Below are positions 1-64,000 of a stretch of DNA of 64,000 nt, in pieces. This DNA is from Paenibacillus sp. FSL R5-0766 (GTDB lineage: Bacteria > Bacillota > Bacilli > Paenibacillales > Paenibacillaceae): assembly GCF_037971845.1 (NCBI RefSeq), contig NZ_CP150227.1, positions 1,054,001 through 1,118,000 on the forward strand. The letters run 5' to 3'. Below the pieces are notes generated by a model. It was not told the origin of the DNA and did not search any database. It saw only the letters and a program-made list of their open reading frames with translations. How positions within the stretch are numbered: position 1 is the first letter of the stretch; each line of letters opens with the position of its first letter. The position numbers and the translations under genes are program-made.

Positions 1-516
1 GTCTCCCGCATGATCTCTGGATTTTAGATAGTCTACAGCCCCAAGTAAATCGTATTTCTCATGTAGACCCAGCGTAATCAAATCTCCATCGGACTTACCC
101 TGTGAGCTGAGATCAAAGGCCAGTACGTTATACCCCTTTGGGACGAAATGCTCTACCAACTTGGGAGTACGCCCTTTGACTAAACGATTACTCGTATACC
201 CATGTACGATAATAATTGTTTTGTTATTTGCTGTGCCTGAAGATATACTCGCTGGAAAGAAAGTTCCTCGAATCGTATTATCATTTTTCAAACTCTTGAA
301 TTCGACTTCTTCGTAAGGTGTTTTCTTCATATTCAACTCGTAACTGACATTGGTATCTCGTGGATGGTGTAATAACGTGTCTACTACTTTATAGGATACA
401 AAGAATACAAGAGCTACAATAAGCGCAAACGCAATCCCCAGGCCCCATAACAGTTTCTTGCGTTTCTCCATGCGACCTTTAAATGTCAGAACGGGTGGTA
501 AAGATGGTTGACTCAT
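1..516 (-). CDS. alpha/beta hydrolase with N-terminal membrane anchor, 3' end outside window
   Basis: The reverse strand reads through from an ATG at 516 to the window edge with no stop, so about 172 N-terminal residues are visible. A basic start is followed by one hydrophobic segment (about residues 21-40), which suggests a signal anchor with the enzyme outside the membrane. After it come IIIVHGYTSN (oxyanion-hole strand, HG) and FDLSSQGKSDG, typical of the S33 aminopeptidase/BAAT-like alpha/beta hydrolase group. The nucleophile elbow would lie beyond the window. The start ATG overlaps the TetR stop as ATGA, so the two genes are translationally coupled and this is probably the TetR target. 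The substrate is unknown. Confidence 0.8.
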   Translation of the reverse strand, partial: MSQPSLPPVLTFKGRMEKRKKLLWGLGIAFALIVALVFFVSYKVVDTLLHHPRDTNVSYELNMKKTPYEEVEFKSLKNDNTIRGTFFPASISSGTANNKTIIIVHGYTSNRLVKGRTPKLVEHFVPKGYNVLAFDLSSQGKSDGDLITLGLHEKYDLLGAVDYLKSRDHAGD

Positions 517-1142
517 TCAGATTCCTCCAGTGTTTCATCATGTTGTATTGGTGCAAACAGATAAAAGGCATGTCCCTTCAGATTCTCCCACTCAGGATGA
601 TGAAGAATGTCTTCCCCGAGAGTCAAGGCTACTCCATTCAAAAAAGAAATATAGCTCCGAGAGATCATTGCTGGAGAGAAACTTTTGTTGAACTCCCCCA
701 TGGATTGCCCCTTTGTATAGACAGCTTCAATCGTATCGGTCATTATTTTTATGCTTTCAAGGACCTTCTGTGTAAGTTCGGGGAATCTGGTTCGTTGCCC
801 CAAGACAGATTGAGCGAGTCGTAACTCATTGGTATAGAAGTAAATATGACTGAATTGTTCTTCTACCATGTTTTTAATCAACGTACCTGGTGTTCCTTTT
901 TGTTGTAGAGAAGCAAGTGATTTCTTCTGAATATCATCAAGCGGTTCAAGTACAGCGGCATGGAACAGAGCTTCTTTGCTTGGGAAGTATTGAAAGATGG
1001 TTCCGGAAGTTACTCCTGCAGTTTTTGCGATAATAGCCGTTGTGGTATTGGAATATCCGCTTTCGGCAAAAAGGATCACGGCTTCTTTTAGGATTCGTTT
1101 ACGCCGCTCGAGTCTCTTTTCCTCATTAATCGGTCTGGCCAA
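513..1142 (-). CDS. TetR/AcrR family transcriptional regulator
   Basis: 209 residues with the usual TetR layout. The N-terminal helix-turn-helix spans about residues 8-58 (ILKEAVILFAESGY, then TTTAIIAKTAGVTSGTIFQYFPSKEALF), followed by a helical ligand-binding domain. The start is a TTG at 1142 preceded by GGAG at good spacing. The gene overlaps the downstream hydrolase by four bases. A 26-bp palindrome lies just upstream of the start (1172-1197), so autoregulation of the two-gene operon is likely. The ligand cannot be told from sequence. Confidence 0.88.
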   Translation of the reverse strand: MARPINEEKRLERRKRILKEAVILFAESGYSNTTTAIIAKTAGVTSGTIFQYFPSKEALFHAAVLEPLDDIQKKSLASLQQKGTPGTLIKNMVEEQFSHIYFYTNELRLAQSVLGQRTRFPELTQKVLESIKIMTDTIEAVYTKGQSMGEFNKSFSPAMISRSYISFLNGVALTLGEDILHHPEWENLKGHAFYLFAPIQHDETLEESE

Positions 1143-1171
1143 ATGAATTCTCCTTTCATCATTTCGATTTA

Positions 1172-1197
1172 ATTAATTAACTGATCAATTAATTAAT
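1172..1197. promoter_or_regulatory. palindromic operator candidate for the TetR gene
   Basis: Arms ATTAATTAAC and ATTAATTAAT flank a TGATCA centre, with one mismatch across 13+13 bases. It lies 30 bp upstream of the TTG start of the TetR gene. Position and symmetry fit a TetR autoregulatory site. The very AT-rich composition means part of the symmetry could be chance. Confidence 0.55.
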
Positions 1198-1233
1198 AAT
1201 ATATCTGAATTAACTCCTTATGGCAATAGTAAG

Positions 1234-1395
1234 TTATTCATTCAGTTGCACTAATCTTTGAACATACTCTGATGCTTGCATTGGAGTTTTTTTTATTGCA
1301 TCCAACAAAGTTACCACAGTCATGATAGCGTTTTTATGTAAACCCAATATTTTCTTGCCTAATTCGACATATTCATTTACTATTTTCCCATACAT
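1234..1395 (-). CDS. possible 53-residue small protein, unrecognised
   Basis: A short reading frame begins with ATG at 1395 and ends with TAA at 1234. The predicted protein is mainly amphipathic helix (KIVNEYVELGKKILGL ... LLDAIKKTPMQASEYVQRL) and its composition looks coding. No good Shine-Dalgarno sequence precedes the ATG, and a stop codon lies 9 nt upstream in frame. It could be a real small gene, a gene remnant, or chance in the gap between the TetR and chemoreceptor genes. No function is proposed. Confidence 0.3.
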   Translation of the reverse strand: MYGKIVNEYVELGKKILGLHKNAIMTVVTLLDAIKKTPMQASEYVQRLVQLNE

Positions 1396-1470
1396 AGTGC
1401 TTCAAGCATGTGTTTTTTTGGTAGCGCCTAGTCAAAAAGGCTTGGGTTCACGGGAGAGGAAGAGGAGCGG

Positions 1471-3225
1471 ATGATTGTTTTTTTTAGAAAACGTTTGGTT
1501 GTGCGCATTGTTGCAGTAGTCACACTGGTCATTACGATTATAGCCGTGGGAAGCATGCTGTTACAGGTGGCCAATATGAAACTAGCTGCGCAGGAGGCCA
1601 TTTCGAGTTACAACATCCAGATTGCTCAGAGTTATGTGAATCAGCTGGATACAGCATCTTATGCTGAGTTTGCCAAGGACCCCAAGGAGAATGACGAATT
1701 CTTGAAGATTCGTGATGAACTGGATGACTTTCGCGTAAGCATTGGTGCAATGTATGTGTATTTCGTCAAAATAGATGACAAAGGTACGCCACTTATTATG
1801 GTGGATGGTATGAAGGATGCAGATAAAGCCTCACCGATTAATGAAGTTACGGATGTCCCTCAGGAAGCTGTGCAGAAGCTGTTGCAGGGGCAAACAGCCA
1901 GTTCTTCAATTATTAACAATGAGGAGTACGGCGACTATATTTCCTCTTACGCTCCCATGCTGGATAGTAACGGCGCTGTAACAGGTGTAATTGGGATCGA
2001 TACGGCGGTATCGGTGATCGGAAGCATTGAGTCAGATATAATGAAATCGAGTATTCCCTTCTATGCCTTATTGCTACTGATTACACTTATAGGCATTGCT
2101 GTTGTCACGTGGTTTATCGTAAGAGGACTGCGACCACTTCAACCGCTGAAGGCGAGTGTGGAAAAAATGGCACAGGGTGAGCTTGCAGAAGCGAATCAAA
2201 TTTTGACGTCGTATCGTTTGCGCAGCCAAGATGAGATTGGAACAACATATCAAGCGATGATACATATGTCCGGGAACTTGAATAAAATTGTGAGTAACAT
2301 GGTTGAAGGTGTAGCAGTAACCACAGATATTTTATCGGAATCAACGAAGGAATTTAATCGCAGTACCGAAGAGATGCTTGAGATGGGCAAGACGGTTGAT
2401 CAATCTGTCGAACAGATTAGGCAGGGTGCACATACGCAGAAGCAGGGTGCAAGCGATAGCGCGCACGCGATGGAAGAGATTGCAAAAGGCATAACGGATA
2501 TTTCCGAATCCTCGATGATTGTATCGGATGCAGCAACAAGTGCGCTTTCTACGGCGGAGTCCGGTAAACAGAGCATGACACTGATGAAAACACAGATGGA
2601 GAGCATCTCAAATGTCTCAAGTGAAGTTGTAGCGATGGTTCAGGTGCTGAACAATTACTCCCAGGAAATTGGTGGTGCCCTGCATACGGTTCGTGATTTT
2701 GCGAGTCAGACGAAGCTGCTTGCGCTTAATGCATCCATAGAGGCAGCACATGCAGGAGAACACGGTAAAGGTTTTGCGGTTGTGGCGGATGAAGTTCGGA
2801 AGCTTGCTGAGGCCTCAAGCACATCCATGGAACGGATCTCCGACTTACTGCTTCGTATTCAACAAGAATCACAGCAGATTGGCTCACAGATGGGGGTTAC
2901 TGCAACCGAGATTGGACAAGGGGTTACAATTACCGCAGAAGCCGAGCAAGCTTTCGCTCATGTAGTTGACGCGTTCCAACTGGTGACCAGTCGCATTCAG
3001 GAAGTCTCCGCTGCGGCAGAGGAAATCTCGGCAGGATCGGAAGAGGCTGCAGCCTCCGTCAATACGATCTCGCAGATCTCAGCCGGGGTGTCGGATCATT
3101 CGGATGAAATCTATCGCTTAATGCGTGAACAATCGGCTATGTTCAACAGGGTGGCGCAGACCTCCACCATGCTGGAGCAGCAGACCACCGAGATGAGTGA
3201 AGCTGTACGTAAAGTTAAAGTATAG
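1471..3225 (+). CDS. methyl-accepting chemotaxis protein
   Basis: 584-residue transmembrane chemoreceptor. The first membrane helix is at about residues 9-31, then an extracellular Cache-like sensor region (about 32-190) and a second helix (about 195-218). A HAMP linker and a long coiled-coil signalling domain follow. The highly conserved hairpin tip is visible ([32 protein letters not shown] region, about 415-447), which contacts CheA/CheW. The start ATG follows a GAGGAAGAGGAGCGG ribosome site. It is monocistronic, with a terminator directly after it. The chemical sensed is unknown; no chemotaxis pathway genes are adjacent. Confidence 0.93.
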
Positions 3226-3268
3226 TTTGAGTTAAATGTAGTAATAGTAACGCAAGAGATAGTCAGAA

Positions 3269-3337
3269 AAGTGTTCCGCTCTTGGAGAAGTTGGTGTTCA
3301 TCCCAAACTTCCTTCAAAGGGTGGAACACTTTTTTTA
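3269..3337. terminator. terminator between chemoreceptor and LysR genes
   Basis: AAGTGTTCC and GGAACACTT pair across a loop that contains its own smaller hairpin (GAAGTT.../...AACTTC, about 3286-3312), followed by a T-run. It sits between converging genes, four bases before the LysR stop codon, so it may serve both. Confidence 0.7.
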
Positions 3338-3340
3338 GAT

Positions 3341-4252
3341 TTAAACTGTTAAATGATCCAGCTCTATCGCTTGTCTGAAGCGTCGGGCGAATCGTTCTGC
3401 GGCTACAGCGGCCTCCTTGGACTCCGTCTGTACGAAGCCAATTTGCATCTTGGGTTGATCGATTCCAGCGATCTCTACCATCTTCACCAGACCTTCTTTC
3501 CATAAGGGATTTTGGTGAAAGGAAAAGTCGTGACCAATTGTCGCGGCAATATCGTTTCTTAACACCATGTTGATCGCTTCTGAATTATTTGTTTTAAACA
3601 GAATGGACAGAGGTCCATGATCATAGGTGAATTCCTTGATGAAGTCTTCGATGAAACCATCTCGATAGAGTGCCAGTTTGTGTTCTTTTAATTGATCAGG
3701 TGAAACACGGCTGTGCTTGGCAAGTTCAGACAGGTGATGCGTACCGACGACCAGCTTACCCGAGTACATGGGACTGAAGTGAAGTCCATCGAATTCCCGC
3801 AGCTGTTTCGCATAGATCGCTATAAAGCCCAAATGGGTTTTGTTATTGCGAATATCCTCGATAATTTCCATGGACCCTTTCTCTTCAATGGAGATGTTAA
3901 GTTGCGGGTGCTCACGCTTCATATCCGCAGCAGACTGGACAAGATAGGGCATAACACTTGGAAAAGTAGCCACATGAAGCTCTCCGCTAAGTGAGGAGGC
4001 TTCTGCGTTCAGGGATTTCAATTCATCAATCCGCTGTAAAATATCCAGTGCCTTGGCAATGAATTGTTTGCCTTCGGGAGTGGGATGAGTTCCCTGCCGC
4101 GAGCGTTCGAACAGGATGATACCCAATTCTTTCTCCAGACGATGAACCGATTGGCTGATCGCCGATTGTGTGACATGTAGATGCTCCGAGGCGGCGGAGA
4201 ATGATTTCGTTTTCGCAATTTCAACGACATATTCGAGCTGTTCCAGATTCAT
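3341..4252 (-). CDS. LysR-family transcriptional regulator
   Basis: 303 residues from the ATG at 4252, which has GGAG eight bases upstream; a further upstream ATG in frame lacks such a site. The N-terminal winged helix-turn-helix is typical (LEQLEYVVEIAKTKSFSAASEHLHVTQSAISQSVHRLEKELG, residues about 3-45). A periplasmic-binding-like effector domain follows. The gene is divergent from the butanediol-dehydrogenase-like gene, which is a candidate target, although a repeat element lies between the two. The effector is unknown. Confidence 0.88.
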   Translation of the reverse strand: MNLEQLEYVVEIAKTKSFSAASEHLHVTQSAISQSVHRLEKELGIILFERSRQGTHPTPEGKQFIAKALDILQRIDELKSLNAEASSLSGELHVATFPSVMPYLVQSAADMKREHPQLNISIEEKGSMEIIEDIRNNKTHLGFIAIYAKQLREFDGLHFSPMYSGKLVVGTHHLSELAKHSRVSPDQLKEHKLALYRDGFIEDFIKEFTYDHGPLSILFKTNNSEAINMVLRNDIAATIGHDFSFHQNPLWKEGLVKMVEIAGIDQPKMQIGFVQTESKEAAVAAERFARRFRQAIELDHLTV

Positions 4253-4363
4253 GATTTCATCTCCGTTTAGCATTAATACAACTAATGTTAACATTAGTAT
4301 CTATAAATATGAATAATACATGAACAGCGATATAATATATAGACAAGCGTTATAGTTCTTTAC

Positions 4364-4556
4364 TATATAAGTAGAACCTTACTTTTACACCAGAAACGCA
4401 GAGTGCAGAACCAATCTGAAGAAGCAGAGCGTGCGCCTTTATCACCGGATTTTTCCCTTGCATCAAGGGGATGAAGAAAATCTGGGGATAAGAGCGATCG
4501 AAAATGGTACTGCAATCAGCGTAATTAGGTGTAACATTTCTAGTTCAACTTATATA
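4364..4556 (+). repeat. interspersed repeat, copy A (bdhA leader)
   Basis: About 193 bp bounded by inverted ends: TATATAAG... on the left and ...CAACTTATATA on the right, with TTACAC/GTGTAA slightly inside. The core carries the conserved ATCACCGGATTT ... AATCTGGGGATAA ... GCGATCG blocks also found at 5.7, 14.7, 21.5 and 40.0 kb. This copy lacks the internal AAAGCTTTCTGAAAGAAAGCT-like hairpin of the others. Its right end lies just upstream of the ribosome site of the dehydrogenase gene. No transposase is present, so this is a MITE-like or leader-RNA element. Confidence 0.8.
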
Positions 4557-4583
4557 GACAAGCATATAAAGGGGATGAACTTC

Positions 4584-5627
4584 ATGAAAGCAGCAGTATG
4601 GTACGGCCATAAAGACGTGCGTGTGGAAGAGCGGGAGGTTCCGGTTGCTCAAGCGGGTCAGGTCAAAATCAAAGTGGAATATGCGGGGATCTGCGGCAGT
4701 GACTTGCATGCCTATCATCATGGTGTGGGGATTCAAGAAGGCGAGAATCATCCGCTCTCAGGACAGAAAGCACCATTGACATTGGGTCATGAATTTGCAG
4801 GAACCGTGAGTGAATTGGGGAGTAATGTAAGCGGTATCAGTGTAGGGGATCGAGTTGTGGTAGAGCCGTTGTACCATTGCGGAAAATGTGAGTACTGTAT
4901 CCAGGGTCGTTACAACCAATGCACTCAATTTGGATTCGTTGGACTGAATGGTGATGGTGGTTTTGCGGAGTATGTTGTTGTTGAAGCATACATGGTTCAT
5001 CCCATACCGGATAACGTATCTTTCGAAGAAGGCGCGCTCGTAGAGCCTACAGCAGTAGCTTTTCACGCGGTTCGTCACAGCAAGCTGAAAGTGGGGAACA
5101 AAGTAGCCGTATATGGAGCAGGTCCAATTGGATTATTGACCATTCTGTCTGCCAAAGCAGCAGGAGCCTCTGAAATCTATGCAGTTGATGTATTTGGGGA
5201 ACGTCTGGACCTGGCAGCCAAGCTGGGAGCGATTCCGGTGAACAGTGCCAAAGTCAATGCAACCGAGGTGATCTTGCAACAATCGGGTGGTATTGATGTG
5301 GCTTATGAAGCAGCGGGTGTGCAACCAACGATGGATAGCGCCATTGCGGTTGTCAAAAAAGGTGGAGAAGTTGTTGTCATCGCAGCGATTCCAAATCCGC
5401 TTCAAGTGAACTTCTTCGATCTTCTGGTCAAAGAAGCGAATCTAACGGCAACGCTGGCATATCGCCACATTTTCCCTGAAGTGATTTCACTGATTGCTGA
5501 AGGGTCGCTCGATGTGAAACAGGTCATCACCAAGAAAATCAAACTGGACGATATCGTGCAGGAAGGGCTTGAGCTGTTAATGAGCGACAAGAGCCATGCG
5601 AAGATTTTGGTGGAGATTGGCGGCTAA
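4584..5627 (+). CDS. bdhA: 2,3-butanediol dehydrogenase-like zinc alcohol dehydrogenase
   Basis: 347 residues from the ATG at 4584, chosen because AAAGGGG lies nine bases upstream and the MKAAVWYG start is typical of the family. Zinc-dependent medium-chain dehydrogenase: catalytic zinc ligands in GICGSDLHAY and GHEFAGTV, structural zinc cysteines in CGKCEYCIQGRYNQC, and the NAD-binding GAGPIGL loop at about 175-182. The family interconverts (2R,3R)-butanediol/acetoin/diacetyl; the GVGIQEGENHPLSGQKAPLTLGHE stretch is characteristic of that subgroup. The gene stands alone between two inverted copies of the repeat family and opposite a LysR regulator. Confidence 0.82.
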   Translation: MKAAVWYGHKDVRVEEREVPVAQAGQVKIKVEYAGICGSDLHAYHHGVGIQEGENHPLSGQKAPLTLGHEFAGTVSELGSNVSGISVGDRVVVEPLYHCGKCEYCIQGRYNQCTQFGFVGLNGDGGFAEYVVVEAYMVHPIPDNVSFEEGALVEPTAVAFHAVRHSKLKVGNKVAVYGAGPIGLLTILSAKAAGASEIYAVDVFGERLDLAAKLGAIPVNSAKVNATEVILQQSGGIDVAYEAAGVQPTMDSAIAVVKKGGEVVVIAAIPNPLQVNFFDLLVKEANLTATLAYRHIFPEVISLIAEGSLDVKQVITKKIKLDDIVQEGLELLMSDKSHAKILVEIGG

Positions 5628-5658
5628 AAAATCAATAGCGTTGTATCATTTCAAATGC

Positions 5659-5888
5659 TATATAAGTTGAACTAAAGATTATTTACACTGACACTACGCT
5701 GACAGAACAACCTTTCAATCGCTGTTATCCCCAGATTTTTTCGACTTCCTTTTCTCAAGGGAAAATCCGGGGATCGCGTATGCTTCCGATGCAGCTTTCT
5801 TTCAGAAAGCTTTTAGGCGAACGCTTCGCTTTTTCAGGTTTTTTCAGTCCTCTCCGTTATCGTGTAAATGATTAGTGCAACTTATATA
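5659..5888 (-). repeat. interspersed repeat, copy B (inverted, downstream of bdhA)
   Basis: 230 bp with near-perfect terminal inverted repeats. The left end starts TATATAAGTTGAAC and the right end finishes with CAACTTATATA preceded by GTGTAAAT. The core (AGCTTTCTTTCAGAAAGCT hairpin, TATCCCCAGATTTT) is the reverse complement of the other copies. With copy A it brackets the dehydrogenase gene in inverted orientation. This is the most complete copy for defining the element ends. Confidence 0.85.
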
Positions 5889-5906
5889 GTTGACATCTAT
5901 AAATGT

Positions 5907-5937
5907 AAAAAAGACCGTCCATGAAGATGATCGGTCT
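5907..5937 (-). terminator. terminator of the GNAT gene
   Basis: On the minus strand AGACCG and CGGTCT form a stem with a 14-nt loop, followed by a T-run. It lies about 50 bp beyond the acetyltransferase stop. A second small hairpin (GTGTTGG/CCAACAC, 5970-5989) touches the stop codon itself. Confidence 0.7.
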
Positions 5938-5988
5938 GTTTTACATTTCATTCTCTGCTGGCTGATCCCGTGTTGGTGTTAGCCAACA

Positions 5989-6501
5989 CTAGGAATCATA
6001 ACGGTAACAGATCGCCTTGCCCTCGCTACTCTCGGAGCTGAATTCCTCATCCTCTGTAAATCCAAAACGCTCATATAACCGGATGGCATTGACCATCTGA
6101 CCGCCTGTATATAAATACACCGTTTTTTTGCCCATTTCTTTGGCAGAATCTACGCATTGCTGGAGCAATACTCTGGCAATCCCGTGACCTCTCCATTTTG
6201 GATCAACACCCAGCAGCCGAATAAACGGATAATCGATTGGCAATTCAAAGTTTGGATAAGCCTTGCGTGCTGTTTCGAATAATTGGACTGTACCGACAAT
6301 CTGATCATCAATCTTCGCGATCCATAATTGTGTCAGGTACGGATTAACCACAGACTCTCGAATATCTTTGAGGTAGGCCTCCCATCGTTCATTTTGCTCA
6401 AAAGTCTCCCGATACTCGGCATAACTTGCAACAAGGATATCTACAATCTCAGGATGGTCTGCTTCTGTGGCAGGATGAATCGTAACGGCAGCCGTTGTCA
6501 T
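5989..6501 (-). CDS. GNAT-family N-acetyltransferase
   Basis: 170 residues, a single GNAT domain. The acetyl-CoA-binding motif A is clear (RLLGVDPKWRGHGIARVLLQ, about residues 95-115), followed by an ARLYERFGF-like C-terminal motif (IRLYERFGFTEDEEF). The start ATG is preceded by AAGGGGA. It is monocistronic with its own terminator. The substrate amine is not predictable. Confidence 0.88.
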   Translation of the reverse strand: MTTAAVTIHPATEADHPEIVDILVASYAEYRETFEQNERWEAYLKDIRESVVNPYLTQLWIAKIDDQIVGTVQLFETARKAYPNFELPIDYPFIRLLGVDPKWRGHGIARVLLQQCVDSAKEMGKKTVYLYTGGQMVNAIRLYERFGFTEDEEFSSESSEGKAICYRYDS

Positions 6502-6630
6502 CTTATAATTCCCCTTCTCTTATGGGTTAAGTATGGAATACAGTTTTCTTGCATTTTACCATAACGGATTCAATCCGATTCATTCAAATTTTCTATAGGT
6601 AACTCAGTCATTTCTATAGATCAAAGCATA

Positions 6631-7395
6631 TCAGCGATTGAGCTGTGTGGAATACAGATGATTGCGATATTCGGTTGGTGTATTGCCTTCGTATTGCTTG
6701 AACATGCGCAGGAACAGCTTGTAATCGGAGAAGCCGCACTGTCCGGCGATTTCTTTTACACTGGCATTGGTGTTGAGCAGCAACTGTTTTGCCCGGCGAA
6801 TACGTTCTGTGAGGATATAGGTTTTGAGTCCAGTACCTTTCTCGCGTTTCACCATTTTGGAGATATAGTCTTTGTTAAAATTAAAATTTTCCGCAATCTG
6901 ACTCACCGTAATGTTTGTATGCAGATGAATATCGACCCACTTGCAGATATGGTCCACAATTGCATTGTGCGGGCGATAATCCGCCTCTATATTGCGCTCC
7001 AGCTCCTTGAACAACAGTAACAAAGCAGCGTCGGCTTCTTCTGGTGAGAAGGATGACACATGCAGCAACTGCTTGAATAACTGATTGGCCATGGAAGGCA
7101 CCTGAATGGTGGCATGTGTCCTAAACTGGTTGAATTCTGCCGAAATGGCATCATAGTGAACCCAGTAAAAGCTGACGGGTGTATCGCTAATCTGGTAGCC
7201 GTAATGGGTGCGTCCGGCGCGCAGGAACAACAGATCATTGGCACGAACCACGTACTTTTCGTCTTCCTCCGCGATGTACATCTCACCTTCCAACATCAAA
7301 ATGATCTCATGCACAGGCATGCTGCGTCTCATGTGGCTCCAGTTGCCTTCGGATATGAACTTGCCGCACAGGTAATGTTCCAGTGGCTTTTGCAT
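6631..7395 (-). CDS. AraC-family transcriptional regulator
   Basis: 254 residues. The N-terminal cupin-like sensing domain (about 1-100; includes HEIILMLEGEMYIAEEDEKY) is joined to a C-terminal double helix-turn-helix of the AraC type (about 150-245; VSQIAENFNFNKDYISKMVKREKG and VKEIAGQCGFSDYKLFLRMFKQYEGNTPTEYR). It is divergent from the GH127 gene, so it probably activates that gene in response to a sugar. Confidence 0.9.
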   Translation of the reverse strand: MQKPLEHYLCGKFISEGNWSHMRRSMPVHEIILMLEGEMYIAEEDEKYVVRANDLLFLRAGRTHYGYQISDTPVSFYWVHYDAISAEFNQFRTHATIQVPSMANQLFKQLLHVSSFSPEEADAALLLLFKELERNIEADYRPHNAIVDHICKWVDIHLHTNITVSQIAENFNFNKDYISKMVKREKGTGLKTYILTERIRRAKQLLLNTNASVKEIAGQCGFSDYKLFLRMFKQYEGNTPTEYRNHLYSTQLNR

Positions 7396-7577
7396 AGGAC
7401 GGATTTATCCACCTTTTCTTGGATTATGAGTCTGATGTAATTGTATTTTATTTGATATTATGGGGATATTCAAGCTCTACAGTAGATTGATGAGTATTAG
7501 TCATATGGAACAGAACACGGATTTTACCCCTTAAGAATGAATGGATATCTATTACATCCCGAGAAGGAGTGAGTGTC

Positions 7578-9899
7578 ATGATTGATACGAAAAAAAGATT
7601 TCTGGGACCGGAACATGTAGATCTGTTAAATGGTGTGTTCCAAACATCACAAGAGGTGGGGGAGCGTTACCTGTTATCGCTGGATATTGATCGATTCCTG
7701 GCTCCATGCTTCGAAGCTCATGGTTTACCTGCCCGAAAAGAGCGTTACGCGGGTTGGGAGGCACGTACCATCAGCGGACATTCCCTCGGACATTATCTGT
7801 CTGCCCTGGCTGTGACGTATCAGGCAACCGGGAATATCACGTTAAAAGAAAGACTGGATTATGCTGTCACTGAACTGGCGAGAATACAGCAAACCACGGG
7901 GAGCGGGTATATCGGTGGTTTGTCCGAAGAACCTTTCCACATGGCTTTTCGAGCAGAGAATATCGGTGGATTCAATATCGGTGAATACTGGGTTCCCTGG
8001 TACAGTGTGCACAAAATCTATCGCGGCCTAATTGATGCCCATAAACTCACTGGCAACGGACAGGCACTTGATGTAGTTACTCGATTTGCAGACTGGGCGG
8101 TCGAAGGTTTGCTCCCGATGACAGAAGAACAGATGCAGACGATGCTTCAAAGTGAACACGGGGGCATGAATGAAGTATTCGCACACTTGTATGGTATTAC
8201 CGGTAAAGCCTTATATCTTGAGATCGCTAATAAGTTCACCCATCAATTGATCCTGAGACCCTTGGAGCACAAACAGGACGATCTTCAAGGCAAACACGCC
8301 AATACGCAGATTCCCAAAGTGATCGGTGCAGCCGAAATCTACAATCAGGACCATACTCATGAGAGTTATCGGACAGCGGCAGAGTTTTTCTGGAACACCA
8401 CGGTGCATTATCGTTCTTATGTATTTGGTGCGACGAGCATTTCGGAGCATTACGAAGCAAAGGGTATGGAGAGTCTTGGCATCAAAACAGGAGAGAGCTG
8501 TTGTACTCACAACATGTTACATCTAACGAAGCAACTCTTTGCCTGGAATCATGATAGCGCCTACATGGACTATTATGAAAACGCCATCTATAATCACATC
8601 CTCGGCACGCAGGACCCCGATACGGGGAACAAAACATATTTTGCATCAACGCTGCAAGGCCACTACAAAATCTATGGTACTCACGATACCGCTTGGTGGT
8701 GCTGCACAGGATCAGGCATGGAGAACCCGGGCAAATATGCCGAGGCGATTTATTTTGAGGATGAACAGGACCTGTACGTCAACCTGTATATCGCTTCCCA
8801 ATTGGATTGGGCGTCACAGGGATTATCCCTGAAGCTTGAAACCGACTTTCCTTATTCGGAAAAGGTGACCCTGACGATCACCGGAGGCAGCGCCTCGGCC
8901 CATCTAAGATTACGTGTGCCCTCGTGGCTGCAAGAGCCAATGACGGCAACAGTTAACGGGGATACGGAACATCCGTATACACGGATGGAACCCGGCTATC
9001 TTTCCATCGACCGCACATGGACAGCGGGCGATGTCATCACAATCACACTGCCGATGTCGCTTCGCCAGTACACCTCGCGTGATGATGCCCATAAGGTGGC
9101 ATTCCTGTACGGGCCAATCGTACTCGCCGGTGCGCTAGGGAGCGAGGGGCTTCCAGAGGACACGATTGTGGACGAAACAGCGCTGAATCCCAAGACTGCA
9201 CCTGTGCCTGTGATCTGGACGAAGCAGGAGGATGTACGAGAGTGGATCAAGGTTGTAGATGCAGATACGTTAACATTTGAACTTAGCAAGGAGGTCACTT
9301 CCACGGGCGAAGCTGTGAAGCTGATTCCGTTCTATGATGTGCATCATCAATTTTATACCGTGTACTGGCCGTTTAACGATGAAGGAGATGCGTTGGAGAA
9401 AGAGTTGAACGATATCACGATCGACAGGGTTCAGGCTGACGGTCAGCAGGATGAGATTGGACATCAACTGGATAGCAACTGCCGTGGGGAGCACCACAAC
9501 GGTTCAACCACAGATGGCCGTAAAAAGCTGCATATGTGGCGAGAGGCTTATGGCGTCAGTGGGGCTTACTTCAGTTACCAACTGGCAGTGGATCGTGAGG
9601 CAACCAATTATCTATGTGTGGCCTATTGGGGCGGAGATCATTCCCCGTTTGAACGGGAAGGTACGTTATATGACAGACAATTCAGCATTACCGTGGATGG
9701 AACCGTCATCGGAGAGCAACGAATTCATATGAACAAAATCGGCGAAGTGTTCTATGTGACCTACGATATTCCTGAGACGATTACATCAGGCAAAGATAGC
9801 ATTACGGTAATGTTCCAGGCGAAGGGTGACAATGGCTGTGCCGGGAAAGTTGTAGAGGTACGCACCACGCGAAGCAAACCGGAATCCATCTTTTCGTGA
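7578..9899 (+). CDS. glycoside hydrolase family 127 (beta-L-arabinofuranosidase-like)
   Basis: 773 residues from the ATG at 7578, nine bases after AGGAG; an in-frame GTG at 7569 overlaps the ribosome site. The protein is a GH127/DUF1680 (alpha/alpha)6-barrel followed by beta domains. The zinc/catalytic residues known for the family are seen: the GES-C-CTHNM motif (Glu and Cys) and the double Cys in WWCCTGSGMENPGKYAE. There is no signal peptide, so it acts in the cytoplasm on imported arabino-oligosaccharides or related furanosides (exact specificity inferred from family). Its divergent AraC regulator suggests substrate induction. The C-terminal 150 residues are a further beta-rich domain. Confidence 0.88.
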   Translation: MIDTKKRFLGPEHVDLLNGVFQTSQEVGERYLLSLDIDRFLAPCFEAHGLPARKERYAGWEARTISGHSLGHYLSALAVTYQATGNITLKERLDYAVTELARIQQTTGSGYIGGLSEEPFHMAFRAENIGGFNIGEYWVPWYSVHKIYRGLIDAHKLTGNGQALDVVTRFADWAVEGLLPMTEEQMQTMLQSEHGGMNEVFAHLYGITGKALYLEIANKFTHQLILRPLEHKQDDLQGKHANTQIPKVIGAAEIYNQDHTHESYRTAAEFFWNTTVHYRSYVFGATSISEHYEAKGMESLGIKTGESCCTHNMLHLTKQLFAWNHDSAYMDYYENAIYNHILGTQDPDTGNKTYFASTLQGHYKIYGTHDTAWWCCTGSGMENPGKYAEAIYFEDEQDLYVNLYIASQLDWASQGLSLKLETDFPYSEKVTLTITGGSASAHLRLRVPSWLQEPMTATVNGDTEHPYTRMEPGYLSIDRTWTAGDVITITLPMSLRQYTSRDDAHKVAFLYGPIVLAGALGSEGLPEDTIVDETALNPKTAPVPVIWTKQEDVREWIKVVDADTLTFELSKEVTSTGEAVKLIPFYDVHHQFYTVYWPFNDEGDALEKELNDITIDRVQADGQQDEIGHQLDSNCRGEHHNGSTTDGRKKLHMWREAYGVSGAYFSYQLAVDREATNYLCVAYWGGDHSPFEREGTLYDRQFSITVDGTVIGEQRIHMNKIGEVFYVTYDIPETITSGKDSITVMFQAKGDNGCAGKVVEVRTTRSKPESIFS

Positions 9900-9982
9900 T
9901 AACAGGCATGGTGTGAAAAGGCGAAAAACACAATGTTATAATGAAAATAAATTACGGTTAGTTGGAAGAGGAGGTTGGAAGT

Positions 9983-10227
9983 GTGGCAAAACCCGATAAT
10001 AAAGGTACTTATAACTTTCAGGATTGGTTAACTTGGGAGGGGGCATGGGAATTAATTAACGGCAAAGCTTTTGATATGTCGCCAGTACCCACTTCATCGC
10101 ACCAGTTTATTGTGGGTCCCGTCATCTATATACAGAACAGGAAACGATTCAATCCGTGTTGTATCCTGAACTGGAGGTTCCGCTTCAGCATTTGTTCAGG
10201 CTAAGCTCGCACGACATTAATATATAA
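9983..10227 (+). pseudogene. Uma2-family (DUF820) nuclease remnant, internally deleted and frameshifted
   Basis: From a GTG at 9983 with GAGGAGG upstream, the first ~45 codons match the Uma2 N-terminus (FQDWLTWEG-AWELINGKAFDMSPVPTSSHQFIVG). The frame then loses similarity. From 10141 another frame reads ETIQSVLYPELEVPLQHLF, the typical Uma2 C-terminal signature (FPELEVxLxxLF), ending at TAA 10225-10227. The central ~100 residues, with the PD-(D/E)XK catalytic core, are missing. A deletion plus frame change therefore inactivated the gene. A -10-like TATAAT lies upstream and a strong terminator downstream. Confidence 0.75.
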
Positions 10228-10233
10228 ACAGAT

Positions 10234-10272
10234 CAAAAGCTTGTCCCTCGATTGATGAGGGGCAAGCTTTTG
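10234..10272 (+). terminator. strong intrinsic terminator after the Uma2 remnant
   Basis: CAAAAGCTTGTCCCTC pairs with GAGGGGCAAGCTTTTG around a 7-nt loop. It is a near-perfect 16-bp stem with a T-rich 3' arm. Confidence 0.8.
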
Positions 10273-10321
10273 TTGTGATATGCTTTTGGAGGAAACATCA
10301 CCGTTTTAACGAAGTTGAACA

Positions 10322-11284
10322 TTAATTAAGATACATCTTCACCAGGTTAAGCAGCTCTTGTTCCGTGACATGGCCCTCCCACACGGAGACGGTATATCCA
10401 TAGGTCTGACCTGTTTTTGCATCCTGGTCCACCCAGTTTATTCCTGAAGGAGAGCCATCAGAGTCCTTTGTAAAGATCATTTCAGTGCCCTTCACGGTAA
10501 ACTTTTCTTTGATCAGATCAAGTTGATCGTCCCAGTAGGAGGTAGCTGTTCCATGTCCTACACCGTAATTTACAGTCGTCACCGCTATTTTTTTATCCCC
10601 CTGCTTGTAAAAGCTGCGGATATGGCGGAAATCGTCAGCGAATTCAATCGGCATCATTGCATAGTCCGCATTGGACGCCAGGGCTTTCTGGCGTAGTTTC
10701 TCTGCAATATCGGCCTCTTCTTCCGAGGTCAGGGGTTTCACATCCGTGATCGGTGACATGAAGGCTTCGGCCCATTCAAACGTGTAATCCCCTTCGATTT
10801 TATCCAATAGCTTAATATCTGAGTTGTTAACCTTTTTACGAAGGTCTGCTGCATTTTGGAAAATAAAAGGGGTAAAACGCATATCCAATTGATGGTCAGG
10901 GTTGTGTGATGCGACATAAATGAGCATGGCGGTTCCTTTATCCAACTTATCATAAGCCTGATTTGCTATGCTGATCCGCTTGCGTTCTTCGTCTGAATAA
11001 TTGGCTATAGCAGGAGCCTCTGATATTGATTTTTCCTGATAGACGACCTCTCCATGACTGTTCTTCAATGAATGATACTTCACTGCTGCAAAACCAGACG
11101 ATACCGTCAGCAGCATGCCAGCCAGCACCAATAAACTCACTTTATATTTCACGTAGAATCTCTCCTTTGGTTTGGATTCAGATTGTAGCCTGTGCATCAC
11201 GCTACTCGTCAGATCCGTCTTGAAATTCGGTGTGTTATGAAAAAGTTCTCTCAGATCCTGATCGTTGTTGTACTCCGTTTTCAC
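10322..11284 (-). CDS. membrane regulator paired with ECF sigma factor (putative anti-sigma)
   Basis: 320 residues from a GTG at 11284, nine bases after AAAGGAG. The start overlaps the 3' end of the sigma gene by about 50 bp. A cytoplasmic N-terminus (~55 residues) is followed by one membrane helix (VSLLVLAGMLLTVSSGFAAV) and a large extracytoplasmic domain with no motif I recognise. Position downstream of an ECF sigma gene and single-span topology point to an anti-sigma factor. The zinc-binding HxxxCxxC anti-sigma motif is absent, so the call rests mainly on context. Confidence 0.65.
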   Translation of the reverse strand: MKTEYNNDQDLRELFHNTPNFKTDLTSSVMHRLQSESKPKERFYVKYKVSLLVLAGMLLTVSSGFAAVKYHSLKNSHGEVVYQEKSISEAPAIANYSDEERKRISIANQAYDKLDKGTAMLIYVASHNPDHQLDMRFTPFIFQNAADLRKKVNNSDIKLLDKIEGDYTFEWAEAFMSPITDVKPLTSEEEADIAEKLRQKALASNADYAMMPIEFADDFRHIRSFYKQGDKKIAVTTVNYGVGHGTATSYWDDQLDLIKEKFTVKGTEMIFTKDSDGSPSGINWVDQDAKTGQTYGYTVSVWEGHVTEQELLNLVKMYLN

Positions 11285-11834
11285 GGGGATCATCTCCTTT
11301 CGCCAGTGCGTAATAGGTACGGAATTTGGCTGCGGTACGCTCATATTTTTTCCGCAGACTTGGACTGTTCCGCTGAAGAATCTGACTAATCTCCTCATAG
11401 CTTTTATCCTCCACACATCTTAGAATCAACAGATTGCGTTCCTCAGCGGATAATCTCGACATCGCCTTCAGCACATATTCATCGAAATAGTTCGCTTCAA
11501 TTGCCAGATCCACATGTGCATTCTCCTGATCTTTGCGGTAGAAGAGGGGAAGGTATCTTGTTAGCTTTCGTTTGCGTATGACATCAATGCACTGGTTATA
11601 GGCGATTTTGTATAGCCAGGCTTCCAGGGATAGGTCGGGTTTAAACTTGTCAAGTGAGCGATAGGCTTTGAGAAATACCTCTTGTCCACTGTCCTCAGCC
11701 TCTGTGCGGTGTCCCAGCATGTGATAACAGTAGCGAAAGATCGGTTTTTCATATCGTTGCACAATGATCTCGAATTTCTCTGTCCGCCCTTTTAGCACCT
11801 CAACAACGATCTGATGTATGTATGAATAATCCAT
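11235..11834 (-). CDS. ECF-type RNA polymerase sigma factor
   Basis: 199 residues. Region 2 is clear (EIIVQRYEKPIFRYCYHMLGHRTEAEDSGQEVFLKAYRSLDKF, about 22-65). Region 4 follows as a helix-turn-helix (LSAEERNLLILRCVEDKSYEEISQILQRNSPSLRKKYERTAAKF). The start ATG follows a GGGGGTG ribosome site. The gene overlaps the downstream membrane regulator, so the two are co-expressed. The stimulus is unknown. Confidence 0.9.
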   Translation of the reverse strand: MDYSYIHQIVVEVLKGRTEKFEIIVQRYEKPIFRYCYHMLGHRTEAEDSGQEVFLKAYRSLDKFKPDLSLEAWLYKIAYNQCIDVIRKRKLTRYLPLFYRKDQENAHVDLAIEANYFDEYVLKAMSRLSAEERNLLILRCVEDKSYEEISQILQRNSPSLRKKYERTAAKFRTYYALAKGDDPRENGVQQRSGSERTFS

Positions 11835-12209
11835 TGGTTTAGTTTCACCCCCTTACACTCCTTACTACGTATCACCTATCAGCGAATGTGACAGTTGAGT
11901 ATAAATAGATAGATACAGCTGTATGAAAAATGACACGCCCGCCAAATTTTCACGTATTACCGGATAACTTTTCTTTTTCTCCCACCGATGGTTCCACATA
12001 AACGGATCAATTTCCAGAGGTTACAAAATCGGTTCCACGTTGTCCCTGAAAATATGAAATGGGATAAGCCCAAACCACGTATATTATGAGTATCCCAATA
12101 TCCAATCATATCCACCTGAGAGCGTTAACATCATGTACAATAAGAATAAGTTGAACAGGAAAATTACGACATGAAGCACCAATATATAACATGAAAGGAG
12201 GTCGGATGA
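11835..12209. other. 375-bp divergent intergenic region, no gene seen
   Basis: Lies between the ECF sigma gene (leftward) and the XpaC-like operon (rightward) and must hold both promoters. A TGGGATA ... TATCCCA inverted pair occurs around 12059-12096. I could not assign a convincing -35/-10 pair or small gene. Confidence 0.4.
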
Positions 12210-12947
12210 TTGAACATGATCAAGTACATAAAATTATTGGGATTAATCCTCGGTATTGTGGCTGTGAATGTTTTGGCATTCTCACCCGGCTTCATCGGGC
12301 TGAATTTCGAGGAGGGTGCATTCACAACTGCACTATCCGTTACCCTTCTGTTTGGCAGTGCAATGGCACTCCTATATGGGAGTTACACCTTGCTGTTCAG
12401 ACAACCGGTAGTCCTGCCCGTGAAGCATATTGAAACGCATGAAGATTATGTGGAAGCCTTATCTTTTTATAGACGCATTAAAGTGCTCGAAGAAGATATT
12501 ACGCTGGGGTTGTCCCAACTTAGTCGAATGAAAAAGAAAAAAGAAACCCTCCTGAATGTGCTTCATCAACGGTTTGATCCAGGAGAACTGAGCTACAAGA
12601 AATTTGCTTCGGTCACACTGGAAGTGGAGAAGCTGTTATACCTGAACATCCGCAGTGTGTTGAACCGGTTGAATGTATTTGATGAAGCTGACTATGCCAA
12701 CATGATGAAATCCAAATCCTCCACACTTCCCCAGAAGCTTTTTCAGGAAAAAACCAAGGTATACAACGATTATCTGTCTTATGTGAAAAATGCATTACAC
12801 ACCAATGAGGAAATCTTGCTCAAGCTCGATCAGTTGTTACTGGAGATTTCACGCCTCGACAGCTTTGAAGCCGGAGATATTGAACAGATGCCTTGTATGC
12901 AGGAGATTGATCAGTTAATCAAGCACACCAAATTATACAGACAGTGA
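12210..12947 (+). CDS. XpaC-like membrane/coiled-coil protein
   Basis: 245 residues starting at TTG 12210, seven bases after AAAGGAGGT. Two hydrophobic segments near the N-terminus (about 7-27 and 41-62) are followed by a charged, helical cytoplasmic part (FYRRIKVLEEDITLGLSQLSRMKKKKE). This matches the shape of the XpaC/'5-bromo-4-chloroindolyl phosphate hydrolysis' family, which is often encoded with TelA-type proteins in Bacillales. The family name reflects a screening phenotype, not a proven enzyme. It is the first gene of an operon with a VWA protein and a TelA protein. Confidence 0.6.
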   Translation: MNMIKYIKLLGLILGIVAVNVLAFSPGFIGLNFEEGAFTTALSVTLLFGSAMALLYGSYTLLFRQPVVLPVKHIETHEDYVEALSFYRRIKVLEEDITLGLSQLSRMKKKKETLLNVLHQRFDPGELSYKKFASVTLEVEKLLYLNIRSVLNRLNVFDEADYANMMKSKSSTLPQKLFQEKTKVYNDYLSYVKNALHTNEEILLKLDQLLLEISRLDSFEAGDIEQMPCMQEIDQLIKHTKLYRQ

Positions 12948-12959
12948 GGGGTTGCTCGT

Positions 12960-14648
12960 ATGGCCAAGAAGGGAAAGTTTTTTTTCATATCAATCGTGAT
13001 GCTGGTACTCGTATTTGGTCTGGTCTATGCAGGAATTACACTAACATCGAACTTTGGCAAGTCGACCACACAGGTGAGCACAGAGAATGCAGGTAAGGAA
13101 CTGGGGAAACTGTACGCGGACATTGCGCCAGCGACGGCGGAACCGGTCAAAGGACAGATTGATCTCGACCCGGTCGATGTGGCAGAATCACTGCCGGATA
13201 TCTCCAAATTCGCAATTGCTGTAGAGAATACAACAAATGATTACGTCGAAATCTTCTCTTCCACAGAGAAGTCGGGCAGCGGGGTAGACGGCTGGTTAAC
13301 CGAAGTGGGCGAGGAGTTCAACAAAGCTAATATTACCATTGGTGGAAAACAGGTGTCGGTCAAAATTCGCAACATTGCCTCTGGTACGGCCACCGATTAT
13401 ATCAAGTCTGGTAAGTATATGCCGGATGCATTCACACCTTCCAATGAACTATGGGGCGAGATGGTTGAGGCCAGTGGGGTGAAGACAGAGATGGTATCCG
13501 AGCGATTGGTCGGGAACGTTCCGGGTATTGTTATTTCCAAAGCGAAATATGATGCACTAGTTGATACGTACGGCTCCGTTAATGTAAAAACCGTAACCGA
13601 AGCCATTGCCAACAATGAACTCGCGATGGGATATACCGATCCATTTGCCAGCTCCACAGGACTTAATTTCCTGGTGACTGCACTGAATACGTATGACAGC
13701 GCCAACCCGCTTGGCGAGAAGGCCATTGAAGGGTTCGAAAAATTCCAGACGAATGTACCGTTTACAGCATCGACAACGATTCAGATGCGGGAAGCTGCCA
13801 AGTCAGGCAGACTGGATGCCTTTGTACTCGAATACCAGACGTATGTGAATACCGCTGATCTGAAGAGTGGATACGTTTTTACACCATTTGGTGTGAGACA
13901 TGATAGCCCGCTGTATGCATTGGGACAATTGCCGCAGAACAAAAAGGAGATCATCCAGAAGTTTGCGGAATTCGTAACCCAGGCGAAGTACCAACAATCG
14001 GCGGAGGAGTTCGGTTTCAACGGGTTACAGGATTACAAATCCGAACTGGCTACTGTGGATGGCGGCACGTTGCTGTCTGCACAGAAAGTATGGAAAGAGA
14101 AGAAGAATGGCAGTAAACCTATTGCTGCCGTGTTCGTGACAGACGTGTCTGGAAGCATGGACGGCGAACCGCTTAACCGACTGAAGGAGTCTTTGCGCAA
14201 AGGTCAGAAGTACCTGGGCACCGAGAACAGTATTGGATTGGTTTCTTACTCCAGCGGGGTAACCGTGAACCTGCCGATTGCCAAGTATGATACGAACCAG
14301 CAGTCCATGTTTGTCGGAACAGTTGATAGTCTACAAGCTGGCGGCGGTACGGCGACCTTTGACGGGATCGTGGTAGCAATGAAGATGCTGGAAGATTATA
14401 TGGCTGCTAATCCAAACGTGAAGCCGCTGATCTTTGTCCTGAGTGATGGCGAGACCAACGAAGGTCATACCCTGAAAGATATTCGGGATTTGGTTGAGAC
14501 GTACAAAGTGCCAATCTATACGATTGGATACAACGCGGACATCAAGGCTTTGGAGAGTATCTCCAGCATTAACGAGGCTGCAAGCATCAATGCCGATACC
14601 GACGATGTCGTGTACAAGATTGGTAACCTGTTTAACGTACAGATGTAA
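12960..14648 (+). CDS. substrate-binding-like / von Willebrand factor A protein
   Basis: 562 residues. One N-terminal membrane segment or signal (about 7-27) is followed by a periplasmic-binding-protein-like region (about 80-370). The C-terminal VWA domain (about 388-562) has a complete MIDAS: DVSGSMDG, a Thr in GGGTATFDG, and SDGETNEG. The domain combination suggests extracytoplasmic sensing or metal-dependent protein binding. It begins 12 bp after the XpaC-like gene. The gene is followed by a repeat element and then telA, so the three form one transcription unit. The function of this operon type (possibly envelope or oxyanion stress) is inference. Confidence 0.8.
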   Translation: MAKKGKFFFISIVMLVLVFGLVYAGITLTSNFGKSTTQVSTENAGKELGKLYADIAPATAEPVKGQIDLDPVDVAESLPDISKFAIAVENTTNDYVEIFSSTEKSGSGVDGWLTEVGEEFNKANITIGGKQVSVKIRNIASGTATDYIKSGKYMPDAFTPSNELWGEMVEASGVKTEMVSERLVGNVPGIVISKAKYDALVDTYGSVNVKTVTEAIANNELAMGYTDPFASSTGLNFLVTALNTYDSANPLGEKAIEGFEKFQTNVPFTASTTIQMREAAKSGRLDAFVLEYQTYVNTADLKSGYVFTPFGVRHDSPLYALGQLPQNKKEIIQKFAEFVTQAKYQQSAEEFGFNGLQDYKSELATVDGGTLLSAQKVWKEKKNGSKPIAAVFVTDVSGSMDGEPLNRLKESLRKGQKYLGTENSIGLVSYSSGVTVNLPIAKYDTNQQSMFVGTVDSLQAGGGTATFDGIVVAMKMLEDYMAANPNVKPLIFVLSDGETNEGHTLKDIRDLVETYKVPIYTIGYNADIKALESISSINEAASINADTDDVVYKIGNLFNVQM

Positions 14649-14654
14649 ATTTAT

Positions 14655-14870
14655 TAACACGAAGACGTAGAGTGCAGAACCGATCTGAAGAAGCATAGCG
14701 TTCGCCTAAAAGCTTTCTGAAAGAAAGCTGCTTCGGAAGCATACGCTATCACCAGATTTCAACCGATTAATGAGGAAAATGAAGAAATCTGGGGATAACA
14801 GCGATCGGAGGATGGTACTGCAATCGGAGTCACTCGCGTGGAGTATCAATCATTTTACAGCACGTATCTA
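14655..14870 (+). repeat. interspersed repeat, copy C (inside VWA-telA operon)
   Basis: Shares the AAAAGCTTTCTGAAAGAAAGC hairpin, GGAAGCATACGC, ATCACCAGATTT and AAATCTGGGGATAACAGCGATCGG blocks with the other copies. The terminal TATATAAG/CTTATATA ends are eroded, so the boundaries are approximate. The right end lies just upstream of the telA ribosome site. Confidence 0.75.
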
Positions 14871-14885
14871 AAGGGGGAACTGTAG

Positions 14886-16025
14886 ATGTCATTTTCAATG
14901 GAAATACCAAGCCAGAAGGAAATTCAGAAGGTGATCGAAGAAGAGGTGAAACCCGTGCCCGCCGAGGTCGCGGAGCTTCAACAAGTGGCAAATGCCAACG
15001 TAGAGATGATCATGACACTGGATCTCGAATCCCTGGAGAAGCGCAAAGAGATTTTGCAATCCATTGACGGCTTTGGCATGAACACGATGAGATCCTCTTC
15101 TGAGAAAAACGCCTTGCTTCAAGTCTCCGTTGGACATCTGTCCAAGACGGGAGACGAGGGCGGTCAGGTCGCCAAAGGTTTGACCGAGCTGCATATGCAA
15201 CTGAAGGATCTCGACCCAAGCGTGGTCGACTTTGCCAAGACTGGTTTCCTCGGGAAATTGTTCAATCCGCTTCGCGCCTATTTCCTGAAATACCAGAAGG
15301 CGGATGCAGTTATTGCTGACATCGTAACTTCTTTGGATAAAGGCAGATCCACCCTGCGTAACGATAATACAACCTTGGAGATTGAACAGCAGAACCTGCG
15401 GGAACTCACCAAACGACTGCAAAAGGAGATTCAGCTTGGCGTGCTCATGGATGAGTCCATCGATGCGCAGATTGAAGCCGCCAAGGTCCGCAATGAGGAC
15501 CCCGAGAAAGTTCGTTTTATTACGGAAGAAGTATTGTTCCCGCTCCGTCAGCGGGTCATGGATCTGCAGCAGATGCTGGTTGTGAACCAGCAGGGCATCA
15601 TGGCGATTGAAGTGGTGATCCGCAACAACAAGGAACTGATCCGAGGCGTAGACCGGGCGAAGAATGTAACGATCTCGGCATTGAAGATTGCCGTTACAGT
15701 AGCGAGTGCTTTGTATAATCAGAAGATTGTATTGCAGAAGATTGAGTTGCTGAACCAGACAACCAACGATCTGATCGCCGGAACATCCAAGATGCTCAAG
15801 GATCAGGGGATTGCCATTCAGAAGCAAGCATATGAGGCTAGCATCTCCGTGGATACGATGAAACAGGCGTTTACCGATGTGTTGTCAGCACTCGATTCAA
15901 TCAGTCTTTATAAGCAGGAAGCTCTGCCAAGAATGCGTGAGACGATTAACCAGTTCCGTGAACTCGCGGATACCGGCGAGCAGCAGATTCAGCGGTTGGA
16001 GAAAGGGCAGAAGCTGGGGCTGTGA
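14886..16025 (+). CDS. TelA/KlaA-family toxic anion resistance-like protein
   Basis: 379 residues of almost continuous alpha-helix and coiled coil, without signal peptide or membrane segments. The sequence pattern of the TelA family (PF05816) is recognisable in FLGKLFNPLRAYFLKYQKADAVIADIVTSLDKGRSTLRNDN and in the later NQQGIMAIEVVIRNNKELIRGVDRAKNVTISAL block. Length agrees with Bacillus YaaN (about 385). It is the last gene of the XpaC-like/VWA operon and ends at a terminator. The family was named for tellurite resistance but its molecular role is poorly defined. Confidence 0.85.
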   Translation: MSFSMEIPSQKEIQKVIEEEVKPVPAEVAELQQVANANVEMIMTLDLESLEKRKEILQSIDGFGMNTMRSSSEKNALLQVSVGHLSKTGDEGGQVAKGLTELHMQLKDLDPSVVDFAKTGFLGKLFNPLRAYFLKYQKADAVIADIVTSLDKGRSTLRNDNTTLEIEQQNLRELTKRLQKEIQLGVLMDESIDAQIEAAKVRNEDPEKVRFITEEVLFPLRQRVMDLQQMLVVNQQGIMAIEVVIRNNKELIRGVDRAKNVTISALKIAVTVASALYNQKIVLQKIELLNQTTNDLIAGTSKMLKDQGIAIQKQAYEASISVDTMKQAFTDVLSALDSISLYKQEALPRMRETINQFRELADTGEQQIQRLEKGQKLGL

Positions 16026-16080
16026 TCAGGAGAGTGCAATAAATTTTACGTATTAGATTGTTATCATAATTCATAATTAG

Positions 16081-16125
16081 AAAAAGCAACCGTTTTTCAT
16101 TAAATATGAGGAACGGTCGCTTTTT
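16081..16125. terminator. terminator after telA
   Basis: AAAAAGCAACCGTT pairs with AACGGTCGCTTTTT. The A-run on one side and T-run on the other make it usable in both directions, serving telA and the converging secreted-protein gene. Confidence 0.8.
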
Positions 16126-16146
16126 GGGCTTCTTTGAAGATTGGTA

Positions 16147-16761
16147 CTAATGTAGATACCCGATATTCCGTGCATAAGGGTATATCTGCTGCTCGTATTG
16201 GTCAAGTAGAACGCCAGCCGCACGTACTTTGGCACGACCTTGTTGCAGTATCTTAGAATTCACTTTGTTTTTAGAAACGGCTTGTTTGTACAACAGGTAT
16301 CCTTCCAGCTGAAGGTAGCTTCCCTTGACATAATAGGCATGTATTTTCTTAAGTTCAGGATTGGAAGGTTTGATTTGTTTTAACATGGAGACCGTTTTTG
16401 TATAATTAGGGATCACCGTATTCGTAAGTTTGAGGTACATGGACTTGCGATTGGTTGAATTCACCTCACCTCCCACACTACCCAACGTGTCGATTGCTTT
16501 ATTCTCATAAGGTACCAGACGAGATATTTGTTCAAGGTATTTTTCGAATTCCTTTTGAGCTTTAGTGAGCTCCTGTTCGGCATCATCTAATTCTAATTCG
16601 TCCATAAGTTCTTCGTGCAAATAATCATCTTCACTATAACTCTGATCTGAATATGTAGAGGTTGCTACTTTGGCTGCATTGGCAGAAGCGGCTGGAGAGA
16701 GAAACACTCCGCCAAGCAAAACAAAACTGGTAATCAATGATATAATCCACGACTTCTTCAA
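16147..16761 (-). CDS. secreted small protein, paralogue of the gene at 34.6-35.2 kb
   Basis: About 204 residues from TTG at 16761; an upstream ATG at 16773 touches the GGAGG, and the paralogue also begins KKSWI. A signal peptide (LKKSWIISLITSFVLLGGVF...) leads to an acidic Tyr/Asp/Glu-rich stretch. The conserved C-terminal helical domain follows, with STNRKSMYLKLTNTVIPNYT, VSMLKQIKPSNPELKKIH and KGSYLQLEGYLLYKQAV. The same signature is repeated almost word for word in the second copy about 18 kb away. I do not recognise the family; it is probably an exported or wall-associated protein. Confidence 0.7.
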   Translation of the reverse strand: MKKSWIISLITSFVLLGGVFLSPAASANAAKVATSTYSDQSYSEDDYLHEELMDELELDDAEQELTKAQKEFEKYLEQISRLVPYENKAIDTLGSVGGEVNSTNRKSMYLKLTNTVIPNYTKTVSMLKQIKPSNPELKKIHAYYVKGSYLQLEGYLLYKQAVSKNKVNSKILQQGRAKVRAAGVLLDQYEQQIYPYARNIGYLH

Positions 16762-16917
16762 ATGTAATGTCATCCTCCTTTTGTTTGTATTCCAATGGAT
16801 AATCTAACATATCAATACCAGAAAATTACAGGAATGTCTTTACAAAATTATGGTGATAAACCTTTCTTAAAATCCCTCTCAATGACGATGCTGTATGGTG
16901 TATGACGATTTGAATGT

Positions 16918-17514
16918 TCAGTCTTTCAACACGACATTGTCAGGCCTGTAATGAATGATCTTGAACAATTCCTCAGCCATGTAGGCGGGGCTGTGCTTGA
17001 AGTCTTGTCTGATCCACTCCATGATCATGCCGAATATCGCATGAGACTGGTAACTTGCCAGCAGTTCATGGTTAATGTGCTGCGGGAAGATGTGGTTCAG
17101 ATCCTGTAAGGCCAGATCCCGAAGAACATCACAGATCATACGCTGGAAGTTGGAGGAGGCCGCCTCAGATTTCACAACCAATGTGTAGAATTGAGCATGT
17201 TGGTGCACATGCTCAAATATAGTGATCGCCGAAGAGGGCATCAGATTGACTTGGAACTCTTCCTCATCCTGATAAGGTTTACGAAAAGAAGTCACCAGAT
17301 CCTGAATTACATCATCGATAATCTCGTTGAACAGGTCTTCTTTGTACTGATAATGCCTGTAGAAAGTTCCCCGATTCAGGTCGGCTCGCTGCACAATATC
17401 CGTAATTGAAATTTCTTTAAAGGAATGTTTCTGCATCAAATGGATGAGTGCATCCTTCAGTGCAGCTTTTGATTTCTTGATTCTTCGGTCCATCGAATTC
17501 GGAGTTTCAGACAT
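16918..17514 (-). CDS. TetR-family regulator divergent from SDR gene
   Basis: 198 residues with an N-terminal helix-turn-helix (ALIHLMQKHSFKEISITDIVQRADLNRGTFYRHYQYKEDLFNEII). The C-terminal half resembles the DhaS-type TetR_C group. ATG 17514 has AGGAGG upstream. It is divergent from a short-chain dehydrogenase, the likely target, and two inverted repeats lie in the shared intergenic region. Confidence 0.88.
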   Translation of the reverse strand: MSETPNSMDRRIKKSKAALKDALIHLMQKHSFKEISITDIVQRADLNRGTFYRHYQYKEDLFNEIIDDVIQDLVTSFRKPYQDEEEFQVNLMPSSAITIFEHVHQHAQFYTLVVKSEAASSNFQRMICDVLRDLALQDLNHIFPQHINHELLASYQSHAIFGMIMEWIRQDFKHSPAYMAEELFKIIHYRPDNVVLKD

Positions 17515-17536
17515 CTATTTTCCTCCTCGCGAGTTC

Positions 17537-17553
17537 ACTTTATTAATTAAAGT
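17537..17553. promoter_or_regulatory. inverted repeat, candidate TetR operator
   Basis: ACTTTA and TAAAGT separated by 5 bp, just upstream of the TetR start. It is a plausible autoregulatory site but short and AT-rich. Confidence 0.4.
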
Positions 17554-17645
17554 ACATTCGGGCTTATTAGTGTTGTTTAACGTACAACTGGACAAGCTTT
17601 TACTGATTGAAGTGAAACGCTATGACTTATTATACTAAGGATAGG

Positions 17646-17671
17646 AGTTAATGAACATTTGTTTGTTAACT
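17646..17671. promoter_or_regulatory. inverted repeat upstream of SDR gene
   Basis: AGTTAA ... TTAACT with an inner GAAC/GTTT-like partial symmetry, about 36 bp before the SDR start and near its expected promoter. Candidate second TetR site. Confidence 0.4.
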
Positions 17672-17706
17672 TATTGTAAACGAATACACAAAGGAGGATA
17701 CATGGA

Positions 17707-18465
17707 ATGAAACTTCAAGATAAAGTTGCAGTTGTTACAGGTGCTGGTTCAGGTATGGGGAAAGCAATTGCCACGTTGTATGCTCAAGAAGGCGCGAAAG
17801 TCGTCGTATCGGATATTAACGAAGAATCCGCACAAGCGGTAGTGAATGATATTAAAGCCCAGGGTGGAGAAGCGATTGTCGTTCTGGCCAATGTAGCCAA
17901 AGAAGAAGATGTGCAAAATCTGATCGATACGACGGTGAGCACATATGGTACAGTAGATATTCTAATTAACAATGCGGGAATTATGGATGGCATGGAGCCG
18001 GCAGCTGATATAACGGATGAGAAGTGGGAGAGATTGTTTACTGTGAACACAACCAGTGTGATGCGGACAACACGTAAGGTATTGCCGATCTTCCTGGAAA
18101 AACAAAAAGGTGTTATCGTGAACATTGCTTCGGCAGGGGGCCTACACGGCGGACGTGCAGGAGCAGCCTATACGGCGTCCAAACATGCGGTCGTGGGCTT
18201 CACCAAAAATACAGGGTACATGTATGCTGAGCAAGGCATTCGCTGTAATGCGATCGCTCCAGGCGCTGTGGCAACCAATATCAGCTCCTCCATGACAGGT
18301 ATTAGCCATTTCGGTGCAGGGAGGCAACAGCTTGGGATGGCAATCAACCCACGCATCGGGACGAGCGAAGAGATCGCCAAAGTGGCTTTGTTCCTTGGAT
18401 CTGACGAGTCCAGCTTCGTGAACGGAACTGTCGTTACAGCAGATGCTGGCTGGAGCTCTTATTAA
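17707..18465 (+). CDS. short-chain dehydrogenase/reductase
   Basis: 252 residues, classical SDR. The cofactor-binding TGAGSGMG is at 12-19, NNAG at about 87-90, the catalytic Ser in NIASAGG, and YTASK (Tyr/Lys of YxxxK) at about 157-161. The C-terminal NGTVVTADAGW is typical. AAAGGAGG lies upstream of the ATG. It likely reduces or oxidises a small carbonyl/alcohol with NAD(P)(H); the substrate is unknown. The divergent TetR regulator suggests induction by a small molecule. Confidence 0.9.
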   Translation: MKLQDKVAVVTGAGSGMGKAIATLYAQEGAKVVVSDINEESAQAVVNDIKAQGGEAIVVLANVAKEEDVQNLIDTTVSTYGTVDILINNAGIMDGMEPAADITDEKWERLFTVNTTSVMRTTRKVLPIFLEKQKGVIVNIASAGGLHGGRAGAAYTASKHAVVGFTKNTGYMYAEQGIRCNAIAPGAVATNISSSMTGISHFGAGRQQLGMAINPRIGTSEEIAKVALFLGSDESSFVNGTVVTADAGWSSY

Positions 18466-18513
18466 TCTATTCAAGTGCAGTCGAGCATGGAGTACGGAAA
18501 TAGTGTGTGAATT

Positions 18514-18550
18514 AAGGAAGCCGCATAATTATAAGCGGCTTCCTTTTTTT
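18514..18550 (+). terminator. terminator after SDR gene
   Basis: GGAAGCCGC and GCGGCTTCC form a perfect 9-bp stem around a 9-nt loop, followed by seven T residues. Confidence 0.85.
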
Positions 18551-18601
18551 GCACCTATGCACCTACGTACGGTGGATAACAGCATCATATTCCGTGTAGG
18601 A

Positions 18602-18611
18602 CAAACGTTTG
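18602..18611. promoter_or_regulatory. LacI-type operator, downstream copy
   Basis: CAAACGTTTG, identical to the two operators upstream of the sugar-binding-protein gene, but located beyond the 3' end of the LacI gene. No promoter function is expected here, so it may be an auxiliary looping site. Confidence 0.55.
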
Positions 18612-18638
18612 CATTACTACACGGAAACCCGAAATGAA

Positions 18639-19673
18639 TCAATCTGAGGGTGGCCTTGGTTTGGAAAAGAGTGAGGATTCACGCACGATCAGACGATGGG
18701 GGATAATGACCGGATTATGAAGCTGTGGTTCCCCATTAAGAATTTTTAACAGTACCTGAACGGCTGTATAACCAAGCTGATAAGTCCCGATGTCGATAGA
18801 GCTTAGGGGTGGAGAAGCCAGTTCCGATAATGCAATATTGTTAAAACTGACCACACTGATATCTTCAGGCACCAGATAATGAAGCTCGGCAAGAGCTCTC
18901 AATACCCCAAAGGCCACGTTGTCATCGATGACAACAATTGCTGTGGGTCTGTCCGGCAAGGACATGAACAGCGACATCGCTCTGAATCCACTTTCCTGTA
19001 GAAATTCACCTTCCACAATCCAGTCACTATCCGCATCCAGCCCGGCTTGGGCAAGCGCTTTTTGGTATCCTAACATGCGATCATGCGATAACGTAATGTC
19101 CGGAGGACCACTGACAAATCCGATTCGAGTATGTCCCTGAGCAATCAGATGATGAGTCGCATCATAAGCGGTCTGCACATTATCGTTATCCACCATGGGG
19201 GCATTTGGATGAGCTTCACTGCGACCGATTAACACAAAAGGAAACTTTTCCGCTTCCAGAAATGAAATGATGGGATCATCTCGTTTGGACCCAAGCAACA
19301 GAATACCATCCACTCTGCGGCCATGCACAAGGCGGGATATCGCATGCAGTTCATTGTCTGATGATGTTTCGGTTGTTAGCAGCAATTCATAATTCATACG
19401 GGTGGCATGTGTAATAATACCTCGCAGCAGTTCCCCGAAAAAGTAATTCTGAAACAACTCTTCTGCAGGACGCGGAAGCATAATCCCAAGGGTATGTGTT
19501 GTTTTGGAAACCAGGCTCTTTGCGATGATGTTGGGATGGTAGTTTAATTCTTTCATGATTTGCTTCACTTTGAGAGATGTCTTGGTGCTGATTCTGGGAT
19601 GGTTGGAAATCACCCGTGACACTGTAGAAGGGGAAACACCCGCCAATTTGGCAATATCCTTGATCGTAATCAT
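18639..19673 (-). CDS. LacI-family repressor of the maltodextrin/cyclodextrin genes
   Basis: 344 residues from ATG 19673 (GAAGGGA upstream; residues further upstream in frame are not family-like). The N-terminal DNA-binding domain is ITIKDIAKLAGVSPSTVSRVISNHPRIS, followed by the periplasmic-binding-type sensor domain (LGIMLPR..., GFVSGPPDITLSHDRMLGYQKAL). It is divergent from the maltodextrin-binding lipoprotein gene. Three CAAACGTTTG sites, two in the shared intergenic region, fit a LacI dimer site, so it probably represses the transport operon and itself. MalR-like role inferred from context. Confidence 0.88.
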   Translation of the reverse strand: MITIKDIAKLAGVSPSTVSRVISNHPRISTKTSLKVKQIMKELNYHPNIIAKSLVSKTTHTLGIMLPRPAEELFQNYFFGELLRGIITHATRMNYELLLTTETSSDNELHAISRLVHGRRVDGILLLGSKRDDPIISFLEAEKFPFVLIGRSEAHPNAPMVDNDNVQTAYDATHHLIAQGHTRIGFVSGPPDITLSHDRMLGYQKALAQAGLDADSDWIVEGEFLQESGFRAMSLFMSLPDRPTAIVVIDDNVAFGVLRALAELHYLVPEDISVVSFNNIALSELASPPLSSIDIGTYQLGYTAVQVLLKILNGEPQLHNPVIIPHRLIVRESSLFSKPRPPSD

Positions 19674-19869
19674 GTAAAAAATCCCTTCTGAACAATCGTA
19701 TAAATATTCTCCTATGGTAATCCAAAGGATACGAGAAATCAATTGCTAACTGCCGAGTAAGGGATGCTCATGAAGTAAAATTAAGGAAGAAAGAGTCAGA
19801 ACAAGGAAACAGGAAATTACTGTAGGTAGAAGAAAGAAAATGGTTAAAATTGAGCAAATATGGCTTGTG

Positions 19870-19906
19870 CAAACGTTTGTGCAAATAAAGTTCGTTATTG
19901 TATGAT
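19870..19906 (+). promoter_or_regulatory. LacI operator overlapping promoter of the sugar ABC operon
   Basis: CAAACGTTTG at 19870-19879 is flanked by TTGTG/TGCAA, which extends the symmetry. TTGTGC (19877-19882) and TATGAT (19901-19906) at 18-bp spacing make a candidate -35/-10. Repressor binding would therefore cover the -35 region. Confidence 0.6.
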
Positions 19907-19916
19907 GTGATTGTTA

Positions 19917-19930
19917 TTGTAGCGCTTACA
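19917..19930. promoter_or_regulatory. cre-like site for CcpA
   Basis: The minus strand reads TGTAAGCGCTACAA, matching 13 of 14 positions of the consensus TGWAARCGYTWNCW. It lies just after the candidate -10, a position that gives catabolite repression by roadblock in Bacillus. Confidence 0.6.
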
Positions 19931-20006
19931 TCAGTGGGTTTACATACTTCTTGACTTTTTTACCCCTACATATTGAACGGAGAGGTCATCTTGTCTTCCA
20001 TTTGAG

Positions 20007-20016
20007 CAAACGTTTG
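20007..20016. promoter_or_regulatory. second upstream LacI operator
   Basis: CAAACGTTTG within TTTGAGCAAACGTTTGTAC, 137 bp from the first and 60 bp before the lipoprotein start. It suits cooperative binding or looping. Confidence 0.6.
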
Positions 20017-20076
20017 TACAAAAGGGTGAAAAGCGCGAACTTTGTTGGACCAAGCAGAGGGAAGGGGACATTTTAC

Positions 20077-21363
20077 ATGAGAAAATGGCAAGGGGCAACA
20101 TTGTCCGTCATGATGGCTTTTACACTGGCTGCGTGCGGGGCTGGAGGCGCAAGCACATCTCCAACTACGGCTGGTGAGAATCCAGAGGAGGTTGTTCAAC
20201 TGACAGCCGAGAACCTTCAGCCGGAAGAAGGGGCAACCCTGGTGATCTGGGAGGATAAAAATCAAAGCAGCTTTATTGAGCAAAGGGTCAAAAAATTCGA
20301 AGAAAAATATGGGGTAACGGTCAAAATGGAGGAATTACCTCCAACCGACCAGGTAACCAAGCTGACGACGGATGGTCCAGCGGGTCTGGCGGCAGATGTG
20401 GTTGTTTTCCCGCATGATAAGATTGGTAGCGCTTCAGAGGCGGGACTTATTCTGCCCAATGACATATTCGAAGCAGAGACCGTAGAGAACACCAGCGACA
20501 ACGCGCTGAAGGCAGTGACGTTCAAGGATATCCTGTACGGCTATCCGTACAGCGTGGAGACTTACGCCCTTTTCTATAACAAGGCACTCTATCCAGAAGC
20601 TCCGAAAAACTTCGATGAGATTATCAGTTTCGCCAAGACATTCAATAATGTGAAGTCCAATCAGTATGCGCTGATGTGGGAATTGCAGCAATTTTACTAT
20701 AACTATGCGTTCCTGGCTTCGCAGGGCGGTTATATTTTTGGAGACAACGGGATGGATAGCGCGGATCTCGGTCTGAATAACGAAGGAGCCCAGAAAGGTG
20801 GACAGTTCTTGCAGACGCTGAAGTCGGAAGTACTGCCGCTCAAGATGGGTGACGTGAACTATGATATCAAAAAAGGATTATTCTCCAGCGGAAAACTCGC
20901 TATGGACATTAATGGTCCGTGGACCATTGCCGATTATCGCAATGCAGGTATTGATTTTGGCGTTGCTCCGCTTCCGGCAATCGATGGCAAACCGATGACC
21001 TCATTCTCAGGTGTTAAAGCCTATTATGTGAATGCATTTACGCAATACCCAAATGCGTCGAAGCTCTTGGCAGCGTTCCTTTCCAATGAAGAAGCTCAGA
21101 TGGAGAACTTTGACCTGAACGGTACACTTCCTGCGAACAAAAACGTAGCTGCTGATCCGAAATTGCAAGAGGACTCAATCAACAAGGCATTCCTGGAACA
21201 GTTCAACAACTCAACACCAATGCCTTCGCTTCCTGCCATGGACAGCGTATGGGGACCAATCACTTCGGCCATTACGGATATCTGGGATACCGATAAGGAC
21301 GTGAAGGCATCGCTGGACAATGCCGTGAAACAGATCCAGGAAAGCCTTGCTACCGTCCAATAG
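20077..21363 (+). CDS. maltodextrin/cyclodextrin ABC transporter substrate-binding lipoprotein
   Basis: 428 residues from ATG 20077 with GAAGGGGA upstream. The signal peptide ends in the lipobox LAAC, so it is lipid-anchored outside the membrane. The mature part is a family 1 sugar-binding protein of MalE type (TLVIWEDKNQSSFIEQRVKKFEEKYG at the start; FSSGKLAMDINGPWTIADYRNAGIDFGVAPLP in the middle). It is the first gene of a binding-protein/MalF/MalG operon. Neighbouring CGTase and cyclomaltodextrinase suggest maltodextrins and cyclodextrins as ligands. A repeat element separates it from the permeases and may adjust relative expression. Confidence 0.88.
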   Translation: MRKWQGATLSVMMAFTLAACGAGGASTSPTTAGENPEEVVQLTAENLQPEEGATLVIWEDKNQSSFIEQRVKKFEEKYGVTVKMEELPPTDQVTKLTTDGPAGLAADVVVFPHDKIGSASEAGLILPNDIFEAETVENTSDNALKAVTFKDILYGYPYSVETYALFYNKALYPEAPKNFDEIISFAKTFNNVKSNQYALMWELQQFYYNYAFLASQGGYIFGDNGMDSADLGLNNEGAQKGGQFLQTLKSEVLPLKMGDVNYDIKKGLFSSGKLAMDINGPWTIADYRNAGIDFGVAPLPAIDGKPMTSFSGVKAYYVNAFTQYPNASKLLAAFLSNEEAQMENFDLNGTLPANKNVAADPKLQEDSINKAFLEQFNNSTPMPSLPAMDSVWGPITSAITDIWDTDKDVKASLDNAVKQIQESLATVQ

Positions 21364-21401
21364 GGACGAACGACGAATTCGAAGATATGCATAAGAGCTG
21401 C

Positions 21402-21625
21402 ATAATTGAACTTCATATTTACACAAAAACGGAGAGGACAGAAGGAAGCTGAAGAAGTGAAACTAAAAGCTTTCTGAAAGAAAGCTACTTCGGAAGCATA
21501 CGCTCGCCTTTATCACCGGATTTTCCCAATTAGAAAAGGGATCGAAAAAAATCTGGGGATAACAGCGATCGGAAGCTTATTCTGTCATCGGAGTGGTCAG
21601 TGTAAGTACACTTTTGTTCAATGTA
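21402..21625 (+). repeat. interspersed repeat, copy D (between binding-protein and permease genes)
   Basis: Contains ATTTACAC at the left, ACGGAGAGGACAGAA, the AAAGCTTTCTGAAAGAAAGCT hairpin, TATCACCGGATTTT and AATCTGGGGATAACAGCGAT. The ends are partly eroded (ATAATTGAAC left, TTGTTCAATGTA right). It lies inside the sugar ABC operon, about 35 bp upstream of the malF-like start, in the same orientation as the gene. Confidence 0.8.
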
Positions 21626-21659
21626 TTCAGGTTAGCAATAGGCAGGGAGGAGAGAGCGA

Positions 21660-23015
21660 ATGCAACAGCAGCATGTCCCGGTGCCCGTTGGACCGAACAG
21701 GGAAAGACAGCACCGGATGACAGCGGCCATATGTTCCATCATACTGCAAGGTCTTGGACAGCTGTACAATCGACAATGGATTAAGGGGATTTGTCTACTG
21801 TTACTGGAGGGGGCAGGGCTTGCGTACCTGCTTCCTCGCCTGTCACAGGCCGTATGGGGCATATGGACACTGGGGGAAAATACACAGCGTTTTGTCAAAG
21901 TGAATGGGTCTACCGTACTTCAAAGGGGAGACCATTCCATCTTTTTGCTGCTTGATGGCATTATCGTACTGCTGGTGTTTTTTGTGTTTATCCTGATCTA
22001 CATTCTGAATATTCGGGATGCGTACGTCACGGGACTTGCGAGGGAGGAAGGCAAGCAGACCCTGGGCGCAGCGGCTTCGCTTCGGAACATGATGGACAAA
22101 AACTTTCCGTATCTGTTCCTGTCCATCCCGGCACTGGGTATTCTTTTCTTCACCGTTATGCCCATCCTGTTTACGATCACAATTGCATTTACGAACTATT
22201 CGGCCCCGGATCATATTCCGCCAGCCAAACTCGTGGACTGGGTGGGCTTCAAGACGTTCAGTGATCTGATTCAATTGAAATCCTGGAGCCAGACATTTTA
22301 CGGCGTGCTCACTTGGACGGTCATCTGGGCCATTCTGGCTACAGTCACCACCTATTTTGGTGGCGTACTTGTAGCACTGTTGATTGAACAGCGGGGCATC
22401 CGCTTCAAAAAGCTGTGGCGGACGATCTTTATCCTACCTTATGCGATCCCACAGATCATCTCCTTGCTGCTCATGCGTAATCTGTTCAATGGTCAGTTTG
22501 GTCCGATCAATACGTACATGAGAGCATTTGGGCTGGAGGGATTACCCTGGCTGACAGATCCGTTCTGGGCTAAAGTCACCGTCATTGTCGTTAACATGTG
22601 GATCGGTATTCCGGTCAGTATGGTGCTGATTCTGGGTGTATTGACGGCCATCCCTCGTGATCTTTACGAGGCTGCCGAAGTGGACGGAGCATCCGCGTTT
22701 CAGAAATTCCGGATCATTACGATACCGTTCATTCTTTTTGCCACAACTCCGGTACTCATCATGCAGTTCGCCGGAAACTTCAACAACTTCAATGTCATCT
22801 TCCTGCTGACCAACGGGAATCCATTGCGGGGAGACTACCAGTACGCAGGGGCCACGGATCTGCTGGTGACCTGGCTCTACAAGCTCACGCTTGACAATAA
22901 CAAATTCAACATGGCTTCAGCGGTAGGCATTATCATCTTCCTCATTATCGCTTCATTCTCTATCTGGAACTTCCGCCGCTCCAAATCATTCAAGGAGGAG
23001 GACATGATTCAATGA
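21660..23015 (+). CDS. MalF-like sugar ABC transporter permease
   Basis: 451 residues, an integral membrane protein. An extra N-terminal segment with several helices precedes the core permease domain. The ABC-ATPase contact loop (EAA motif) is clear: YEAAEVDGASAFQKFRIITIPF, about residues 335-357. The first helices and the PLL-less N-terminus follow the MalF pattern of long N-terminal extensions. The start ATG has GGAGG upstream. It overlaps the next gene by four bases (ATGA). No ATPase gene is nearby, so a shared MsmX-type ATPase elsewhere is expected. Confidence 0.9.
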   Translation: MQQQHVPVPVGPNRERQHRMTAAICSIILQGLGQLYNRQWIKGICLLLLEGAGLAYLLPRLSQAVWGIWTLGENTQRFVKVNGSTVLQRGDHSIFLLLDGIIVLLVFFVFILIYILNIRDAYVTGLAREEGKQTLGAAASLRNMMDKNFPYLFLSIPALGILFFTVMPILFTITIAFTNYSAPDHIPPAKLVDWVGFKTFSDLIQLKSWSQTFYGVLTWTVIWAILATVTTYFGGVLVALLIEQRGIRFKKLWRTIFILPYAIPQIISLLLMRNLFNGQFGPINTYMRAFGLEGLPWLTDPFWAKVTVIVVNMWIGIPVSMVLILGVLTAIPRDLYEAAEVDGASAFQKFRIITIPFILFATTPVLIMQFAGNFNNFNVIFLLTNGNPLRGDYQYAGATDLLVTWLYKLTLDNNKFNMASAVGIIIFLIIASFSIWNFRRSKSFKEEDMIQ

Positions 23016-23848
23016 AGACACGTAATAATCCGCTGCGTTTGGCCCTGAGTTATGTGCTGTTGCTGATCATCGCCGTTGTCTCCATCTATCCGGTGCTCTG
23101 GATCTTTCTCTCTTCTCTGAGACCTGGCGCGGCATTGTTTAGTGAACGGTTATGGCCAGAAGCATTCACGCTTACCCATTACGGGGAACTGTTCAATAAC
23201 CCGTCTTTTATGTACGGCAGATGGTATATGAATACGCTGAAAATTGCCTTTTTCACGATGATCTTCTCCACGTTGATGGTGACACTCGGGATGTATGCCC
23301 TGTCCCGCTTCCGCTTCCGTGGACGTAAAACGATTCTCTCCACCATGCTAATCCTCGGCATGTTCCCGAGTTTCATGAGCATGATTGCCATCTATATCAT
23401 TTTGCTGCAAATTAAATTGCTCGACACCCACGCTGCGCTTATCCTGGTCTATTCATCAGGGGCGGTCCTGGGCGGATTTATCGTCAAAGGTTTCTTTGAT
23501 ACGATTCCCCGCAGTCTGGACGAAGCAGCCCGCATGGATGGTGCAAGTCACCTGCGTGTATTCACCAGCATCATCCTGCCTTTATCCAAGCCGATGCTGA
23601 CTTATGTGGCACTAACCAGTTTCACCGGTGCGTGGATGGACTTTATCTTCGCCCGGCTGGTGCTGCGGACGAAAGAGAACTGGACGCTTGCGGTGGGTAT
23701 GTGGGATCTGGTCAACCGTTATCAGGACAGTAACTTTACGATGTTTGCTGCGGGGGCGGTACTGATCGCTATTCCAATTACCCTGCTGTTTGTTTTCCTG
23801 CAACGATTCCTGGTTCAGGGTCTGACGGCAGGAGCTTCGAAAGGGTAA
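23012..23848 (+). CDS. MalG-like sugar ABC transporter permease
   Basis: 278 residues with six membrane helices. The EAA loop is DEAARMDGASHLRVFTSIILPLSKP (about 169-193), and the C-terminus RFLVQGLTAGASKG is typical of MalG. The start overlaps the MalF-like stop. It completes the permease pair of the maltodextrin importer. Confidence 0.92.
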   Translation: MKTRNNPLRLALSYVLLLIIAVVSIYPVLWIFLSSLRPGAALFSERLWPEAFTLTHYGELFNNPSFMYGRWYMNTLKIAFFTMIFSTLMVTLGMYALSRFRFRGRKTILSTMLILGMFPSFMSMIAIYIILLQIKLLDTHAALILVYSSGAVLGGFIVKGFFDTIPRSLDEAARMDGASHLRVFTSIILPLSKPMLTYVALTSFTGAWMDFIFARLVLRTKENWTLAVGMWDLVNRYQDSNFTMFAAGAVLIAIPITLLFVFLQRFLVQGLTAGASKG

Positions 23849-23893
23849 TCCTGTGCCATAACAGCATAGTTAGCCGCGATCCCTGCGGCACTC

Positions 23894-23955
23894 AACCAGG
23901 CACTTCCGTGATGTCATGTCTTTGTCGACTGGCAAAGCTACGGAAGTGCCTGGTT
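23894..23955. terminator. long hairpin after the sugar ABC operon
   Basis: AACCAGGCACTTCCGT pairs perfectly with ACGGAAGTGCCTGGTT (16 bp) around a 30-nt loop. The T-tract is poor, but its position after the last permease gene suggests a terminator or mRNA 3'-end stabiliser. Confidence 0.6.
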
Positions 23956-23995
23956 CTGTATGGGCTCGAATCATGATTAGGGAGGAACGTGATTT

Positions 23996-25282
23996 ATGGG
24001 CATGAACCCGTCCAGTGAGCCCGAGATTATGGGATACCAAGATGGACAAGCTGCATTGCATAATACTAAAGCTCCACCAACACTTTGGCGTAATGTTACC
24101 TTTAGGAGGATATTGTACGGCTACGGCATCTCGGTCTTCGGGGATTGCTTCAATGGGATTGCGATCAGCTTGTGGGTGTTACAGACCACAGGCAGTGCAA
24201 AGAGCATGGCGGCCGTACAGATCTGCAATATGGCTGTCAGTTTTCTGTTTGGATCGGTGGCGGGTACGGTTGCAGACCGATTGGATCGCAGGAAGCTGAT
24301 GCTGGCCTCGGATGTATTCCGCGGTGTGATGGCTGTGCTGATTGCGATTAGCCTGTTCGGTTGGCATGCTCCGTTTCCGGTGGTGCTTCTGTTGCTTTCA
24401 CTCTCCATGTTTTCAAGCCTGTTTCAGGCCCCTGCATTCCACGCCTCTGTAGCAAGTATGGTGGGCAGAGAACATATTCAACAAGCCACCGGAACCATTC
24501 ATATGGTGGATAATCTTGCCCGAATCAGCGGACTAGCAGCAGCTGGGGTTGCTGTTGCTGCATTTGGCGGATTCGTTGCCATATTAATTACAGGGGCAAC
24601 CTTTCTGTTGTCCGCAGTCTGTGTGCTGATGGCGGGCCGCTTTCCTGAGGTACAGCGATCCGTTAGTCAGCAGACCACGTTTGCTCAGGAGTGGCGCAGT
24701 TCGTTTGGCTACATCTATCGGAATCGTCTGATTCGATCCATTGTATTGCTCAATCCGGTGCTGATCTTATTTTTCATGTCAGCCATGATGCTGGTTCAAG
24801 TAATGGCGGTCAAGGTATGGGAGGCTAATCCGGTGCAGTTTGGATTAATTGAGACCTGTATTCCGCTGGGATATATGATTGGCTCTGCGCTGTTGATTGC
24901 TTCGGGAAAACGATTGAAGCGAAGAGGGAGATGGGTATTTATCGGTCTGATTGTATTAGGGCCACTTTATATTTTTTTGGCGAATGTATCCTCCCCAATT
25001 ATGGCGTTACCGTTCATCGTGGGCGGAGGTGCGATGTTCGCGTGCTGTACAATGCTCACCCAGATTATGCTGAGGACAGCCGTTCCAGACGAGCTGCAAG
25101 GAAGAGTCTATGGCGTAGTTGGAACAATCACCAGTACAGCGCCTATTCTGGGATTGACGGTTGTCTCCGTATTGGCAGATCAATGGGGGGCAGCCTCTGT
25201 GCTGCAAGGCGTGGGCATATTACTGCTGGCAACAGGTATTCTGGCTGCTACAACATTGAAGTCGATTCGAACCTATCAATGA
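23996..25282 (+). CDS. MFS transporter (EntS/macrolide-efflux type)
   Basis: 428 residues with about 12 membrane helices. The cytoplasmic loop motif VAGTVADRLDRRKLMLASD is characteristic of the MFS_3 efflux group. A central loop separates the two halves (about 200-220). The start ATG follows GGGAGG. It stands alone between the sugar operon and convergent CGTase. It could export a drug or a siderophore; nothing in the sequence fixes the substrate. Confidence 0.85.
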   Translation: MGMNPSSEPEIMGYQDGQAALHNTKAPPTLWRNVTFRRILYGYGISVFGDCFNGIAISLWVLQTTGSAKSMAAVQICNMAVSFLFGSVAGTVADRLDRRKLMLASDVFRGVMAVLIAISLFGWHAPFPVVLLLLSLSMFSSLFQAPAFHASVASMVGREHIQQATGTIHMVDNLARISGLAAAGVAVAAFGGFVAILITGATFLLSAVCVLMAGRFPEVQRSVSQQTTFAQEWRSSFGYIYRNRLIRSIVLLNPVLILFFMSAMMLVQVMAVKVWEANPVQFGLIETCIPLGYMIGSALLIASGKRLKRRGRWVFIGLIVLGPLYIFLANVSSPIMALPFIVGGGAMFACCTMLTQIMLRTAVPDELQGRVYGVVGTITSTAPILGLTVVSVLADQWGAASVLQGVGILLLATGILAATTLKSIRTYQ

Positions 25283-25306
25283 CATGTATGATACATCAAA
25301 ATGATA

Positions 25307-25360
25307 TGAATTGAACCCACATGTACACATTCAACAGAGAGAGGATAGAAGCAATCTAAG
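25307..25360 (+). repeat. degenerate left end of the interspersed repeat (copy F)
   Basis: ATGAATTGAAC, TGTACAC and AGAGAGGATAGAA resemble the left terminal part of copies B, D and E. The similarity then stops and a terminator hairpin follows. Weak, short remnant. Confidence 0.4.
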
Positions 25361-25381
25361 CAACTTCGCTAGGTACAGCAA

Positions 25382-25419
25382 AACCCGGAGCATACGCTGC
25401 GTTAGCGTAACTCCGGGTT
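25382..25419. terminator. terminator between MFS gene and CGTase
   Basis: AACCCGGAG and CTCCGGGTT (9 bp) enclose an inner TACGCT/AGCGTA hairpin. It is shared by the two converging genes. Confidence 0.65.
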
Positions 25420-25438
25420 AGCTTGTGGACTGGATATT

Positions 25439-27595
25439 CTATTGCCAGTTTACATTTACTGTGGCTGTACCGCTGGTTGGTGTGGTGAACGTGTGGTTGG
25501 AACCACCTTCCCACGTAATGGTTGCCCCATTTTTTTTGAAAAATTTGAACTCCAGTTGTTTCCCGGCAGGCACGCTCACATCATAGTACCAAGTTGGGTA
25601 GGCATGGATAACCTGATTGAAAGCAGGACCAATAGCTGTTGTGCCCGTACTCCAGTTGCCCAGTTCTGCCACGTTACCTGTCAGATAGATGTTCTGACCC
25701 AGTGTGGTGGACGCATTGTTAATGACAAATCGTACAGTGACCTGATCACCCGTAAGGAGGGTAAAGTTGTTATACGCATTGCTGTTGACGCCGTTGGCAG
25801 CTACTTTCACAGCATAATTGCCTGCGGCAACAGCTGGAATCGTCACTTTGATCTGTGTATCTTCCCAGGATGTGATCGCAGCACCGGTAACGGCTGTTGT
25901 ACCGAAGTATACGGTACCTTTGGTGGAGCCGAATCCACGTCCGCTAATGGTAACGACATTACCCGGTTTGCCCATCACCGGACCTACATGTCCGATCGTT
26001 GGTGTAGTTTCGCTCGTTGTATATTGCCATACCGCTGTTGCTCCGGCTGCCAGTGTGAAGGAAGAGACGTTGCCATTGGTGGAAGTGATGTTATTACCGT
26101 TCAGTGCGCCGCCCAGTACATCGGTGTAGTTGCCTGTTGGCAGTGAAGTGCTTAGATTCGCAATGCTTGCTGGTGTCGAGAGATTACGGTTCACCGCAAC
26201 AACAGCTACACTTTTGCCAAATTTGCGCTCATAAACGTACACATCATTATTGATCCAGCGTTGCTGAGTGGAGCCATAGGCAATCGCCGGATTGGATTTG
26301 CGCAGAGGGGCCAGCTTGCTGATCACGTTGAAGGCAGTGGTTGTTTTGGAGAAGGAAGGCATTTTGGCCCGATTATCAGGGTCCCCGTTACCCGTCAGAT
26401 ACTGCTCGGTACCATAATAGATGGCAGGTACGCCGCGTGAAGTCAGCGTGAAGGCCAGCGCTTGTTCCAGACGACGATTGTTCACGGCACTTGTTTTGAA
26501 CCGATCCATATCATGGTTGTCGATGAACGTAACTTGATCATTCACCTGATTGTAATCTGCCGCTGTGCCTGTAATCATCGAATCCAGAGCATGCATGTTG
26601 GAAGTGTTATCCCGGAAGACATCACGTACGGCAGAGTTAAAGCGGAAATCAAGCAGGCTCATCCCGGATTCATTAGCAAATTCCGTGTTATCCGCATCGG
26701 ATGCAGCAGATCCCAGGAACCATTCACCAAAGGTGAATACAGGTTTATGTGCATAGATGGAGGACATCCAACTCTTTTGCCAGCCGAGAGGCATATGTTT
26801 CACTGCATCCACGCGAATGCCATCCACGCCCATATCAAGCCATAGCTTGATCGCATCTTTGAAATATTGATCAATGGTACTGTTATTGTGATTCAGATCA
26901 GCGAGGTCATAGAGGTTTTTGTAGATACCATTCTCCAGGGAGGAAAAATCGGAGCCGCCGTTGTGATGGAAGTAACCATTCGTATCGTTCGTATATCCGC
27001 CAACAAGATTACCATTATCGTATAACTTGCCATTCTCAGCAAAGGACGTATCGGTTTCCATGGCAGGAGACGTGTGGTTTGGTGCAAAGTCAATTACGAT
27101 CTTGATACCTTTGGCATGAGCAGTCGTAATCAGATTTTGAAAGTCAGCCATCGTTCCGAAATACGGATTGGTCTTCTTGAAATCACGTGCCCAGTAACCA
27201 TGATACGCTGTGTTGATCACGCCGCCGTAGTTGATTGTGGCGAAGATATTTTCGACCGGTTGGGAGATCCACAAGGCCGTAACGCCCAGATCGCTAAAAT
27301 AGTTATCGTTGATTTTGTTGATCAAACCCTGCCAGTCGCCTCCGCAATACAACTTCAGGTTACTACAAGTGGCATCGTAGGCAGCGCCGGTAGGATTGTT
27401 GGAAGGATTGCCGTCCAGGAAGCGGTCCGTAAAGATCTGATAGATAACATCTGTACTAAAGTTTTGCTTGTTGGTAACCGCGGTATCTGCATCGGCATAG
27501 ATGGCAGAAGCAGGCAGATAGGGAAGTGCGCCCCCTGCAAGTAAACTGAGTGTCAGTGTTGTGCTGAGGAGTACACGTTTGGCCATTTGAAACAT
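25439..27595 (-). CDS. cgt: cyclodextrin glucanotransferase (CGTase), secreted
   Basis: 718 residues from ATG 27595 (AAGGGTGG seven bases upstream). The signal peptide reads [28 protein letters not shown]. It is a full five-domain CGTase. Catalytic residues are visible: Asp in [11 protein letters not shown], Glu in FTFGEWFLG, and Asp in [11 protein letters not shown]. The C-domain is followed by the IPT/TIG-like domain D ([30 protein letters not shown]) and starch-binding CBM20 domain E ending [19 protein letters not shown]. It converts starch to cyclodextrins by intramolecular transglycosylation outside the cell. The cyclodextrin size preference cannot be told safely. A cre-like site lies 60 bp upstream. 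Confidence 0.96.
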
Positions 27596-27655
27596 AGTAA
27601 TCCACCCTTCTCGTAAATGTAGTAGTTTAGATAAACAACCAACCTGGATCTTGAA

Positions 27656-27669
27656 TAACAGCGCTTTCA
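27656..27669. promoter_or_regulatory. cre-like site upstream of CGTase
   Basis: The minus strand reads TGAAAGCGCTGTTA, 12 of 14 matches to TGWAARCGYTWNCW, 60 bp before the CGTase start. It suggests glucose repression through CcpA. Confidence 0.45.
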
Positions 27670-27723
27670 ATACAGCGGGATGTTACGCAGTGGATTGAAG
27701 ACTTCCCTCCTTTTGACACGCCA

Positions 27724-27761
27724 ACAACCCCGGCATCTCCTTCGGGAGTTACCGGGGTTGT
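27724..27761. other. stable hairpin in the CGTase/esterase divergent region
   Basis: ACAACCCCGG pairs with CCGGGGTTGT (10 bp), with a smaller CTCC/GGGAG pairing in the loop. No T-run follows on either strand. It could be a leader structure for either divergent gene. Confidence 0.55.
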
Positions 27762-27968
27762 CCTAAACCGCTCAGGTTTAAAAGCATGGCCCTCGAGTTA
27801 TGATCACAACGCTATCGTAAGAAATATTGGATCTTATGTCAATAACTTTTTTGAGAGCATTTATTTTCTATTTTTATGTTTACAAAAGCATGTCTGGGGA
27901 TTTAAACTATTCGCAGATTCACAATATAAGGGCTATGTATCCCGGAACACTTACGTGTGTTCTGGGAC

Positions 27969-27994
27969 AACCCCGTCTCTTCTGAGGCGGGGTT
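27969..27994 (+). terminator. terminator-like hairpin in the leader of the esterase operon
   Basis: AACCCCGTCTC pairs with GAGGCGGGGTT, an 11-bp stem with a 4-nt loop, 49 bp before the esterase start. A neighbouring hairpin (GGAACAC/GTGTTC, about 27941-27961) precedes it. Its place between promoter region and first gene suggests attenuation, or a terminator for unseen upstream transcription. Confidence 0.5.
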
Positions 27995-28042
27995 ATTTGT
28001 ATTATGCAGTCGAATCGGGAGAAGAGAGGCGGTTGATGATCG

Positions 28043-29422
28043 TTGAGTACCCATTCTGTCATCGAATGTTTGGAAGGCATTCAGGCGTCGCGGCTGGGCA
28101 ATATCCGCAACATTTATGTGTACCTCCCGCCCGGTTATCATGAGCAGACAGTTCGGCATTATCCGGTTCTGTACGTTCATGCGGGGCAACGGGCTTTTGG
28201 TCCATCCGGTCCAGGCAATGAAACATGGAATATGGACCAGGCAGCAGACGGTCTTATTTCCTCCGGGCAGATTGAATCACTGATTATTGTCGGCATTACG
28301 CATGTTCGTCCAGTCACGCACAACGAATTCTACCACTTCATCGCTCCGGAGAGAGAGGCCGTGAGTGTGGGGTGCTCAGGCATCGCCTATGAACATTTCA
28401 TCATTCATGAGCTCAAGCCGATCATTGATCATCGTTACCGGACATTGCCAGACAAGCAGAATACCGGGCTGTTAGGTTCATCTGCCGCGGCGCTTTGTAC
28501 ATTGCACATGGGGATGCGAAATCCGGATGTTTTTGGAAAACTGATCATGATGTCGCCATTCTATGTGGATGTGCAGCTGGACGAAACATCGGAAAGCGGG
28601 CTGTTGGAAGAAAATATGTATCGCTTGCCAGAAGAGGTACCCGACGTTCGGATGTGGATGGATATTGGAGACACGGAAGGTCTGTTTCTGCCTTCCCAGG
28701 TCAGAAGAGTAGCTCATCAATTACTTGAACGCGGAGTAGGATCGTGTGAGGAATTGGCATTTCTGGAACAGCAGGGTGCCTGTCATCAGGAAGGTGACTG
28801 GGGAGCACGCGTTCACCTCCCGTTACTGTACATGTTCGGCCACGTGGATAAGCCCTCCTCGCTCGAACTGCTTGGAAGGGATGTCATCGGACTAGAGGGT
28901 GGAATGACCGTGTGTATCAATGCACAAATGCACTACGAGAGTGGATTGGTTCAGAGTCTGCTGCATGGGAATTATACTTCGAGTGACCCGAATATACTTC
29001 AGGTGCATGCGAGTGGAGAGTTGGTTCCTGTCGGTATTGGAAATGCATCCATCACGCTGACTGTTGGGGAACTGTCTGCTACACGCATCTATACGGTCAT
29101 TCCTGAATTGTCCACTCATGTGGAGGTCTGCATTCGTGCAGAGGTAGCTCCCGACGAAGACTCGGAGGAAACGATATATGGTGGTATGGGCATGAAGCTT
29201 GTTCGTTCTGGTAAAGGTCGATATGAAGGTAGTTACCGAGTCCCGCGTGATAGTGGTTTCTCCTTCCGATTTACTCGCGGTTTTCGTCGTTTCGAGACCG
29301 ATGTAGATGGCAAACCTATTGCCAATCGGGTATTTCGAGCGACAGATGATATGTCTGTGCATTACCTAATCCAATCCTGGGGCAGTACGTCAGCCAAAAC
29401 GGGAACAGGAGGCCCAAAATGA
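28043..29422 (+). CDS. esterase-D-type hydrolase with Ig-like and starch-binding-like C-terminus
   Basis: 459 residues from TTG 28043 (AGAGGCGG upstream; a stop codon lies 9 bp before in frame). The N-terminal alpha/beta hydrolase of the putative esterase family (about 15-285) has the nucleophile in GLLGSSAAALCTLHM and the catalytic His/Trp region CHQEGDWGARVHLPLLYMFG. Next is a Big_2-like Ig fold (YTSSDPNILQVHASGELVPVGIGNASITL). Last is a CBM-like beta domain (FRFTRGFRRFETDVDGKPIANRVF). No signal peptide is seen. It overlaps the next gene by four bases. In context it may be a thioesterase/esterase that releases or edits the acyl group handled by the next two proteins; this is inference. Confidence 0.75.
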   Translation: MSTHSVIECLEGIQASRLGNIRNIYVYLPPGYHEQTVRHYPVLYVHAGQRAFGPSGPGNETWNMDQAADGLISSGQIESLIIVGITHVRPVTHNEFYHFIAPEREAVSVGCSGIAYEHFIIHELKPIIDHRYRTLPDKQNTGLLGSSAAALCTLHMGMRNPDVFGKLIMMSPFYVDVQLDETSESGLLEENMYRLPEEVPDVRMWMDIGDTEGLFLPSQVRRVAHQLLERGVGSCEELAFLEQQGACHQEGDWGARVHLPLLYMFGHVDKPSSLELLGRDVIGLEGGMTVCINAQMHYESGLVQSLLHGNYTSSDPNILQVHASGELVPVGIGNASITLTVGELSATRIYTVIPELSTHVEVCIRAEVAPDEDSEETIYGGMGMKLVRSGKGRYEGSYRVPRDSGFSFRFTRGFRRFETDVDGKPIANRVFRATDDMSVHYLIQSWGSTSAKTGTGGPK

Positions 29423-30837
29423 TCATTCCTTCATTCGCTCCAGTGCTGGACATTCCCTATTATTATCCCTGCAATTTTCCTCTGATTCATGAAGTGCTCC
29501 ATCGACAAGGATCCATCACAAGTCTGGCACTGCTGGCGGCAAGTCGGTTGTACAGCCTTCCTTCGTGCGGGGATAACGGACTGGTGAAGCCTTATTTTCA
29601 CAAACTGGATTATGTAGAGCCCATCTGGGAGATGTATGGTCAGCGACAGCTGGACAGCTTCGAGGAAGGCAAGACGCAGATCCGGCAGTATATTGGCGAA
29701 GGTGGGCTTTTTTTGGCTACAGGGACCAGTTATCATCTGCCTTACTGTGAGGATTATCAGAATCCCGAGTACATTCGCAAACATGTGAAACAGGGCTCCC
29801 GACTACATCTGGTAGACCATTGGATTGCCGTATATGGTTTGGAAGATGAGCATGTTCACGTCTACGATCCCGTGCCCTCCAAGTATAAGGGAAAGGTTGC
29901 TCAAAGGGCCTTTCATGACTTCTGGAAAGGAAATCAAAGCATCCCTGAGCTTGCTCAGGCCAAGCGCAAAGAAGAACTCCGAACGTTTGGCACCATGGAC
30001 ATTCGGGCGACTGTGAAGCTTGACTCTGCGGGTTACCGCGAAATGTTGACCCAAGCGCTGACAACTCAGATTGAAGAATTTCTTACAGGCAGTACGATTA
30101 CACAAGAAGAGCGCAATTATTATTTTGGACATGCGGTATCGCTGCAACTGTTACATGCACTGCATGAGGCGAATGAAGGGGAGCAGGGCAATGAAATGCT
30201 GATATCCGGTCTGCTGTTTGATATGCGATGGAGTCGATATTTTCTTCGAGATCTTCTTCAGGAGTCTGCCTTATGGCTCGGTTCTCCACTTGATCAATAT
30301 GCGAGAGAATTTAGCGAAATTATCGTACGTTGGGAGAAGGCCTACAATATGCTTCAGGTCAGTCGGATAAAGCAGCGTAAGCACTGGAAAGTACAGCTAA
30401 CAGGTGTAATTAAAATGTTGGTCACGGATGAATGGCACTGGTATGAGTCACTTCGGCACTCCATACCTCAGGCAGATTGCTTCCCGCGCCAGGCTGTGTC
30501 GATGATCGGACAAGAACACAGGGAGGATTTGCTCCGTATCGTATTGGATAGTTGTCGGGAGTTAAACGCGTACCATAATACAACGATTCCACTTGGTGAG
30601 GGTGGTAACGCTCCACTGTACGGACGAAGTGGGCAACTGGATTCGCTGGAACTCGTGTCATTGCTTGCAGTGGTAGAGCAGGGAATCGAAGATCGATGGG
30701 GGACGGGGATGGGAGCCGCACTGGCCGAGATGGCTGCTGCTTCCATGCCGGAAAGCCCATATCAGACCGTGGGTTCACTTGTTGATTATCTCGCACAGCA
30801 ATGGGCGCCTGACCGTGAGGAGGATGCAAGATGTTGA
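29419..30837 (+). CDS. BtrH-like acyltransferase fused to acyl-carrier domain
   Basis: 472 residues. The N-terminus resembles the butirosin protein BtrH N-domain (papain-like): a Cys at about 18 in YYYPCNFPLIHEVLHRQGS, and a His/Asp pair in LVDHWIAVYGLEDEHVHVYDP (about 131-151). A helical middle part follows. The C-terminal ~85 residues look like an acyl/peptidyl carrier: LYGRSGQLDSLELVSLLAVVEQ, with Ser in DSLEL as the likely phosphopantetheine site, and SPYQTVGSLVDYL as the last helix. BtrH moves an acyl group from a carrier protein to an amine. Here donor carrier and transferase seem fused. It overlaps both neighbouring genes. Confidence 0.72.
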   Translation: MIIPSFAPVLDIPYYYPCNFPLIHEVLHRQGSITSLALLAASRLYSLPSCGDNGLVKPYFHKLDYVEPIWEMYGQRQLDSFEEGKTQIRQYIGEGGLFLATGTSYHLPYCEDYQNPEYIRKHVKQGSRLHLVDHWIAVYGLEDEHVHVYDPVPSKYKGKVAQRAFHDFWKGNQSIPELAQAKRKEELRTFGTMDIRATVKLDSAGYREMLTQALTTQIEEFLTGSTITQEERNYYFGHAVSLQLLHALHEANEGEQGNEMLISGLLFDMRWSRYFLRDLLQESALWLGSPLDQYAREFSEIIVRWEKAYNMLQVSRIKQRKHWKVQLTGVIKMLVTDEWHWYESLRHSIPQADCFPRQAVSMIGQEHREDLLRIVLDSCRELNAYHNTTIPLGEGGNAPLYGRSGQLDSLELVSLLAVVEQGIEDRWGTGMGAALAEMAAASMPESPYQTVGSLVDYLAQQWAPDREEDARC

Positions 30838-32210
30838 ACCAATTTTTGCTTGAACGATTCGCGGAGCAGGGGCAGCAACCTGCGCTGATTTGGAAAGATC
30901 AGGAGTACAGCTATCGGTGGCTGCTGGAACAGGTTGGCATTATGGGTGAGTGGATTACAGCAGAAGGGCTGACTGGGCAACTTGTAACGCTGGAGGAAGA
31001 CTATTCCCCCTATGCGGCGGCAGCATTGGTTGCTTTGCTCGGACAAGGGTGTATCGTGCTTCCCATGGATCGGTACCTGGTTGAAGCCAAACGAGAGGAA
31101 TATATCCAACTGGCACAGGTGAAATGGCGTTTGGGCGTTGAAGAAGGCAAGTTGTGCATTCGGCAAACGTGTGAATTATCTGGAGAGGTTCCTGTATTGT
31201 TATCCTCGCTGGCACAGGAAGGCGTAGGGGGACTGGTACTCTTTTCATCCGGATCAACCGGAGTGAGTAAAGCGACTGTGCATCGTGCAGATCGACTGTT
31301 ACATGGTTTTCGGCGGCAGGTTCGGCCTTTGCGAACGATTCCATTCATGATGTTTGATCATATCGGTGGTGTGAATACCATGCTGCAATCCCTGTCCAGT
31401 GGGGGGTGTCTGTGTATCATTGCGGATCGATCTCCCGAAGAAGTGTGCCGAACGATTGAGAAGTTTCGTGTGCAGGCTCTTCCGGTCTCTCCAACATTCA
31501 TGAATCTGTTGCTGCTGGGTAGAAATGATGAGGGGTATGATCTATCCAGTCTCGAAGTTGTGTCATACGGATCGGAAGTGATGCCTGAATCCGTACTGGC
31601 AGCATGGAACCGGAGATTTCCACAACTAAGGACGATACAAGCCTATGGCATGTCTGAACTGGGCATTCTGCCAACTCGCTCCAAAGAGCCAGGCTCATTG
31701 CTGTTTTCCATTCAAGATGAAGGGGTCAAGTACCGGGTAGTGGAAGGAGAATTGCAGATTCATACAGCAACAGCGATGATTGGATATCTGAATGCACCAT
31801 CACCCTTTACAGAGGATGGGTGGCTGCGAACAGGTGATGAAGCTGTGCTGGAAGAGGGGTATATTCGAATTCTGGGACGTCGTTCCGAGATCATTAATGT
31901 AGGGGGACGGAAAGTATATCCTGCCGAGGTCGAGGGTGTTCTGGAAGAGATGGAATGTATTGAAGCGGCCGTAGTTTCGGGAGAACAGAGTGGCATCACT
32001 GGTCAGAGGGTGAAGGTGACCATCCGGCTGGCTACAGAATGTACTCTCACCGATCTGCGGCGATCCATCTGGGAATATTGTCGGGACAAGCTGCCTTCAT
32101 ACAAGATTCCGCAGAAAATCGTAATTACACAGGGAGCGCTTGTAAGTTCAAGAATGAAGAAAATACGAAAACCGATGACTTCGGCACCCTTCGCCTCGGC
32201 TGGGAAATAG
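30831..32210 (+). CDS. adenylate-forming (ANL) acyl/aminoacyl ligase
   Basis: 459 residues, an acyl-CoA synthetase/adenylation-domain fold. Motifs in order: the P-loop LVLFSSGSTGVSKATVHR (about 137-154), IQAYGMSELGILPT (A5), GWLRTGDEAVLEEGYIRILGRRSEIINVGGRKVYPAEVE (A7-A8), and the C-terminal catalytic Lys region SRMKKIRK. It is somewhat short compared with 500-residue relatives. It overlaps the BtrH-carrier gene by seven bases, so it probably adenylates an acid and loads it on that carrier domain. Substrate unknown. Confidence 0.85.
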   Translation: MLNQFLLERFAEQGQQPALIWKDQEYSYRWLLEQVGIMGEWITAEGLTGQLVTLEEDYSPYAAAALVALLGQGCIVLPMDRYLVEAKREEYIQLAQVKWRLGVEEGKLCIRQTCELSGEVPVLLSSLAQEGVGGLVLFSSGSTGVSKATVHRADRLLHGFRRQVRPLRTIPFMMFDHIGGVNTMLQSLSSGGCLCIIADRSPEEVCRTIEKFRVQALPVSPTFMNLLLLGRNDEGYDLSSLEVVSYGSEVMPESVLAAWNRRFPQLRTIQAYGMSELGILPTRSKEPGSLLFSIQDEGVKYRVVEGELQIHTATAMIGYLNAPSPFTEDGWLRTGDEAVLEEGYIRILGRRSEIINVGGRKVYPAEVEGVLEEMECIEAAVVSGEQSGITGQRVKVTIRLATECTLTDLRRSIWEYCRDKLPSYKIPQKIVITQGALVSSRMKKIRKPMTSAPFASAGK

Positions 32211-32296
32211 GTCGCTGCTTCGAAGAGTTTCACCTTGCTTGAATCGCTATCGAACCCTAAACATCGTATTGATGGGATAAACAAGAAAAGTAAAAA

Positions 32297-32393
32297 CCTA
32301 ACGAATCTCAGTAACGTTATTGCTTCAAAAATACGGCTTCTGGTCTCGAAAATCGACGTATTGGACAAAATAAGGTCTCTCTGATTCGTTAGG
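32297..32393. repeat. palindromic repeat element (second type)
   Basis: CCTAACGAATC at one end and GATTCGTTAGG at the other (11-bp inverted ends, 97 bp apart), with an inner AAAATACG/CGTATT pairing. A further GTTCGTTAGAA fragment lies at about 32433. It is MITE-like and unrelated to the 230-bp family. Confidence 0.6.
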
Positions 32394-32466
32394 CATTTAA
32401 CCCGCGTATAATGAAGCGAATAAGGTGAGCTGGGTTCGTTAGAATATGACGTATAAGATACAGAAG

Positions 32467-32567
32467 AGGCTGTCCTTGGTCTGATATGCTACCCATACAG
32501 TAACAGGATTTTATTATTTTACCTGTCTACTTTATGGGGAGCATATCAGCTGGAGGACAGCCTTTTT
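32467..32567 (+). terminator. long three-part hairpin terminator
   Basis: Nested stems: AGGCTGTCC/GGACAGCCT outermost, TGATATGCTACCCAT/ATGGGGAGCATATCA in the middle, and ACAGG/CCTGT inside, followed by TTTTT. It spans about 100 bp and is unusually long for a terminator. It lies 35 bp before the stop of the convergent cyclomaltodextrinase gene. Confidence 0.7.
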
Positions 32568-32599
32568 GAAGTTATTTTCCCTTGTTAGCTGTATTTATC

Positions 32600-34372
32600 T
32601 CAGGCCTCAGCTGGTTGTTTAACCTCAAGTTGCATCAGGGAGAATCCGTATGCTTCCAGATCGAGGGTCAGTTTATTTTGCCGAGCTTCCACGGTGTTTG
32701 ATGTGAACAGATTTCGCCAGACGTTACGATCTGCCAAAGGGAGTTCAAGGGTACACGGCTCATCACCCGCATTCAGCACAAGAAGCATGCGCTCTCCCGT
32801 CTGCGAATCCAATCGTTCGATGGCAAGACAAGGGTCTCCGGCTTTTGCATATACAATCTTCAGTTCCGTGCTGCGCAGGGCAGGGTGCTGTTTGCGAAGG
32901 GAAATCGTACGGGTGAAGAATTCCAGAAGCTCGCGATTCTGCTTGGTCTCATCCCACTCCATACACTTGCGGCAACCCGGATCATATCCCCCGTCAAGCC
33001 CCACTTCGTCTCCATAATAGATACATGGCACACCTGGATACGTAAGTAGTAACGTAACGGCAAGTTTCATCTTGCGCTCATCTCCATCACACAAGGACAG
33101 CAGTCTGGGTGTATCATGACTTCCAAGCAGATTGAAGGCGGCTTCCGTTACAGGCTGTGAATAGGCTGCAAGCAGTTTGCCGATCTCATTGGCGAATCCA
33201 AGTCCATCGAGCTTGCCATGCACCGTATAGTCCAATACCGAATTGGTAAACGGATAATTCATCACGGCATCGAACTGGTCTCCCTGAAGCCACATGAGCG
33301 AGTCATGCCAGATCTCACCAAGCAAATAGGCGTCAGGCTTGATGGCTTTTACCGTCTGACGGAATTCGCGCCAGAACTGATGATCCACCTCGTTGGCTAC
33401 ATCGAGCCTCCAGCCGTCAATGTCCATCTCCTCAATCCAGAAACGTCCTACCTCCAGCAGATATGCCTTCACTTCAGGGTGTTCCGTATTTAGCTTCGGC
33501 ATGAGCGGTTCAAAGGCAAAAGTGTCATAAGTCGGTATGCCATCCTCCACACGTGGCGGCCAGTCCTTGATATAGAACCAATCTGCGTAGGGGGAAGAGG
33601 CTCCATTCTTCATGACATCGATAAAAGGAGGGAACTCTCTGCCGGAATGATTGAATACCGCATCCAGAACGACACGTATGCCGCGCTGATGACAGGCGTC
33701 CACGAACGCCTTGAACTGTTCATTGGTTCCGAAGTGAGGATCAACTTTCATGTAATCGCCTGTATTGTATTTGTGATTCGTCGTGGCCTCGAACAGCGGA
33801 CAGAAGTAGATGGCATTGATGCCAAGCTGACTTATATGATCCAGATGATCCAGCACACCTTGGAGATCACCGCCGAAGAAGTTCACCGGTGTAGGTTCTC
33901 CTCCCCAGGGTTTTGCATTTTTGGGACTGATGGATGGATCGCCATTGGCATAACGTTCAGGGAAAATCTGATAAAACACAGCGTCCTTAACCCAGGCAGG
34001 CGGTTCAAAAATGTCGACTGGATTCATAAATGGAAAATCAAAAAATTCAAGTGGATGATCAGGCAGCGCCTGCTCGAATCCACGTTCTGTCATCCAGACT
34101 GATTCCTCTCCCTGAATCAGTTGGAATCCATACCGCAATCTGCGATAGGGAGGTGAAGTCTCAGCTTCCCAATAATCGAACATTTCATCCCGGGCAAAGA
34201 TGTGCATAGGGATATGTGTGATCGTCCGATCCCAGGCATATTTGTCACCGGTAATGGCAATCACCGCATCCAGATCCCCACGTTTGGACCGAAGTCGGAG
34301 GTGCATGGTCGAGCGGTCATAAGCATAAGACCAATTGAGTTTGGGGCGGTGGTAGATGGCTTCAAGAATCAT
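32600..34372 (-). CDS. cyclomaltodextrinase/neopullulanase-type amylase, intracellular
   Basis: 590 residues from ATG 34372 (GAGGAG upstream). The N-terminal domain of the GH13_20 group (about 1-120) is followed by the TIM barrel. The beginning is DAVFYQIFPERYANGD; the catalytic residues are Asp in DGWRLDVANE, Glu in YLLGEIWHD, and Asp in LLGSHDTPR. There is no signal peptide, so it acts inside. The family hydrolyses cyclodextrins, pullulan and maltodextrins. With secreted CGTase and the ABC importer it makes an extracellular-cyclise, import, intracellular-open pathway. Confidence 0.92.
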   Translation of the reverse strand: MILEAIYHRPKLNWSYAYDRSTMHLRLRSKRGDLDAVIAITGDKYAWDRTITHIPMHIFARDEMFDYWEAETSPPYRRLRYGFQLIQGEESVWMTERGFEQALPDHPLEFFDFPFMNPVDIFEPPAWVKDAVFYQIFPERYANGDPSISPKNAKPWGGEPTPVNFFGGDLQGVLDHLDHISQLGINAIYFCPLFEATTNHKYNTGDYMKVDPHFGTNEQFKAFVDACHQRGIRVVLDAVFNHSGREFPPFIDVMKNGASSPYADWFYIKDWPPRVEDGIPTYDTFAFEPLMPKLNTEHPEVKAYLLEVGRFWIEEMDIDGWRLDVANEVDHQFWREFRQTVKAIKPDAYLLGEIWHDSLMWLQGDQFDAVMNYPFTNSVLDYTVHGKLDGLGFANEIGKLLAAYSQPVTEAAFNLLGSHDTPRLLSLCDGDERKMKLAVTLLLTYPGVPCIYYGDEVGLDGGYDPGCRKCMEWDETKQNRELLEFFTRTISLRKQHPALRSTELKIVYAKAGDPCLAIERLDSQTGERMLLVLNAGDEPCTLELPLADRNVWRNLFTSNTVEARQNKLTLDLEAYGFSLMQLEVKQPAEA

Positions 34373-34427
34373 GTAAATCACTCCTCGTCAGATGATGAAA
34401 TTCAGATAAAAGCGGCCATTAAACGCA

Positions 34428-34468
34428 AAAAAGGCACAACCTCAATTGTTCACGAGGTTGTACCTTTC
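34428..34468 (-). terminator. terminator of the second secreted-paralogue gene
   Basis: On the minus strand AAAGGTACAACCTC pairs with GAGGTTGTGCCTTT and is followed by a T-run. It lies between the paralogue stop and the cyclomaltodextrinase start, separating the two transcripts. Confidence 0.8.
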
Positions 34469-34634
34469 GGCAGCATAGCCTTTTGATTATAGTGCTATTA
34501 TACGAACTAACGCAGCAAAAGAAAACACTTTTTTTCCTTAAATTTCAAAAATTCTTAAAAAGGATAAAACGATGATTCCATTCACACGTGAACGCCAGAA
34601 TAGTGCAGTCTGACGTTATACATGTGTGGCTGCT

Positions 34635-35216
34635 TTACATTTGGTAGCCGAGTTTTTCGCCATAGGCTCTGATTTCAGCATGGTATTGTTGAATGCTTTT
34701 GATTCCTAATGCAATCTTGTCATTACCTTGTTTAAGGAGCTTGCTGTTTACTTTTGTTTTGGCAACAGACTTTTTGAACAATTGATATCCTTCAAGCTGA
34801 GCATAGCTGCCTTTGATCAGTTTGGCATGGATTTTTTTCAGTTCAGCGTTCTCCGGTTTGATCTGTTTCAGCATGGAGACATACTTGGTGTAGTTAGGGA
34901 TGGCTGTATTATTTAGTTTCAGATAGAAGGATTTGCGATTGGAAGATGTGATGTACGTGCTGCCACCCACTGCATTCAAGGCTTTTTTCTCGTATACGGC
35001 AGGATCAGTCAATGCATCCAGGTAGTTGAGGAAATCTTCTTCTTCGACTGTAGGAATCGGTTCTTGTTCTGACGTGTCAACTTCTTCATAGTATTCGTCT
35101 TCCGAATATGTAGTGGTTGAGTCATCCGCAGCAGCGGCATAGGACCCTGCAGGTGCGAACACCCCGCCGAGCAATACAAAACTCATAATAAATGATAAAA
35201 TCCAAGATTTCTTCAC
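34635..35216 (-). CDS. secreted small protein, paralogue of the gene at 16.1-16.8 kb
   Basis: 193 residues from GTG 35216 (AGGGGA nine bases upstream). The signal peptide KKSWILSFIMSFVLLGGVF is followed by an acidic segment rich in Glu/Asp/Tyr. The shared C-terminal domain carries SSNRKSFYLKLNNTAIPNYTK, VSMLKQIKPENAELKKIHA and KGSYAQLEGYQLFKK. The family is not recognised. The gene is monocistronic and sits just before the siderophore importer, without evident functional link. Confidence 0.7.
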   Translation of the reverse strand: MKKSWILSFIMSFVLLGGVFAPAGSYAAAADDSTTTYSEDEYYEEVDTSEQEPIPTVEEEDFLNYLDALTDPAVYEKKALNAVGGSTYITSSNRKSFYLKLNNTAIPNYTKYVSMLKQIKPENAELKKIHAKLIKGSYAQLEGYQLFKKSVAKTKVNSKLLKQGNDKIALGIKSIQQYHAEIRAYGEKLGYQM

Positions 35217-35560
35217 GTTAAAAATTCCCCTATCTATAGATGTGATTTTATTCCAATGGATAATCTAACATAGTACAACAAGAAATTACAGGAATTGTTT
35301 TACAGTTGATTCATCAGTTAATCGCATATGAATGAATAATGATTCACTAGCCAAAAGGACATATATTAGATGAAGCTACAAGTAAGAAGAGAAATGTGCG
35401 TGTTAAGTTATAGAGAAAAAATTACATATATGGTTTATGTATATCCGTATTATATCGATATATATTGTATTGGTTGGGTTAATATATCTTCATTTAATGT
35501 TGTTTTATGAAGTTGAAGAGTTCGACAGGGAGTGAGAAGTTTTTCCAAATAAAATGCTTG

Positions 35561-35611
35561 TATAATGATTTCATCTCCATTACAATACAATTGATAATGA
35601 GATTCAATATC
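35561..35611 (+). promoter_or_regulatory. promoter -10 and Fur box of the siderophore ABC operon
   Basis: TATAAT at 35561-35566 is a clear -10; the -35 is weak. The 19-mer at 35593-35611 matches the Fur consensus GATAATGATAATCATTATC at 16 of 19 positions. It lies between the -10 and the ribosome site, so iron-loaded Fur should repress the importer. Confidence 0.75.
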
Positions 35612-35639
35612 ATTTAGATAAAAAGGGGAGACGGATTTC

Positions 35640-36653
35640 ATGTATAAAGTAAAGAAAAAGCTATACATTTATGCAGCACTTATTCTGATGATTTCACTAC
35701 TTGCTGGTTGTGCTTCGGGTGGAAGTGCCGAGACAACGAATACGTCCAGCCAAGCTGCAAGCAGCAATGAGAGCAGTAATGAAAGTAATACAACCGCCAG
35801 TGCGACTGAAGATCAGACCCGTGTGATCAAACATGCCATGGGCGAAACCACAATCAAGGGAACCCCGCAAAAGATCGTGACACTGTTCCAGGGTGCAAAT
35901 GATGTCGTTGTTGCACTTGGCGTGAAACCGACAGGCGTGGTGGAATCATGGGTTCAGCAGCCGGTATATGAATATCTGAGAGCAGATCTGGACGGAGTTC
36001 CACAAGTAGGACAGGAATCGCAGCCCAATCTGGAAGAGATCAACAAGTTGAAACCCGACTTGATTATTGCTACGAAGATCAGACATGAAGAGATCTATGA
36101 GCAACTATCACAGATCGCACCAACGGTAGTGACGGAGACCCTGTTTGACTGGAAAGAAACGGTGAAAGTAGCGGGTGAAGCGATGAATATGGTTGAGCAA
36201 TCGGATAAACTGTTGTCTGATTGGGATGGCCGTGTAGCTGATTTCAAAGAGAAAATGGGGGATCGTCTGCCAATTGAAGCAACCATCACGAACTTCAGAG
36301 CCGATCAGGTTCGTATTTTCTACATGGGATACGCAGGTAAAATTCTGAAGGAGCTTGGGTTCACGAGACCTGCGGGACATGACGCAGACACATGGGGAGT
36401 TGAATTGACTTCCAAAGAAAACATTCCGGATATGAATGCAGACATGATCTTCAACTTCAACTCAGGCACAGAAACAGATGCCATCCAGAAAAATTATGAT
36501 GATTGGACCAGCAGTCCACTGTGGAAAAACCTTGATGCAGTCAAGAACAACCAACTGGTTCAGGTCGATGAAGTGGCCTGGAACATGGCAGGTGGATACA
36601 CATCGGCCAACATGATGCTGGACGATTTATATAAGCAGTTCAACCTGAACTAA
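35640..36653 (+). CDS. iron-siderophore ABC transporter substrate-binding lipoprotein
   Basis: 337 residues. The signal ends in the lipobox LAGC. A Ser/Asn/Thr-rich linker (about 28-60) leads to a type III (FecB/BtuF) binding fold: KIVTLFQGANDVVVALGVKPTGV, then VGQESQPNLEEINKLKPDLIIA. It resembles Bacillus YfiY-type receptors for hydroxycarboxylate/schizokinen-type siderophores, though the ligand is not proven. GGGGAG lies upstream of the ATG. It is the first gene of a Fur-box operon with two permeases and an ATPase, and the adjacent biosynthetic cluster likely makes its ligand. Confidence 0.88.
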   Translation: MYKVKKKLYIYAALILMISLLAGCASGGSAETTNTSSQAASSNESSNESNTTASATEDQTRVIKHAMGETTIKGTPQKIVTLFQGANDVVVALGVKPTGVVESWVQQPVYEYLRADLDGVPQVGQESQPNLEEINKLKPDLIIATKIRHEEIYEQLSQIAPTVVTETLFDWKETVKVAGEAMNMVEQSDKLLSDWDGRVADFKEKMGDRLPIEATITNFRADQVRIFYMGYAGKILKELGFTRPAGHDADTWGVELTSKENIPDMNADMIFNFNSGTETDAIQKNYDDWTSSPLWKNLDAVKNNQLVQVDEVAWNMAGGYTSANMMLDDLYKQFNLN

Positions 36654-36665
36654 CTAACAGGAGCA

Positions 36666-36722
36666 GGACCTGCCATGCACCAAGACATTCGTTAACGAAG
36701 TGTATGGGCAGGCAGGTCTTTT
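36666..36722 (+). terminator. hairpin between binding-protein and permease genes
   Basis: GACCTGCC pairs with GGCAGGTC, and inside it ACATTCGTTAACGAAGTGT forms a second stem; TTTT follows. It is a likely partial terminator that gives more binding protein than permease. Confidence 0.65.
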
Positions 36723-36750
36723 ATCATTTTACAGATGAAAGAGTGAGAGT

Positions 36751-37764
36751 ATGTTTCCCCTTTTTACAAAGGCAAGCGCCAAGATCTATGGACTGGCTGG
36801 TTTATTCATATTACTTCTACTTGCTTGCCTAGCCAGTATGATTCTGGGACGTACACATATCACGTTTCAGATGGCATGGGAAGCATTGCAATTCTATGAC
36901 GAGAGTTCTGTGGAACATGTGGTTCTGCTGACGGAACGGTTGCCACGTACAGTTATTGCTGCCGTCGTGGGAGCAAGTCTGGCCGTGGCGGGCGGACTCA
37001 TGCAGGCATTGACACGTAACCCGCTGGCATCACCAAGTGTATTCGGGATCAATGCAGGTGCGATCTTTTTTATTGTCATTGCTATTGTGGTATTGTCCGT
37101 ATCTTCGCTCACTACCATGATGTGGTTTGGTTTTGCCGGAGCTGCGGTTGCCGCGGCGATTGTATACGCACTGGGTTCCCTCGGTCGTGATGGCCTGACA
37201 CCGATCAAAATTGTACTGGCAGGTACGGCTATCTCAGCGTTGTTTGCCTCGTTCACACAGGCCATTCTGGTGTTGGATGGAACCGGATTGCAGGATGTAC
37301 TGTTCTGGCTTGCCGGTTCAGTAAGTGGTCGGACGTTGGATATGTTATATCCTGTTCTGCCGTACATGACAGCCGCAGCCATTGTCTCTCTGTTCATGGG
37401 CAGAGCCATTAATCTGCTCTTGACGGGTGACGATATCGCCAAAGGCATGGGACAGAATGTACTTTTGGTCAAGGTGCTCATGGGAATTGTTACGGTATTG
37501 CTGGCGGGTGGTTCGGTTGCCGTAGCCGGTTCGATCGGGCTCGTCGGTCTGGTTGTCCCACATATCATGCGTGCACTGGTGGGAAATGATTACCGCTGGC
37601 TCGTTCCTTACTCTATTGTAGGGGGAGCGATTCTGCTGTTGTCCGCGGATGTGGTTGCAAGGTTGGTGATCATGCCGCAGGAAGTTCCACTCGGTGTCAT
37701 GACTGCACTGATTGGCGGACCCTTCTTCGTGTATATTGCCCGCAAGGGGGTGACGAAGATATGA
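36751..37764 (+). CDS. FecCD-family iron-siderophore permease (first)
   Basis: 337 residues with about nine to ten membrane helices. Family hallmarks: LTRNPLASPSVFGINAGA (about 88-105), and GSIGLVGLVVPHIMRALVGNDYRWLVPYS (about 258-288), the ATPase-contact region. It overlaps the second permease by four bases. Confidence 0.93.
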   Translation: MFPLFTKASAKIYGLAGLFILLLLACLASMILGRTHITFQMAWEALQFYDESSVEHVVLLTERLPRTVIAAVVGASLAVAGGLMQALTRNPLASPSVFGINAGAIFFIVIAIVVLSVSSLTTMMWFGFAGAAVAAAIVYALGSLGRDGLTPIKIVLAGTAISALFASFTQAILVLDGTGLQDVLFWLAGSVSGRTLDMLYPVLPYMTAAAIVSLFMGRAINLLLTGDDIAKGMGQNVLLVKVLMGIVTVLLAGGSVAVAGSIGLVGLVVPHIMRALVGNDYRWLVPYSIVGGAILLLSADVVARLVIMPQEVPLGVMTALIGGPFFVYIARKGVTKI

Positions 37765-38804
37765 GGAAGGTGTTGACTTTTCGCAACAAAAAAGACACTG
37801 TCTCAGTGCAAATGGAACGAAAATCACTGGTTGTCATCGGTGTATGTATCCTCTTGTTCCTGATGGCAGGAGTGGTCGGTACCAGTGTAGGCAGTGACTT
37901 TATTTCTCCGCTGGATGTGCTCAGAACGATATTTGGTCTGAATGCAGGAGAGCATGACTTCGTCGTGCTGACCTTAAGACTGCCACGGGTGTTATTATCT
38001 CTGCTCGTAGGAGCAGCCCTCGGTATGTCAGGCGCACTTCTGCAAGGCATTATCCGTAATCCGCTGGCCTCACCGGATGTCATCGGCATCACCGGCGGCG
38101 CGGCCGTTGCAGCTGTAGGTTTTGTTACGTTGCTGGGTGGAGCGGTAAGTATCAAGTTGTTGCCATTGTTCGCCATCGCTGGCGCAATTGTGACGGCATT
38201 GATCATCTACGTGCTTGCCTGGAAAAAGGGAGTCAGTCCGATCCGTCTGGTGCTGATCGGAATTGGAGTTTCAGCTATTACCGGAGCCGGAACCACCTTT
38301 ATGCTGATCCTGAGTCCGTTCTACACGGCAGGTCAAGCCTATATCTGGCTGACAGGAAGTGTATATGGAGCATCGTGGACTGATGTCCAAACGATTTTAC
38401 CGGTTATCGTAATCGTTGTACCGCTGGCGATCTGGTTCGCCCGTAGTCTGAATGCACAGGAGTTCGGGGATGATCTGGCTACGGGATTGGGTGTTACCGT
38501 TCAACGGCATCGTTCGGCGTTGTTGTTATGCAGTGTATTGCTGGCGGGAATCGCCGTTGCGGTTGCCGGAACCATTGGTTTTGTAGGCCTGATCGCTCCA
38601 CATATTGCCCGAAAGCTGGTTGGACGGATGTTTGGCAGTATGCTGATTGTGTCTGGACTGGTTGGTGCTCTGCTTGTATTTGTGGCAGATCTGATTGCCC
38701 GCACTGCCTTTCTGCCGCTTGATGTTCCCGCAGGGGTATTCACCGCAGGCGTAGGAGCACCGTTTTTCCTGTATTTGTTGTTCAAGAATCGAAATCAGTT
38801 TTGA
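37761..38804 (+). CDS. FecCD-family iron-siderophore permease (second)
   Basis: 347 residues. RLPRVLLSLLVGAALGMSGALLQGIIRNPLASPDVIGITGGA and GTIGFVGLIAPHIARKLVG are typical FecCD motifs. A start overlapping the first permease stop (ATGA) shows translational coupling. It would form a heterodimer with the first permease. Confidence 0.93.
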   Translation: MRKVLTFRNKKDTVSVQMERKSLVVIGVCILLFLMAGVVGTSVGSDFISPLDVLRTIFGLNAGEHDFVVLTLRLPRVLLSLLVGAALGMSGALLQGIIRNPLASPDVIGITGGAAVAAVGFVTLLGGAVSIKLLPLFAIAGAIVTALIIYVLAWKKGVSPIRLVLIGIGVSAITGAGTTFMLILSPFYTAGQAYIWLTGSVYGASWTDVQTILPVIVIVVPLAIWFARSLNAQEFGDDLATGLGVTVQRHRSALLLCSVLLAGIAVAVAGTIGFVGLIAPHIARKLVGRMFGSMLIVSGLVGALLVFVADLIARTAFLPLDVPAGVFTAGVGAPFFLYLLFKNRNQF

Positions 38805-38817
38805 GGAGGAGAGAGCT

Positions 38818-39639
38818 GTGAGTATTCTGGAAGCCAAGGAGCTTACGATCTCCTATGGAGCAGATCCCATTATTGAAAATTTGAACCTGACCATTCCCAA
38901 GGGACAGATTACCGTCCTGATTGGCAGCAACGGCTGTGGTAAATCTACGCTGCTGCGTACGATGGCTCGGTTGCTGAAATCCAGCTCCGGTTCGGTGCTG
39001 CTGGATGGCGAAGAGATTGCAAAGCTGCCGACCAAGGAAATTTCAAGACGCATGTCCATCCTGCCACAAGGTCCCACTGCTCCGGAGGGCCTGACGGTGA
39101 ACCAACTGGTTAAGCAAGGACGTTATCCACATCAAACATGGCTGAAGCAATGGTCTCGTGAGGATGAGCGCATGGTTAAGCTGGCACTTGAATCCACACA
39201 TCTGACTGACCTAGCGGATCGGCCTGTGGATGCACTGTCTGGTGGACAGCGTCAGCGTGCCTGGATTGCGATGACACTTGCGCAGGGTACCGAAACGCTG
39301 CTGCTGGATGAACCTACAACCTATCTGGATATGACACATCAGATTGATATCCTTGATCTGTTGTTTGAGTTGAACGAACGAGAAGGACGCACGATTGTCA
39401 TGGTACTTCATGATCTGAATCTGGCATGTCGTTATGCGCATCACATTGTGGCTGTTCACAACAAGTCGATCTACGCAGAAGGTAAACCGGAAGATATTGT
39501 TACACAGGACATGGTCCGTAAAGTCTTCCAGATGGAGTGTGAGATTGCAGTTGATCCACTCTTTGGCACACCAACCTGTATCCCGCACGGACGGGGAAGG
39601 AAGCTGAATGGGGAACAGCGTTATACACAATTGGCTTGA
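38818..39639 (+). CDS. iron-siderophore ABC transporter ATPase
   Basis: 273 residues from GTG 38818 (GAGGAGAGA upstream). Walker A is GSNGCGKST (about 38-46), the signature is LSGGQRQRAW (about 140-149), Walker B is LLLDEPTTYLD (about 161-171), and the switch His is in MVLHDLNLACRYA. It belongs to the FecE/FhuC group and closes the uptake operon. Confidence 0.94.
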   Translation: MSILEAKELTISYGADPIIENLNLTIPKGQITVLIGSNGCGKSTLLRTMARLLKSSSGSVLLDGEEIAKLPTKEISRRMSILPQGPTAPEGLTVNQLVKQGRYPHQTWLKQWSREDERMVKLALESTHLTDLADRPVDALSGGQRQRAWIAMTLAQGTETLLLDEPTTYLDMTHQIDILDLLFELNEREGRTIVMVLHDLNLACRYAHHIVAVHNKSIYAEGKPEDIVTQDMVRKVFQMECEIAVDPLFGTPTCIPHGRGRKLNGEQRYTQLA

Positions 39640-39726
39640 AGATCAACAAGTCCGCTTTTGATTCGTTCAAAAGTTATTCAAAACTCCACATCAACTCCAT
39701 TGCATGACCATGCAGATGACAAATTA

Positions 39727-39762
39727 GGCAAGCCGTTGGTAAAACCATGTCCCAGGCTTGCC
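39727..39762 (+). terminator. weak terminator-like hairpin after importer operon
   Basis: GGCAAGCC pairs with GGCTTGCC, with TTGGT/ACCA inside. The 3' side has only scattered T residues, so read-through into the biosynthetic cluster is possible. Confidence 0.5.
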
Positions 39763-39854
39763 CGGTTTGTTGTGCCTATTATTCGATAAAAGCATACCTG
39801 CATCGACTTAAACCTACACTAAATTCAATCTTATTTTTCCTTAAAAGTTTATTA

Positions 39855-39919
39855 TTGACAATATAACTCGAATTGCCATAAAATAGATTTTATATGATAT
39901 TGATAATCATTATCAATAT
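39855..39919 (+). promoter_or_regulatory. promoter and perfect-palindrome Fur box of the siderophore biosynthesis operon
   Basis: TTGACA at 39855-39860 and TAAAAT at 39879-39884 (18-bp spacing) form the promoter. Centred at 39908 is TGATAATCATTATCA extended by ATAT arms to a perfect 11-1-11 inverted repeat (39897-39919). This is the classical 7-1-7 Fur box, lying over the expected transcript start. It is strong evidence that the following operon is iron-repressed. Confidence 0.88.
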
Positions 39920-39953
39920 TAAATTACAATAAAAATTGATGAACGTATGAGCA

Positions 39954-40181
39954 ATATAAGTTGAATTAATCATTTACATGCAACGGAGAGGACAGAAAAA
40001 ACCTGAAAAAGCGAAGCTAAAAGCTTTCTGCAAGAAAGCTGCATCGTAAGCATAAGCTTCGCCTTTATCACCGGATTTCCCCTTTGAATAAGGGATTCAA
40101 AAAATCTGGTGATAACAGCGATCGGAAGATGGTTCTGACCGCGCAGTGGTTTCGTGTAAAAGCAGTTATTCAACTTATATA
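39954..40181 (+). repeat. interspersed repeat, copy E (leader of siderophore operon)
   Basis: 228 bp with ends TATAAGTTGAA and TTCAACTTATATA. It has the AAAGCTTTCTGCAAGAAAGCT hairpin, TATCACCGGATTT and AATCTGGTGATAACAGCGATCGG blocks. It lies between the Fur box and the first gene, so it is transcribed as a 5' leader. The right end is 38 bp before the GTG start. Confidence 0.85.
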
Positions 40182-40218
40182 GGAGCCAGTACCTTCATTC
40201 GATCGAGGAGGATTTTCA

Positions 40219-41235
40219 GTGTTTCCGAAAGGGATTCATAATCTGCAAAACCGACTCATTATAAGCAAAGCGAGAGAAATGGGCATCACCTGTGAGCCAC
40301 TTCTTGAGGGATGCGAAGATTTCCTGAAGCTGTCTGTAGGGGACCAAGAGATCATCATTAACAAAACCAGATCTCATCGTCTGCCGTTAATCGCTGGACT
40401 GCTCGCGAAGAACAAGCAGGCATGTAATATGTTGTTGCATGAACAGGGCATGCCTGTACCATCATTTATCGTGATCCCGGAGATGGGGAGCGAAGCAGTA
40501 GCTTTTCTGAATAGATACGGCTCCATTGTGGTTAAACCGCTGGATGCGAGCAGCAGCATGGGCGTGACGTTGGATGTGCGTACCGCAGATGAACTGAAGG
40601 CAGCCATTCGTCTTGCGAGTGTCCACGGCAGCAGCATTATGTTACAGCAATATGTGAACGGGATCGATTATAGAGTGCTGATCATCAACGGAGAAGTGGC
40701 GGCTGTGAACCAGTATCGGCCTGTCTATGTTGAGGGAGACGGAACTTCAACCGTTTGGGCGTTAATTGAGCAGTTGAATCAGGAACGAATCGAGATGACA
40801 CCCATTGGCGAGTATGAAGCGTTTCCCGAGGTTAATGCAGAAAAGGAACGACTGCTCGAGGTACTACATGCACAAGGGACAACACTGGATGAAGTTCCTG
40901 CCGCGGGAAAAGAAATCGAATTATACGATCTCCGCAATTCTGCCGCCGGAAAAATCAGTGAATTCTACAAGGATTGTACCGAAATCATTCATCCCGAAAA
41001 TGCCCGAATGATCATTCAGGCGGCAAAGACTCTTCAGATCGATGTAGCAGGAGTTGATGTTCGTTGTCGTGATATCCGCACCCCGATCTCCAGAGATCAG
41101 GGAGGCATCCTGGAAGTGAACGCCTTGCCAGATCTGACACACCACGTCTTTCCTCATGGTGGAACAACTCGTGATGTGGTTCGGTTATACCTGGAATATC
41201 TGTGTCAGGAGCAACTTGAATATAAAGAAATATAG
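40219..41235 (+). CDS. ATP-grasp ligase of the siderophore cluster
   Basis: 338 residues from GTG 40219 (GAGGAGGA seven bases upstream). ATP-grasp fold close to the cyanophycin-synthetase/glutathione-synthetase group. Nucleotide-binding GSIVVKPLDASSSMGVTL is at about 95-112, then IMLQQYVNGIDYRVLIINGEVAAVNQYRPVYVEGDG. Metal ligands lie near the C-terminus in GILEVNALPDLTHHV. Such enzymes form amide bonds with an acyl-phosphate intermediate. It is first in an iron-repressed operon but absent from the staphyloferrin B and achromobactin sets that I know. It may add an amino acid to the siderophore or make a precursor dipeptide. Confidence 0.78.
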   Translation: MFPKGIHNLQNRLIISKAREMGITCEPLLEGCEDFLKLSVGDQEIIINKTRSHRLPLIAGLLAKNKQACNMLLHEQGMPVPSFIVIPEMGSEAVAFLNRYGSIVVKPLDASSSMGVTLDVRTADELKAAIRLASVHGSSIMLQQYVNGIDYRVLIINGEVAAVNQYRPVYVEGDGTSTVWALIEQLNQERIEMTPIGEYEAFPEVNAEKERLLEVLHAQGTTLDEVPAAGKEIELYDLRNSAAGKISEFYKDCTEIIHPENARMIIQAAKTLQIDVAGVDVRCRDIRTPISRDQGGILEVNALPDLTHHVFPHGGTTRDVVRLYLEYLCQEQLEYKEI

Positions 41236-41408
41236 CTTATAACAACGTATAGATGACAAGTTATAACGGATAACAGATGACGAATACCATCATTTAATTC
41301 GGACCTCACCATGATTTTGAACCAATACCATTTCACATACAAAATGCAGAACAAGAAACACAGGCAGCAGGTTCAGCCTGAATCGATTATAAGGAGCGTT
41401 AGAGGGCT

Positions 41409-42764
41409 ATGTCAGTAGAGGTGCAGACGGAATATCTGAAGATGCAAAATGAGAAGGAATCCAATGCAAGATCGTACCCCAGACATTTCCCGCTTGTCAT
41501 TAACAAGGCCCATGGGGTGAAGATTACCGATACGGAAGGCCGCGTATTCTACGACTGCTTGGCTGGTGCAGGAACATTGGCGCTGGGGCATAACCATGAC
41601 ACGGTGGTCAACGCCATTCGCGATGTGCTGGATCAGCAGATTCCGCTTCATACACTGGATCTGGCAACACCGCTGAAGCTTTCATATATGCAAGAACTAT
41701 TCTCCATTCTTCCGGCAGAGATGCGAGACAAAGCCAAAATCCAGTTCTGTGGTCCAACGGGGGCCGATGCAGTAGAAGCAGCCATTAAGCTGGTCAAACA
41801 TGCTACAGGTGGCAAGTCTATTCTTGCCTTTCAGGGAGGTTATCACGGTTCGACCCAAGCGACAATGTCGATGAGTGGCAACCTGAGCAAGAAACAACAT
41901 CTGCAAAGCCTGCTGCCCGATGTTCATTTCCTGCCTTTTCCTTATGAATACCGTTGCCCATTTGGTGTTGGTGAAGGCATGACGGCCCGGTTAAGCGCAC
42001 AGTATATCGAGAACTTGCTCGATGATTGCGAGAGCGGTATTGCGGCACCGTGTGGGGTCATTGTGGAGACGGTGCAGGGTGAAGGTGGAGCCATTCCGGC
42101 AGATATCGAATGGCTGAGGGAGCTGCGGCGAATCACAGCAGAGCGAAGCATTCCACTCATCATCGATGAAGTGCAGACAGGCATCGGACGGACAGGGCGA
42201 ATGTTTTCGTTCGAACATGCCGGGATTGTACCTGATGTAATCATCTGCTCCAAAGCGGTTGGCGGAAGTCTGCCCATGTCTGTTGTCATCTATAAGGAAG
42301 AGCTGGATCAATGGCAACCTGGTGCACACACAGGCACGTTCCGTGGCAATCAACTAGCCATGGCAGCGGGACTTGCGACACTTCGTTATATTCGGGAACA
42401 GGATGTTCTACACAATGTGCATCTGCGCAGTGAGCAGTTCATGAATCAACTGAATGCATTGAAAGAGCGATATGTAGAGATCGGTGATGTGCGGGGCAGA
42501 GGGTTGATGATTGGTGTTGAGGTGGTTGATCCAATGGGACGCAAGGATCGTCTGGGACATTATCTGCCTAATGGTGCGCTGGCTGAGTCTATTCAGCGTG
42601 AATGTTTCAAGAATGGATTAATTGTAGAACTGGGCGGGCGTCATTCAGCGGTTGTTCGTTTTTTGCCGCCGCTGAATATTACGGAGCAAGAATCGGGTGC
42701 AATCCTTGCGATCTTTGAGAAATCGGTAGCTGAAGCGATTGCCTTAGCAACAGCCGCATGCTGA
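41409..42764 (+). CDS. diaminobutyrate-2-oxoglutarate-type class III aminotransferase (AcsF-like)
   Basis: 451 residues, class III PLP aminotransferase. Gly-rich FYDCLAGAGTLALGHNH near the N-terminus; IIDEVQTGIGRTGRMFSFEHAG with the PLP-ring Asp; the Schiff-base Lys at about 282 in ICSKAVGGSLPMSV; GTFRGNQLAMAAG. This profile fits L-2,4-diaminobutyrate:2-oxoglutarate aminotransferases, which make Dab from aspartate semialdehyde. In achromobactin synthesis AcsF does this. It would supply the diamine unit here in place of the SbnA/SbnB diaminopropionate route. The stop overlaps the MFS start. Confidence 0.85.
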   Translation: MSVEVQTEYLKMQNEKESNARSYPRHFPLVINKAHGVKITDTEGRVFYDCLAGAGTLALGHNHDTVVNAIRDVLDQQIPLHTLDLATPLKLSYMQELFSILPAEMRDKAKIQFCGPTGADAVEAAIKLVKHATGGKSILAFQGGYHGSTQATMSMSGNLSKKQHLQSLLPDVHFLPFPYEYRCPFGVGEGMTARLSAQYIENLLDDCESGIAAPCGVIVETVQGEGGAIPADIEWLRELRRITAERSIPLIIDEVQTGIGRTGRMFSFEHAGIVPDVIICSKAVGGSLPMSVVIYKEELDQWQPGAHTGTFRGNQLAMAAGLATLRYIREQDVLHNVHLRSEQFMNQLNALKERYVEIGDVRGRGLMIGVEVVDPMGRKDRLGHYLPNGALAESIQRECFKNGLIVELGGRHSAVVRFLPPLNITEQESGAILAIFEKSVAEAIALATAAC

Positions 42765-44191
42765 AGCTTTCCCTGATGAAGAGGCATGCAGTATTACTCG
42801 CGATTCTGATCGGTGCCTTTTCGCTGGTACTGACCAACAGTGCATTTAACCTGCTGCTGCCTTATTTTGTGCAATATTATCAGATCTCTACGACAGCAGG
42901 CGGATGGATCATCGCGCTGTACATGCTGGCTATGACGTTAACGATGCCGCTGGCTTCCCTGATTGTGGACCGACTGGGGCGTAAGCAGACGTATATGTTG
43001 GGCATCAGTATCTATGGACTGTTCTCGGTAGCAGGTGCGTTGTTTTATCACTCTATTGAGGTACTGTTGCTGGTTCGTTTCATGCATGGCGTTGCCGCGG
43101 GGCTGATGATTCCGTTATCCCTTGTGCTGTTGTTTGATGTATACGGACCAGAGGTGCGAGGACGAATTACAGGAGCGTGGGGCTTGCTGCTTATGTTGGC
43201 TCCGGCTGCCGGGCCAACGCTGGGTGGCTTCATCATTCAGTATGGACGACTTGAAATGCTGTTTTGGCTTAATGTGCCGCTGGCTATATTCTCGTTCATC
43301 GGGTGCGGTCGAGTCATTCAGACCTATATCCCTGCCCGCAGGAAAAAATGGCATCCAACCAGTGTCATGCTGCTGATCTGTGCGGTAGGTGCCCTTAGTC
43401 TGGGAGTACAGTTGTACGCAAGTCCTGTCGTGGCAGTATGGGTACCTTGGCTGCTGATTGCGCTCGGTGTGGTGCTGCTCATTCGTTTTGTCCAGACAGA
43501 GAACGGTCGGAAGGAACCACTTATCCGGTACCAGTTGCTGCGACGTAATGCCGTCTTTCCGCTGACCGTATTGATCTCGACGATTCAGGATTGTGTCATG
43601 TTTGGCGTGATCTTTGCATTGCCGTTATTGTTCCAGGACGTCTTCCACCTGTCACCGGCCCTGTCCGGTGCACTGTTCATTCCCTTATCAATCTGTACAA
43701 GTCTATTCATGTGGATTGGCGGCAGCTTGCTGGATCGTGGTCGGTCCATACATTTTATCGCATGGGGGACGTTGCTGGTGTCGATATCGATCTTGTCGTT
43801 TGCAGTTCTGCCCATGGGAGCATCGATCTGGATCATCGGGATGCTCATGGCGTGCCGCGGAATTGGCGTTGGTCTGTCAGGCATGAGTATCTCTGCGATT
43901 GGCCTGCAAGCATTACCGGACGAAGACATGCATGAAGGGTCGGTATTATCGACCACAATTGAGCGGCTCGCTTCTTCGTTTGCAGTGATGGGCTTGACCC
44001 TGTATTACGATATGCGTTGGCAATGGCTTGCCGGGGCAGGAACGTCCATGGAGATGGCAAAATGGGGAGCACTCAAAGAAATCTGTATCGGACTTGGCTG
44101 CGCCATACTGCTTACACTTCCCCTGGTCTTACTTATAACCCGAAAGAAGGTTGGCATCATTGTTCGAGATGGAAAACAAGCTCCGGTCTGA
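42758..44191 (+). CDS. MFS exporter of the siderophore cluster (SbnD/YhcA-like)
   Basis: 477 residues with about 14 membrane helices (DHA2-type). Conserved loop: ASLIVDRLGRKQTYMLG after helix 2, and GAWGLLLMLAPAAGPTLGGFIIQYGRLEMLFWLNVP (motif C, drug/H+ antiport). It lies inside the biosynthetic operon, overlapping its neighbours, so export of the finished siderophore is the natural role. Confidence 0.88.
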   Translation: MLKLSLMKRHAVLLAILIGAFSLVLTNSAFNLLLPYFVQYYQISTTAGGWIIALYMLAMTLTMPLASLIVDRLGRKQTYMLGISIYGLFSVAGALFYHSIEVLLLVRFMHGVAAGLMIPLSLVLLFDVYGPEVRGRITGAWGLLLMLAPAAGPTLGGFIIQYGRLEMLFWLNVPLAIFSFIGCGRVIQTYIPARRKKWHPTSVMLLICAVGALSLGVQLYASPVVAVWVPWLLIALGVVLLIRFVQTENGRKEPLIRYQLLRRNAVFPLTVLISTIQDCVMFGVIFALPLLFQDVFHLSPALSGALFIPLSICTSLFMWIGGSLLDRGRSIHFIAWGTLLVSISILSFAVLPMGASIWIIGMLMACRGIGVGLSGMSISAIGLQALPDEDMHEGSVLSTTIERLASSFAVMGLTLYYDMRWQWLAGAGTSMEMAKWGALKEICIGLGCAILLTLPLVLLITRKKVGIIVRDGKQAPV

Positions 44192-45956
44192 GGCTGAGCA
44201 GCAGGCCCATGAACATTCATGCAAACTGCTGCTGAACTGTTACATCCGTGAGCTTGCGCTAGAGAAGGAAAACGACATTCGGATCAATTCAAATACGCTG
44301 ACGTACGCTGTTGCTTTTCAAGCCAGCGGGGTGACGGTGACAGGACGTTTGTCTTATTACTCTGCCATGGGGGAGCATGAATACCTCAGCATGGAATCTG
44401 GCGGGGAAGCGGTGCATTATGGCGACTTGGTACGTTGGATCACATGTGAGCTAAGTGGAGATGGAGCACAGGGAGCGAGTTCGGATCAACATGGAATGAA
44501 GAAAAGTGTGATGGAAATGAAGCGTTCACTTGAGCTGGAGAATGTACATCCATTGGATCAGAATACGTATCATGTAGAGGCGGCGTATGCCAAAGATTTT
44601 GCACAAAAGGTAGATAACAGTGTGGGCAACCTCACGTTGTATATCGAACAAGCAGCTGGTCTCGACATCCACGACTACTGTACATCTGAACAGTCACTGT
44701 TGTATGGTCATCCGTTCCATCCGTTCCCGAAGAACACCAAAGGCTTCAGCAAGCAGGATGTACAGAAGTACAGTCCGGAGTTACGGACATCGTTTCAACT
44801 CTGTTATATCGCCGTGAGGCAGGATGTCTACGTGCAGGAATGGGTGGATGATGAGGCGGTAATGGATTTGCATGATCTCCTGCGGAGCCATGTGGAGCCT
44901 ATTTTAAAAGAAAAAAGTGAAATGTATGGGCTACTGCCTGTCCATCCATGGCAATATGCGTACATATCACGGTTGACCGAGGTACAGTCTTATCTTCGAG
45001 ATGAAAAACTAATCTTACTCGGCAGTGCGGGGCCAATCGTCTATCCGACTTCTTCGGTTCGTACAGTTTATGTTCCCGAATGGAACTGCAATATCAAGCT
45101 GTCACTGAATATGCAGATCACGAACATGATTCGCACCAACAGTGCTGAGCAGATGCACAGAACACTAGATGCCTCCAGATACGTCAGGCAGCATGGCTGC
45201 TTCGGTGCTGAACCGAACACACATATTGCGTATGAGACGGGTGTAGCGACTTGTGCTTTTGAAAATGAAGAGTTAACCAGTCTGTTTACGATAGCTTATC
45301 GGCCCATTGAGTTTGATGTTGAGCATACGTATGTCTTATCCAGTCTGGTTGAAGCACCACTTCCCGGGATGCGTTCTAGGTTGATGACGATGCTGGGTGG
45401 TGGACGTGACATTGCCGAGCGTTGGCTGGAACGATATCTGGCATGTTCGCTGCTGCCGATTGTACGGGCGGCGGGAGAGAAAGGTATTCATTTTGAAGCT
45501 CATTTACAGAATACCCTTGTGACCTTAAAGGATGGGTTGCCTGTTGAGTTTATCGTCCGCGATCTGGAAGGGGTCAGTGTGGATGAGGAACTTATAAGTG
45601 AGCAGGATCGTGCTGCGTCCGATTTATTATTTTATTCGGGAGAGAAAGCCTGGGCGCGGACTTCTTACTATTTTATCGTCAATCATCTGGGTTCTCTAAT
45701 TCATGCCATGGCGCGAGATGTGAACGTATCCGAGGAGCATTTCTGGAAACAGGTACGTGAGGTACTTGTAGATGAACTGGAACGAACGGGCAATGCTTAT
45801 GTGCAACATCTGCTGACAACGGATGCTTTTCTGGCCAAACAAAACTTGGTGAGTTGTCTAAGAGGGATCAGCCAGACCCCGGCCTACGTGCCGGTGAGCA
45901 ATGTAATGAAACGAATGGGGAGTGAAGTACGTGGGAGTCGTGGGATACAGGGCTGA
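44151..45956 (+). CDS. IucA/IucC-type NIS siderophore synthetase 1 (SbnE/AcsD-position)
   Basis: Up to 601 residues. The start is uncertain between TTG 44151, TTG 44160 and ATG 44169; all overlap the MFS gene. NIS synthetase domains: ATP-binding YGHPFHPFPKNTKGF (about 184-198), YSPELRTSFQLCYIAVRQDV, LLPVHPWQYAY, SSVRTVYVPEWNCNIKLSLNMQITNMIR, and the C-terminal FhuF-like part with GIHFEAHLQN. These enzymes adenylate a carboxylate (citrate for type A) and condense it with an amine. Its position directly after the exporter matches SbnE, which couples citrate to the diamino acid; assignment to type A is by synteny. Confidence 0.88.
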   Translation: MASLFEMENKLRSEAEQQAHEHSCKLLLNCYIRELALEKENDIRINSNTLTYAVAFQASGVTVTGRLSYYSAMGEHEYLSMESGGEAVHYGDLVRWITCELSGDGAQGASSDQHGMKKSVMEMKRSLELENVHPLDQNTYHVEAAYAKDFAQKVDNSVGNLTLYIEQAAGLDIHDYCTSEQSLLYGHPFHPFPKNTKGFSKQDVQKYSPELRTSFQLCYIAVRQDVYVQEWVDDEAVMDLHDLLRSHVEPILKEKSEMYGLLPVHPWQYAYISRLTEVQSYLRDEKLILLGSAGPIVYPTSSVRTVYVPEWNCNIKLSLNMQITNMIRTNSAEQMHRTLDASRYVRQHGCFGAEPNTHIAYETGVATCAFENEELTSLFTIAYRPIEFDVEHTYVLSSLVEAPLPGMRSRLMTMLGGGRDIAERWLERYLACSLLPIVRAAGEKGIHFEAHLQNTLVTLKDGLPVEFIVRDLEGVSVDEELISEQDRAASDLLFYSGEKAWARTSYYFIVNHLGSLIHAMARDVNVSEEHFWKQVREVLVDELERTGNAYVQHLLTTDAFLAKQNLVSCLRGISQTPAYVPVSNVMKRMGSEVRGSRGIQG

Positions 45957-47913
45957 AGCAGGCGGCAGGACAGAAGCAGTCTACGTGGGTGTACAGGAAC
46001 GGATCATGCGGCAGACGTTGGAGGCGATGTGGTTCGAAGGCATTCTGGACAGTCATGTAAGTGGGAGCGAATGGCGAACCGAAGGACTTACATCGTCAGG
46101 AAAACCTGTGGCGTACACGTGTGAAGCCGAGCAGAAGTTTTCATTTGGTCGGGTGAAGGTGAAGAAGGGTTCGATCCAAAGAGAAGGCGTACTCTGCACC
46201 GATCTGGATCTGTTTTTGGAGGAAATTGTGCTGAACGCTTTGAAGGGTGCAAATGTGACAGCTTTTATCCAGGAACTGCTCGAAACGATGGCAAAGGACA
46301 GCCAGTGCCAAGCTATATTGCCCTTGAACATTCCGAGTGAAGATCGACATTATGATGCGCTCGAAAGTCATATGACTGACGGTCATCTGTACCACCCGAG
46401 CTACAAGTCGAGACTGGGATTTTCTCTGAAAGACAATCTGGCCTATGGCCCGGAATTTAACTCAGAGGTTGCATTAATCTGGGTGGCTGTGAAAAAAGAA
46501 TTTGCTCAGACCGCTGTATCCGCAGGGTATAGCTCTGAAAAACTGGTGGGGCAACATCTGACCGTAGAGGATATGCAGCGATTTCAACAGATCCTGCAAC
46601 AACAAGGTCGTGCGGACATGGGCGAAAACGTCAACGCATATGCGACGAGTGCAGATCAGCTTGAGAGCAGTGCCGAGGTTGGTGAAATAACAGCTGTTCA
46701 AGATAGCTCAATAGGCTCTATCGTTGGCAGCAAAGACAGCAAGGTGGATGGGGAAATGGGAGGTTCTGACGCGGATGATCGCTATGTGTTCATTCCAGTT
46801 CATCCATGGCAGTGGGAGCATCAGTTGGAGTCGGTATATGCCCGTCAACGGATGGATGGGGACATCGTGTATCTTGGACTATCGTCTTCGCCCTATCGTG
46901 CGCAGCAGTCGATCCGTTCACTCTCGAACCGGATAAATCCGGAAGCCCCTTACATCAAGCTGGCCCTCAGTATTACCAACACGTCGAGTACGCGCATTCT
47001 GGCACAGCATACAACCCAGAACGCACCGCTGATCAGCGATTGGCTGGAAGAACTCATTCGTGAAGATGAGCTGTTGCAGCAGGTGCAGTTTGGCATTTTA
47101 AAAGAAATCATGGGACTGTCATTTCGTTATGAGCAGTTGCCTGCAACCCAATATGGACGGGCCTACGGTACACTCGGTGCCATCTGGCGGGAGAATGTTT
47201 CTGTTCACCTGAAGCAAGGTGAGACGGCATGGCCGCTGAATGCGTTGATGTTGGTGCAGCCCAATGGTGTTCCGTTTATCCAGGATGCTGTAGAACGACA
47301 TGGTGTGGAAAAGTGGAGCGAGGCCCTTGTTCGCACAGTTACACTGCCGATTATTCATCTACTCTATGCACACGGGATTGCGCTGGAATCTCATGCTCAG
47401 AATATCATTTTGGTACTGGAAGATGATTTGCCTAAACGAATCATTATCAAGGACTTGCATGATGGCGTTCGCTATGTACCAGATCAACTGTTACACCCGG
47501 AAAGGGCACCGAAGCTGAACCCAGAGCCGGAAACCCATCGCAAGTTCAATCGGTATTCCTTCATCTATGCGGGAGATGTGTCGGAAGTCCGTGACTATAC
47601 ATATGATGCATTCTTTTTTATCTGTATGACGGATATTGCGCTGGCTTTGGAGAAGTTTGGGTTGTCGGAGGAAGCGTTCTGGCAGCTGTGCGCAGGTGTG
47701 ATTGTGGATTATCAGCGAGAGCACCCGGAGTACGAAGAGCGATTCGCTGCATATGACCTTTTTGCCGAAGATGCACTGATCGAAGAGATGACAAAGCGCC
47801 GTCTGTATGGGGATGGAGAGTTATATTTCCGCAAAGCGAGCAATCCGCTCAAGATATCAAAGGATTTACTTGAATCAAAGAGAACACCCGAATTAAAGGG
47901 AATCGTCGAATGA
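45922..47913 (+). CDS. IucA/IucC-type NIS siderophore synthetase 2 (SbnF-position)
   Basis: 663 residues from GTG 45922, overlapping synthetase 1; a later ATG at 46006 is an alternative start. Motifs: LYHPSYKSRLGFSLKDNLAYGPEF, FIPVHPWQWEHQL, RSLSNRINPEAPYIKLALSITNTSSTRIL, and the C-terminal GIALESHAQN ... IIIKDLHDGVRY. A Ser/Asp/Gly-rich insertion of about 58 residues precedes HPWQ (46609-46782) and makes the protein longer than its two relatives. Expected to add a second diamine/carboxylate unit. It overlaps the aldolase gene by four bases. Confidence 0.88.
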   Translation: MKYVGVVGYRAEAGGRTEAVYVGVQERIMRQTLEAMWFEGILDSHVSGSEWRTEGLTSSGKPVAYTCEAEQKFSFGRVKVKKGSIQREGVLCTDLDLFLEEIVLNALKGANVTAFIQELLETMAKDSQCQAILPLNIPSEDRHYDALESHMTDGHLYHPSYKSRLGFSLKDNLAYGPEFNSEVALIWVAVKKEFAQTAVSAGYSSEKLVGQHLTVEDMQRFQQILQQQGRADMGENVNAYATSADQLESSAEVGEITAVQDSSIGSIVGSKDSKVDGEMGGSDADDRYVFIPVHPWQWEHQLESVYARQRMDGDIVYLGLSSSPYRAQQSIRSLSNRINPEAPYIKLALSITNTSSTRILAQHTTQNAPLISDWLEELIREDELLQQVQFGILKEIMGLSFRYEQLPATQYGRAYGTLGAIWRENVSVHLKQGETAWPLNALMLVQPNGVPFIQDAVERHGVEKWSEALVRTVTLPIIHLLYAHGIALESHAQNIILVLEDDLPKRIIIKDLHDGVRYVPDQLLHPERAPKLNPEPETHRKFNRYSFIYAGDVSEVRDYTYDAFFFICMTDIALALEKFGLSEEAFWQLCAGVIVDYQREHPEYEERFAAYDLFAEDALIEEMTKRRLYGDGELYFRKASNPLKISKDLLESKRTPELKGIVE

Positions 47914-48686
47914 GAAGGAACACGCTGAAGGAAAAAATTGCACGCAAACAGCCAGTTTATGGCCTTTTTGTATCCATACCGCACCCGGTCATCATTGAGA
48001 TGATCGGACATGCGGAATATGACTTTGTCATTATTGATCTGGAACATGCCGCAACATCCATGGAATCGGTGGAAGAGTTGATCAGGGCGGCGGAACTGGT
48101 CGGCCTAACCCCGTTGGTACGTATCTCGAAGGTGGAGCGAGCAGAGATTCTTAAAGTGCTGGACTGTGGTGCACAAGGCATCGTCATTCCGCATGTCGAG
48201 CAACTGGAGCAGGTGGAAGAAGCGGTTCGTCACGCCTACTACCATCCGGTTGGCACGCGGAGCTTGAATAGTGGTCGTCCCGGTGTATTTGGGAAATATC
48301 CGCTCACGGGATACATTGGGGAAGCGAACCAACAGGTGATGGTTGTACCCATGATCGAAAGTGTGGAGGGCGTGCGGCAAAGTGCACAGATTCTGTCTCA
48401 CCCTCAGGTGAGTTTTGTATTGGAAGGGGCGGCGGATCTGTCGCAATCCCTCGGTGTGCCATGGCAGACGGAGCACCCGGATGTGAGACGTGCACTGGAT
48501 GAATTGCATGCTACCGCTCGGCAGTGCAAAGTACCTTATGCAACGGTCACCAGAGGTGTGGAGGATATGTCGCTTTGGGCTGAGCGGGGAGTACATATAT
48601 ACGTGCTTGGTGATGATCGGAATACGGCGTTTCGGGCATATGCGCAAAAACGGAATGACTACAGGAATGCGGGTGGGCAGATATGA
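47910..48686 (+). CDS. HpcH/HpaI-aldolase-type citrate synthase (SbnG/AcsB-like)
   Basis: 258 residues, a TIM-barrel metal-dependent aldolase. Visible motifs: FVIIDLEHA (about 38-46), PLVRISKVERAEILKVLDCGAQGIVIPHV with the substrate Arg, PMIESVEGV, and LEGAADLSQSLG. In staphyloferrin B, SbnG condenses oxaloacetate with acetyl-CoA to give citrate dedicated to the siderophore, independent of the TCA cycle. Its place between the NIS synthetases and the decarboxylase agrees exactly with sbnFGH. Four-base overlaps on both sides show tight coupling. Confidence 0.85.
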   Translation: MRRNTLKEKIARKQPVYGLFVSIPHPVIIEMIGHAEYDFVIIDLEHAATSMESVEELIRAAELVGLTPLVRISKVERAEILKVLDCGAQGIVIPHVEQLEQVEEAVRHAYYHPVGTRSLNSGRPGVFGKYPLTGYIGEANQQVMVVPMIESVEGVRQSAQILSHPQVSFVLEGAADLSQSLGVPWQTEHPDVRRALDELHATARQCKVPYATVTRGVEDMSLWAERGVHIYVLGDDRNTAFRAYAQKRNDYRNAGGQI

Positions 48687-50104
48687 AACCTAGTGTATGG
48701 CATACAATTGATGAACTACAACGCGGAATGGAAGATCCGGTATGTGCTTACGTCTATGATCTGGCTGGCATTCAGGAACAGGTACATCAGATGTTGGACA
48801 GCATGCCTGGGAACACACAGTTGTTCTACGCCATTAAGGCGAATCCTGATCCGCGGATCATTGAGGCGTTGCTTCCATTGGTGAAGGGATTTGAAGTGGC
48901 TTCGATTGGAGAGCTACTCAAGGTTAGAGCGGTAAGTCGTGAGGTTCCGATTCTGTTTGGAGGTCCGGGTAAAAAGGAGAGCGAGCTGCGGCTGGCGATC
49001 GAGCATGGCGTGAGCTACATCCATGTGGAAAGTTTGCTGGAGCTGCGGCGGATCATTGCGATTGCGAAAGAAAGAGAGAAGGAGCATGGGCAGGCGCAGG
49101 TACAGGAGAACAGGCAGAAGCAAGAATGGGAGCAGAAACCGGAGCAGAGATATACGCAAGCATACGGCGAGGAACTGATGCAAGAGCAGAAGCAAAAACA
49201 GGATCAAGAAAATGAGCCGAAACACAAGCAACAACAGAAGCAAGCGCAGGAGGTGCGCATTCTTCTTCGAATCAATCTGCGAAGCAGTACGTTACCCCGG
49301 ACGAAGATTGTCATGGGTGGTGGGCCGAGTCCTTTTGGAATCGATGAAGAGGCGGTGGAAGAAGCCATTGAACTCATTCGTGTGGAAGGCGCGGGTGTGG
49401 TTCGGTTAAGCGGGTTCCATTTTCACTCCTTGTCCAACAATATGGATGCAAGGCTGCACGCCGAGATGATCGAGTTGTATTTGCAAAAGGTGGAACAGTG
49501 GCAGCAACAGTATGATCTTCCTGTGGAAGTGGTGAATGCAGGAGGTGGGTTCGGTGTTACGTATGATGGCAGCCCCGGATTCGACTGGCCCTTGTTCACT
49601 TCCCTGCTGGAGCAAAGTGAAGCCAGAGAGCGCCTTGCTTCCCGCGGAGGTCAGCTGTATTTTGAATCGGGTCGACTGCTGGTGGCAGACCACGGGTATT
49701 ACGCAGCAGAAGTTACGGATATCAAAACCTCTCATGATCAGTATTTTGCCGTGTTAAGGGGAGGTACGCACCACAATCGTCTGCCTGCTTCATGGGGCCA
49801 TAACCATCCGTTTCAGATTATGGTGACGGACCGTTGGAAGCATTCATTTGCCCGGCCAGAGGTAAGAGGTCATCGAGTCCATATCGTAGGTGAGCTATGC
49901 ACACCCAAAGATCGCATGCATTCTGATGCGGAGGTAGCACTGCTGCGCGTGGGAGATATTGTTTTGTTTGAAAAGTCTGGCGCTTATTGCTGGACCATCT
50001 CGCATCATGATTTTCTGGGGCATCCGCACCCGGCATTCCATTATCTAACGGAGGACAATAATCATGTCAACACTGATGAAGCGTTCCAGTCTGCAAGCCG
50101 CTGA
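48683..50104 (+). CDS. PLP-dependent fold-III decarboxylase (SbnH/AcsE-like) with Gln/Lys/Glu-rich insertion
   Basis: 473 residues of the LysA/ornithine-decarboxylase fold. The PLP Lys is at 52 in FYAIKANPDP; later motifs are HFHS, NAGGGFGV, FESGRLLVADHGYYAAEV and the active-site Cys/Asp region ELCTPKDR. Residues about 131-189 form a low-complexity insertion made mostly of Gln, Glu and Lys (49073-49249), placed before VRILLRINLR; relatives lack it and are about 400 long. SbnH decarboxylates the citryl-diamino acid intermediate and AcsE a serine-derived unit. The substrate here is probably a citryl-Dab intermediate. It overlaps synthetase 3 by 41 bp. Confidence 0.85.
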   Translation: MKPSVWHTIDELQRGMEDPVCAYVYDLAGIQEQVHQMLDSMPGNTQLFYAIKANPDPRIIEALLPLVKGFEVASIGELLKVRAVSREVPILFGGPGKKESELRLAIEHGVSYIHVESLLELRRIIAIAKEREKEHGQAQVQENRQKQEWEQKPEQRYTQAYGEELMQEQKQKQDQENEPKHKQQQKQAQEVRILLRINLRSSTLPRTKIVMGGGPSPFGIDEEAVEEAIELIRVEGAGVVRLSGFHFHSLSNNMDARLHAEMIELYLQKVEQWQQQYDLPVEVVNAGGGFGVTYDGSPGFDWPLFTSLLEQSEARERLASRGGQLYFESGRLLVADHGYYAAEVTDIKTSHDQYFAVLRGGTHHNRLPASWGHNHPFQIMVTDRWKHSFARPEVRGHRVHIVGELCTPKDRMHSDAEVALLRVGDIVLFEKSGAYCWTISHHDFLGHPHPAFHYLTEDNNHVNTDEAFQSASR

Positions 50105-51911
50105 ACGCCGGATTATGGCGGATCTGATAAATTCATTTTTGTCGGAGCAATTACTCCCACTGGAGGATTACCCATTCATTGATTTTGCTACGGCACCTGC
50201 ACCGTTCCGTCGATTGTACAAGGGATATGACAGCGAAGAGCTTAATCAGAATGTAGCTTCTCGCTACAGATTACACACTCAAGGTGTACTGTGTCTGGTT
50301 GAAGAAGGGGTGAGACAGGGGATTCAGTGGGTCCAGGGTTCACCGATCTATGAGGAGAAAACAGATGGAAGCTGGGTTCTCCTTGATTCTCCGGCTGAGG
50401 TTGGACGTGCGGTGTTACAGAGGGCTTTGTCGGATGAGGCCTATGCGCAGCCCGGAGTGGCGGAGTTTCTTGCTAGTCTGGACATTGCTGTGGAGCAGTA
50501 TGCTCTGGGCTGGGAACAAGTCCAGTATCTGTCCGCCAACGTCCCGGCTTCTGCTTATAAGTGGTTTATCAAAGGTGAACGTGTTGCGGCATTGCGGGAT
50601 CGTCCATTTCACCCATCGTCCAAAGCCAAGGTGGGATTCAACCCAGAAGATGTAACACGGTATGCAGCAGAATTCGGGAAGACGATTTCGCTGCGCTGGG
50701 TAGCTATACGGCTGGATGCCGTGCAGCAAGGGTGTGAAGATGGATTGTCCATTTTGGATGTGTTAAGCGATATTCAGCGTGGAGTAGTAGAAGCCGAGTT
50801 TGCCAAAAAAGGGATCACGTTGGACGAATATCTGCCGATGCCTGTTCATCCGTGGCAATTGCAGCATGTGATTCTGCCTCGCTTTACTGGAGAGATCGAA
50901 GAGGGTAGCCTTATTGTTTTGGATGTAGAAGTGGGTGACGTACAGGCCACATCCTCTCTGCGCTCGATGGCTCCGTCAACCAAGTCCACTCGGATGCTCA
51001 AACTTCCGGTTAGTGTGCTGTCGCTAGGGGCAGCTCGCTATCTTCCAGTAGTCAAACTTCTGAATGGTCTTGCTGGAGAACGGATGCTAAGGCAAGCTGT
51101 TGCTTGTGACGAGACGTTGAAGCACAAGGTGTATATGTGTGAAGAACAGAACTGGTGGGGTTTCATGCCGGAATCCATGGGACTATTCGATGATCATCCC
51201 CGGCATCTGGCTGCACAGATTCGTGTGTATCCCACTGAGTTGCTGAATGAAGCCTACAAAGTCATTCCAATGGCCGCACTGGGTGTGAATCTGGAAGGGC
51301 ATCATCTATTAACGGATATTCTGGGGGAAAACCTGAGCAGCACGGATGTTCTCGAGTTCTATACCAGTATAGCTACGACGTTTTATGATATCGTGATGCG
51401 TCTGTTCAAGGTGGGCGTTGTGCCTGAGATTCATGGTCAGAACTGCTGTCTGGTGTTACGGGATAATCAGGTAAAAGGTCTTTTGTTCCGGGATCATGAT
51501 TCCGTGCGTTTGCATCAGCCTTATCTGGACAAACATGGTATTGCAGACCCTGCCTATCATATTCGCCCGGGCTACTCGAATAGCCTGTATAACGAGACGA
51601 TTCAGAAGCTGATTTTCTATGTGCAGTCTTTGGGGACGCAGGTGAATCTGGCTGCGATCATGGAGGCACTTAGCGAAGTGTATCACATCCCGGAAACGAA
51701 GTTATTGGAGATCACAGAGCAGGCTTGGAAGGAAGCGCTGCAACATGTGCAGCTTCCCGAATCTGACCGGGCCGCGCTAGCTCATGCGATATTCGAGAGC
51801 AGGGAGTGGCCCGTGAAGTTAGTTGTCCGTCCGCTGCTTGAAGCGGATGGGGTGCCTGGCGCGATGCCATCGGGCAAAGGCATAGGGTGGAACCCTTTTT
51901 ACAAGGGATAG
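50064..51911 (+). CDS. IucA/IucC-type NIS siderophore synthetase 3 (SbnC/AcsA-like)
   Basis: 615 residues from ATG 50064 with GGAGGA upstream, inside the decarboxylase gene. Motifs: RPFHPSSKAKVGFNPEDVTRYAAEFG, LPMPVHPWQLQHVILPRF, MAPSTKSTRMLKLPVSV, and the C-terminal VPEIHGQNCCLVL and LLFRDHDSVRLH. In staphyloferrin B the corresponding SbnC joins alpha-ketoglutarate to the amine end and finishes the molecule; that role is inferred here. It is the last gene of the operon and is followed by a terminator. Confidence 0.88.
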   Translation: MSTLMKRSSLQAAERRIMADLINSFLSEQLLPLEDYPFIDFATAPAPFRRLYKGYDSEELNQNVASRYRLHTQGVLCLVEEGVRQGIQWVQGSPIYEEKTDGSWVLLDSPAEVGRAVLQRALSDEAYAQPGVAEFLASLDIAVEQYALGWEQVQYLSANVPASAYKWFIKGERVAALRDRPFHPSSKAKVGFNPEDVTRYAAEFGKTISLRWVAIRLDAVQQGCEDGLSILDVLSDIQRGVVEAEFAKKGITLDEYLPMPVHPWQLQHVILPRFTGEIEEGSLIVLDVEVGDVQATSSLRSMAPSTKSTRMLKLPVSVLSLGAARYLPVVKLLNGLAGERMLRQAVACDETLKHKVYMCEEQNWWGFMPESMGLFDDHPRHLAAQIRVYPTELLNEAYKVIPMAALGVNLEGHHLLTDILGENLSSTDVLEFYTSIATTFYDIVMRLFKVGVVPEIHGQNCCLVLRDNQVKGLLFRDHDSVRLHQPYLDKHGIADPAYHIRPGYSNSLYNETIQKLIFYVQSLGTQVNLAAIMEALSEVYHIPETKLLEITEQAWKEALQHVQLPESDRAALAHAIFESREWPVKLVVRPLLEADGVPGAMPSGKGIGWNPFYKG

Positions 51912-51925
51912 ATATAGAACAGAGA

Positions 51926-51958
51926 AGGTGACCCGGTTGACGGGTTGCCTTTTTGGTT
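51926..51958 (+). terminator. terminator of the siderophore operon
   Basis: AGGTGACCCG and CGGGTTGCCT pair with a TTTTT tail right after. Confidence 0.75.
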
Positions 51959-52095
51959 TGTTGTCATCGAAAGTTACAATGCTTGGAGGGAGTAAAACGT
52001 TCATCATTATGGCTAAAAAATCTTATGAAAAGGAGTTACAGGAAAGAGACTGATGGTATAATCGGGTTATGTGGTATAGTACTACTTGTGTATTA

Positions 52096-52111
52096 CCGAA
52101 AAGGTTTTCGG
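52096..52111. promoter_or_regulatory. palindromic operator candidate upstream of the GH2 gene
   Basis: CCGAAAA-GG-TTTTCGG, a perfect 7-2-7 inverted repeat 64 bp before the GH2 start. It resembles a LacI-type operator. No regulator gene is adjacent. Confidence 0.5.
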
Positions 52112-52174
52112 AAAAAGTGACATCAACTGTTGTAACCGCAATCATAATTTACTTCAAGAAAGTGAGAATCTACC

Positions 52175-55100
52175 ATGAATCAGAAGAGACTTTTTAATGA
52201 TGGATGGCAGTTTGCGAAAAGTAAGCTGGATGTTACGGAACCTGCGGGTCTGGTATATGAACCTGTGGAGCTTCCCCATGATTGGCTGATATATAATACG
52301 CTTGAACTGTATGAAGACAGCATTGGATGGTACCGCAAGACGTTCCATTACACGAAGGATGAGCAGCAGCTTTTGCTTTGTTTTGATGGCGTATACATGG
52401 ACTCTTCGGTGTATGTGAACGGGCAGTTGGTTGGGGAGTGGAAGTATGGCTATTCTGCTTTTGAACATGAGATCACGAATGCTCTGGTGGAAGGCGACAA
52501 TGAGATTGTGGTCAAAGTAGTGCATCAGAGCCCGAACAGCAGATGGTATTCCGGGGCCGGAATCTATCGCCATGTGTGGCTGAAGACGAGAGACCGCAAC
52601 CATATCGTTACGGATGGGATCTATGTATCCATTAATCAGCAGCCGAATGGCTGGCAGGTGGAAGTAGATACGGAGCTGAACCTGGAACAGAATCAGCAGG
52701 CAGAGCTGGTGCATACGATCTTGTATGAAGGTCAGGTGGTGGCATCCAGCCAAGCGAATGTTGCGGCTTCGGTGGTTGAAAAAGCGGTTGCAGCGACAGA
52801 TAGCCAACAGCTTATGGTTGTGAATCCTAACCTGTGGAGCCCGGATGAACCGCATCTGTATGAACTGGTGACGGAGCTGCGATTGATCTCGGAAGATCGG
52901 ACAGTTGAATCGGTATCACAGCGCATTGGATTCCGGGATATCAAACTTGATGCCAATGAAGGGTTCCACCTGAACGGAGTTAAGATGAAGCTGAACGGCG
53001 TGTGTGAACACCATGATCTTGGGGCGTTGGGAGCTGCGTTTAACCTGACAGCATTGCGTAGAAGATTCGTTTTGCTCAAAGAAATGGGCGTTAACGCCAT
53101 CCGTACCGCGCATAATATGCCTGCCAAAGAGTTCATGGAACTTGCAGATGAGATGGGTATGCTGGTTGTGTCTGAAGCCTTCGATATGTGGGAACGTGCC
53201 AAAACGCCATACGACTATGCGAGATTTTTCCCGGAGTGGGTGCATACCGATGTGAAGAGTTGGGTGAAGCGCGACCGTAACCATGCCAGCCTGATCATGT
53301 GGAGTATCGGGAACGAAATCTATGATACCCATGCGGATGAGCGTGGACAGGAAGTAACCCGGATGCTGATGGATTATGTGCTGGAATTTGATCCAAAAGG
53401 TAATGCTGGCGTGACGATTGGTTCGAACTACATGCCATGGGAAAATGCACAAAAATGCGCAGATATCGTGAAGCTGGCAGGTTACAACTACGCGGAAAAA
53501 TATTACGACAAACATCATGAAGAACATCCAGATTGGATCATCTATGGTAGTGAAACGTCTTCTGTGGTACAGAGTCGTGGTATCTATCACTTCCCATTCG
53601 AACAGCCGATTCTGGCAGATGATGATGAGCAGTGCTCGGCTTTGGGTAACAGTACGACGAGCTGGGGCGCGAAGTCGGCAGAATACTGCATCTTGGCAGA
53701 GCGGGATACACCGTATTCGCTGGGGCAGTTCCTGTGGACTGGATTCGATTATATCGGAGAACCGACGCCGTATCATACGAAGAATTCGTATTTTGGACAG
53801 CTGGATACAGCAACGTTCCCGAAAGACTCCTACTATATCTACCAAGCGGCTTGGACGGATTATAAGAAAAGTCCGATGGTTCACTTGTTCCCTTACTGGG
53901 ATTTCAGCCCGGGTCAGATCATTGATGTACGCGTGTGCAGCAACGCACCTAAGATTGAGCTGCAACTCAACGGTAAAACCATTGGCACCTACGATATCGA
54001 TCATGCTAATGGAACACAGCTGTCAGGCTGGTGGAAAGTGCCGTACGAAGAGGGCGAGCTAAAAGCGATCGCTTACGATGAGAACGGGCAGATCATTGCA
54101 ACCGATGTGCAAAGATCCTATACGGATGCGAAGAAAATTCGTCTGCAGGCGGATCGGGAGCAGTTGCAAGCGAATGGCACAGACCTGATTTTTGTAGAAA
54201 TTGATGTGGAAGATGAAGCGGGTAATCCGGTGCACAATGCGAATAACCGCGTGCAAGTTCAGGTGACGGGTGCAGGTCGATTGCTCGGTCTGGATAACGG
54301 GGACAGCACGGACTATGATCCATACAAAGGATTGAGCAGAAGACTGTTCAGCGGCAAACTGATGGCGATCATCGGAGCGACAAATGAACCTGGAACGGTG
54401 CGGATTGAAGTTTCTTCCGAAGGATTGGAAGAGGCTGTAGCTGAGTTTGAATCGCGTATTGTGGATGCGGAACTGGTTAATGAGAAACAAGTGAAAGCTG
54501 TCTTCATGAACAATGAAGAACGTCCGGTGCTTACGGGGAATGCTCAAGAGATTCCTTTGCGGAAAATTGAGATCATCAGTAAAGCAGGACAGTTGCTCGA
54601 TCCGTCCAACCCGGAGCTGGTCGTAACCGCCAAGCTGTATCCGGAGAACACTTCTTACCGAGATATCGAGTGGGCCGTTGTGAACGATGCGGGGATCGAG
54701 TCCAACATTTCCAAAGTGGAAGCTGTTGAAGTAGAAACGGGCGACAACGGTGAGCATCAACATGCGGTGAAGGTATCGGCTATAGGTGACGGGGAGTTCC
54801 GGCTTCGCGCAACCAGTACCAACGGTACGGATAAAACGAAACTCATCTCCCAGCTGGAGTTCAAGGCGGAAGGTCTCGGCACAGCCTACAAAGATCCATA
54901 CGGCTTCATCACGGGCGGACTGTACGATTACACCAAAGGTGAGGTTGGTAACGGCAATGAGCGCGGGGTAGCGACAAGTCGGGATGGAGAGACGCACGTA
55001 GGCTTCCGTAATATTGACTTCGGACCGTACGGCTCCGATACCATAACGATTCCTATTTTCACGCTGTCCACTGAGGACTACTTCATTCAGATCTGGGAAG

Positions 55101-55648
55101 GTATGCCGGATGAAGAGGGAAGCACGATGATCGCAGATGTGGTGTATGACAAAGAGTCCATCTGGAATGTGTACCAGGAAGAGACATACCAATTGTCCAA
55201 ACGCCTTAGCGGGATCACTTCGATCTGTTTTGTGCTGAAGCAGAAGATTCATATTAAAGGCTTCTCCTTCGAACGTCAGAGTCGGGCCTTCGAGCAGAAT
55301 GCGGCTGCATCCTGTGATCATCTCTATGGAGATACGTTTAAAATTGAGGGTGACCGTGTTGAAGGCATCGGGAACAATGTATCGTTGGAGTTTGAAAATA
55401 TGGACTTTACGGCAGAAGGCACATCGAAGCTTGTGATCTATGGTCATTCACCGATTGATAAGAATACGATTCATATTCGCTTCGCAGGTGCGGACGGACA
55501 GAGTAACCAGTTGGTTGAGTTTACGCAGTCAAGTGGATATGAAGAGCGGGTGTTTGAACTTGAACAGGTGAAAGGTGAGCAGAAAGTAAGCTTTATCTTC
55601 CTGCCAGGCAGTCAGTTTGACTTCGGCTGGTTCCGATTCGAGAAATAG
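52175..55648 (+). CDS. glycoside hydrolase family 2 enzyme (beta-galactosidase-type), multidomain
   Basis: 1157 residues. The N-terminal sugar-binding domain (LFNDGWQFAKS... ELPHDW, about 1-170) and Ig-like domain precede the TIM barrel. The catalytic acid/base Glu is at about 381 in WSIGNEIYD; the nucleophile Glu at about 460 in YGSETSSV. Long C-terminal beta domains include Ig/Big-like modules and a final carbohydrate-binding-like module ending FDFGWFRFEK. There is no signal peptide, despite binding modules usually seen in secreted enzymes. It likely removes terminal beta-galactosyl or related residues. It is monocistronic, with its own operator candidate and terminator. Confidence 0.88.
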   Translation: MNQKRLFNDGWQFAKSKLDVTEPAGLVYEPVELPHDWLIYNTLELYEDSIGWYRKTFHYTKDEQQLLLCFDGVYMDSSVYVNGQLVGEWKYGYSAFEHEITNALVEGDNEIVVKVVHQSPNSRWYSGAGIYRHVWLKTRDRNHIVTDGIYVSINQQPNGWQVEVDTELNLEQNQQAELVHTILYEGQVVASSQANVAASVVEKAVAATDSQQLMVVNPNLWSPDEPHLYELVTELRLISEDRTVESVSQRIGFRDIKLDANEGFHLNGVKMKLNGVCEHHDLGALGAAFNLTALRRRFVLLKEMGVNAIRTAHNMPAKEFMELADEMGMLVVSEAFDMWERAKTPYDYARFFPEWVHTDVKSWVKRDRNHASLIMWSIGNEIYDTHADERGQEVTRMLMDYVLEFDPKGNAGVTIGSNYMPWENAQKCADIVKLAGYNYAEKYYDKHHEEHPDWIIYGSETSSVVQSRGIYHFPFEQPILADDDEQCSALGNSTTSWGAKSAEYCILAERDTPYSLGQFLWTGFDYIGEPTPYHTKNSYFGQLDTATFPKDSYYIYQAAWTDYKKSPMVHLFPYWDFSPGQIIDVRVCSNAPKIELQLNGKTIGTYDIDHANGTQLSGWWKVPYEEGELKAIAYDENGQIIATDVQRSYTDAKKIRLQADREQLQANGTDLIFVEIDVEDEAGNPVHNANNRVQVQVTGAGRLLGLDNGDSTDYDPYKGLSRRLFSGKLMAIIGATNEPGTVRIEVSSEGLEEAVAEFESRIVDAELVNEKQVKAVFMNNEERPVLTGNAQEIPLRKIEIISKAGQLLDPSNPELVVTAKLYPENTSYRDIEWAVVNDAGIESNISKVEAVEVETGDNGEHQHAVKVSAIGDGEFRLRATSTNGTDKTKLISQLEFKAEGLGTAYKDPYGFITGGLYDYTKGEVGNGNERGVATSRDGETHVGFRNIDFGPYGSDTITIPIFTLSTEDYFIQIWEGMPDEEGSTMIADVVYDKESIWNVYQEETYQLSKRLSGITSICFVLKQKIHIKGFSFERQSRAFEQNAAASCDHLYGDTFKIEGDRVEGIGNNVSLEFENMDFTAEGTSKLVIYGHSPIDKNTIHIRFAGADGQSNQLVEFTQSSGYEERVFELEQVKGEQKVSFIFLPGSQFDFGWFRFEK

Positions 55649-55658
55649 AGTACAGATC

Positions 55659-55718
55659 AATCCCCTTCAAGTAAAAGGTGTTCGTTCAGAACATGTGGTT
55701 ACTTGAAGGGGATTTTTT
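55659..55718 (+). terminator. terminator of the GH2 gene
   Basis: AATCCCCTTCAAGTAA pairs perfectly with TTACTTGAAGGGGATT (16 bp) and is followed by six T residues. Confidence 0.88.
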
Positions 55719-55822
55719 AATATTGTGTATCGCTGATGCAAGAAAACGGAGCGCTCATGCCTTCTTCTATGGAGAAAAAATGTTGCAGAAGTTATTGTTC
55801 CATTTTACGTTGTAATGAAGAA

Positions 55823-55892
55823 ATCCCCTCGGGTCTACGGTGTTGATCGCATGTCATTATGCGATCTTTTTTCACTGTAACCAGGAGGGGAT
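55823..55892. terminator. two-level hairpin downstream of sstT
   Basis: Outer ATCCCCTC/GAGGGGAT encloses GATCGCAT/ATGCGATC with a T-run on the plus side. It lies about 20 bp past the sstT stop and probably ends that transcript; the outer arms make it more elaborate than a plain terminator. Confidence 0.55.
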
Positions 55893-55912
55893 ATGGTAGG
55901 CCAACTTTTGGT

Positions 55913-57142
55913 TTAGAGCTGAACTGCTGTTTTCTTACTTTCTTTACGTTTCTTAGCGTATTCTGCTGTAGCGGTAAACAAGACATCCGAGGATGAATTC
56001 AGTGACGTTTCAAAAGAGTCTTGCAACACTCCGATGATGAAGCCAACCCCAACGACTTGCATCGCAACATCATTCGATATACCGAACAAGCTGCATGCCA
56101 TAGGAATAAGAAGAAGAGAGCCACCTGCCACACCCGAGGCGCCTGTAGCGGCTACAGCGGACAACACGCTGAGAATTAACGCTGTTCCAAAATCCACTTG
56201 AATGCCCATCGTATGAACGGCTGCAAGGGATAAGACCGATATGGTAACGGCTGCCCCCGCCATATTAATCGTAGCGCCCAACGGGATGGATACCGAATAC
56301 GTATCCTTGTCCAAGCCTAACTTTTCACACAATCTCATATTGACTGGAATGTTCGCCGCAGAACTTCGTGTAAAGAATGCCGTAATCCCGCTTTCTCTTA
56401 AGCACTGCAAGACGAGGGGGTATGGATTCTTACGAATGTTCAGATACACGATGAGCGGATTGACAACAAGCGCCGTAAACAACATGCATCCAACAAGAAC
56501 GGAAAGTAATTTGCCGTATCCCAACAAAGACGAGAGTCCGCTTGTTGTAATGGAGTCAAAAATAAGACCCATAATCCCGAACGGTGCAAACTGGATTACC
56601 CATTTCACAATCTTCGATACAGCTTCCGAGAATTGAGTAATCAGGTTTTTGGTGTTATCACTGGAGCTTTTGAGAGCAACACCAAGCAGTACCGCCCAAG
56701 CCAGAATACCAATATAGTTAGCGTTCATCAGTGCACTTACCGGATTATCTACCAACTTCAATAACAAGCTCTTCAAGACCTCTACAATGCCATCAGGTGG
56801 AGTCAATTCTTGCACGCCCGATACCAAAGTCAATGTCACCGGAAATAGGTAACTTGCCGCAACAGCGAGTAGCCCAGCCAGAAAGGTACTCATAACGTAA
56901 AGGACGATAATCCTTTTCATATTGGTTTGAACACCTTTTCGATGGTTGGATATAGCGGCCATCACCAAAAGTAACACTAAGATTGGAGCAACCGCCTTTA
57001 ATGCTGAGACAAATAAGGAACCAAAAAGTGCAATTCCTGTTGCACCGGGCACGATTAGGGCCAAGACAATCCCCAAGACAATTCCTAGTAAAATTCGTTT
57101 AATAAGACTCATTCGGTTCCATTTCGTTAATGCCGTTCTCAT
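55913..57142 (-). CDS. sstT: Na+/serine-threonine symporter SstT
   Basis: 409 residues from ATG 57142 (CGGAGGA upstream; TTG 57163 is further out and has no such site). SLC1/DAACS-family transporter with eight helices and two re-entrant loops. SstT hallmarks: [50 protein letters not shown], and [17 protein letters not shown]. It imports serine and threonine with sodium. It stands alone. Confidence 0.93.
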
Positions 57143-57228
57143 CCATATTCCTCCGAGTTTCAATATAAAATCTTATCAAGCAACGCATCGGCGCTGTACT
57201 GGAGCATAGCGTTAGTTTATCACGGAAT

Positions 57229-57528
57229 TTGTCTCTTGTGTGGTCTGGTAATATTTGTATTATAGATCATCCCATCCCCCGCTGTCCTTTTGCCTTCTCC
57301 ATCATGTATACCTTTGTTCATATGCTGATGTTTAGTCTCTATTATGTATTTTTCGCCTCAGAACAGTTCAGTTCCGCGGTAACTCAGGGGGACAGCGTTT
57401 TCTTGAATGGGAATATGCAGCGAGTGGTGGAGATGGGGATGAGTTTGACCATGGTAGTAGCGTTGTTTGTAGTATTCCAAGGCTGGAGCTATTGGACGAC
57501 AAAAAGGAAGTTAAGCTCCGCTTCATAA
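57229..57528 (+). CDS. possible small two-helix membrane protein or remnant
   Basis: An open frame of up to 99 residues; from the internal ATG at 57304 it reads MYTFVHMLMFSLYYVFF, then a polar loop, then VVALFVVFQGWSYWTTKRK. Two membrane helices are plausible. Neither start has a ribosome site, so it may be the tail of a lost gene. Unrecognised. Confidence 0.3.
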   Translation: MSLVWSGNICIIDHPIPRCPFAFSIMYTFVHMLMFSLYYVFFASEQFSSAVTQGDSVFLNGNMQRVVEMGMSLTMVVALFVVFQGWSYWTTKRKLSSAS

Positions 57529-57573
57529 GGGTATTCAGCTTCCCCCATAATTAGACAATGGAGCCATGCTGGC

Positions 57574-57612
57574 AAGACAAAGGACAACTATAGCAGGACT
57601 CTTGTCTTTTTT
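57574..57612 (+). terminator. terminator before the collagen-like gene
   Basis: AAGACAA and TTGTCTT with a 21-nt loop, followed by T residues. It suggests that something upstream, perhaps the small membrane protein, is or was transcribed. Confidence 0.55.
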
Positions 57613-57712
57613 ATTGGGCTTCCCTCATAGTTATTCGCACACTCTCCGAATGTGCTAAGGACATAGTATAGGGCATATATACTGTGTGCCTTGGCCTAAG
57701 GAGATGACCATT

Positions 57713-58657
57713 TTGAAGTATCTGAACAAGAGGACAGCCACCCTCAACAAATTAAGGCCCAGTCGTTCTACGTTGAAATGCAGAAAAAAACACTTGGGAA
57801 AACGAAAGAAATGCCATATTATCCGTAGATCTTATCGGCGAAAGCGCTGTTCACTGAAGCGTCCATTAAGATCACAGAAAATGGCCCGTGACAAAAAAGT
57901 CATTGCATTACCGAGAGGGGGAGGCAGCAACCCGGTATGCTATGAGCCGGCCCCCCAGCTCGCTCCGTTGAGACAGCACGAATTGGAGACTGTGAGTCTC
58001 CCTGGAACACAAGGTGTGGCAGGTGCCCAGGGCCCTGCCGGATCTCACGGTGAGCCGGGTCAAGCGGGGCTTCCTGGAGCGCAAGGCCCTGCAGGACCTC
58101 ACGGCGGACCGGGTCAACCCGGAGTTCCGGGAGCGCAGGGTCCCGCTGGTCCTCAGGGTGAACCGGGTCTACCCGGAGTTCCCGGAGCGCAGGGTCCTGC
58201 AGGTGCTCAAGGCGAACCGGGTCAACCGGGAGTTCCCGGAGCGCAAGGCCCGGCAGGCCCTCAAGGTGAGCCGGGTCAACCGGGAACTCCCGGAGCGCAG
58301 GGTCCTGCTGGTCCTCAAGGTGAGCAAGGTCCGCCGGGCACCGTACCCGGAATTGAAATCATTCCTACGGCAAACCGTTACTTCTATTTTCCGGACACCG
58401 ATCTGGATTTGTCGGCCTCGGTTATCATTCCTGCCACAGCATTCACAAATGACGATGGCGGCAGCATAACCGAATTTGCCGGGGTTGGACTTACCAGTTT
58501 CAACAATCTTTATATAAACGGGATCGTCCAACCAGGAAACTCATACAGTGTAAGTGCGGAGAGGTTGTTTTTTTCGTCACAAAATGGTGTGATCTTTGCA
58601 GGGACACCTATTACTGTAGAGGTGATTATAATAACAACCAATATCATAAATGGTTAA
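57713..58657 (+). CDS. collagen-like Gly-X-Y repeat protein with DUF4183 C-terminus
   Basis: 314 residues from TTG 57713, nine bases after AAGGAG; an in-frame ATG touches the ribosome site. A strongly basic N-terminus (many Lys/Arg in the first 60 residues) is followed by about 37 Gly-X-Y triplets (about residues 107-207; repeated unit [18 protein letters not shown]). The last ~105 residues are a DUF4183-type beta domain ([18 protein letters not shown]). Bacillales proteins of this build are found on spores or exosporium as trimers; no signal peptide is seen here. The stand-alone DUF4183 gene follows immediately. Confidence 0.85.
58049..58318 (+). repeat. 54-bp coding tandem repeats (collagen triplets)
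   Basis: Five consecutive 54-bp units encode 18-residue Gly-X-Y blocks, with a partial unit before and after. Differences among units are few (Gly/Glu, Gln/Leu, Val/Thr/Leu changes), so copy number probably varies between strains by slippage or recombination. Confidence 0.8.
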
Positions 58658-58739
58658 AATTGGTTTTAGTTGCTGGTTCCTTTGCCTTCACTCCTATCAA
58701 AACTACTACATATACTATGTTAGGTAGGAGGTGAGAGAC

Positions 58740-59024
58740 ATGCCACTTGTGACACCATTTCAGAACAGTTTAAGATTTGCTGCAACCATTGGTGATGGGA
58801 CCGGCACTGGAGCAACGTTTGCCATTGCTGCGACTGATTTTACAAACGACGCTGGTGTAGCTGCAACCGCATTTCCAGGCAGCTACAACTACTACAATCT
58901 TTATATTAATGGCCTTATGCAAACAGCAGATACATCCTCGGCTACGACGACTACAATTACCATTCCCGGTGGAGATGCATTAAATGCAGGCACTCCAATT
59001 GTCGTACAATTTGTAGTGTCTTAA
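58740..59024 (+). CDS. stand-alone DUF4183 protein
   Basis: 94 residues from ATG 58740, nine bases after GGAG. Single beta domain; YYNLYINGLMQTADTSSATTTTITIPGGDALNAGTPIVVQFVV matches the C-terminus of the collagen-like protein upstream (shared NLYINGxxQ and AGTPIxVxx). It probably associates with, or was copied from, that protein. Function unknown. Confidence 0.78.
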   Translation: MPLVTPFQNSLRFAATIGDGTGTGATFAIAATDFTNDAGVAATAFPGSYNYYNLYINGLMQTADTSSATTTTITIPGGDALNAGTPIVVQFVVS

Positions 59025-59058
59025 AGAAGATCTAATCAGGCTGTATCGTTATCTTGTG

Positions 59059-59090
59059 CGACTTCTATCTGTGATAGAAGTCGTTCTTTT
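59059..59090 (+). terminator. terminator after DUF4183 gene
   Basis: CGACTTCTATC pairs perfectly with GATAGAAGTCG around TGT, followed by a T-rich tract. Confidence 0.85.
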
Positions 59091-59278
59091 TGTACAAGAT
59101 ACCCAGTCGACTCAACGGCATTCATCCATGCATTAATGTGCAAAAATAGTTACCCAAGGATGTTGCCCAACGACCGGATAACCTCTGAGGAAATGATCCT
59201 TCCGTTTGATTCCAATCTTCCTTCTTACTTGTTAAAATTTAGTTAGATAAACTACGGTCAGGTTGGCGGTGATAGGAA

Positions 59279-60463
59279 ATGCAGCGAATCGAGGTACATC
59301 CCGATCTATTGGAGGAAAAGGCCCGGTTGGTCCAGCAGAAGAAACAGGAACTGGAGCGAATGGTCTGGGAATTGGAAAAATCCATCTATATGTTGCAATC
59401 CGATTGGTCCGGTGTGACAGGAGAGCGTTTCTTCTGGGATTTTATGCAGGTGAAAGAAGTGTTCCCAACTACACTCGGGCTGTTGGACGAAATCCAGAAA
59501 GAGTTTACGTTTATCGCAATGAACTTCAGAACAACGGACGGCTCAGGTGAAGTTGCGCTGTATATTCCAGAGGAACTAAAGCGGAATTTCGCTGTAGGGC
59601 TGCTTGATAAATCAGTAGGAGAAACAATATCAGGAATGGGTCAGACGGCAGAAGCTTTCTTCTCTAACCCGTTCAGTACATTAAGCAGTGTGGCATATGC
59701 GATGACAGTGGGAAAAGTTGTGGACGTTGGGCGAGGTATTCAGTTTGCATGGGACACCGCCTGGGGCACGGGTACGGCGAGATCTGACATAGAGCAATTT
59801 GTGGAAGAGCAGAAGAAACAGATCGATGAGAGTGGTGCAGGGTATTACGGTGGAGCGATGACTGGGCAGGCTTTGGCGTATGTTTTGTTTGGCAGAGCTT
59901 TTCGTTCGAAGGACGACATTGGGTCGGGCGGAGGCAAGAAAGAATCAGAGGGAATTAGCAGTTTAACTAATGACTCAAGGTTAAGAATGGAAGGCAAGAA
60001 AACAATATACGCTAATCAATTCGGTAACGAGGTATCTTGGACCAAACAAGGTTCTAAAGATATAGATGCTATTATTGAGAAGAATTTAAAAAGCTCAAAA
60101 GCTGGTGATGTTCTAGAGGGCCAAGTAGCACAGACTGTAAAAGGTACAGGAAGATTACAGGGTACTGGAATACAGTTGAAATTGCAAGATGATACAATAG
60201 CAGGGGATATTGACGTGTTAACAGATTCACATCTTATTGAAGTGAAAAAGTCTTTAAGTGCAGTAAGTAAAAAACAATTTGATAAATTGACCGATCCACT
60301 AAATGAGAAATACTTTAACTACGATAATAAGGAAATCATATATTATATTGAAGATATTACTGTAAATAATAGAACCCAGGAAAATCTAGTTAAAATGATT
60401 CAGAATAAAGGAATAAAAATAATAAGTTCTGCTAACGAATTAGAGGAGGTCTTGAAGAAGTGA
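59279..60463 (+). CDS. WXG/LXG-type polymorphic toxin with PD-(D/E)XK-like nuclease C-terminus
   Basis: 394 residues. The N-terminal ~95 residues are an ESAT-6-like helical hairpin with the WSG turn at 43-45, the signal for type VII secretion. A middle pre-toxin region follows (ETISGMGQTAEAFFSNP..., YYGGAMTGQALAYVLFGRAF). The C-terminal domain (about 285-394) has EGQVA, Asp312 and Glu321-Val-Lys323 (GDIDVLTDSHLIEVKK), a PD-(D/E)XK nuclease signature. The toxin end is visibly more AT-rich than the front, as is common for exchanged toxin tips. It overlaps the next gene, its likely immunity gene, by four bases. Confidence 0.82.
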   Translation: MQRIEVHPDLLEEKARLVQQKKQELERMVWELEKSIYMLQSDWSGVTGERFFWDFMQVKEVFPTTLGLLDEIQKEFTFIAMNFRTTDGSGEVALYIPEELKRNFAVGLLDKSVGETISGMGQTAEAFFSNPFSTLSSVAYAMTVGKVVDVGRGIQFAWDTAWGTGTARSDIEQFVEEQKKQIDESGAGYYGGAMTGQALAYVLFGRAFRSKDDIGSGGGKKESEGISSLTNDSRLRMEGKKTIYANQFGNEVSWTKQGSKDIDAIIEKNLKSSKAGDVLEGQVAQTVKGTGRLQGTGIQLKLQDDTIAGDIDVLTDSHLIEVKKSLSAVSKKQFDKLTDPLNEKYFNYDNKEIIYYIEDITVNNRTQENLVKMIQNKGIKIISSANELEEVLKK

Positions 60464-60942
60464 GTTCTTTGATTTTTTTGAAAAAGATAAAAAACTATTC
60501 CCCTGAAAAAGCCATTGAGGATTTTAAGAAAGCAGCGCAAAAAGCGAACATGTTTTGTATTTTGATAAAAGATAAATACCGTGATGATCTCTTCATATCC
60601 GCTGAAGGAACACTATCAGAAGTTGATGAATTGACTTTTAAAAACATGGATAATAAGGACAACTTAAAGTACTTTACATTTAATGTTAATCAAGTAGAGG
60701 AAGACTCAATTGATAGTTTCACTTGGCTTACTCAAAGCGAAAATTATTTCTGGGCTTTAGATATTGAAAATATAAATCATGAGTACAAGTTTATCTTTAG
60801 ATTTGTTGTAGAGTATTTTAAAGATAATGGCGAGGATTATTTATGGTTTGATGATGCCGAGTGGTATTACACAGCTGATGATATTTTAAAATTAAGTCAG
60901 ATGCCATATGATCCGAACTGGTGCAGTGAAAAGGTTATATGA
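60460..60942 (+). CDS. putative immunity protein for the nuclease toxin
   Basis: 160 residues from GTG 60460 with GAGGAGG in the toxin 3' end; a four-base overlap with the toxin gene. Acidic, with aromatic-rich beta segments (WLTQSENYFWALDIENINHEYKFIFRF; DYLWFDDAEWYY) but no family I recognise. AT-rich like the toxin tip. The immunity role is inferred from position, overlap and composition. A terminator closes the pair. Confidence 0.72.
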   Translation: MSSLIFLKKIKNYSPEKAIEDFKKAAQKANMFCILIKDKYRDDLFISAEGTLSEVDELTFKNMDNKDNLKYFTFNVNQVEEDSIDSFTWLTQSENYFWALDIENINHEYKFIFRFVVEYFKDNGEDYLWFDDAEWYYTADDILKLSQMPYDPNWCSEKVI

Positions 60943-60984
60943 GTTGTAGGTATCTATAATTAATCTTAGAAGGAAAAAAATTAG

Positions 60985-61019
60985 GCACTTCTACCAGACC
61001 ACAAGTAGAGGTGCTTTTT
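60985..61019 (+). terminator. terminator after toxin-immunity pair
   Basis: GCACTTCTAC pairs with GTAGAGGTGC (one G-T) around a 10-nt loop, then TTTTT. Confidence 0.8.
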
Positions 61020-61146
61020 CCTATGAAATCAAAACAACTAATGAAATCTTCCACAGGTTGGTCGATAATATAGAAGAAGTAATTTTTAGCGCACCCTATA
61101 CATAGAGAAATATCCACAACCATCCTAACCCACACGAGGTACATTC

Positions 61147-64000
61147 ATGAAACAAGGTATATATGAACAGCTTATCAACACCATCACCAGACAGGAGATT
61201 TCGGCGCTGGACCCGGATGTGTATAACATTGGGATCGAGAAATTGGATGCAGAGGAAGCGCGCAAGCTGCTGTCCACGTATCTGGCAGCGGTGACCCGGC
61301 GAGCGCTCAAGATTGTGCGGGAACAGACGGAAGATAAGACAGCAGTGTTGGCGCAGATTCGAACGTGTAATGAGATTATTGCTACCCTGAAAGGCACACT
61401 GGGGGAAGAAGAATACAACGAATTGCAACTGGATGAGCAGGGGGAAGTGCTGACCCATGTGTATTCCAAGCTGAACAGCATTCGTGCGGTCCGGGATACC
61501 AAAATCGTTCGTCCAGACACGCCGATCTCCCAAAGCTCTTTGTTCACAGGTGCCAAGTCCGAGCCGAGTATGTTATTGGAGTTGCAAAAGGAGATCGTGA
61601 CCGCCGATCGGATCGATTGGCTGGTGTCATTTATCAAGTTCAGCGGGCTTCGCCTGCTGCTGGAACAGCTTCAGCAATTCACGGCGGGCGGCGGGAAGCT
61701 GCGGATCATCACGACCACCTATATGGAGGCAACCGACCTCAAGGCCATTACTGAACTCAGCAAATTACCTAACACAGAAATCCAGATTTCCTATGATACC
61801 AAAGTGACTCGGCTACACGCCAAAACGTACATTTTTCACCGCGATACTGGATTCACTACAGCCTATGTCGGCTCTTCTAACCTATCCAACCCGGCGCTGA
61901 CCAGTGGTATGGAGTGGAACCTCAAGGTGACGGAGAAGGATTCACTCGATGTGCTGCGCAAGATTGAAGCGACCTTCGAGAGTTACTGGAATGACCGTGA
62001 ATTTACGCGGTATGTAGCTGAGGATGAAGGCCATGAGGCACAGTTGAAGGCGGCTCTGAATCGCAAAAAAGATCAGTCCAACCACTTTCACCTCGACATC
62101 CAGCCTTACGATTATCAAAAAGAAGTACTTGAACAGCTTCACGCCGAGCGTACGCTGTATGGACGAACCCGTAATCTGATCGTCGCCGCCACAGGCGTTG
62201 GCAAAACTGTCATCTCTGCCTTCGACTACAAACGGTTCCGTGCAAGCCATGCGGGAGCCAAGCTGCTTTTTGTCGCCCATCGGGAAGAAATCTTAAAGCA
62301 AAGCCGGGACACGTTCCGGTATATCCTGAAGGATATGAACTTTGGTGAGTTGCATGTCGGGAATCATCGAGCAGAGGCGCTGGACCACTTGTTTGTTAGT
62401 ATTCAAAGTCTTAACTCCATGAAGCTGACGGAGATCACCAGTCCAAACTATTACGATTACATTATTGTGGATGAATTCCATCATGCGGCTGCTCCTTCAT
62501 ACCAGAAGCTGTTATCCCATTACGAACCGAAGATTTTGCTGGGACTCACCGCGACGCCTGAACGGATGGATGGTAAAGACATTACCGCCTACTTCGATCA
62601 TACGATTGCCGCCGAGATCCGTCTGACTGATGCGATTGATCGGAAGCTGCTCAGCCCGTTTCAATATTTTGGCGTCACCGATACCGTTGATCTTTCCCAG
62701 GTGAAGTGGTCGCGTAAAGGCTACGACTTGAACGAACTGGAGAAGCTCTATACTCATAACAAAATCCGTGCCAACCAGATCATCCAAAGTCTGAACAAAT
62801 ACGTAACCGATCTGGACGATGTGAAGGGGCTTGGGTTCTGTGTAGGGGTGGATCATGCGATGTATATGGCAAAAATATTTAACGAAGCCGGCATTCCATC
62901 CATGGCCCTGCATGGCGGGTCGAGCGAACAGGAACGTCATACTGCGAAAGGACAGCTGGTGAACGGGGAACTGCGCATGATCTTTGTCGTTGATCTGTAC
63001 AATGAGGGCGTGGATATCCCTGAGGTGAACACCATCCTGTTCCTGCGTCCTACTGAGAGTCTGACCGTATTCCTGCAACAGTTGGGACGTGGACTAAGGA
63101 TGGCGGATGGCAAAGAGTGCCTGACCGTGCTCGACTTCATCGGGCAAGCGCATCAGGAGTACAGGTTCCAGGATAAGTTCCGTGCTCTGATCGGCGCCAC
63201 TAAACATTCCATCTCGTACTACGTCGAGAACGGCTTCTCGAACCTGCCTCGTGGCACGTTCATTCAATTGGAAAAACAAGCGAAGGAATATATTATGCGC
63301 AACCTCAAGCAGATGAGTCGTAATCGCAGAGCGTTGATCCAGAAGCTGCAAACGTTCCAGCAAGACACCGGACTGCCACTGACCTTGGCTCATTTTGTAG
63401 AGCATCACGGGATGTCACTGGTTGAATTGTATGGTGGACGTACGGGGAGAAGGTATTTCCGCGGTATATTGGCCGAAGCCGGATTAACAGCACCCATCGA
63501 AGATGAACACGAGGAGTATATCCGCCGACTACCGTCTGTGCTGACGATTAACTCCCGAAGCTGGCTGACGTTCCTGATCGACTTTATTGAAAAAGGCCAA
63601 GAACCGACTACCGCCGATGAACAGCGCATGTTGATTATGTTCTATTAGACCTTCCATCGGGCTGCGCCTGAGAAACTAGGACTGAGCAGCATCGAAGAGG
63701 GTGTGCAGCGTGTGCTGTCTTGTGAAGCATTCCGAGCAGAGCTTGTGGATATTTTCAAATATAATTTGGCTCATCTGCGATTTGTGGATAAAAGCAATTC
63801 ATTCCCATACACTTGTCCACTGGATATCCACTGTATGTACTCCATCGACCAAGTGCTTGCCGCCTTCGGCTACTGGAACGCTGAGCAATCTCCCGCCTTC
63901 CGTGAAGGTGTGAAGTATTTTGCCGACGAACAGACGGATATCTTCTTCATAACGTTGAACAAGTCGGACAAAGATTTTTCTCCATCTACGCTGTATGAGG
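61147..64000 (+). pseudogene. PLD-nuclease / SF2 helicase / DUF3427 gene with in-frame TAG
   Basis: Reads from ATG 61147 (GAGGT upstream) to TAG 63646-63648 (833 residues), then continues in the same frame without another stop to the window edge (117 more codons). Domains: N-terminal helical part; phospholipase-D-like nuclease with a single HxK motif (RLHAKTYIFH, about 221-230; YVGSSNLS); helicase motifs ATGVGKT (I), VDEFHH (II), GLTATPERMDG (III region), QQLGRGLRM (VI); then the DUF3427 region, which goes on after the stop (VLAAFGYWNAEQSPAFREGVKYF). The stop falls in MLIMFY-TAG-TFHRAAPEKLG. It is a truncating mutation or sequence error; the protein may still act in DNA processing or defence if stable. 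Confidence 0.82.

Follow-up and report, generated by a model that had tools for sequence, protein, structure and literature searches.

The window analysed here, a stretch of 64,000 nucleotides from the soil bacterium Paenibacillus sp. FSL R5-0766, contains an operon of eight co-directional genes (40219-51911), preceded by a Fur box at 39901-39915, which is likely to be repressed by Fur and to make and export a citrate-based NIS siderophore. By analogy with known systems, the product would be a diaminobutyrate (Dab) analogue of staphyloferrin B, or a molecule between staphyloferrin B and achromobactin, to which a ligase would add an amide. It is probably an iron-scavenging molecule of citrate and diaminobutyrate that is undescribed so far; no published product for such a cluster was found in the open-licence literature, and subscription papers may hold one. 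The sequence observation of a preliminary description is confirmed, and its overall interpretation is partly supported. The features of the region are:

35640-36653, + strand, binding protein, probably for ferric-siderophore import (sequence and annotated homologues in locus L052)
36751-37764, + strand, import permease, probably for ferric siderophore (same basis)
37761-38804, + strand, second import permease, probably for ferric siderophore (same basis)
38818-39639, + strand, import ATPase, probably for ferric siderophore (same basis)
39855-39884, + strand, promoter-like site TTGACA-18-TAAAAT (11/12 consensus bases; consensus match only)
39901-39915, + strand, Fur box of 7-1-7 form, TGATAATCATTATCA (0 mismatches)
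39952-40186, strand unassigned, repeated MITE-like element of ~235 bp (inverted ends, strong RNA fold)
40219-41235, + strand, CphA-like ATP-grasp ligase, 338 aa, GTG start
41409-42764, + strand, AcsF-type diaminobutyrate--2-oxoglutarate transaminase, a class III aminotransferase (NCBIfam NF005393)
42758-44191, + strand, MFS exporter, DHA2-like, in the SbnD position (profile matches)
44151-45956, + strand, NIS1, SbnE-like type A IucA/IucC synthetase (profiles and tree)
45922-47913, + strand, NIS2, SbnF-like IucA/IucC synthetase (SbnF model 482.8 bits, cut-off 900)
47910-48686, + strand, SbnG-like HpcH/HpaI protein (top PDB match 4tv5, E 2e-59)
48683-50104, + strand, SbnH-like PLP decarboxylase, Orn/DAP-type (top PDB match 6knh, E 2.3e-100)
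50064-51911, + strand, NIS3, SbnC-like IucA/IucC synthetase (SbnC model 382.5 bits, cut-off 700; PDB 7cbb, E 1.7e-82)
51922-51954, + strand, terminator-like hairpin of 14 pairs after the last gene

Overlaps of 4-41 bp join seven of the operon's genes (starts as in the frame list). The tight overlap described earlier for all eight genes does not extend to the ATP-grasp gene, whose end is separated from the aminotransferase gene by a gap of 173 bp. A genome-wide search detects three PF04183 genes above cut-off in the 7.0-Mb genome, all of them in this operon. Fur-type control, as predicted from the sequence, is supported: the Fur box had rightly been described as perfect, and a site with at most two mismatches is kept ahead of the ATP-grasp gene in all 32 NIS-linked loci examined (30/30 plus 2/2 further), while shuffled sequences yield a mean of 0.43 such matches per window. 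Upstream and on the same strand, 16 of 30 loci have homologues of all four import genes and 4 others have those of the first three; the MFS gene is not at its place in 5 of the 30, a point against the main reading.

With the staphyloferrin B (sbn) cluster the operon shares the order MFS-E-F-G-H, a C-like synthetase and an SbnE-like type A synthetase, so that the sbnDEFGH-like order from the exporter onward agrees with the earlier claim in both gene families and arrangement. It differs from sbn in having AcsF instead of SbnA/SbnB, an added ATP-grasp gene and the C-like gene in last position. In the S. aureus sbn order the C-like gene is third. The name SbnC-like for the final gene holds as a resemblance, at 382 bits, which is below the strict NCBIfam cut-off of 700. 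The cluster had further been described as a hybrid, and the hybrid core is indeed present; it is not peculiar to the window, however, because the Paenibacillaceae loci L082, L083 and L092 carry the same seven genes in the identical order AcsF-MFS-E-F-G-H-C, without the ATP-grasp gene. In these three loci the import genes follow the cluster, whereas those of the window precede it. Two other Paenibacillaceae loci, L084 and L087, carry an SbnA-SbnB-E-F-G-H-C set.

The aminotransferase scores 727.5 bits against the NCBIfam diaminobutyrate transaminase model (cut-off 671). Genome-wide, no SbnA or SbnB is found above the curated cut-offs: the best SbnA match reaches 251.7 bits vs 349.95, and matches of this kind are present in all 14 control genomes, while the best SbnB match has an E of 8.6e-4. 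Both the absence of SbnA/SbnB and the presence of an AcsF-like enzyme in their place, which had been proposed at the outset, are borne out, and these sequence comparisons support the view that AcsF stands in for the two enzymes. Dab replaces diaminopropionate (Dap) in achromobactin, and AcsF may make this Dab (PMC3179956). That the operon yields staphyloferrin B itself, with Dap coming from elsewhere, agrees with an enzyme set equal to SbnC, D, E, F, G and H, but is highly improbable given the lack of SbnA and SbnB and the Dab aminotransferase sitting in the operon.

The phylogeny of the three synthetases, suggested in the preliminary description as a check, is clear for NIS1 and less so for the others. 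In a 26-row tree of type A enzymes NIS1 lies inside an SbnE-like clade (100/99), a label that derives from genome context (clusters with SbnA/SbnB) in a tree without a characterised SbnE, and five AcsD/PvsD rows fall outside it; the AcsD row from Sodalis proved to be a genuine AcsD relative, with 862.7 bits to 2w02. In the sampled AcsF-bearing Paenibacillaceae clusters, the type A synthetases form one clade (100/99) within the SbnE-like clade, nested among enzymes of diaminopropionate clusters with moderate support (88/87 to 96/93), and NIS1 of the ligase-bearing clusters forms a single clade (100/100). The window's NIS2 may be nearer either to SbnF or to the achromobactin enzyme: in its tree the achromobactin rows join the ligase-free L082 and L083 (93/88), but their link to the NIS2 of the window is not clear. 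For NIS3, a grouping with achromobactin and Dab clusters has modest support (84/86). All trees were built on chosen representatives (81 rows in the large tree, 26 for type A, 23 and 17 for NIS2/NIS3), and a long-branch warning attaches to the 81-row tree. Because NIS1 is SbnE-like and not AcsD-like, the tree favours staphyloferrin B chemistry run on diaminobutyrate, the logic that had been put forward for this cluster. Achromobactin clusters (acs; Sodalis pSG1, L104, and Thalassospira, L052) share with the window AcsF, three synthetases, AcsB-like and AcsE-like enzymes, an MFS gene and FecBCD-type import genes. The product could on this ground be ordinary achromobactin, NIS1 being an AcsD-like enzyme acting on serine, AcsF giving the Dab arms and the ATP-grasp protein being incidental; the company that NIS3 keeps and the achromobactin rows in the NIS2 tree lean the same way. 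However, the gene order is another one, the first synthetase is not AcsD-like, an assignment as an AcsD (serine) enzyme being rejected for its position apart from AcsD/PvsD, and the added ATP-grasp gene is a constant part of such operons, which makes this reading quite unlikely.

The ATP-grasp gene adjoins IucA/IucC genes in all 33 genomes of the family that bear it (245 searched), and in 32/32 NIS-linked loci it opens the operon behind the Fur box, so that in the close relatives examined it keeps company with the siderophore gene set. The search matched 38 genomes, of which five (E about 1e-32 to 1e-35) were left out of the 33, their matches lying in frames of 618-949 aa, the size of a cyanophycin synthetase; in two further ligase searches, 6 of 25 and 33 of 37 matching genomes had frames of 714-1026 aa and were likewise left out. 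Identity across the linked loci is 44-95%. In one other genus, three genomes carry a more distant relative (40-43%) with no NIS cluster beside it, and the ligase family is therefore not tied to siderophores throughout. By its sequence the ligase is cyanophycin-synthetase-like, with intact catalytic residues and most substrate contacts altered. It reaches 217.6 bits against the curated cyanophycin synthetase (CphA) model (cut-off 877) and is a stand-alone protein, whereas CphA combines ATP-grasp and Mur-ligase domains. In an alignment of 47 of 102 proteins plus the window sequence, the ATP, Mg and acceptor-carboxylate residues K66, K106, R152, D280, E299 and N301 are invariant (48/48), in keeping with an ATP-grasp carboxylate-amine ligase. 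The aspartate/cyanophycin contacts H267, E215, R323, S396 and R458 are mostly changed, N394 is mostly retained (38/48), and the operon's protein lacks most of the aspartate-binding residues that mark CphA.

The ligase had been presented as an addition to both model systems. It is indeed absent from sbn and acs, but a precedent was missed in the vibrioferrin-type operons (pvsABCDE; L103, L105, L106, L107). These too are NIS operons in which an ATP-grasp gene precedes the synthetases, and they share the MFS and type III PLP decarboxylase genes with the window. They differ in having two synthetases, no AcsF, an AcsD-like PvsD and, in PvsA, another ATP-grasp subfamily. Orthology with PvsA was rejected: hhalign gave a probability of 27% and an E of 0.00068 across 103 columns, and BLASTP gave no significant match between the two proteins.

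The exporter of the ligase-free Dab clusters is only distantly like that of the ligase clusters (32% mean identity), and its between/within distance ratio of 2.92 exceeds the 1.84-2.04 of the enzymes, a divergence that fits an altered product. The operon may define a new structural class of carboxylate siderophore, a Dab analogue of staphyloferrin B bearing an amide-linked unit added by a cyanophycin-synthetase-derived ATP-grasp enzyme, with the exporter changed to match, a proposal that we hold tentatively and at slightly less than even weight. Alternatively, the ligase may be an iron-co-regulated passenger, such as a dipeptide or storage ligase, beside a plain Dab analogue of staphyloferrin B. 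The seven-gene sister clusters do without it, its relative stands alone in three genomes and divergence is ordinary in all synthetases; yet its fixed first place behind the Fur box at the identities found, the exporter that changed along with it and the parallel in vibrioferrin-type operons render a passenger role unlikely. A special divergence of NIS1 upon arrival of the ligase was rejected, its ratio of 1.95 lying within the range of AcsF, SbnG, SbnH, NIS2 and NIS3, and the exporter alone stands out. Such a divergence might be expected had the ligase changed the substrate of NIS1, and its absence is a point against the main reading.

In the proposed pathway, every step of which is modelled on related enzymes, the SbnG-like protein would supply citrate and AcsF would supply Dab. 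NIS1 would couple the two, as SbnE does with Dap, and the SbnH-like enzyme would decarboxylate the resulting intermediate. One more Dab would be added by NIS2, as by SbnF, and a 2-oxoglutarate by NIS3, as by SbnC; the end product would be staphyloferrin B with Dab for Dap, or a compound intermediate between staphyloferrin B and achromobactin. The CphA-like ATP-grasp enzyme would convert a carboxylate to an acyl phosphate and then link it through one extra amide bond to an amino acid or to the diamine arm, either on the siderophore core or at a stage preceding it.

If the new structural class is real, an ATP-grasp ligase was recruited into NIS assembly a second time, independently of PvsA. The cluster would show an assembly line swapping a building block (Dap to Dab) and taking on an unrelated ligase. 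Since Paenibacillaceae keep the Dap, Dab and Dab-plus-ligase states side by side, the order of events is testable on the enzymes. The operon would also open an undescribed Paenibacillus siderophore to study through a defined pathway that can be deleted and assayed.

The promoter noted earlier ahead of the operon holds as a near-consensus match, but across the whole region the number of such sites is about what shuffled sequence gives (17 vs 15.2), and the same applies to terminator matches (10 vs 9.4). The idea that the leader holds a known RNA regulator was dropped, there being no Rfam match in the window at gathering scores and the leader structure being the repeated element itself. This element, which sits between the Fur box and the first start codon, has 42 matching places in the genome and an empty site in L010, and is an insertion outside the siderophore pathway.

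The eight genes of the operon lie at 40219-51911 on the plus strand, where open frames and family searches confirm the positions given in the preliminary description, and the perfect Fur box and promoter reported ahead of them are recovered by consensus match. The claimed tight overlap holds for the last seven genes, but not for the ATP-grasp gene, the end of which is separated from the aminotransferase gene by 173 bp. The elements are:

35640-39639: four probable ferric-siderophore import genes, directly upstream of the operon signals
39855-39884: promoter match TTGACA-18-TAAAAT, ahead of the eight genes (consensus match)
39901-39915: Fur box, 7-1-7, perfect, ahead of the eight genes (consensus match)
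40219-51911, plus strand: ATP-grasp ligase, AcsF, MFS exporter, NIS1, NIS2, SbnG-like (G), SbnH-like (H), NIS3
51922-51954: terminator-like hairpin, 3' of the eight genes

The host genome, a single contig of 7.0 Mb, yielded no IucA/IucC genes beyond the three in the window; the NRPS condensation domain gives 37 matches in it. A MITE-like element with inverted ends TATAAGTTGAA (RNA fold z -4.9) occupies 39952-40186, between the Fur box and the first start codon, and could influence how the siderophore operon is expressed. Further copies are located at about 5658-5887 and 21428-21597 of the window. The genome has at least 42 matching places, 40 of 219 candidates having been scored, and the element is found in nine of ten aligned loci, the exception being P. 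amylolyticus (L010).

The aminotransferase scores above the curated cut-off of the diaminobutyrate-2-oxoglutarate transaminase family, which agrees with the diaminobutyrate (Dab) supply proposed earlier. The nearest solved structures of NIS1 are IucA (105 bits) and AcsD (92 bits), and its matches to the SbnF and SbnC models are weak (about 70-74 bits). Motifs retained in alignment with AcsD and IucA include GHPFHPFPK, PTSS, SLN...ITN, HLQN and RDLEG, which we take to line the active site. For NIS2 the matches are to AsbB and the SbnF model (483 bits), and for NIS3 to 7cbb, presumably SbnC, and the SbnC model (382 bits). The best PDB matches of the aldolase-like protein and the decarboxylase are 4tv5 and 6knh, assumed here to be SbnG and SbnH, respectively. 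As stated previously, SbnA and SbnB are absent, with nothing above cut-off in a genome-wide profile search. The cluster thus differs from staphyloferrin B proper in missing SbnA/SbnB and from achromobactin proper in that NIS1 is not AcsD, and is best regarded as a NIS cluster that, by inference for all of its chemistry, would work in the manner of both and has its own ligase in addition. In the P. xylanexedens group, the SbnH-like gene (48683-50104) and the NIS2 gene (45922-47913) carry insertions of varying length. The SbnH-like protein is 473 aa in the window and about 400 in distant relatives; its insertion is Q/K/E-rich by eye, with no clear tandem repeat on a repeat scan.

In an 81-row tree (quick method, long-branch warning), NIS1, NIS2 and NIS3 of the ligase clusters each form one fully supported group. 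A careful 26-row tree recovers an SbnE-like clade (100/99), labelled from genome context alone, that leaves out five AcsD/PvsD rows; the AcsD label is sound, since the Sodalis row, matched along its full length, reaches 862.7 bits against AcsD 2w02. The SbnE-like row of L084 is about equally distant from IucA (139.9 bits) and AcsD (135.2 bits). Within the SbnE-like clade, type A synthetases of AcsF-bearing clusters group together as a single clade (100/99) among enzymes of SbnA/SbnB clusters, a nesting that has moderate support (88/87 to 96/93), and NIS1 of the ligase clusters is again one clade (100/100). We read this as a single passage of an SbnE-type enzyme from diaminopropionate to Dab clusters, with the ligase joining afterwards. 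The NIS3 tree weakly unites achromobactin, the window's clade and Dab clusters (84/86), and the NIS2 tree places achromobactin with L082 and L083 (93/88), leaving the window's NIS2 clade unplaced.

The hybrid core noted in the preliminary description is indeed present, but its spread is wider, since three ligase-free loci (L082, L083, L092) share the order AcsF-MFS-E-F-G-H-C, followed by import genes. These belong to 20 ligase-free Paenibacillaceae loci fetched from 49 such genomes. L080 resembles them, with its last synthetase in a 1095-aa frame and neither AcsF nor a separate H by frame scan. L084 and L087 carry an SbnA-SbnB-E-F-G-H-C set; in L075, L090 and several others, two F-like synthetases accompany SbnA/SbnB. 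Three synthetases are combined with AcsF in L077, L085 and L088; next to the last one is an RraA-like gene, for which L085 alone was scanned, and SbnG- and SbnH-like genes were not found by frame scan. Gene-by-gene comparison of 8-11 ligase-bearing with 2-3 ligase-free Dab clusters gave between/within distance ratios of 1.84-2.04 for the three synthetases, none of them exceptional, as well as for AcsF, G and H; the ratio was 1.14-1.55 for two import proteins and 2.92 for the exporter. The outlying exporter value would fit either a change of product or replacement of the exporter.

Across 245 family genomes, ATP-grasp matches occur in 38, comprising 33 stand-alone genes and five cyanophycin-synthetase-sized frames. 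IucA/IucC genes are found in 82, including all 33 with the stand-alone ligase and 49 without it. The ligase lies within a few kilobases of PF04183 genes in 33/33 genomes (20 loci fetched and annotated, the window and seven as named loci, and G038, G049, G139, G210 and G244 by position only). All nine named loci carrying the ATP-grasp come from Paenibacillus. Of the 30 loci annotated (the window, L004-L012, L055-L074), all but L073, where frames overlap abnormally, maintain the order ATP-grasp, AcsF, (MFS), NIS1, NIS2, G, H, NIS3; the nine named loci stop short of NIS3, and five (L058, L059, L060, L072, L073) have no MFS at its place. All 30 have, near the ATP-grasp frame start, a Fur box with no more than two mismatches (18 perfect, eight with one mismatch, four with two). 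Same-strand upstream import-gene homologues are present in 20 (16 loci with the full four, four with the first three) and are divergent, partial or not found in the other ten.

Five stand-alone relatives from outside the family were found in two sets of 398 genomes, one drawn from the class and the other from the phylum, which overlap each other and the family set. G325 (51%) and G602 (45%) have the same eight-gene order and a Fur box, several G325 genes being split in two frames. In G343, G363 and G373, from one genus of another family, no NIS cluster adjoins the relative (40-43%; 335-337 aa; L128:5820-6833, L129, L130:5899-6906), and the IucA/IucC genes lie on other contigs; in L128, one of the three, its neighbours resemble housekeeping genes by eye. 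The ligase-NIS tie is therefore tight in the closer clade, whereas the most distant of the stand-alone relatives seen lack it, and the latter type is a possible source of the recruited siderophore ligase. Another relative (P0087, 45%) comes from a source bearing a Bacillus name.

The preliminary description, which ascribed to the ligase an extra unit found in neither of its two model pathways, is incomplete as to precedent: in pvs-type plasmid operons of Vibrio (two), Cupriavidus and Pantoea, an ATP-grasp gene precedes the synthetases, the Pantoea gene being annotated PvsA in an operon opened by an aldolase gene. However, the three scanned pvs-type ATP-grasps belong to another subfamily. The one tested gave no significant BLASTP match to the Paenibacillus ligase, and hhalign returned a probability of 27% (E 0.00068, 103 columns), so that the likeness is, judged from sequence, at superfamily level. 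Peptide-bond-forming ATP-grasps include siderophore ligases in an account that cites vibrioferrin work (PMC4431377), passages elsewhere give PvsA an ester-forming role (PMC5577590, PMC6836290), and one in PMC5577590 calls the enzyme functions untested. Recruitment of the ligase in Paenibacillus looks independent of PvsA.

FhuF-like ferric reductase genes adjoin synthesis genes at L070:3781-4578 and L085:12581-13426, with similar frames by eye in L059 and L064 and none seen at the equivalent place in the window. In Thalassospira marina, a single 924-aa open frame (L052:4702-7476) joins an SbnH/AcsE-like part to AcsF, of which the record annotates the AcsF part only.
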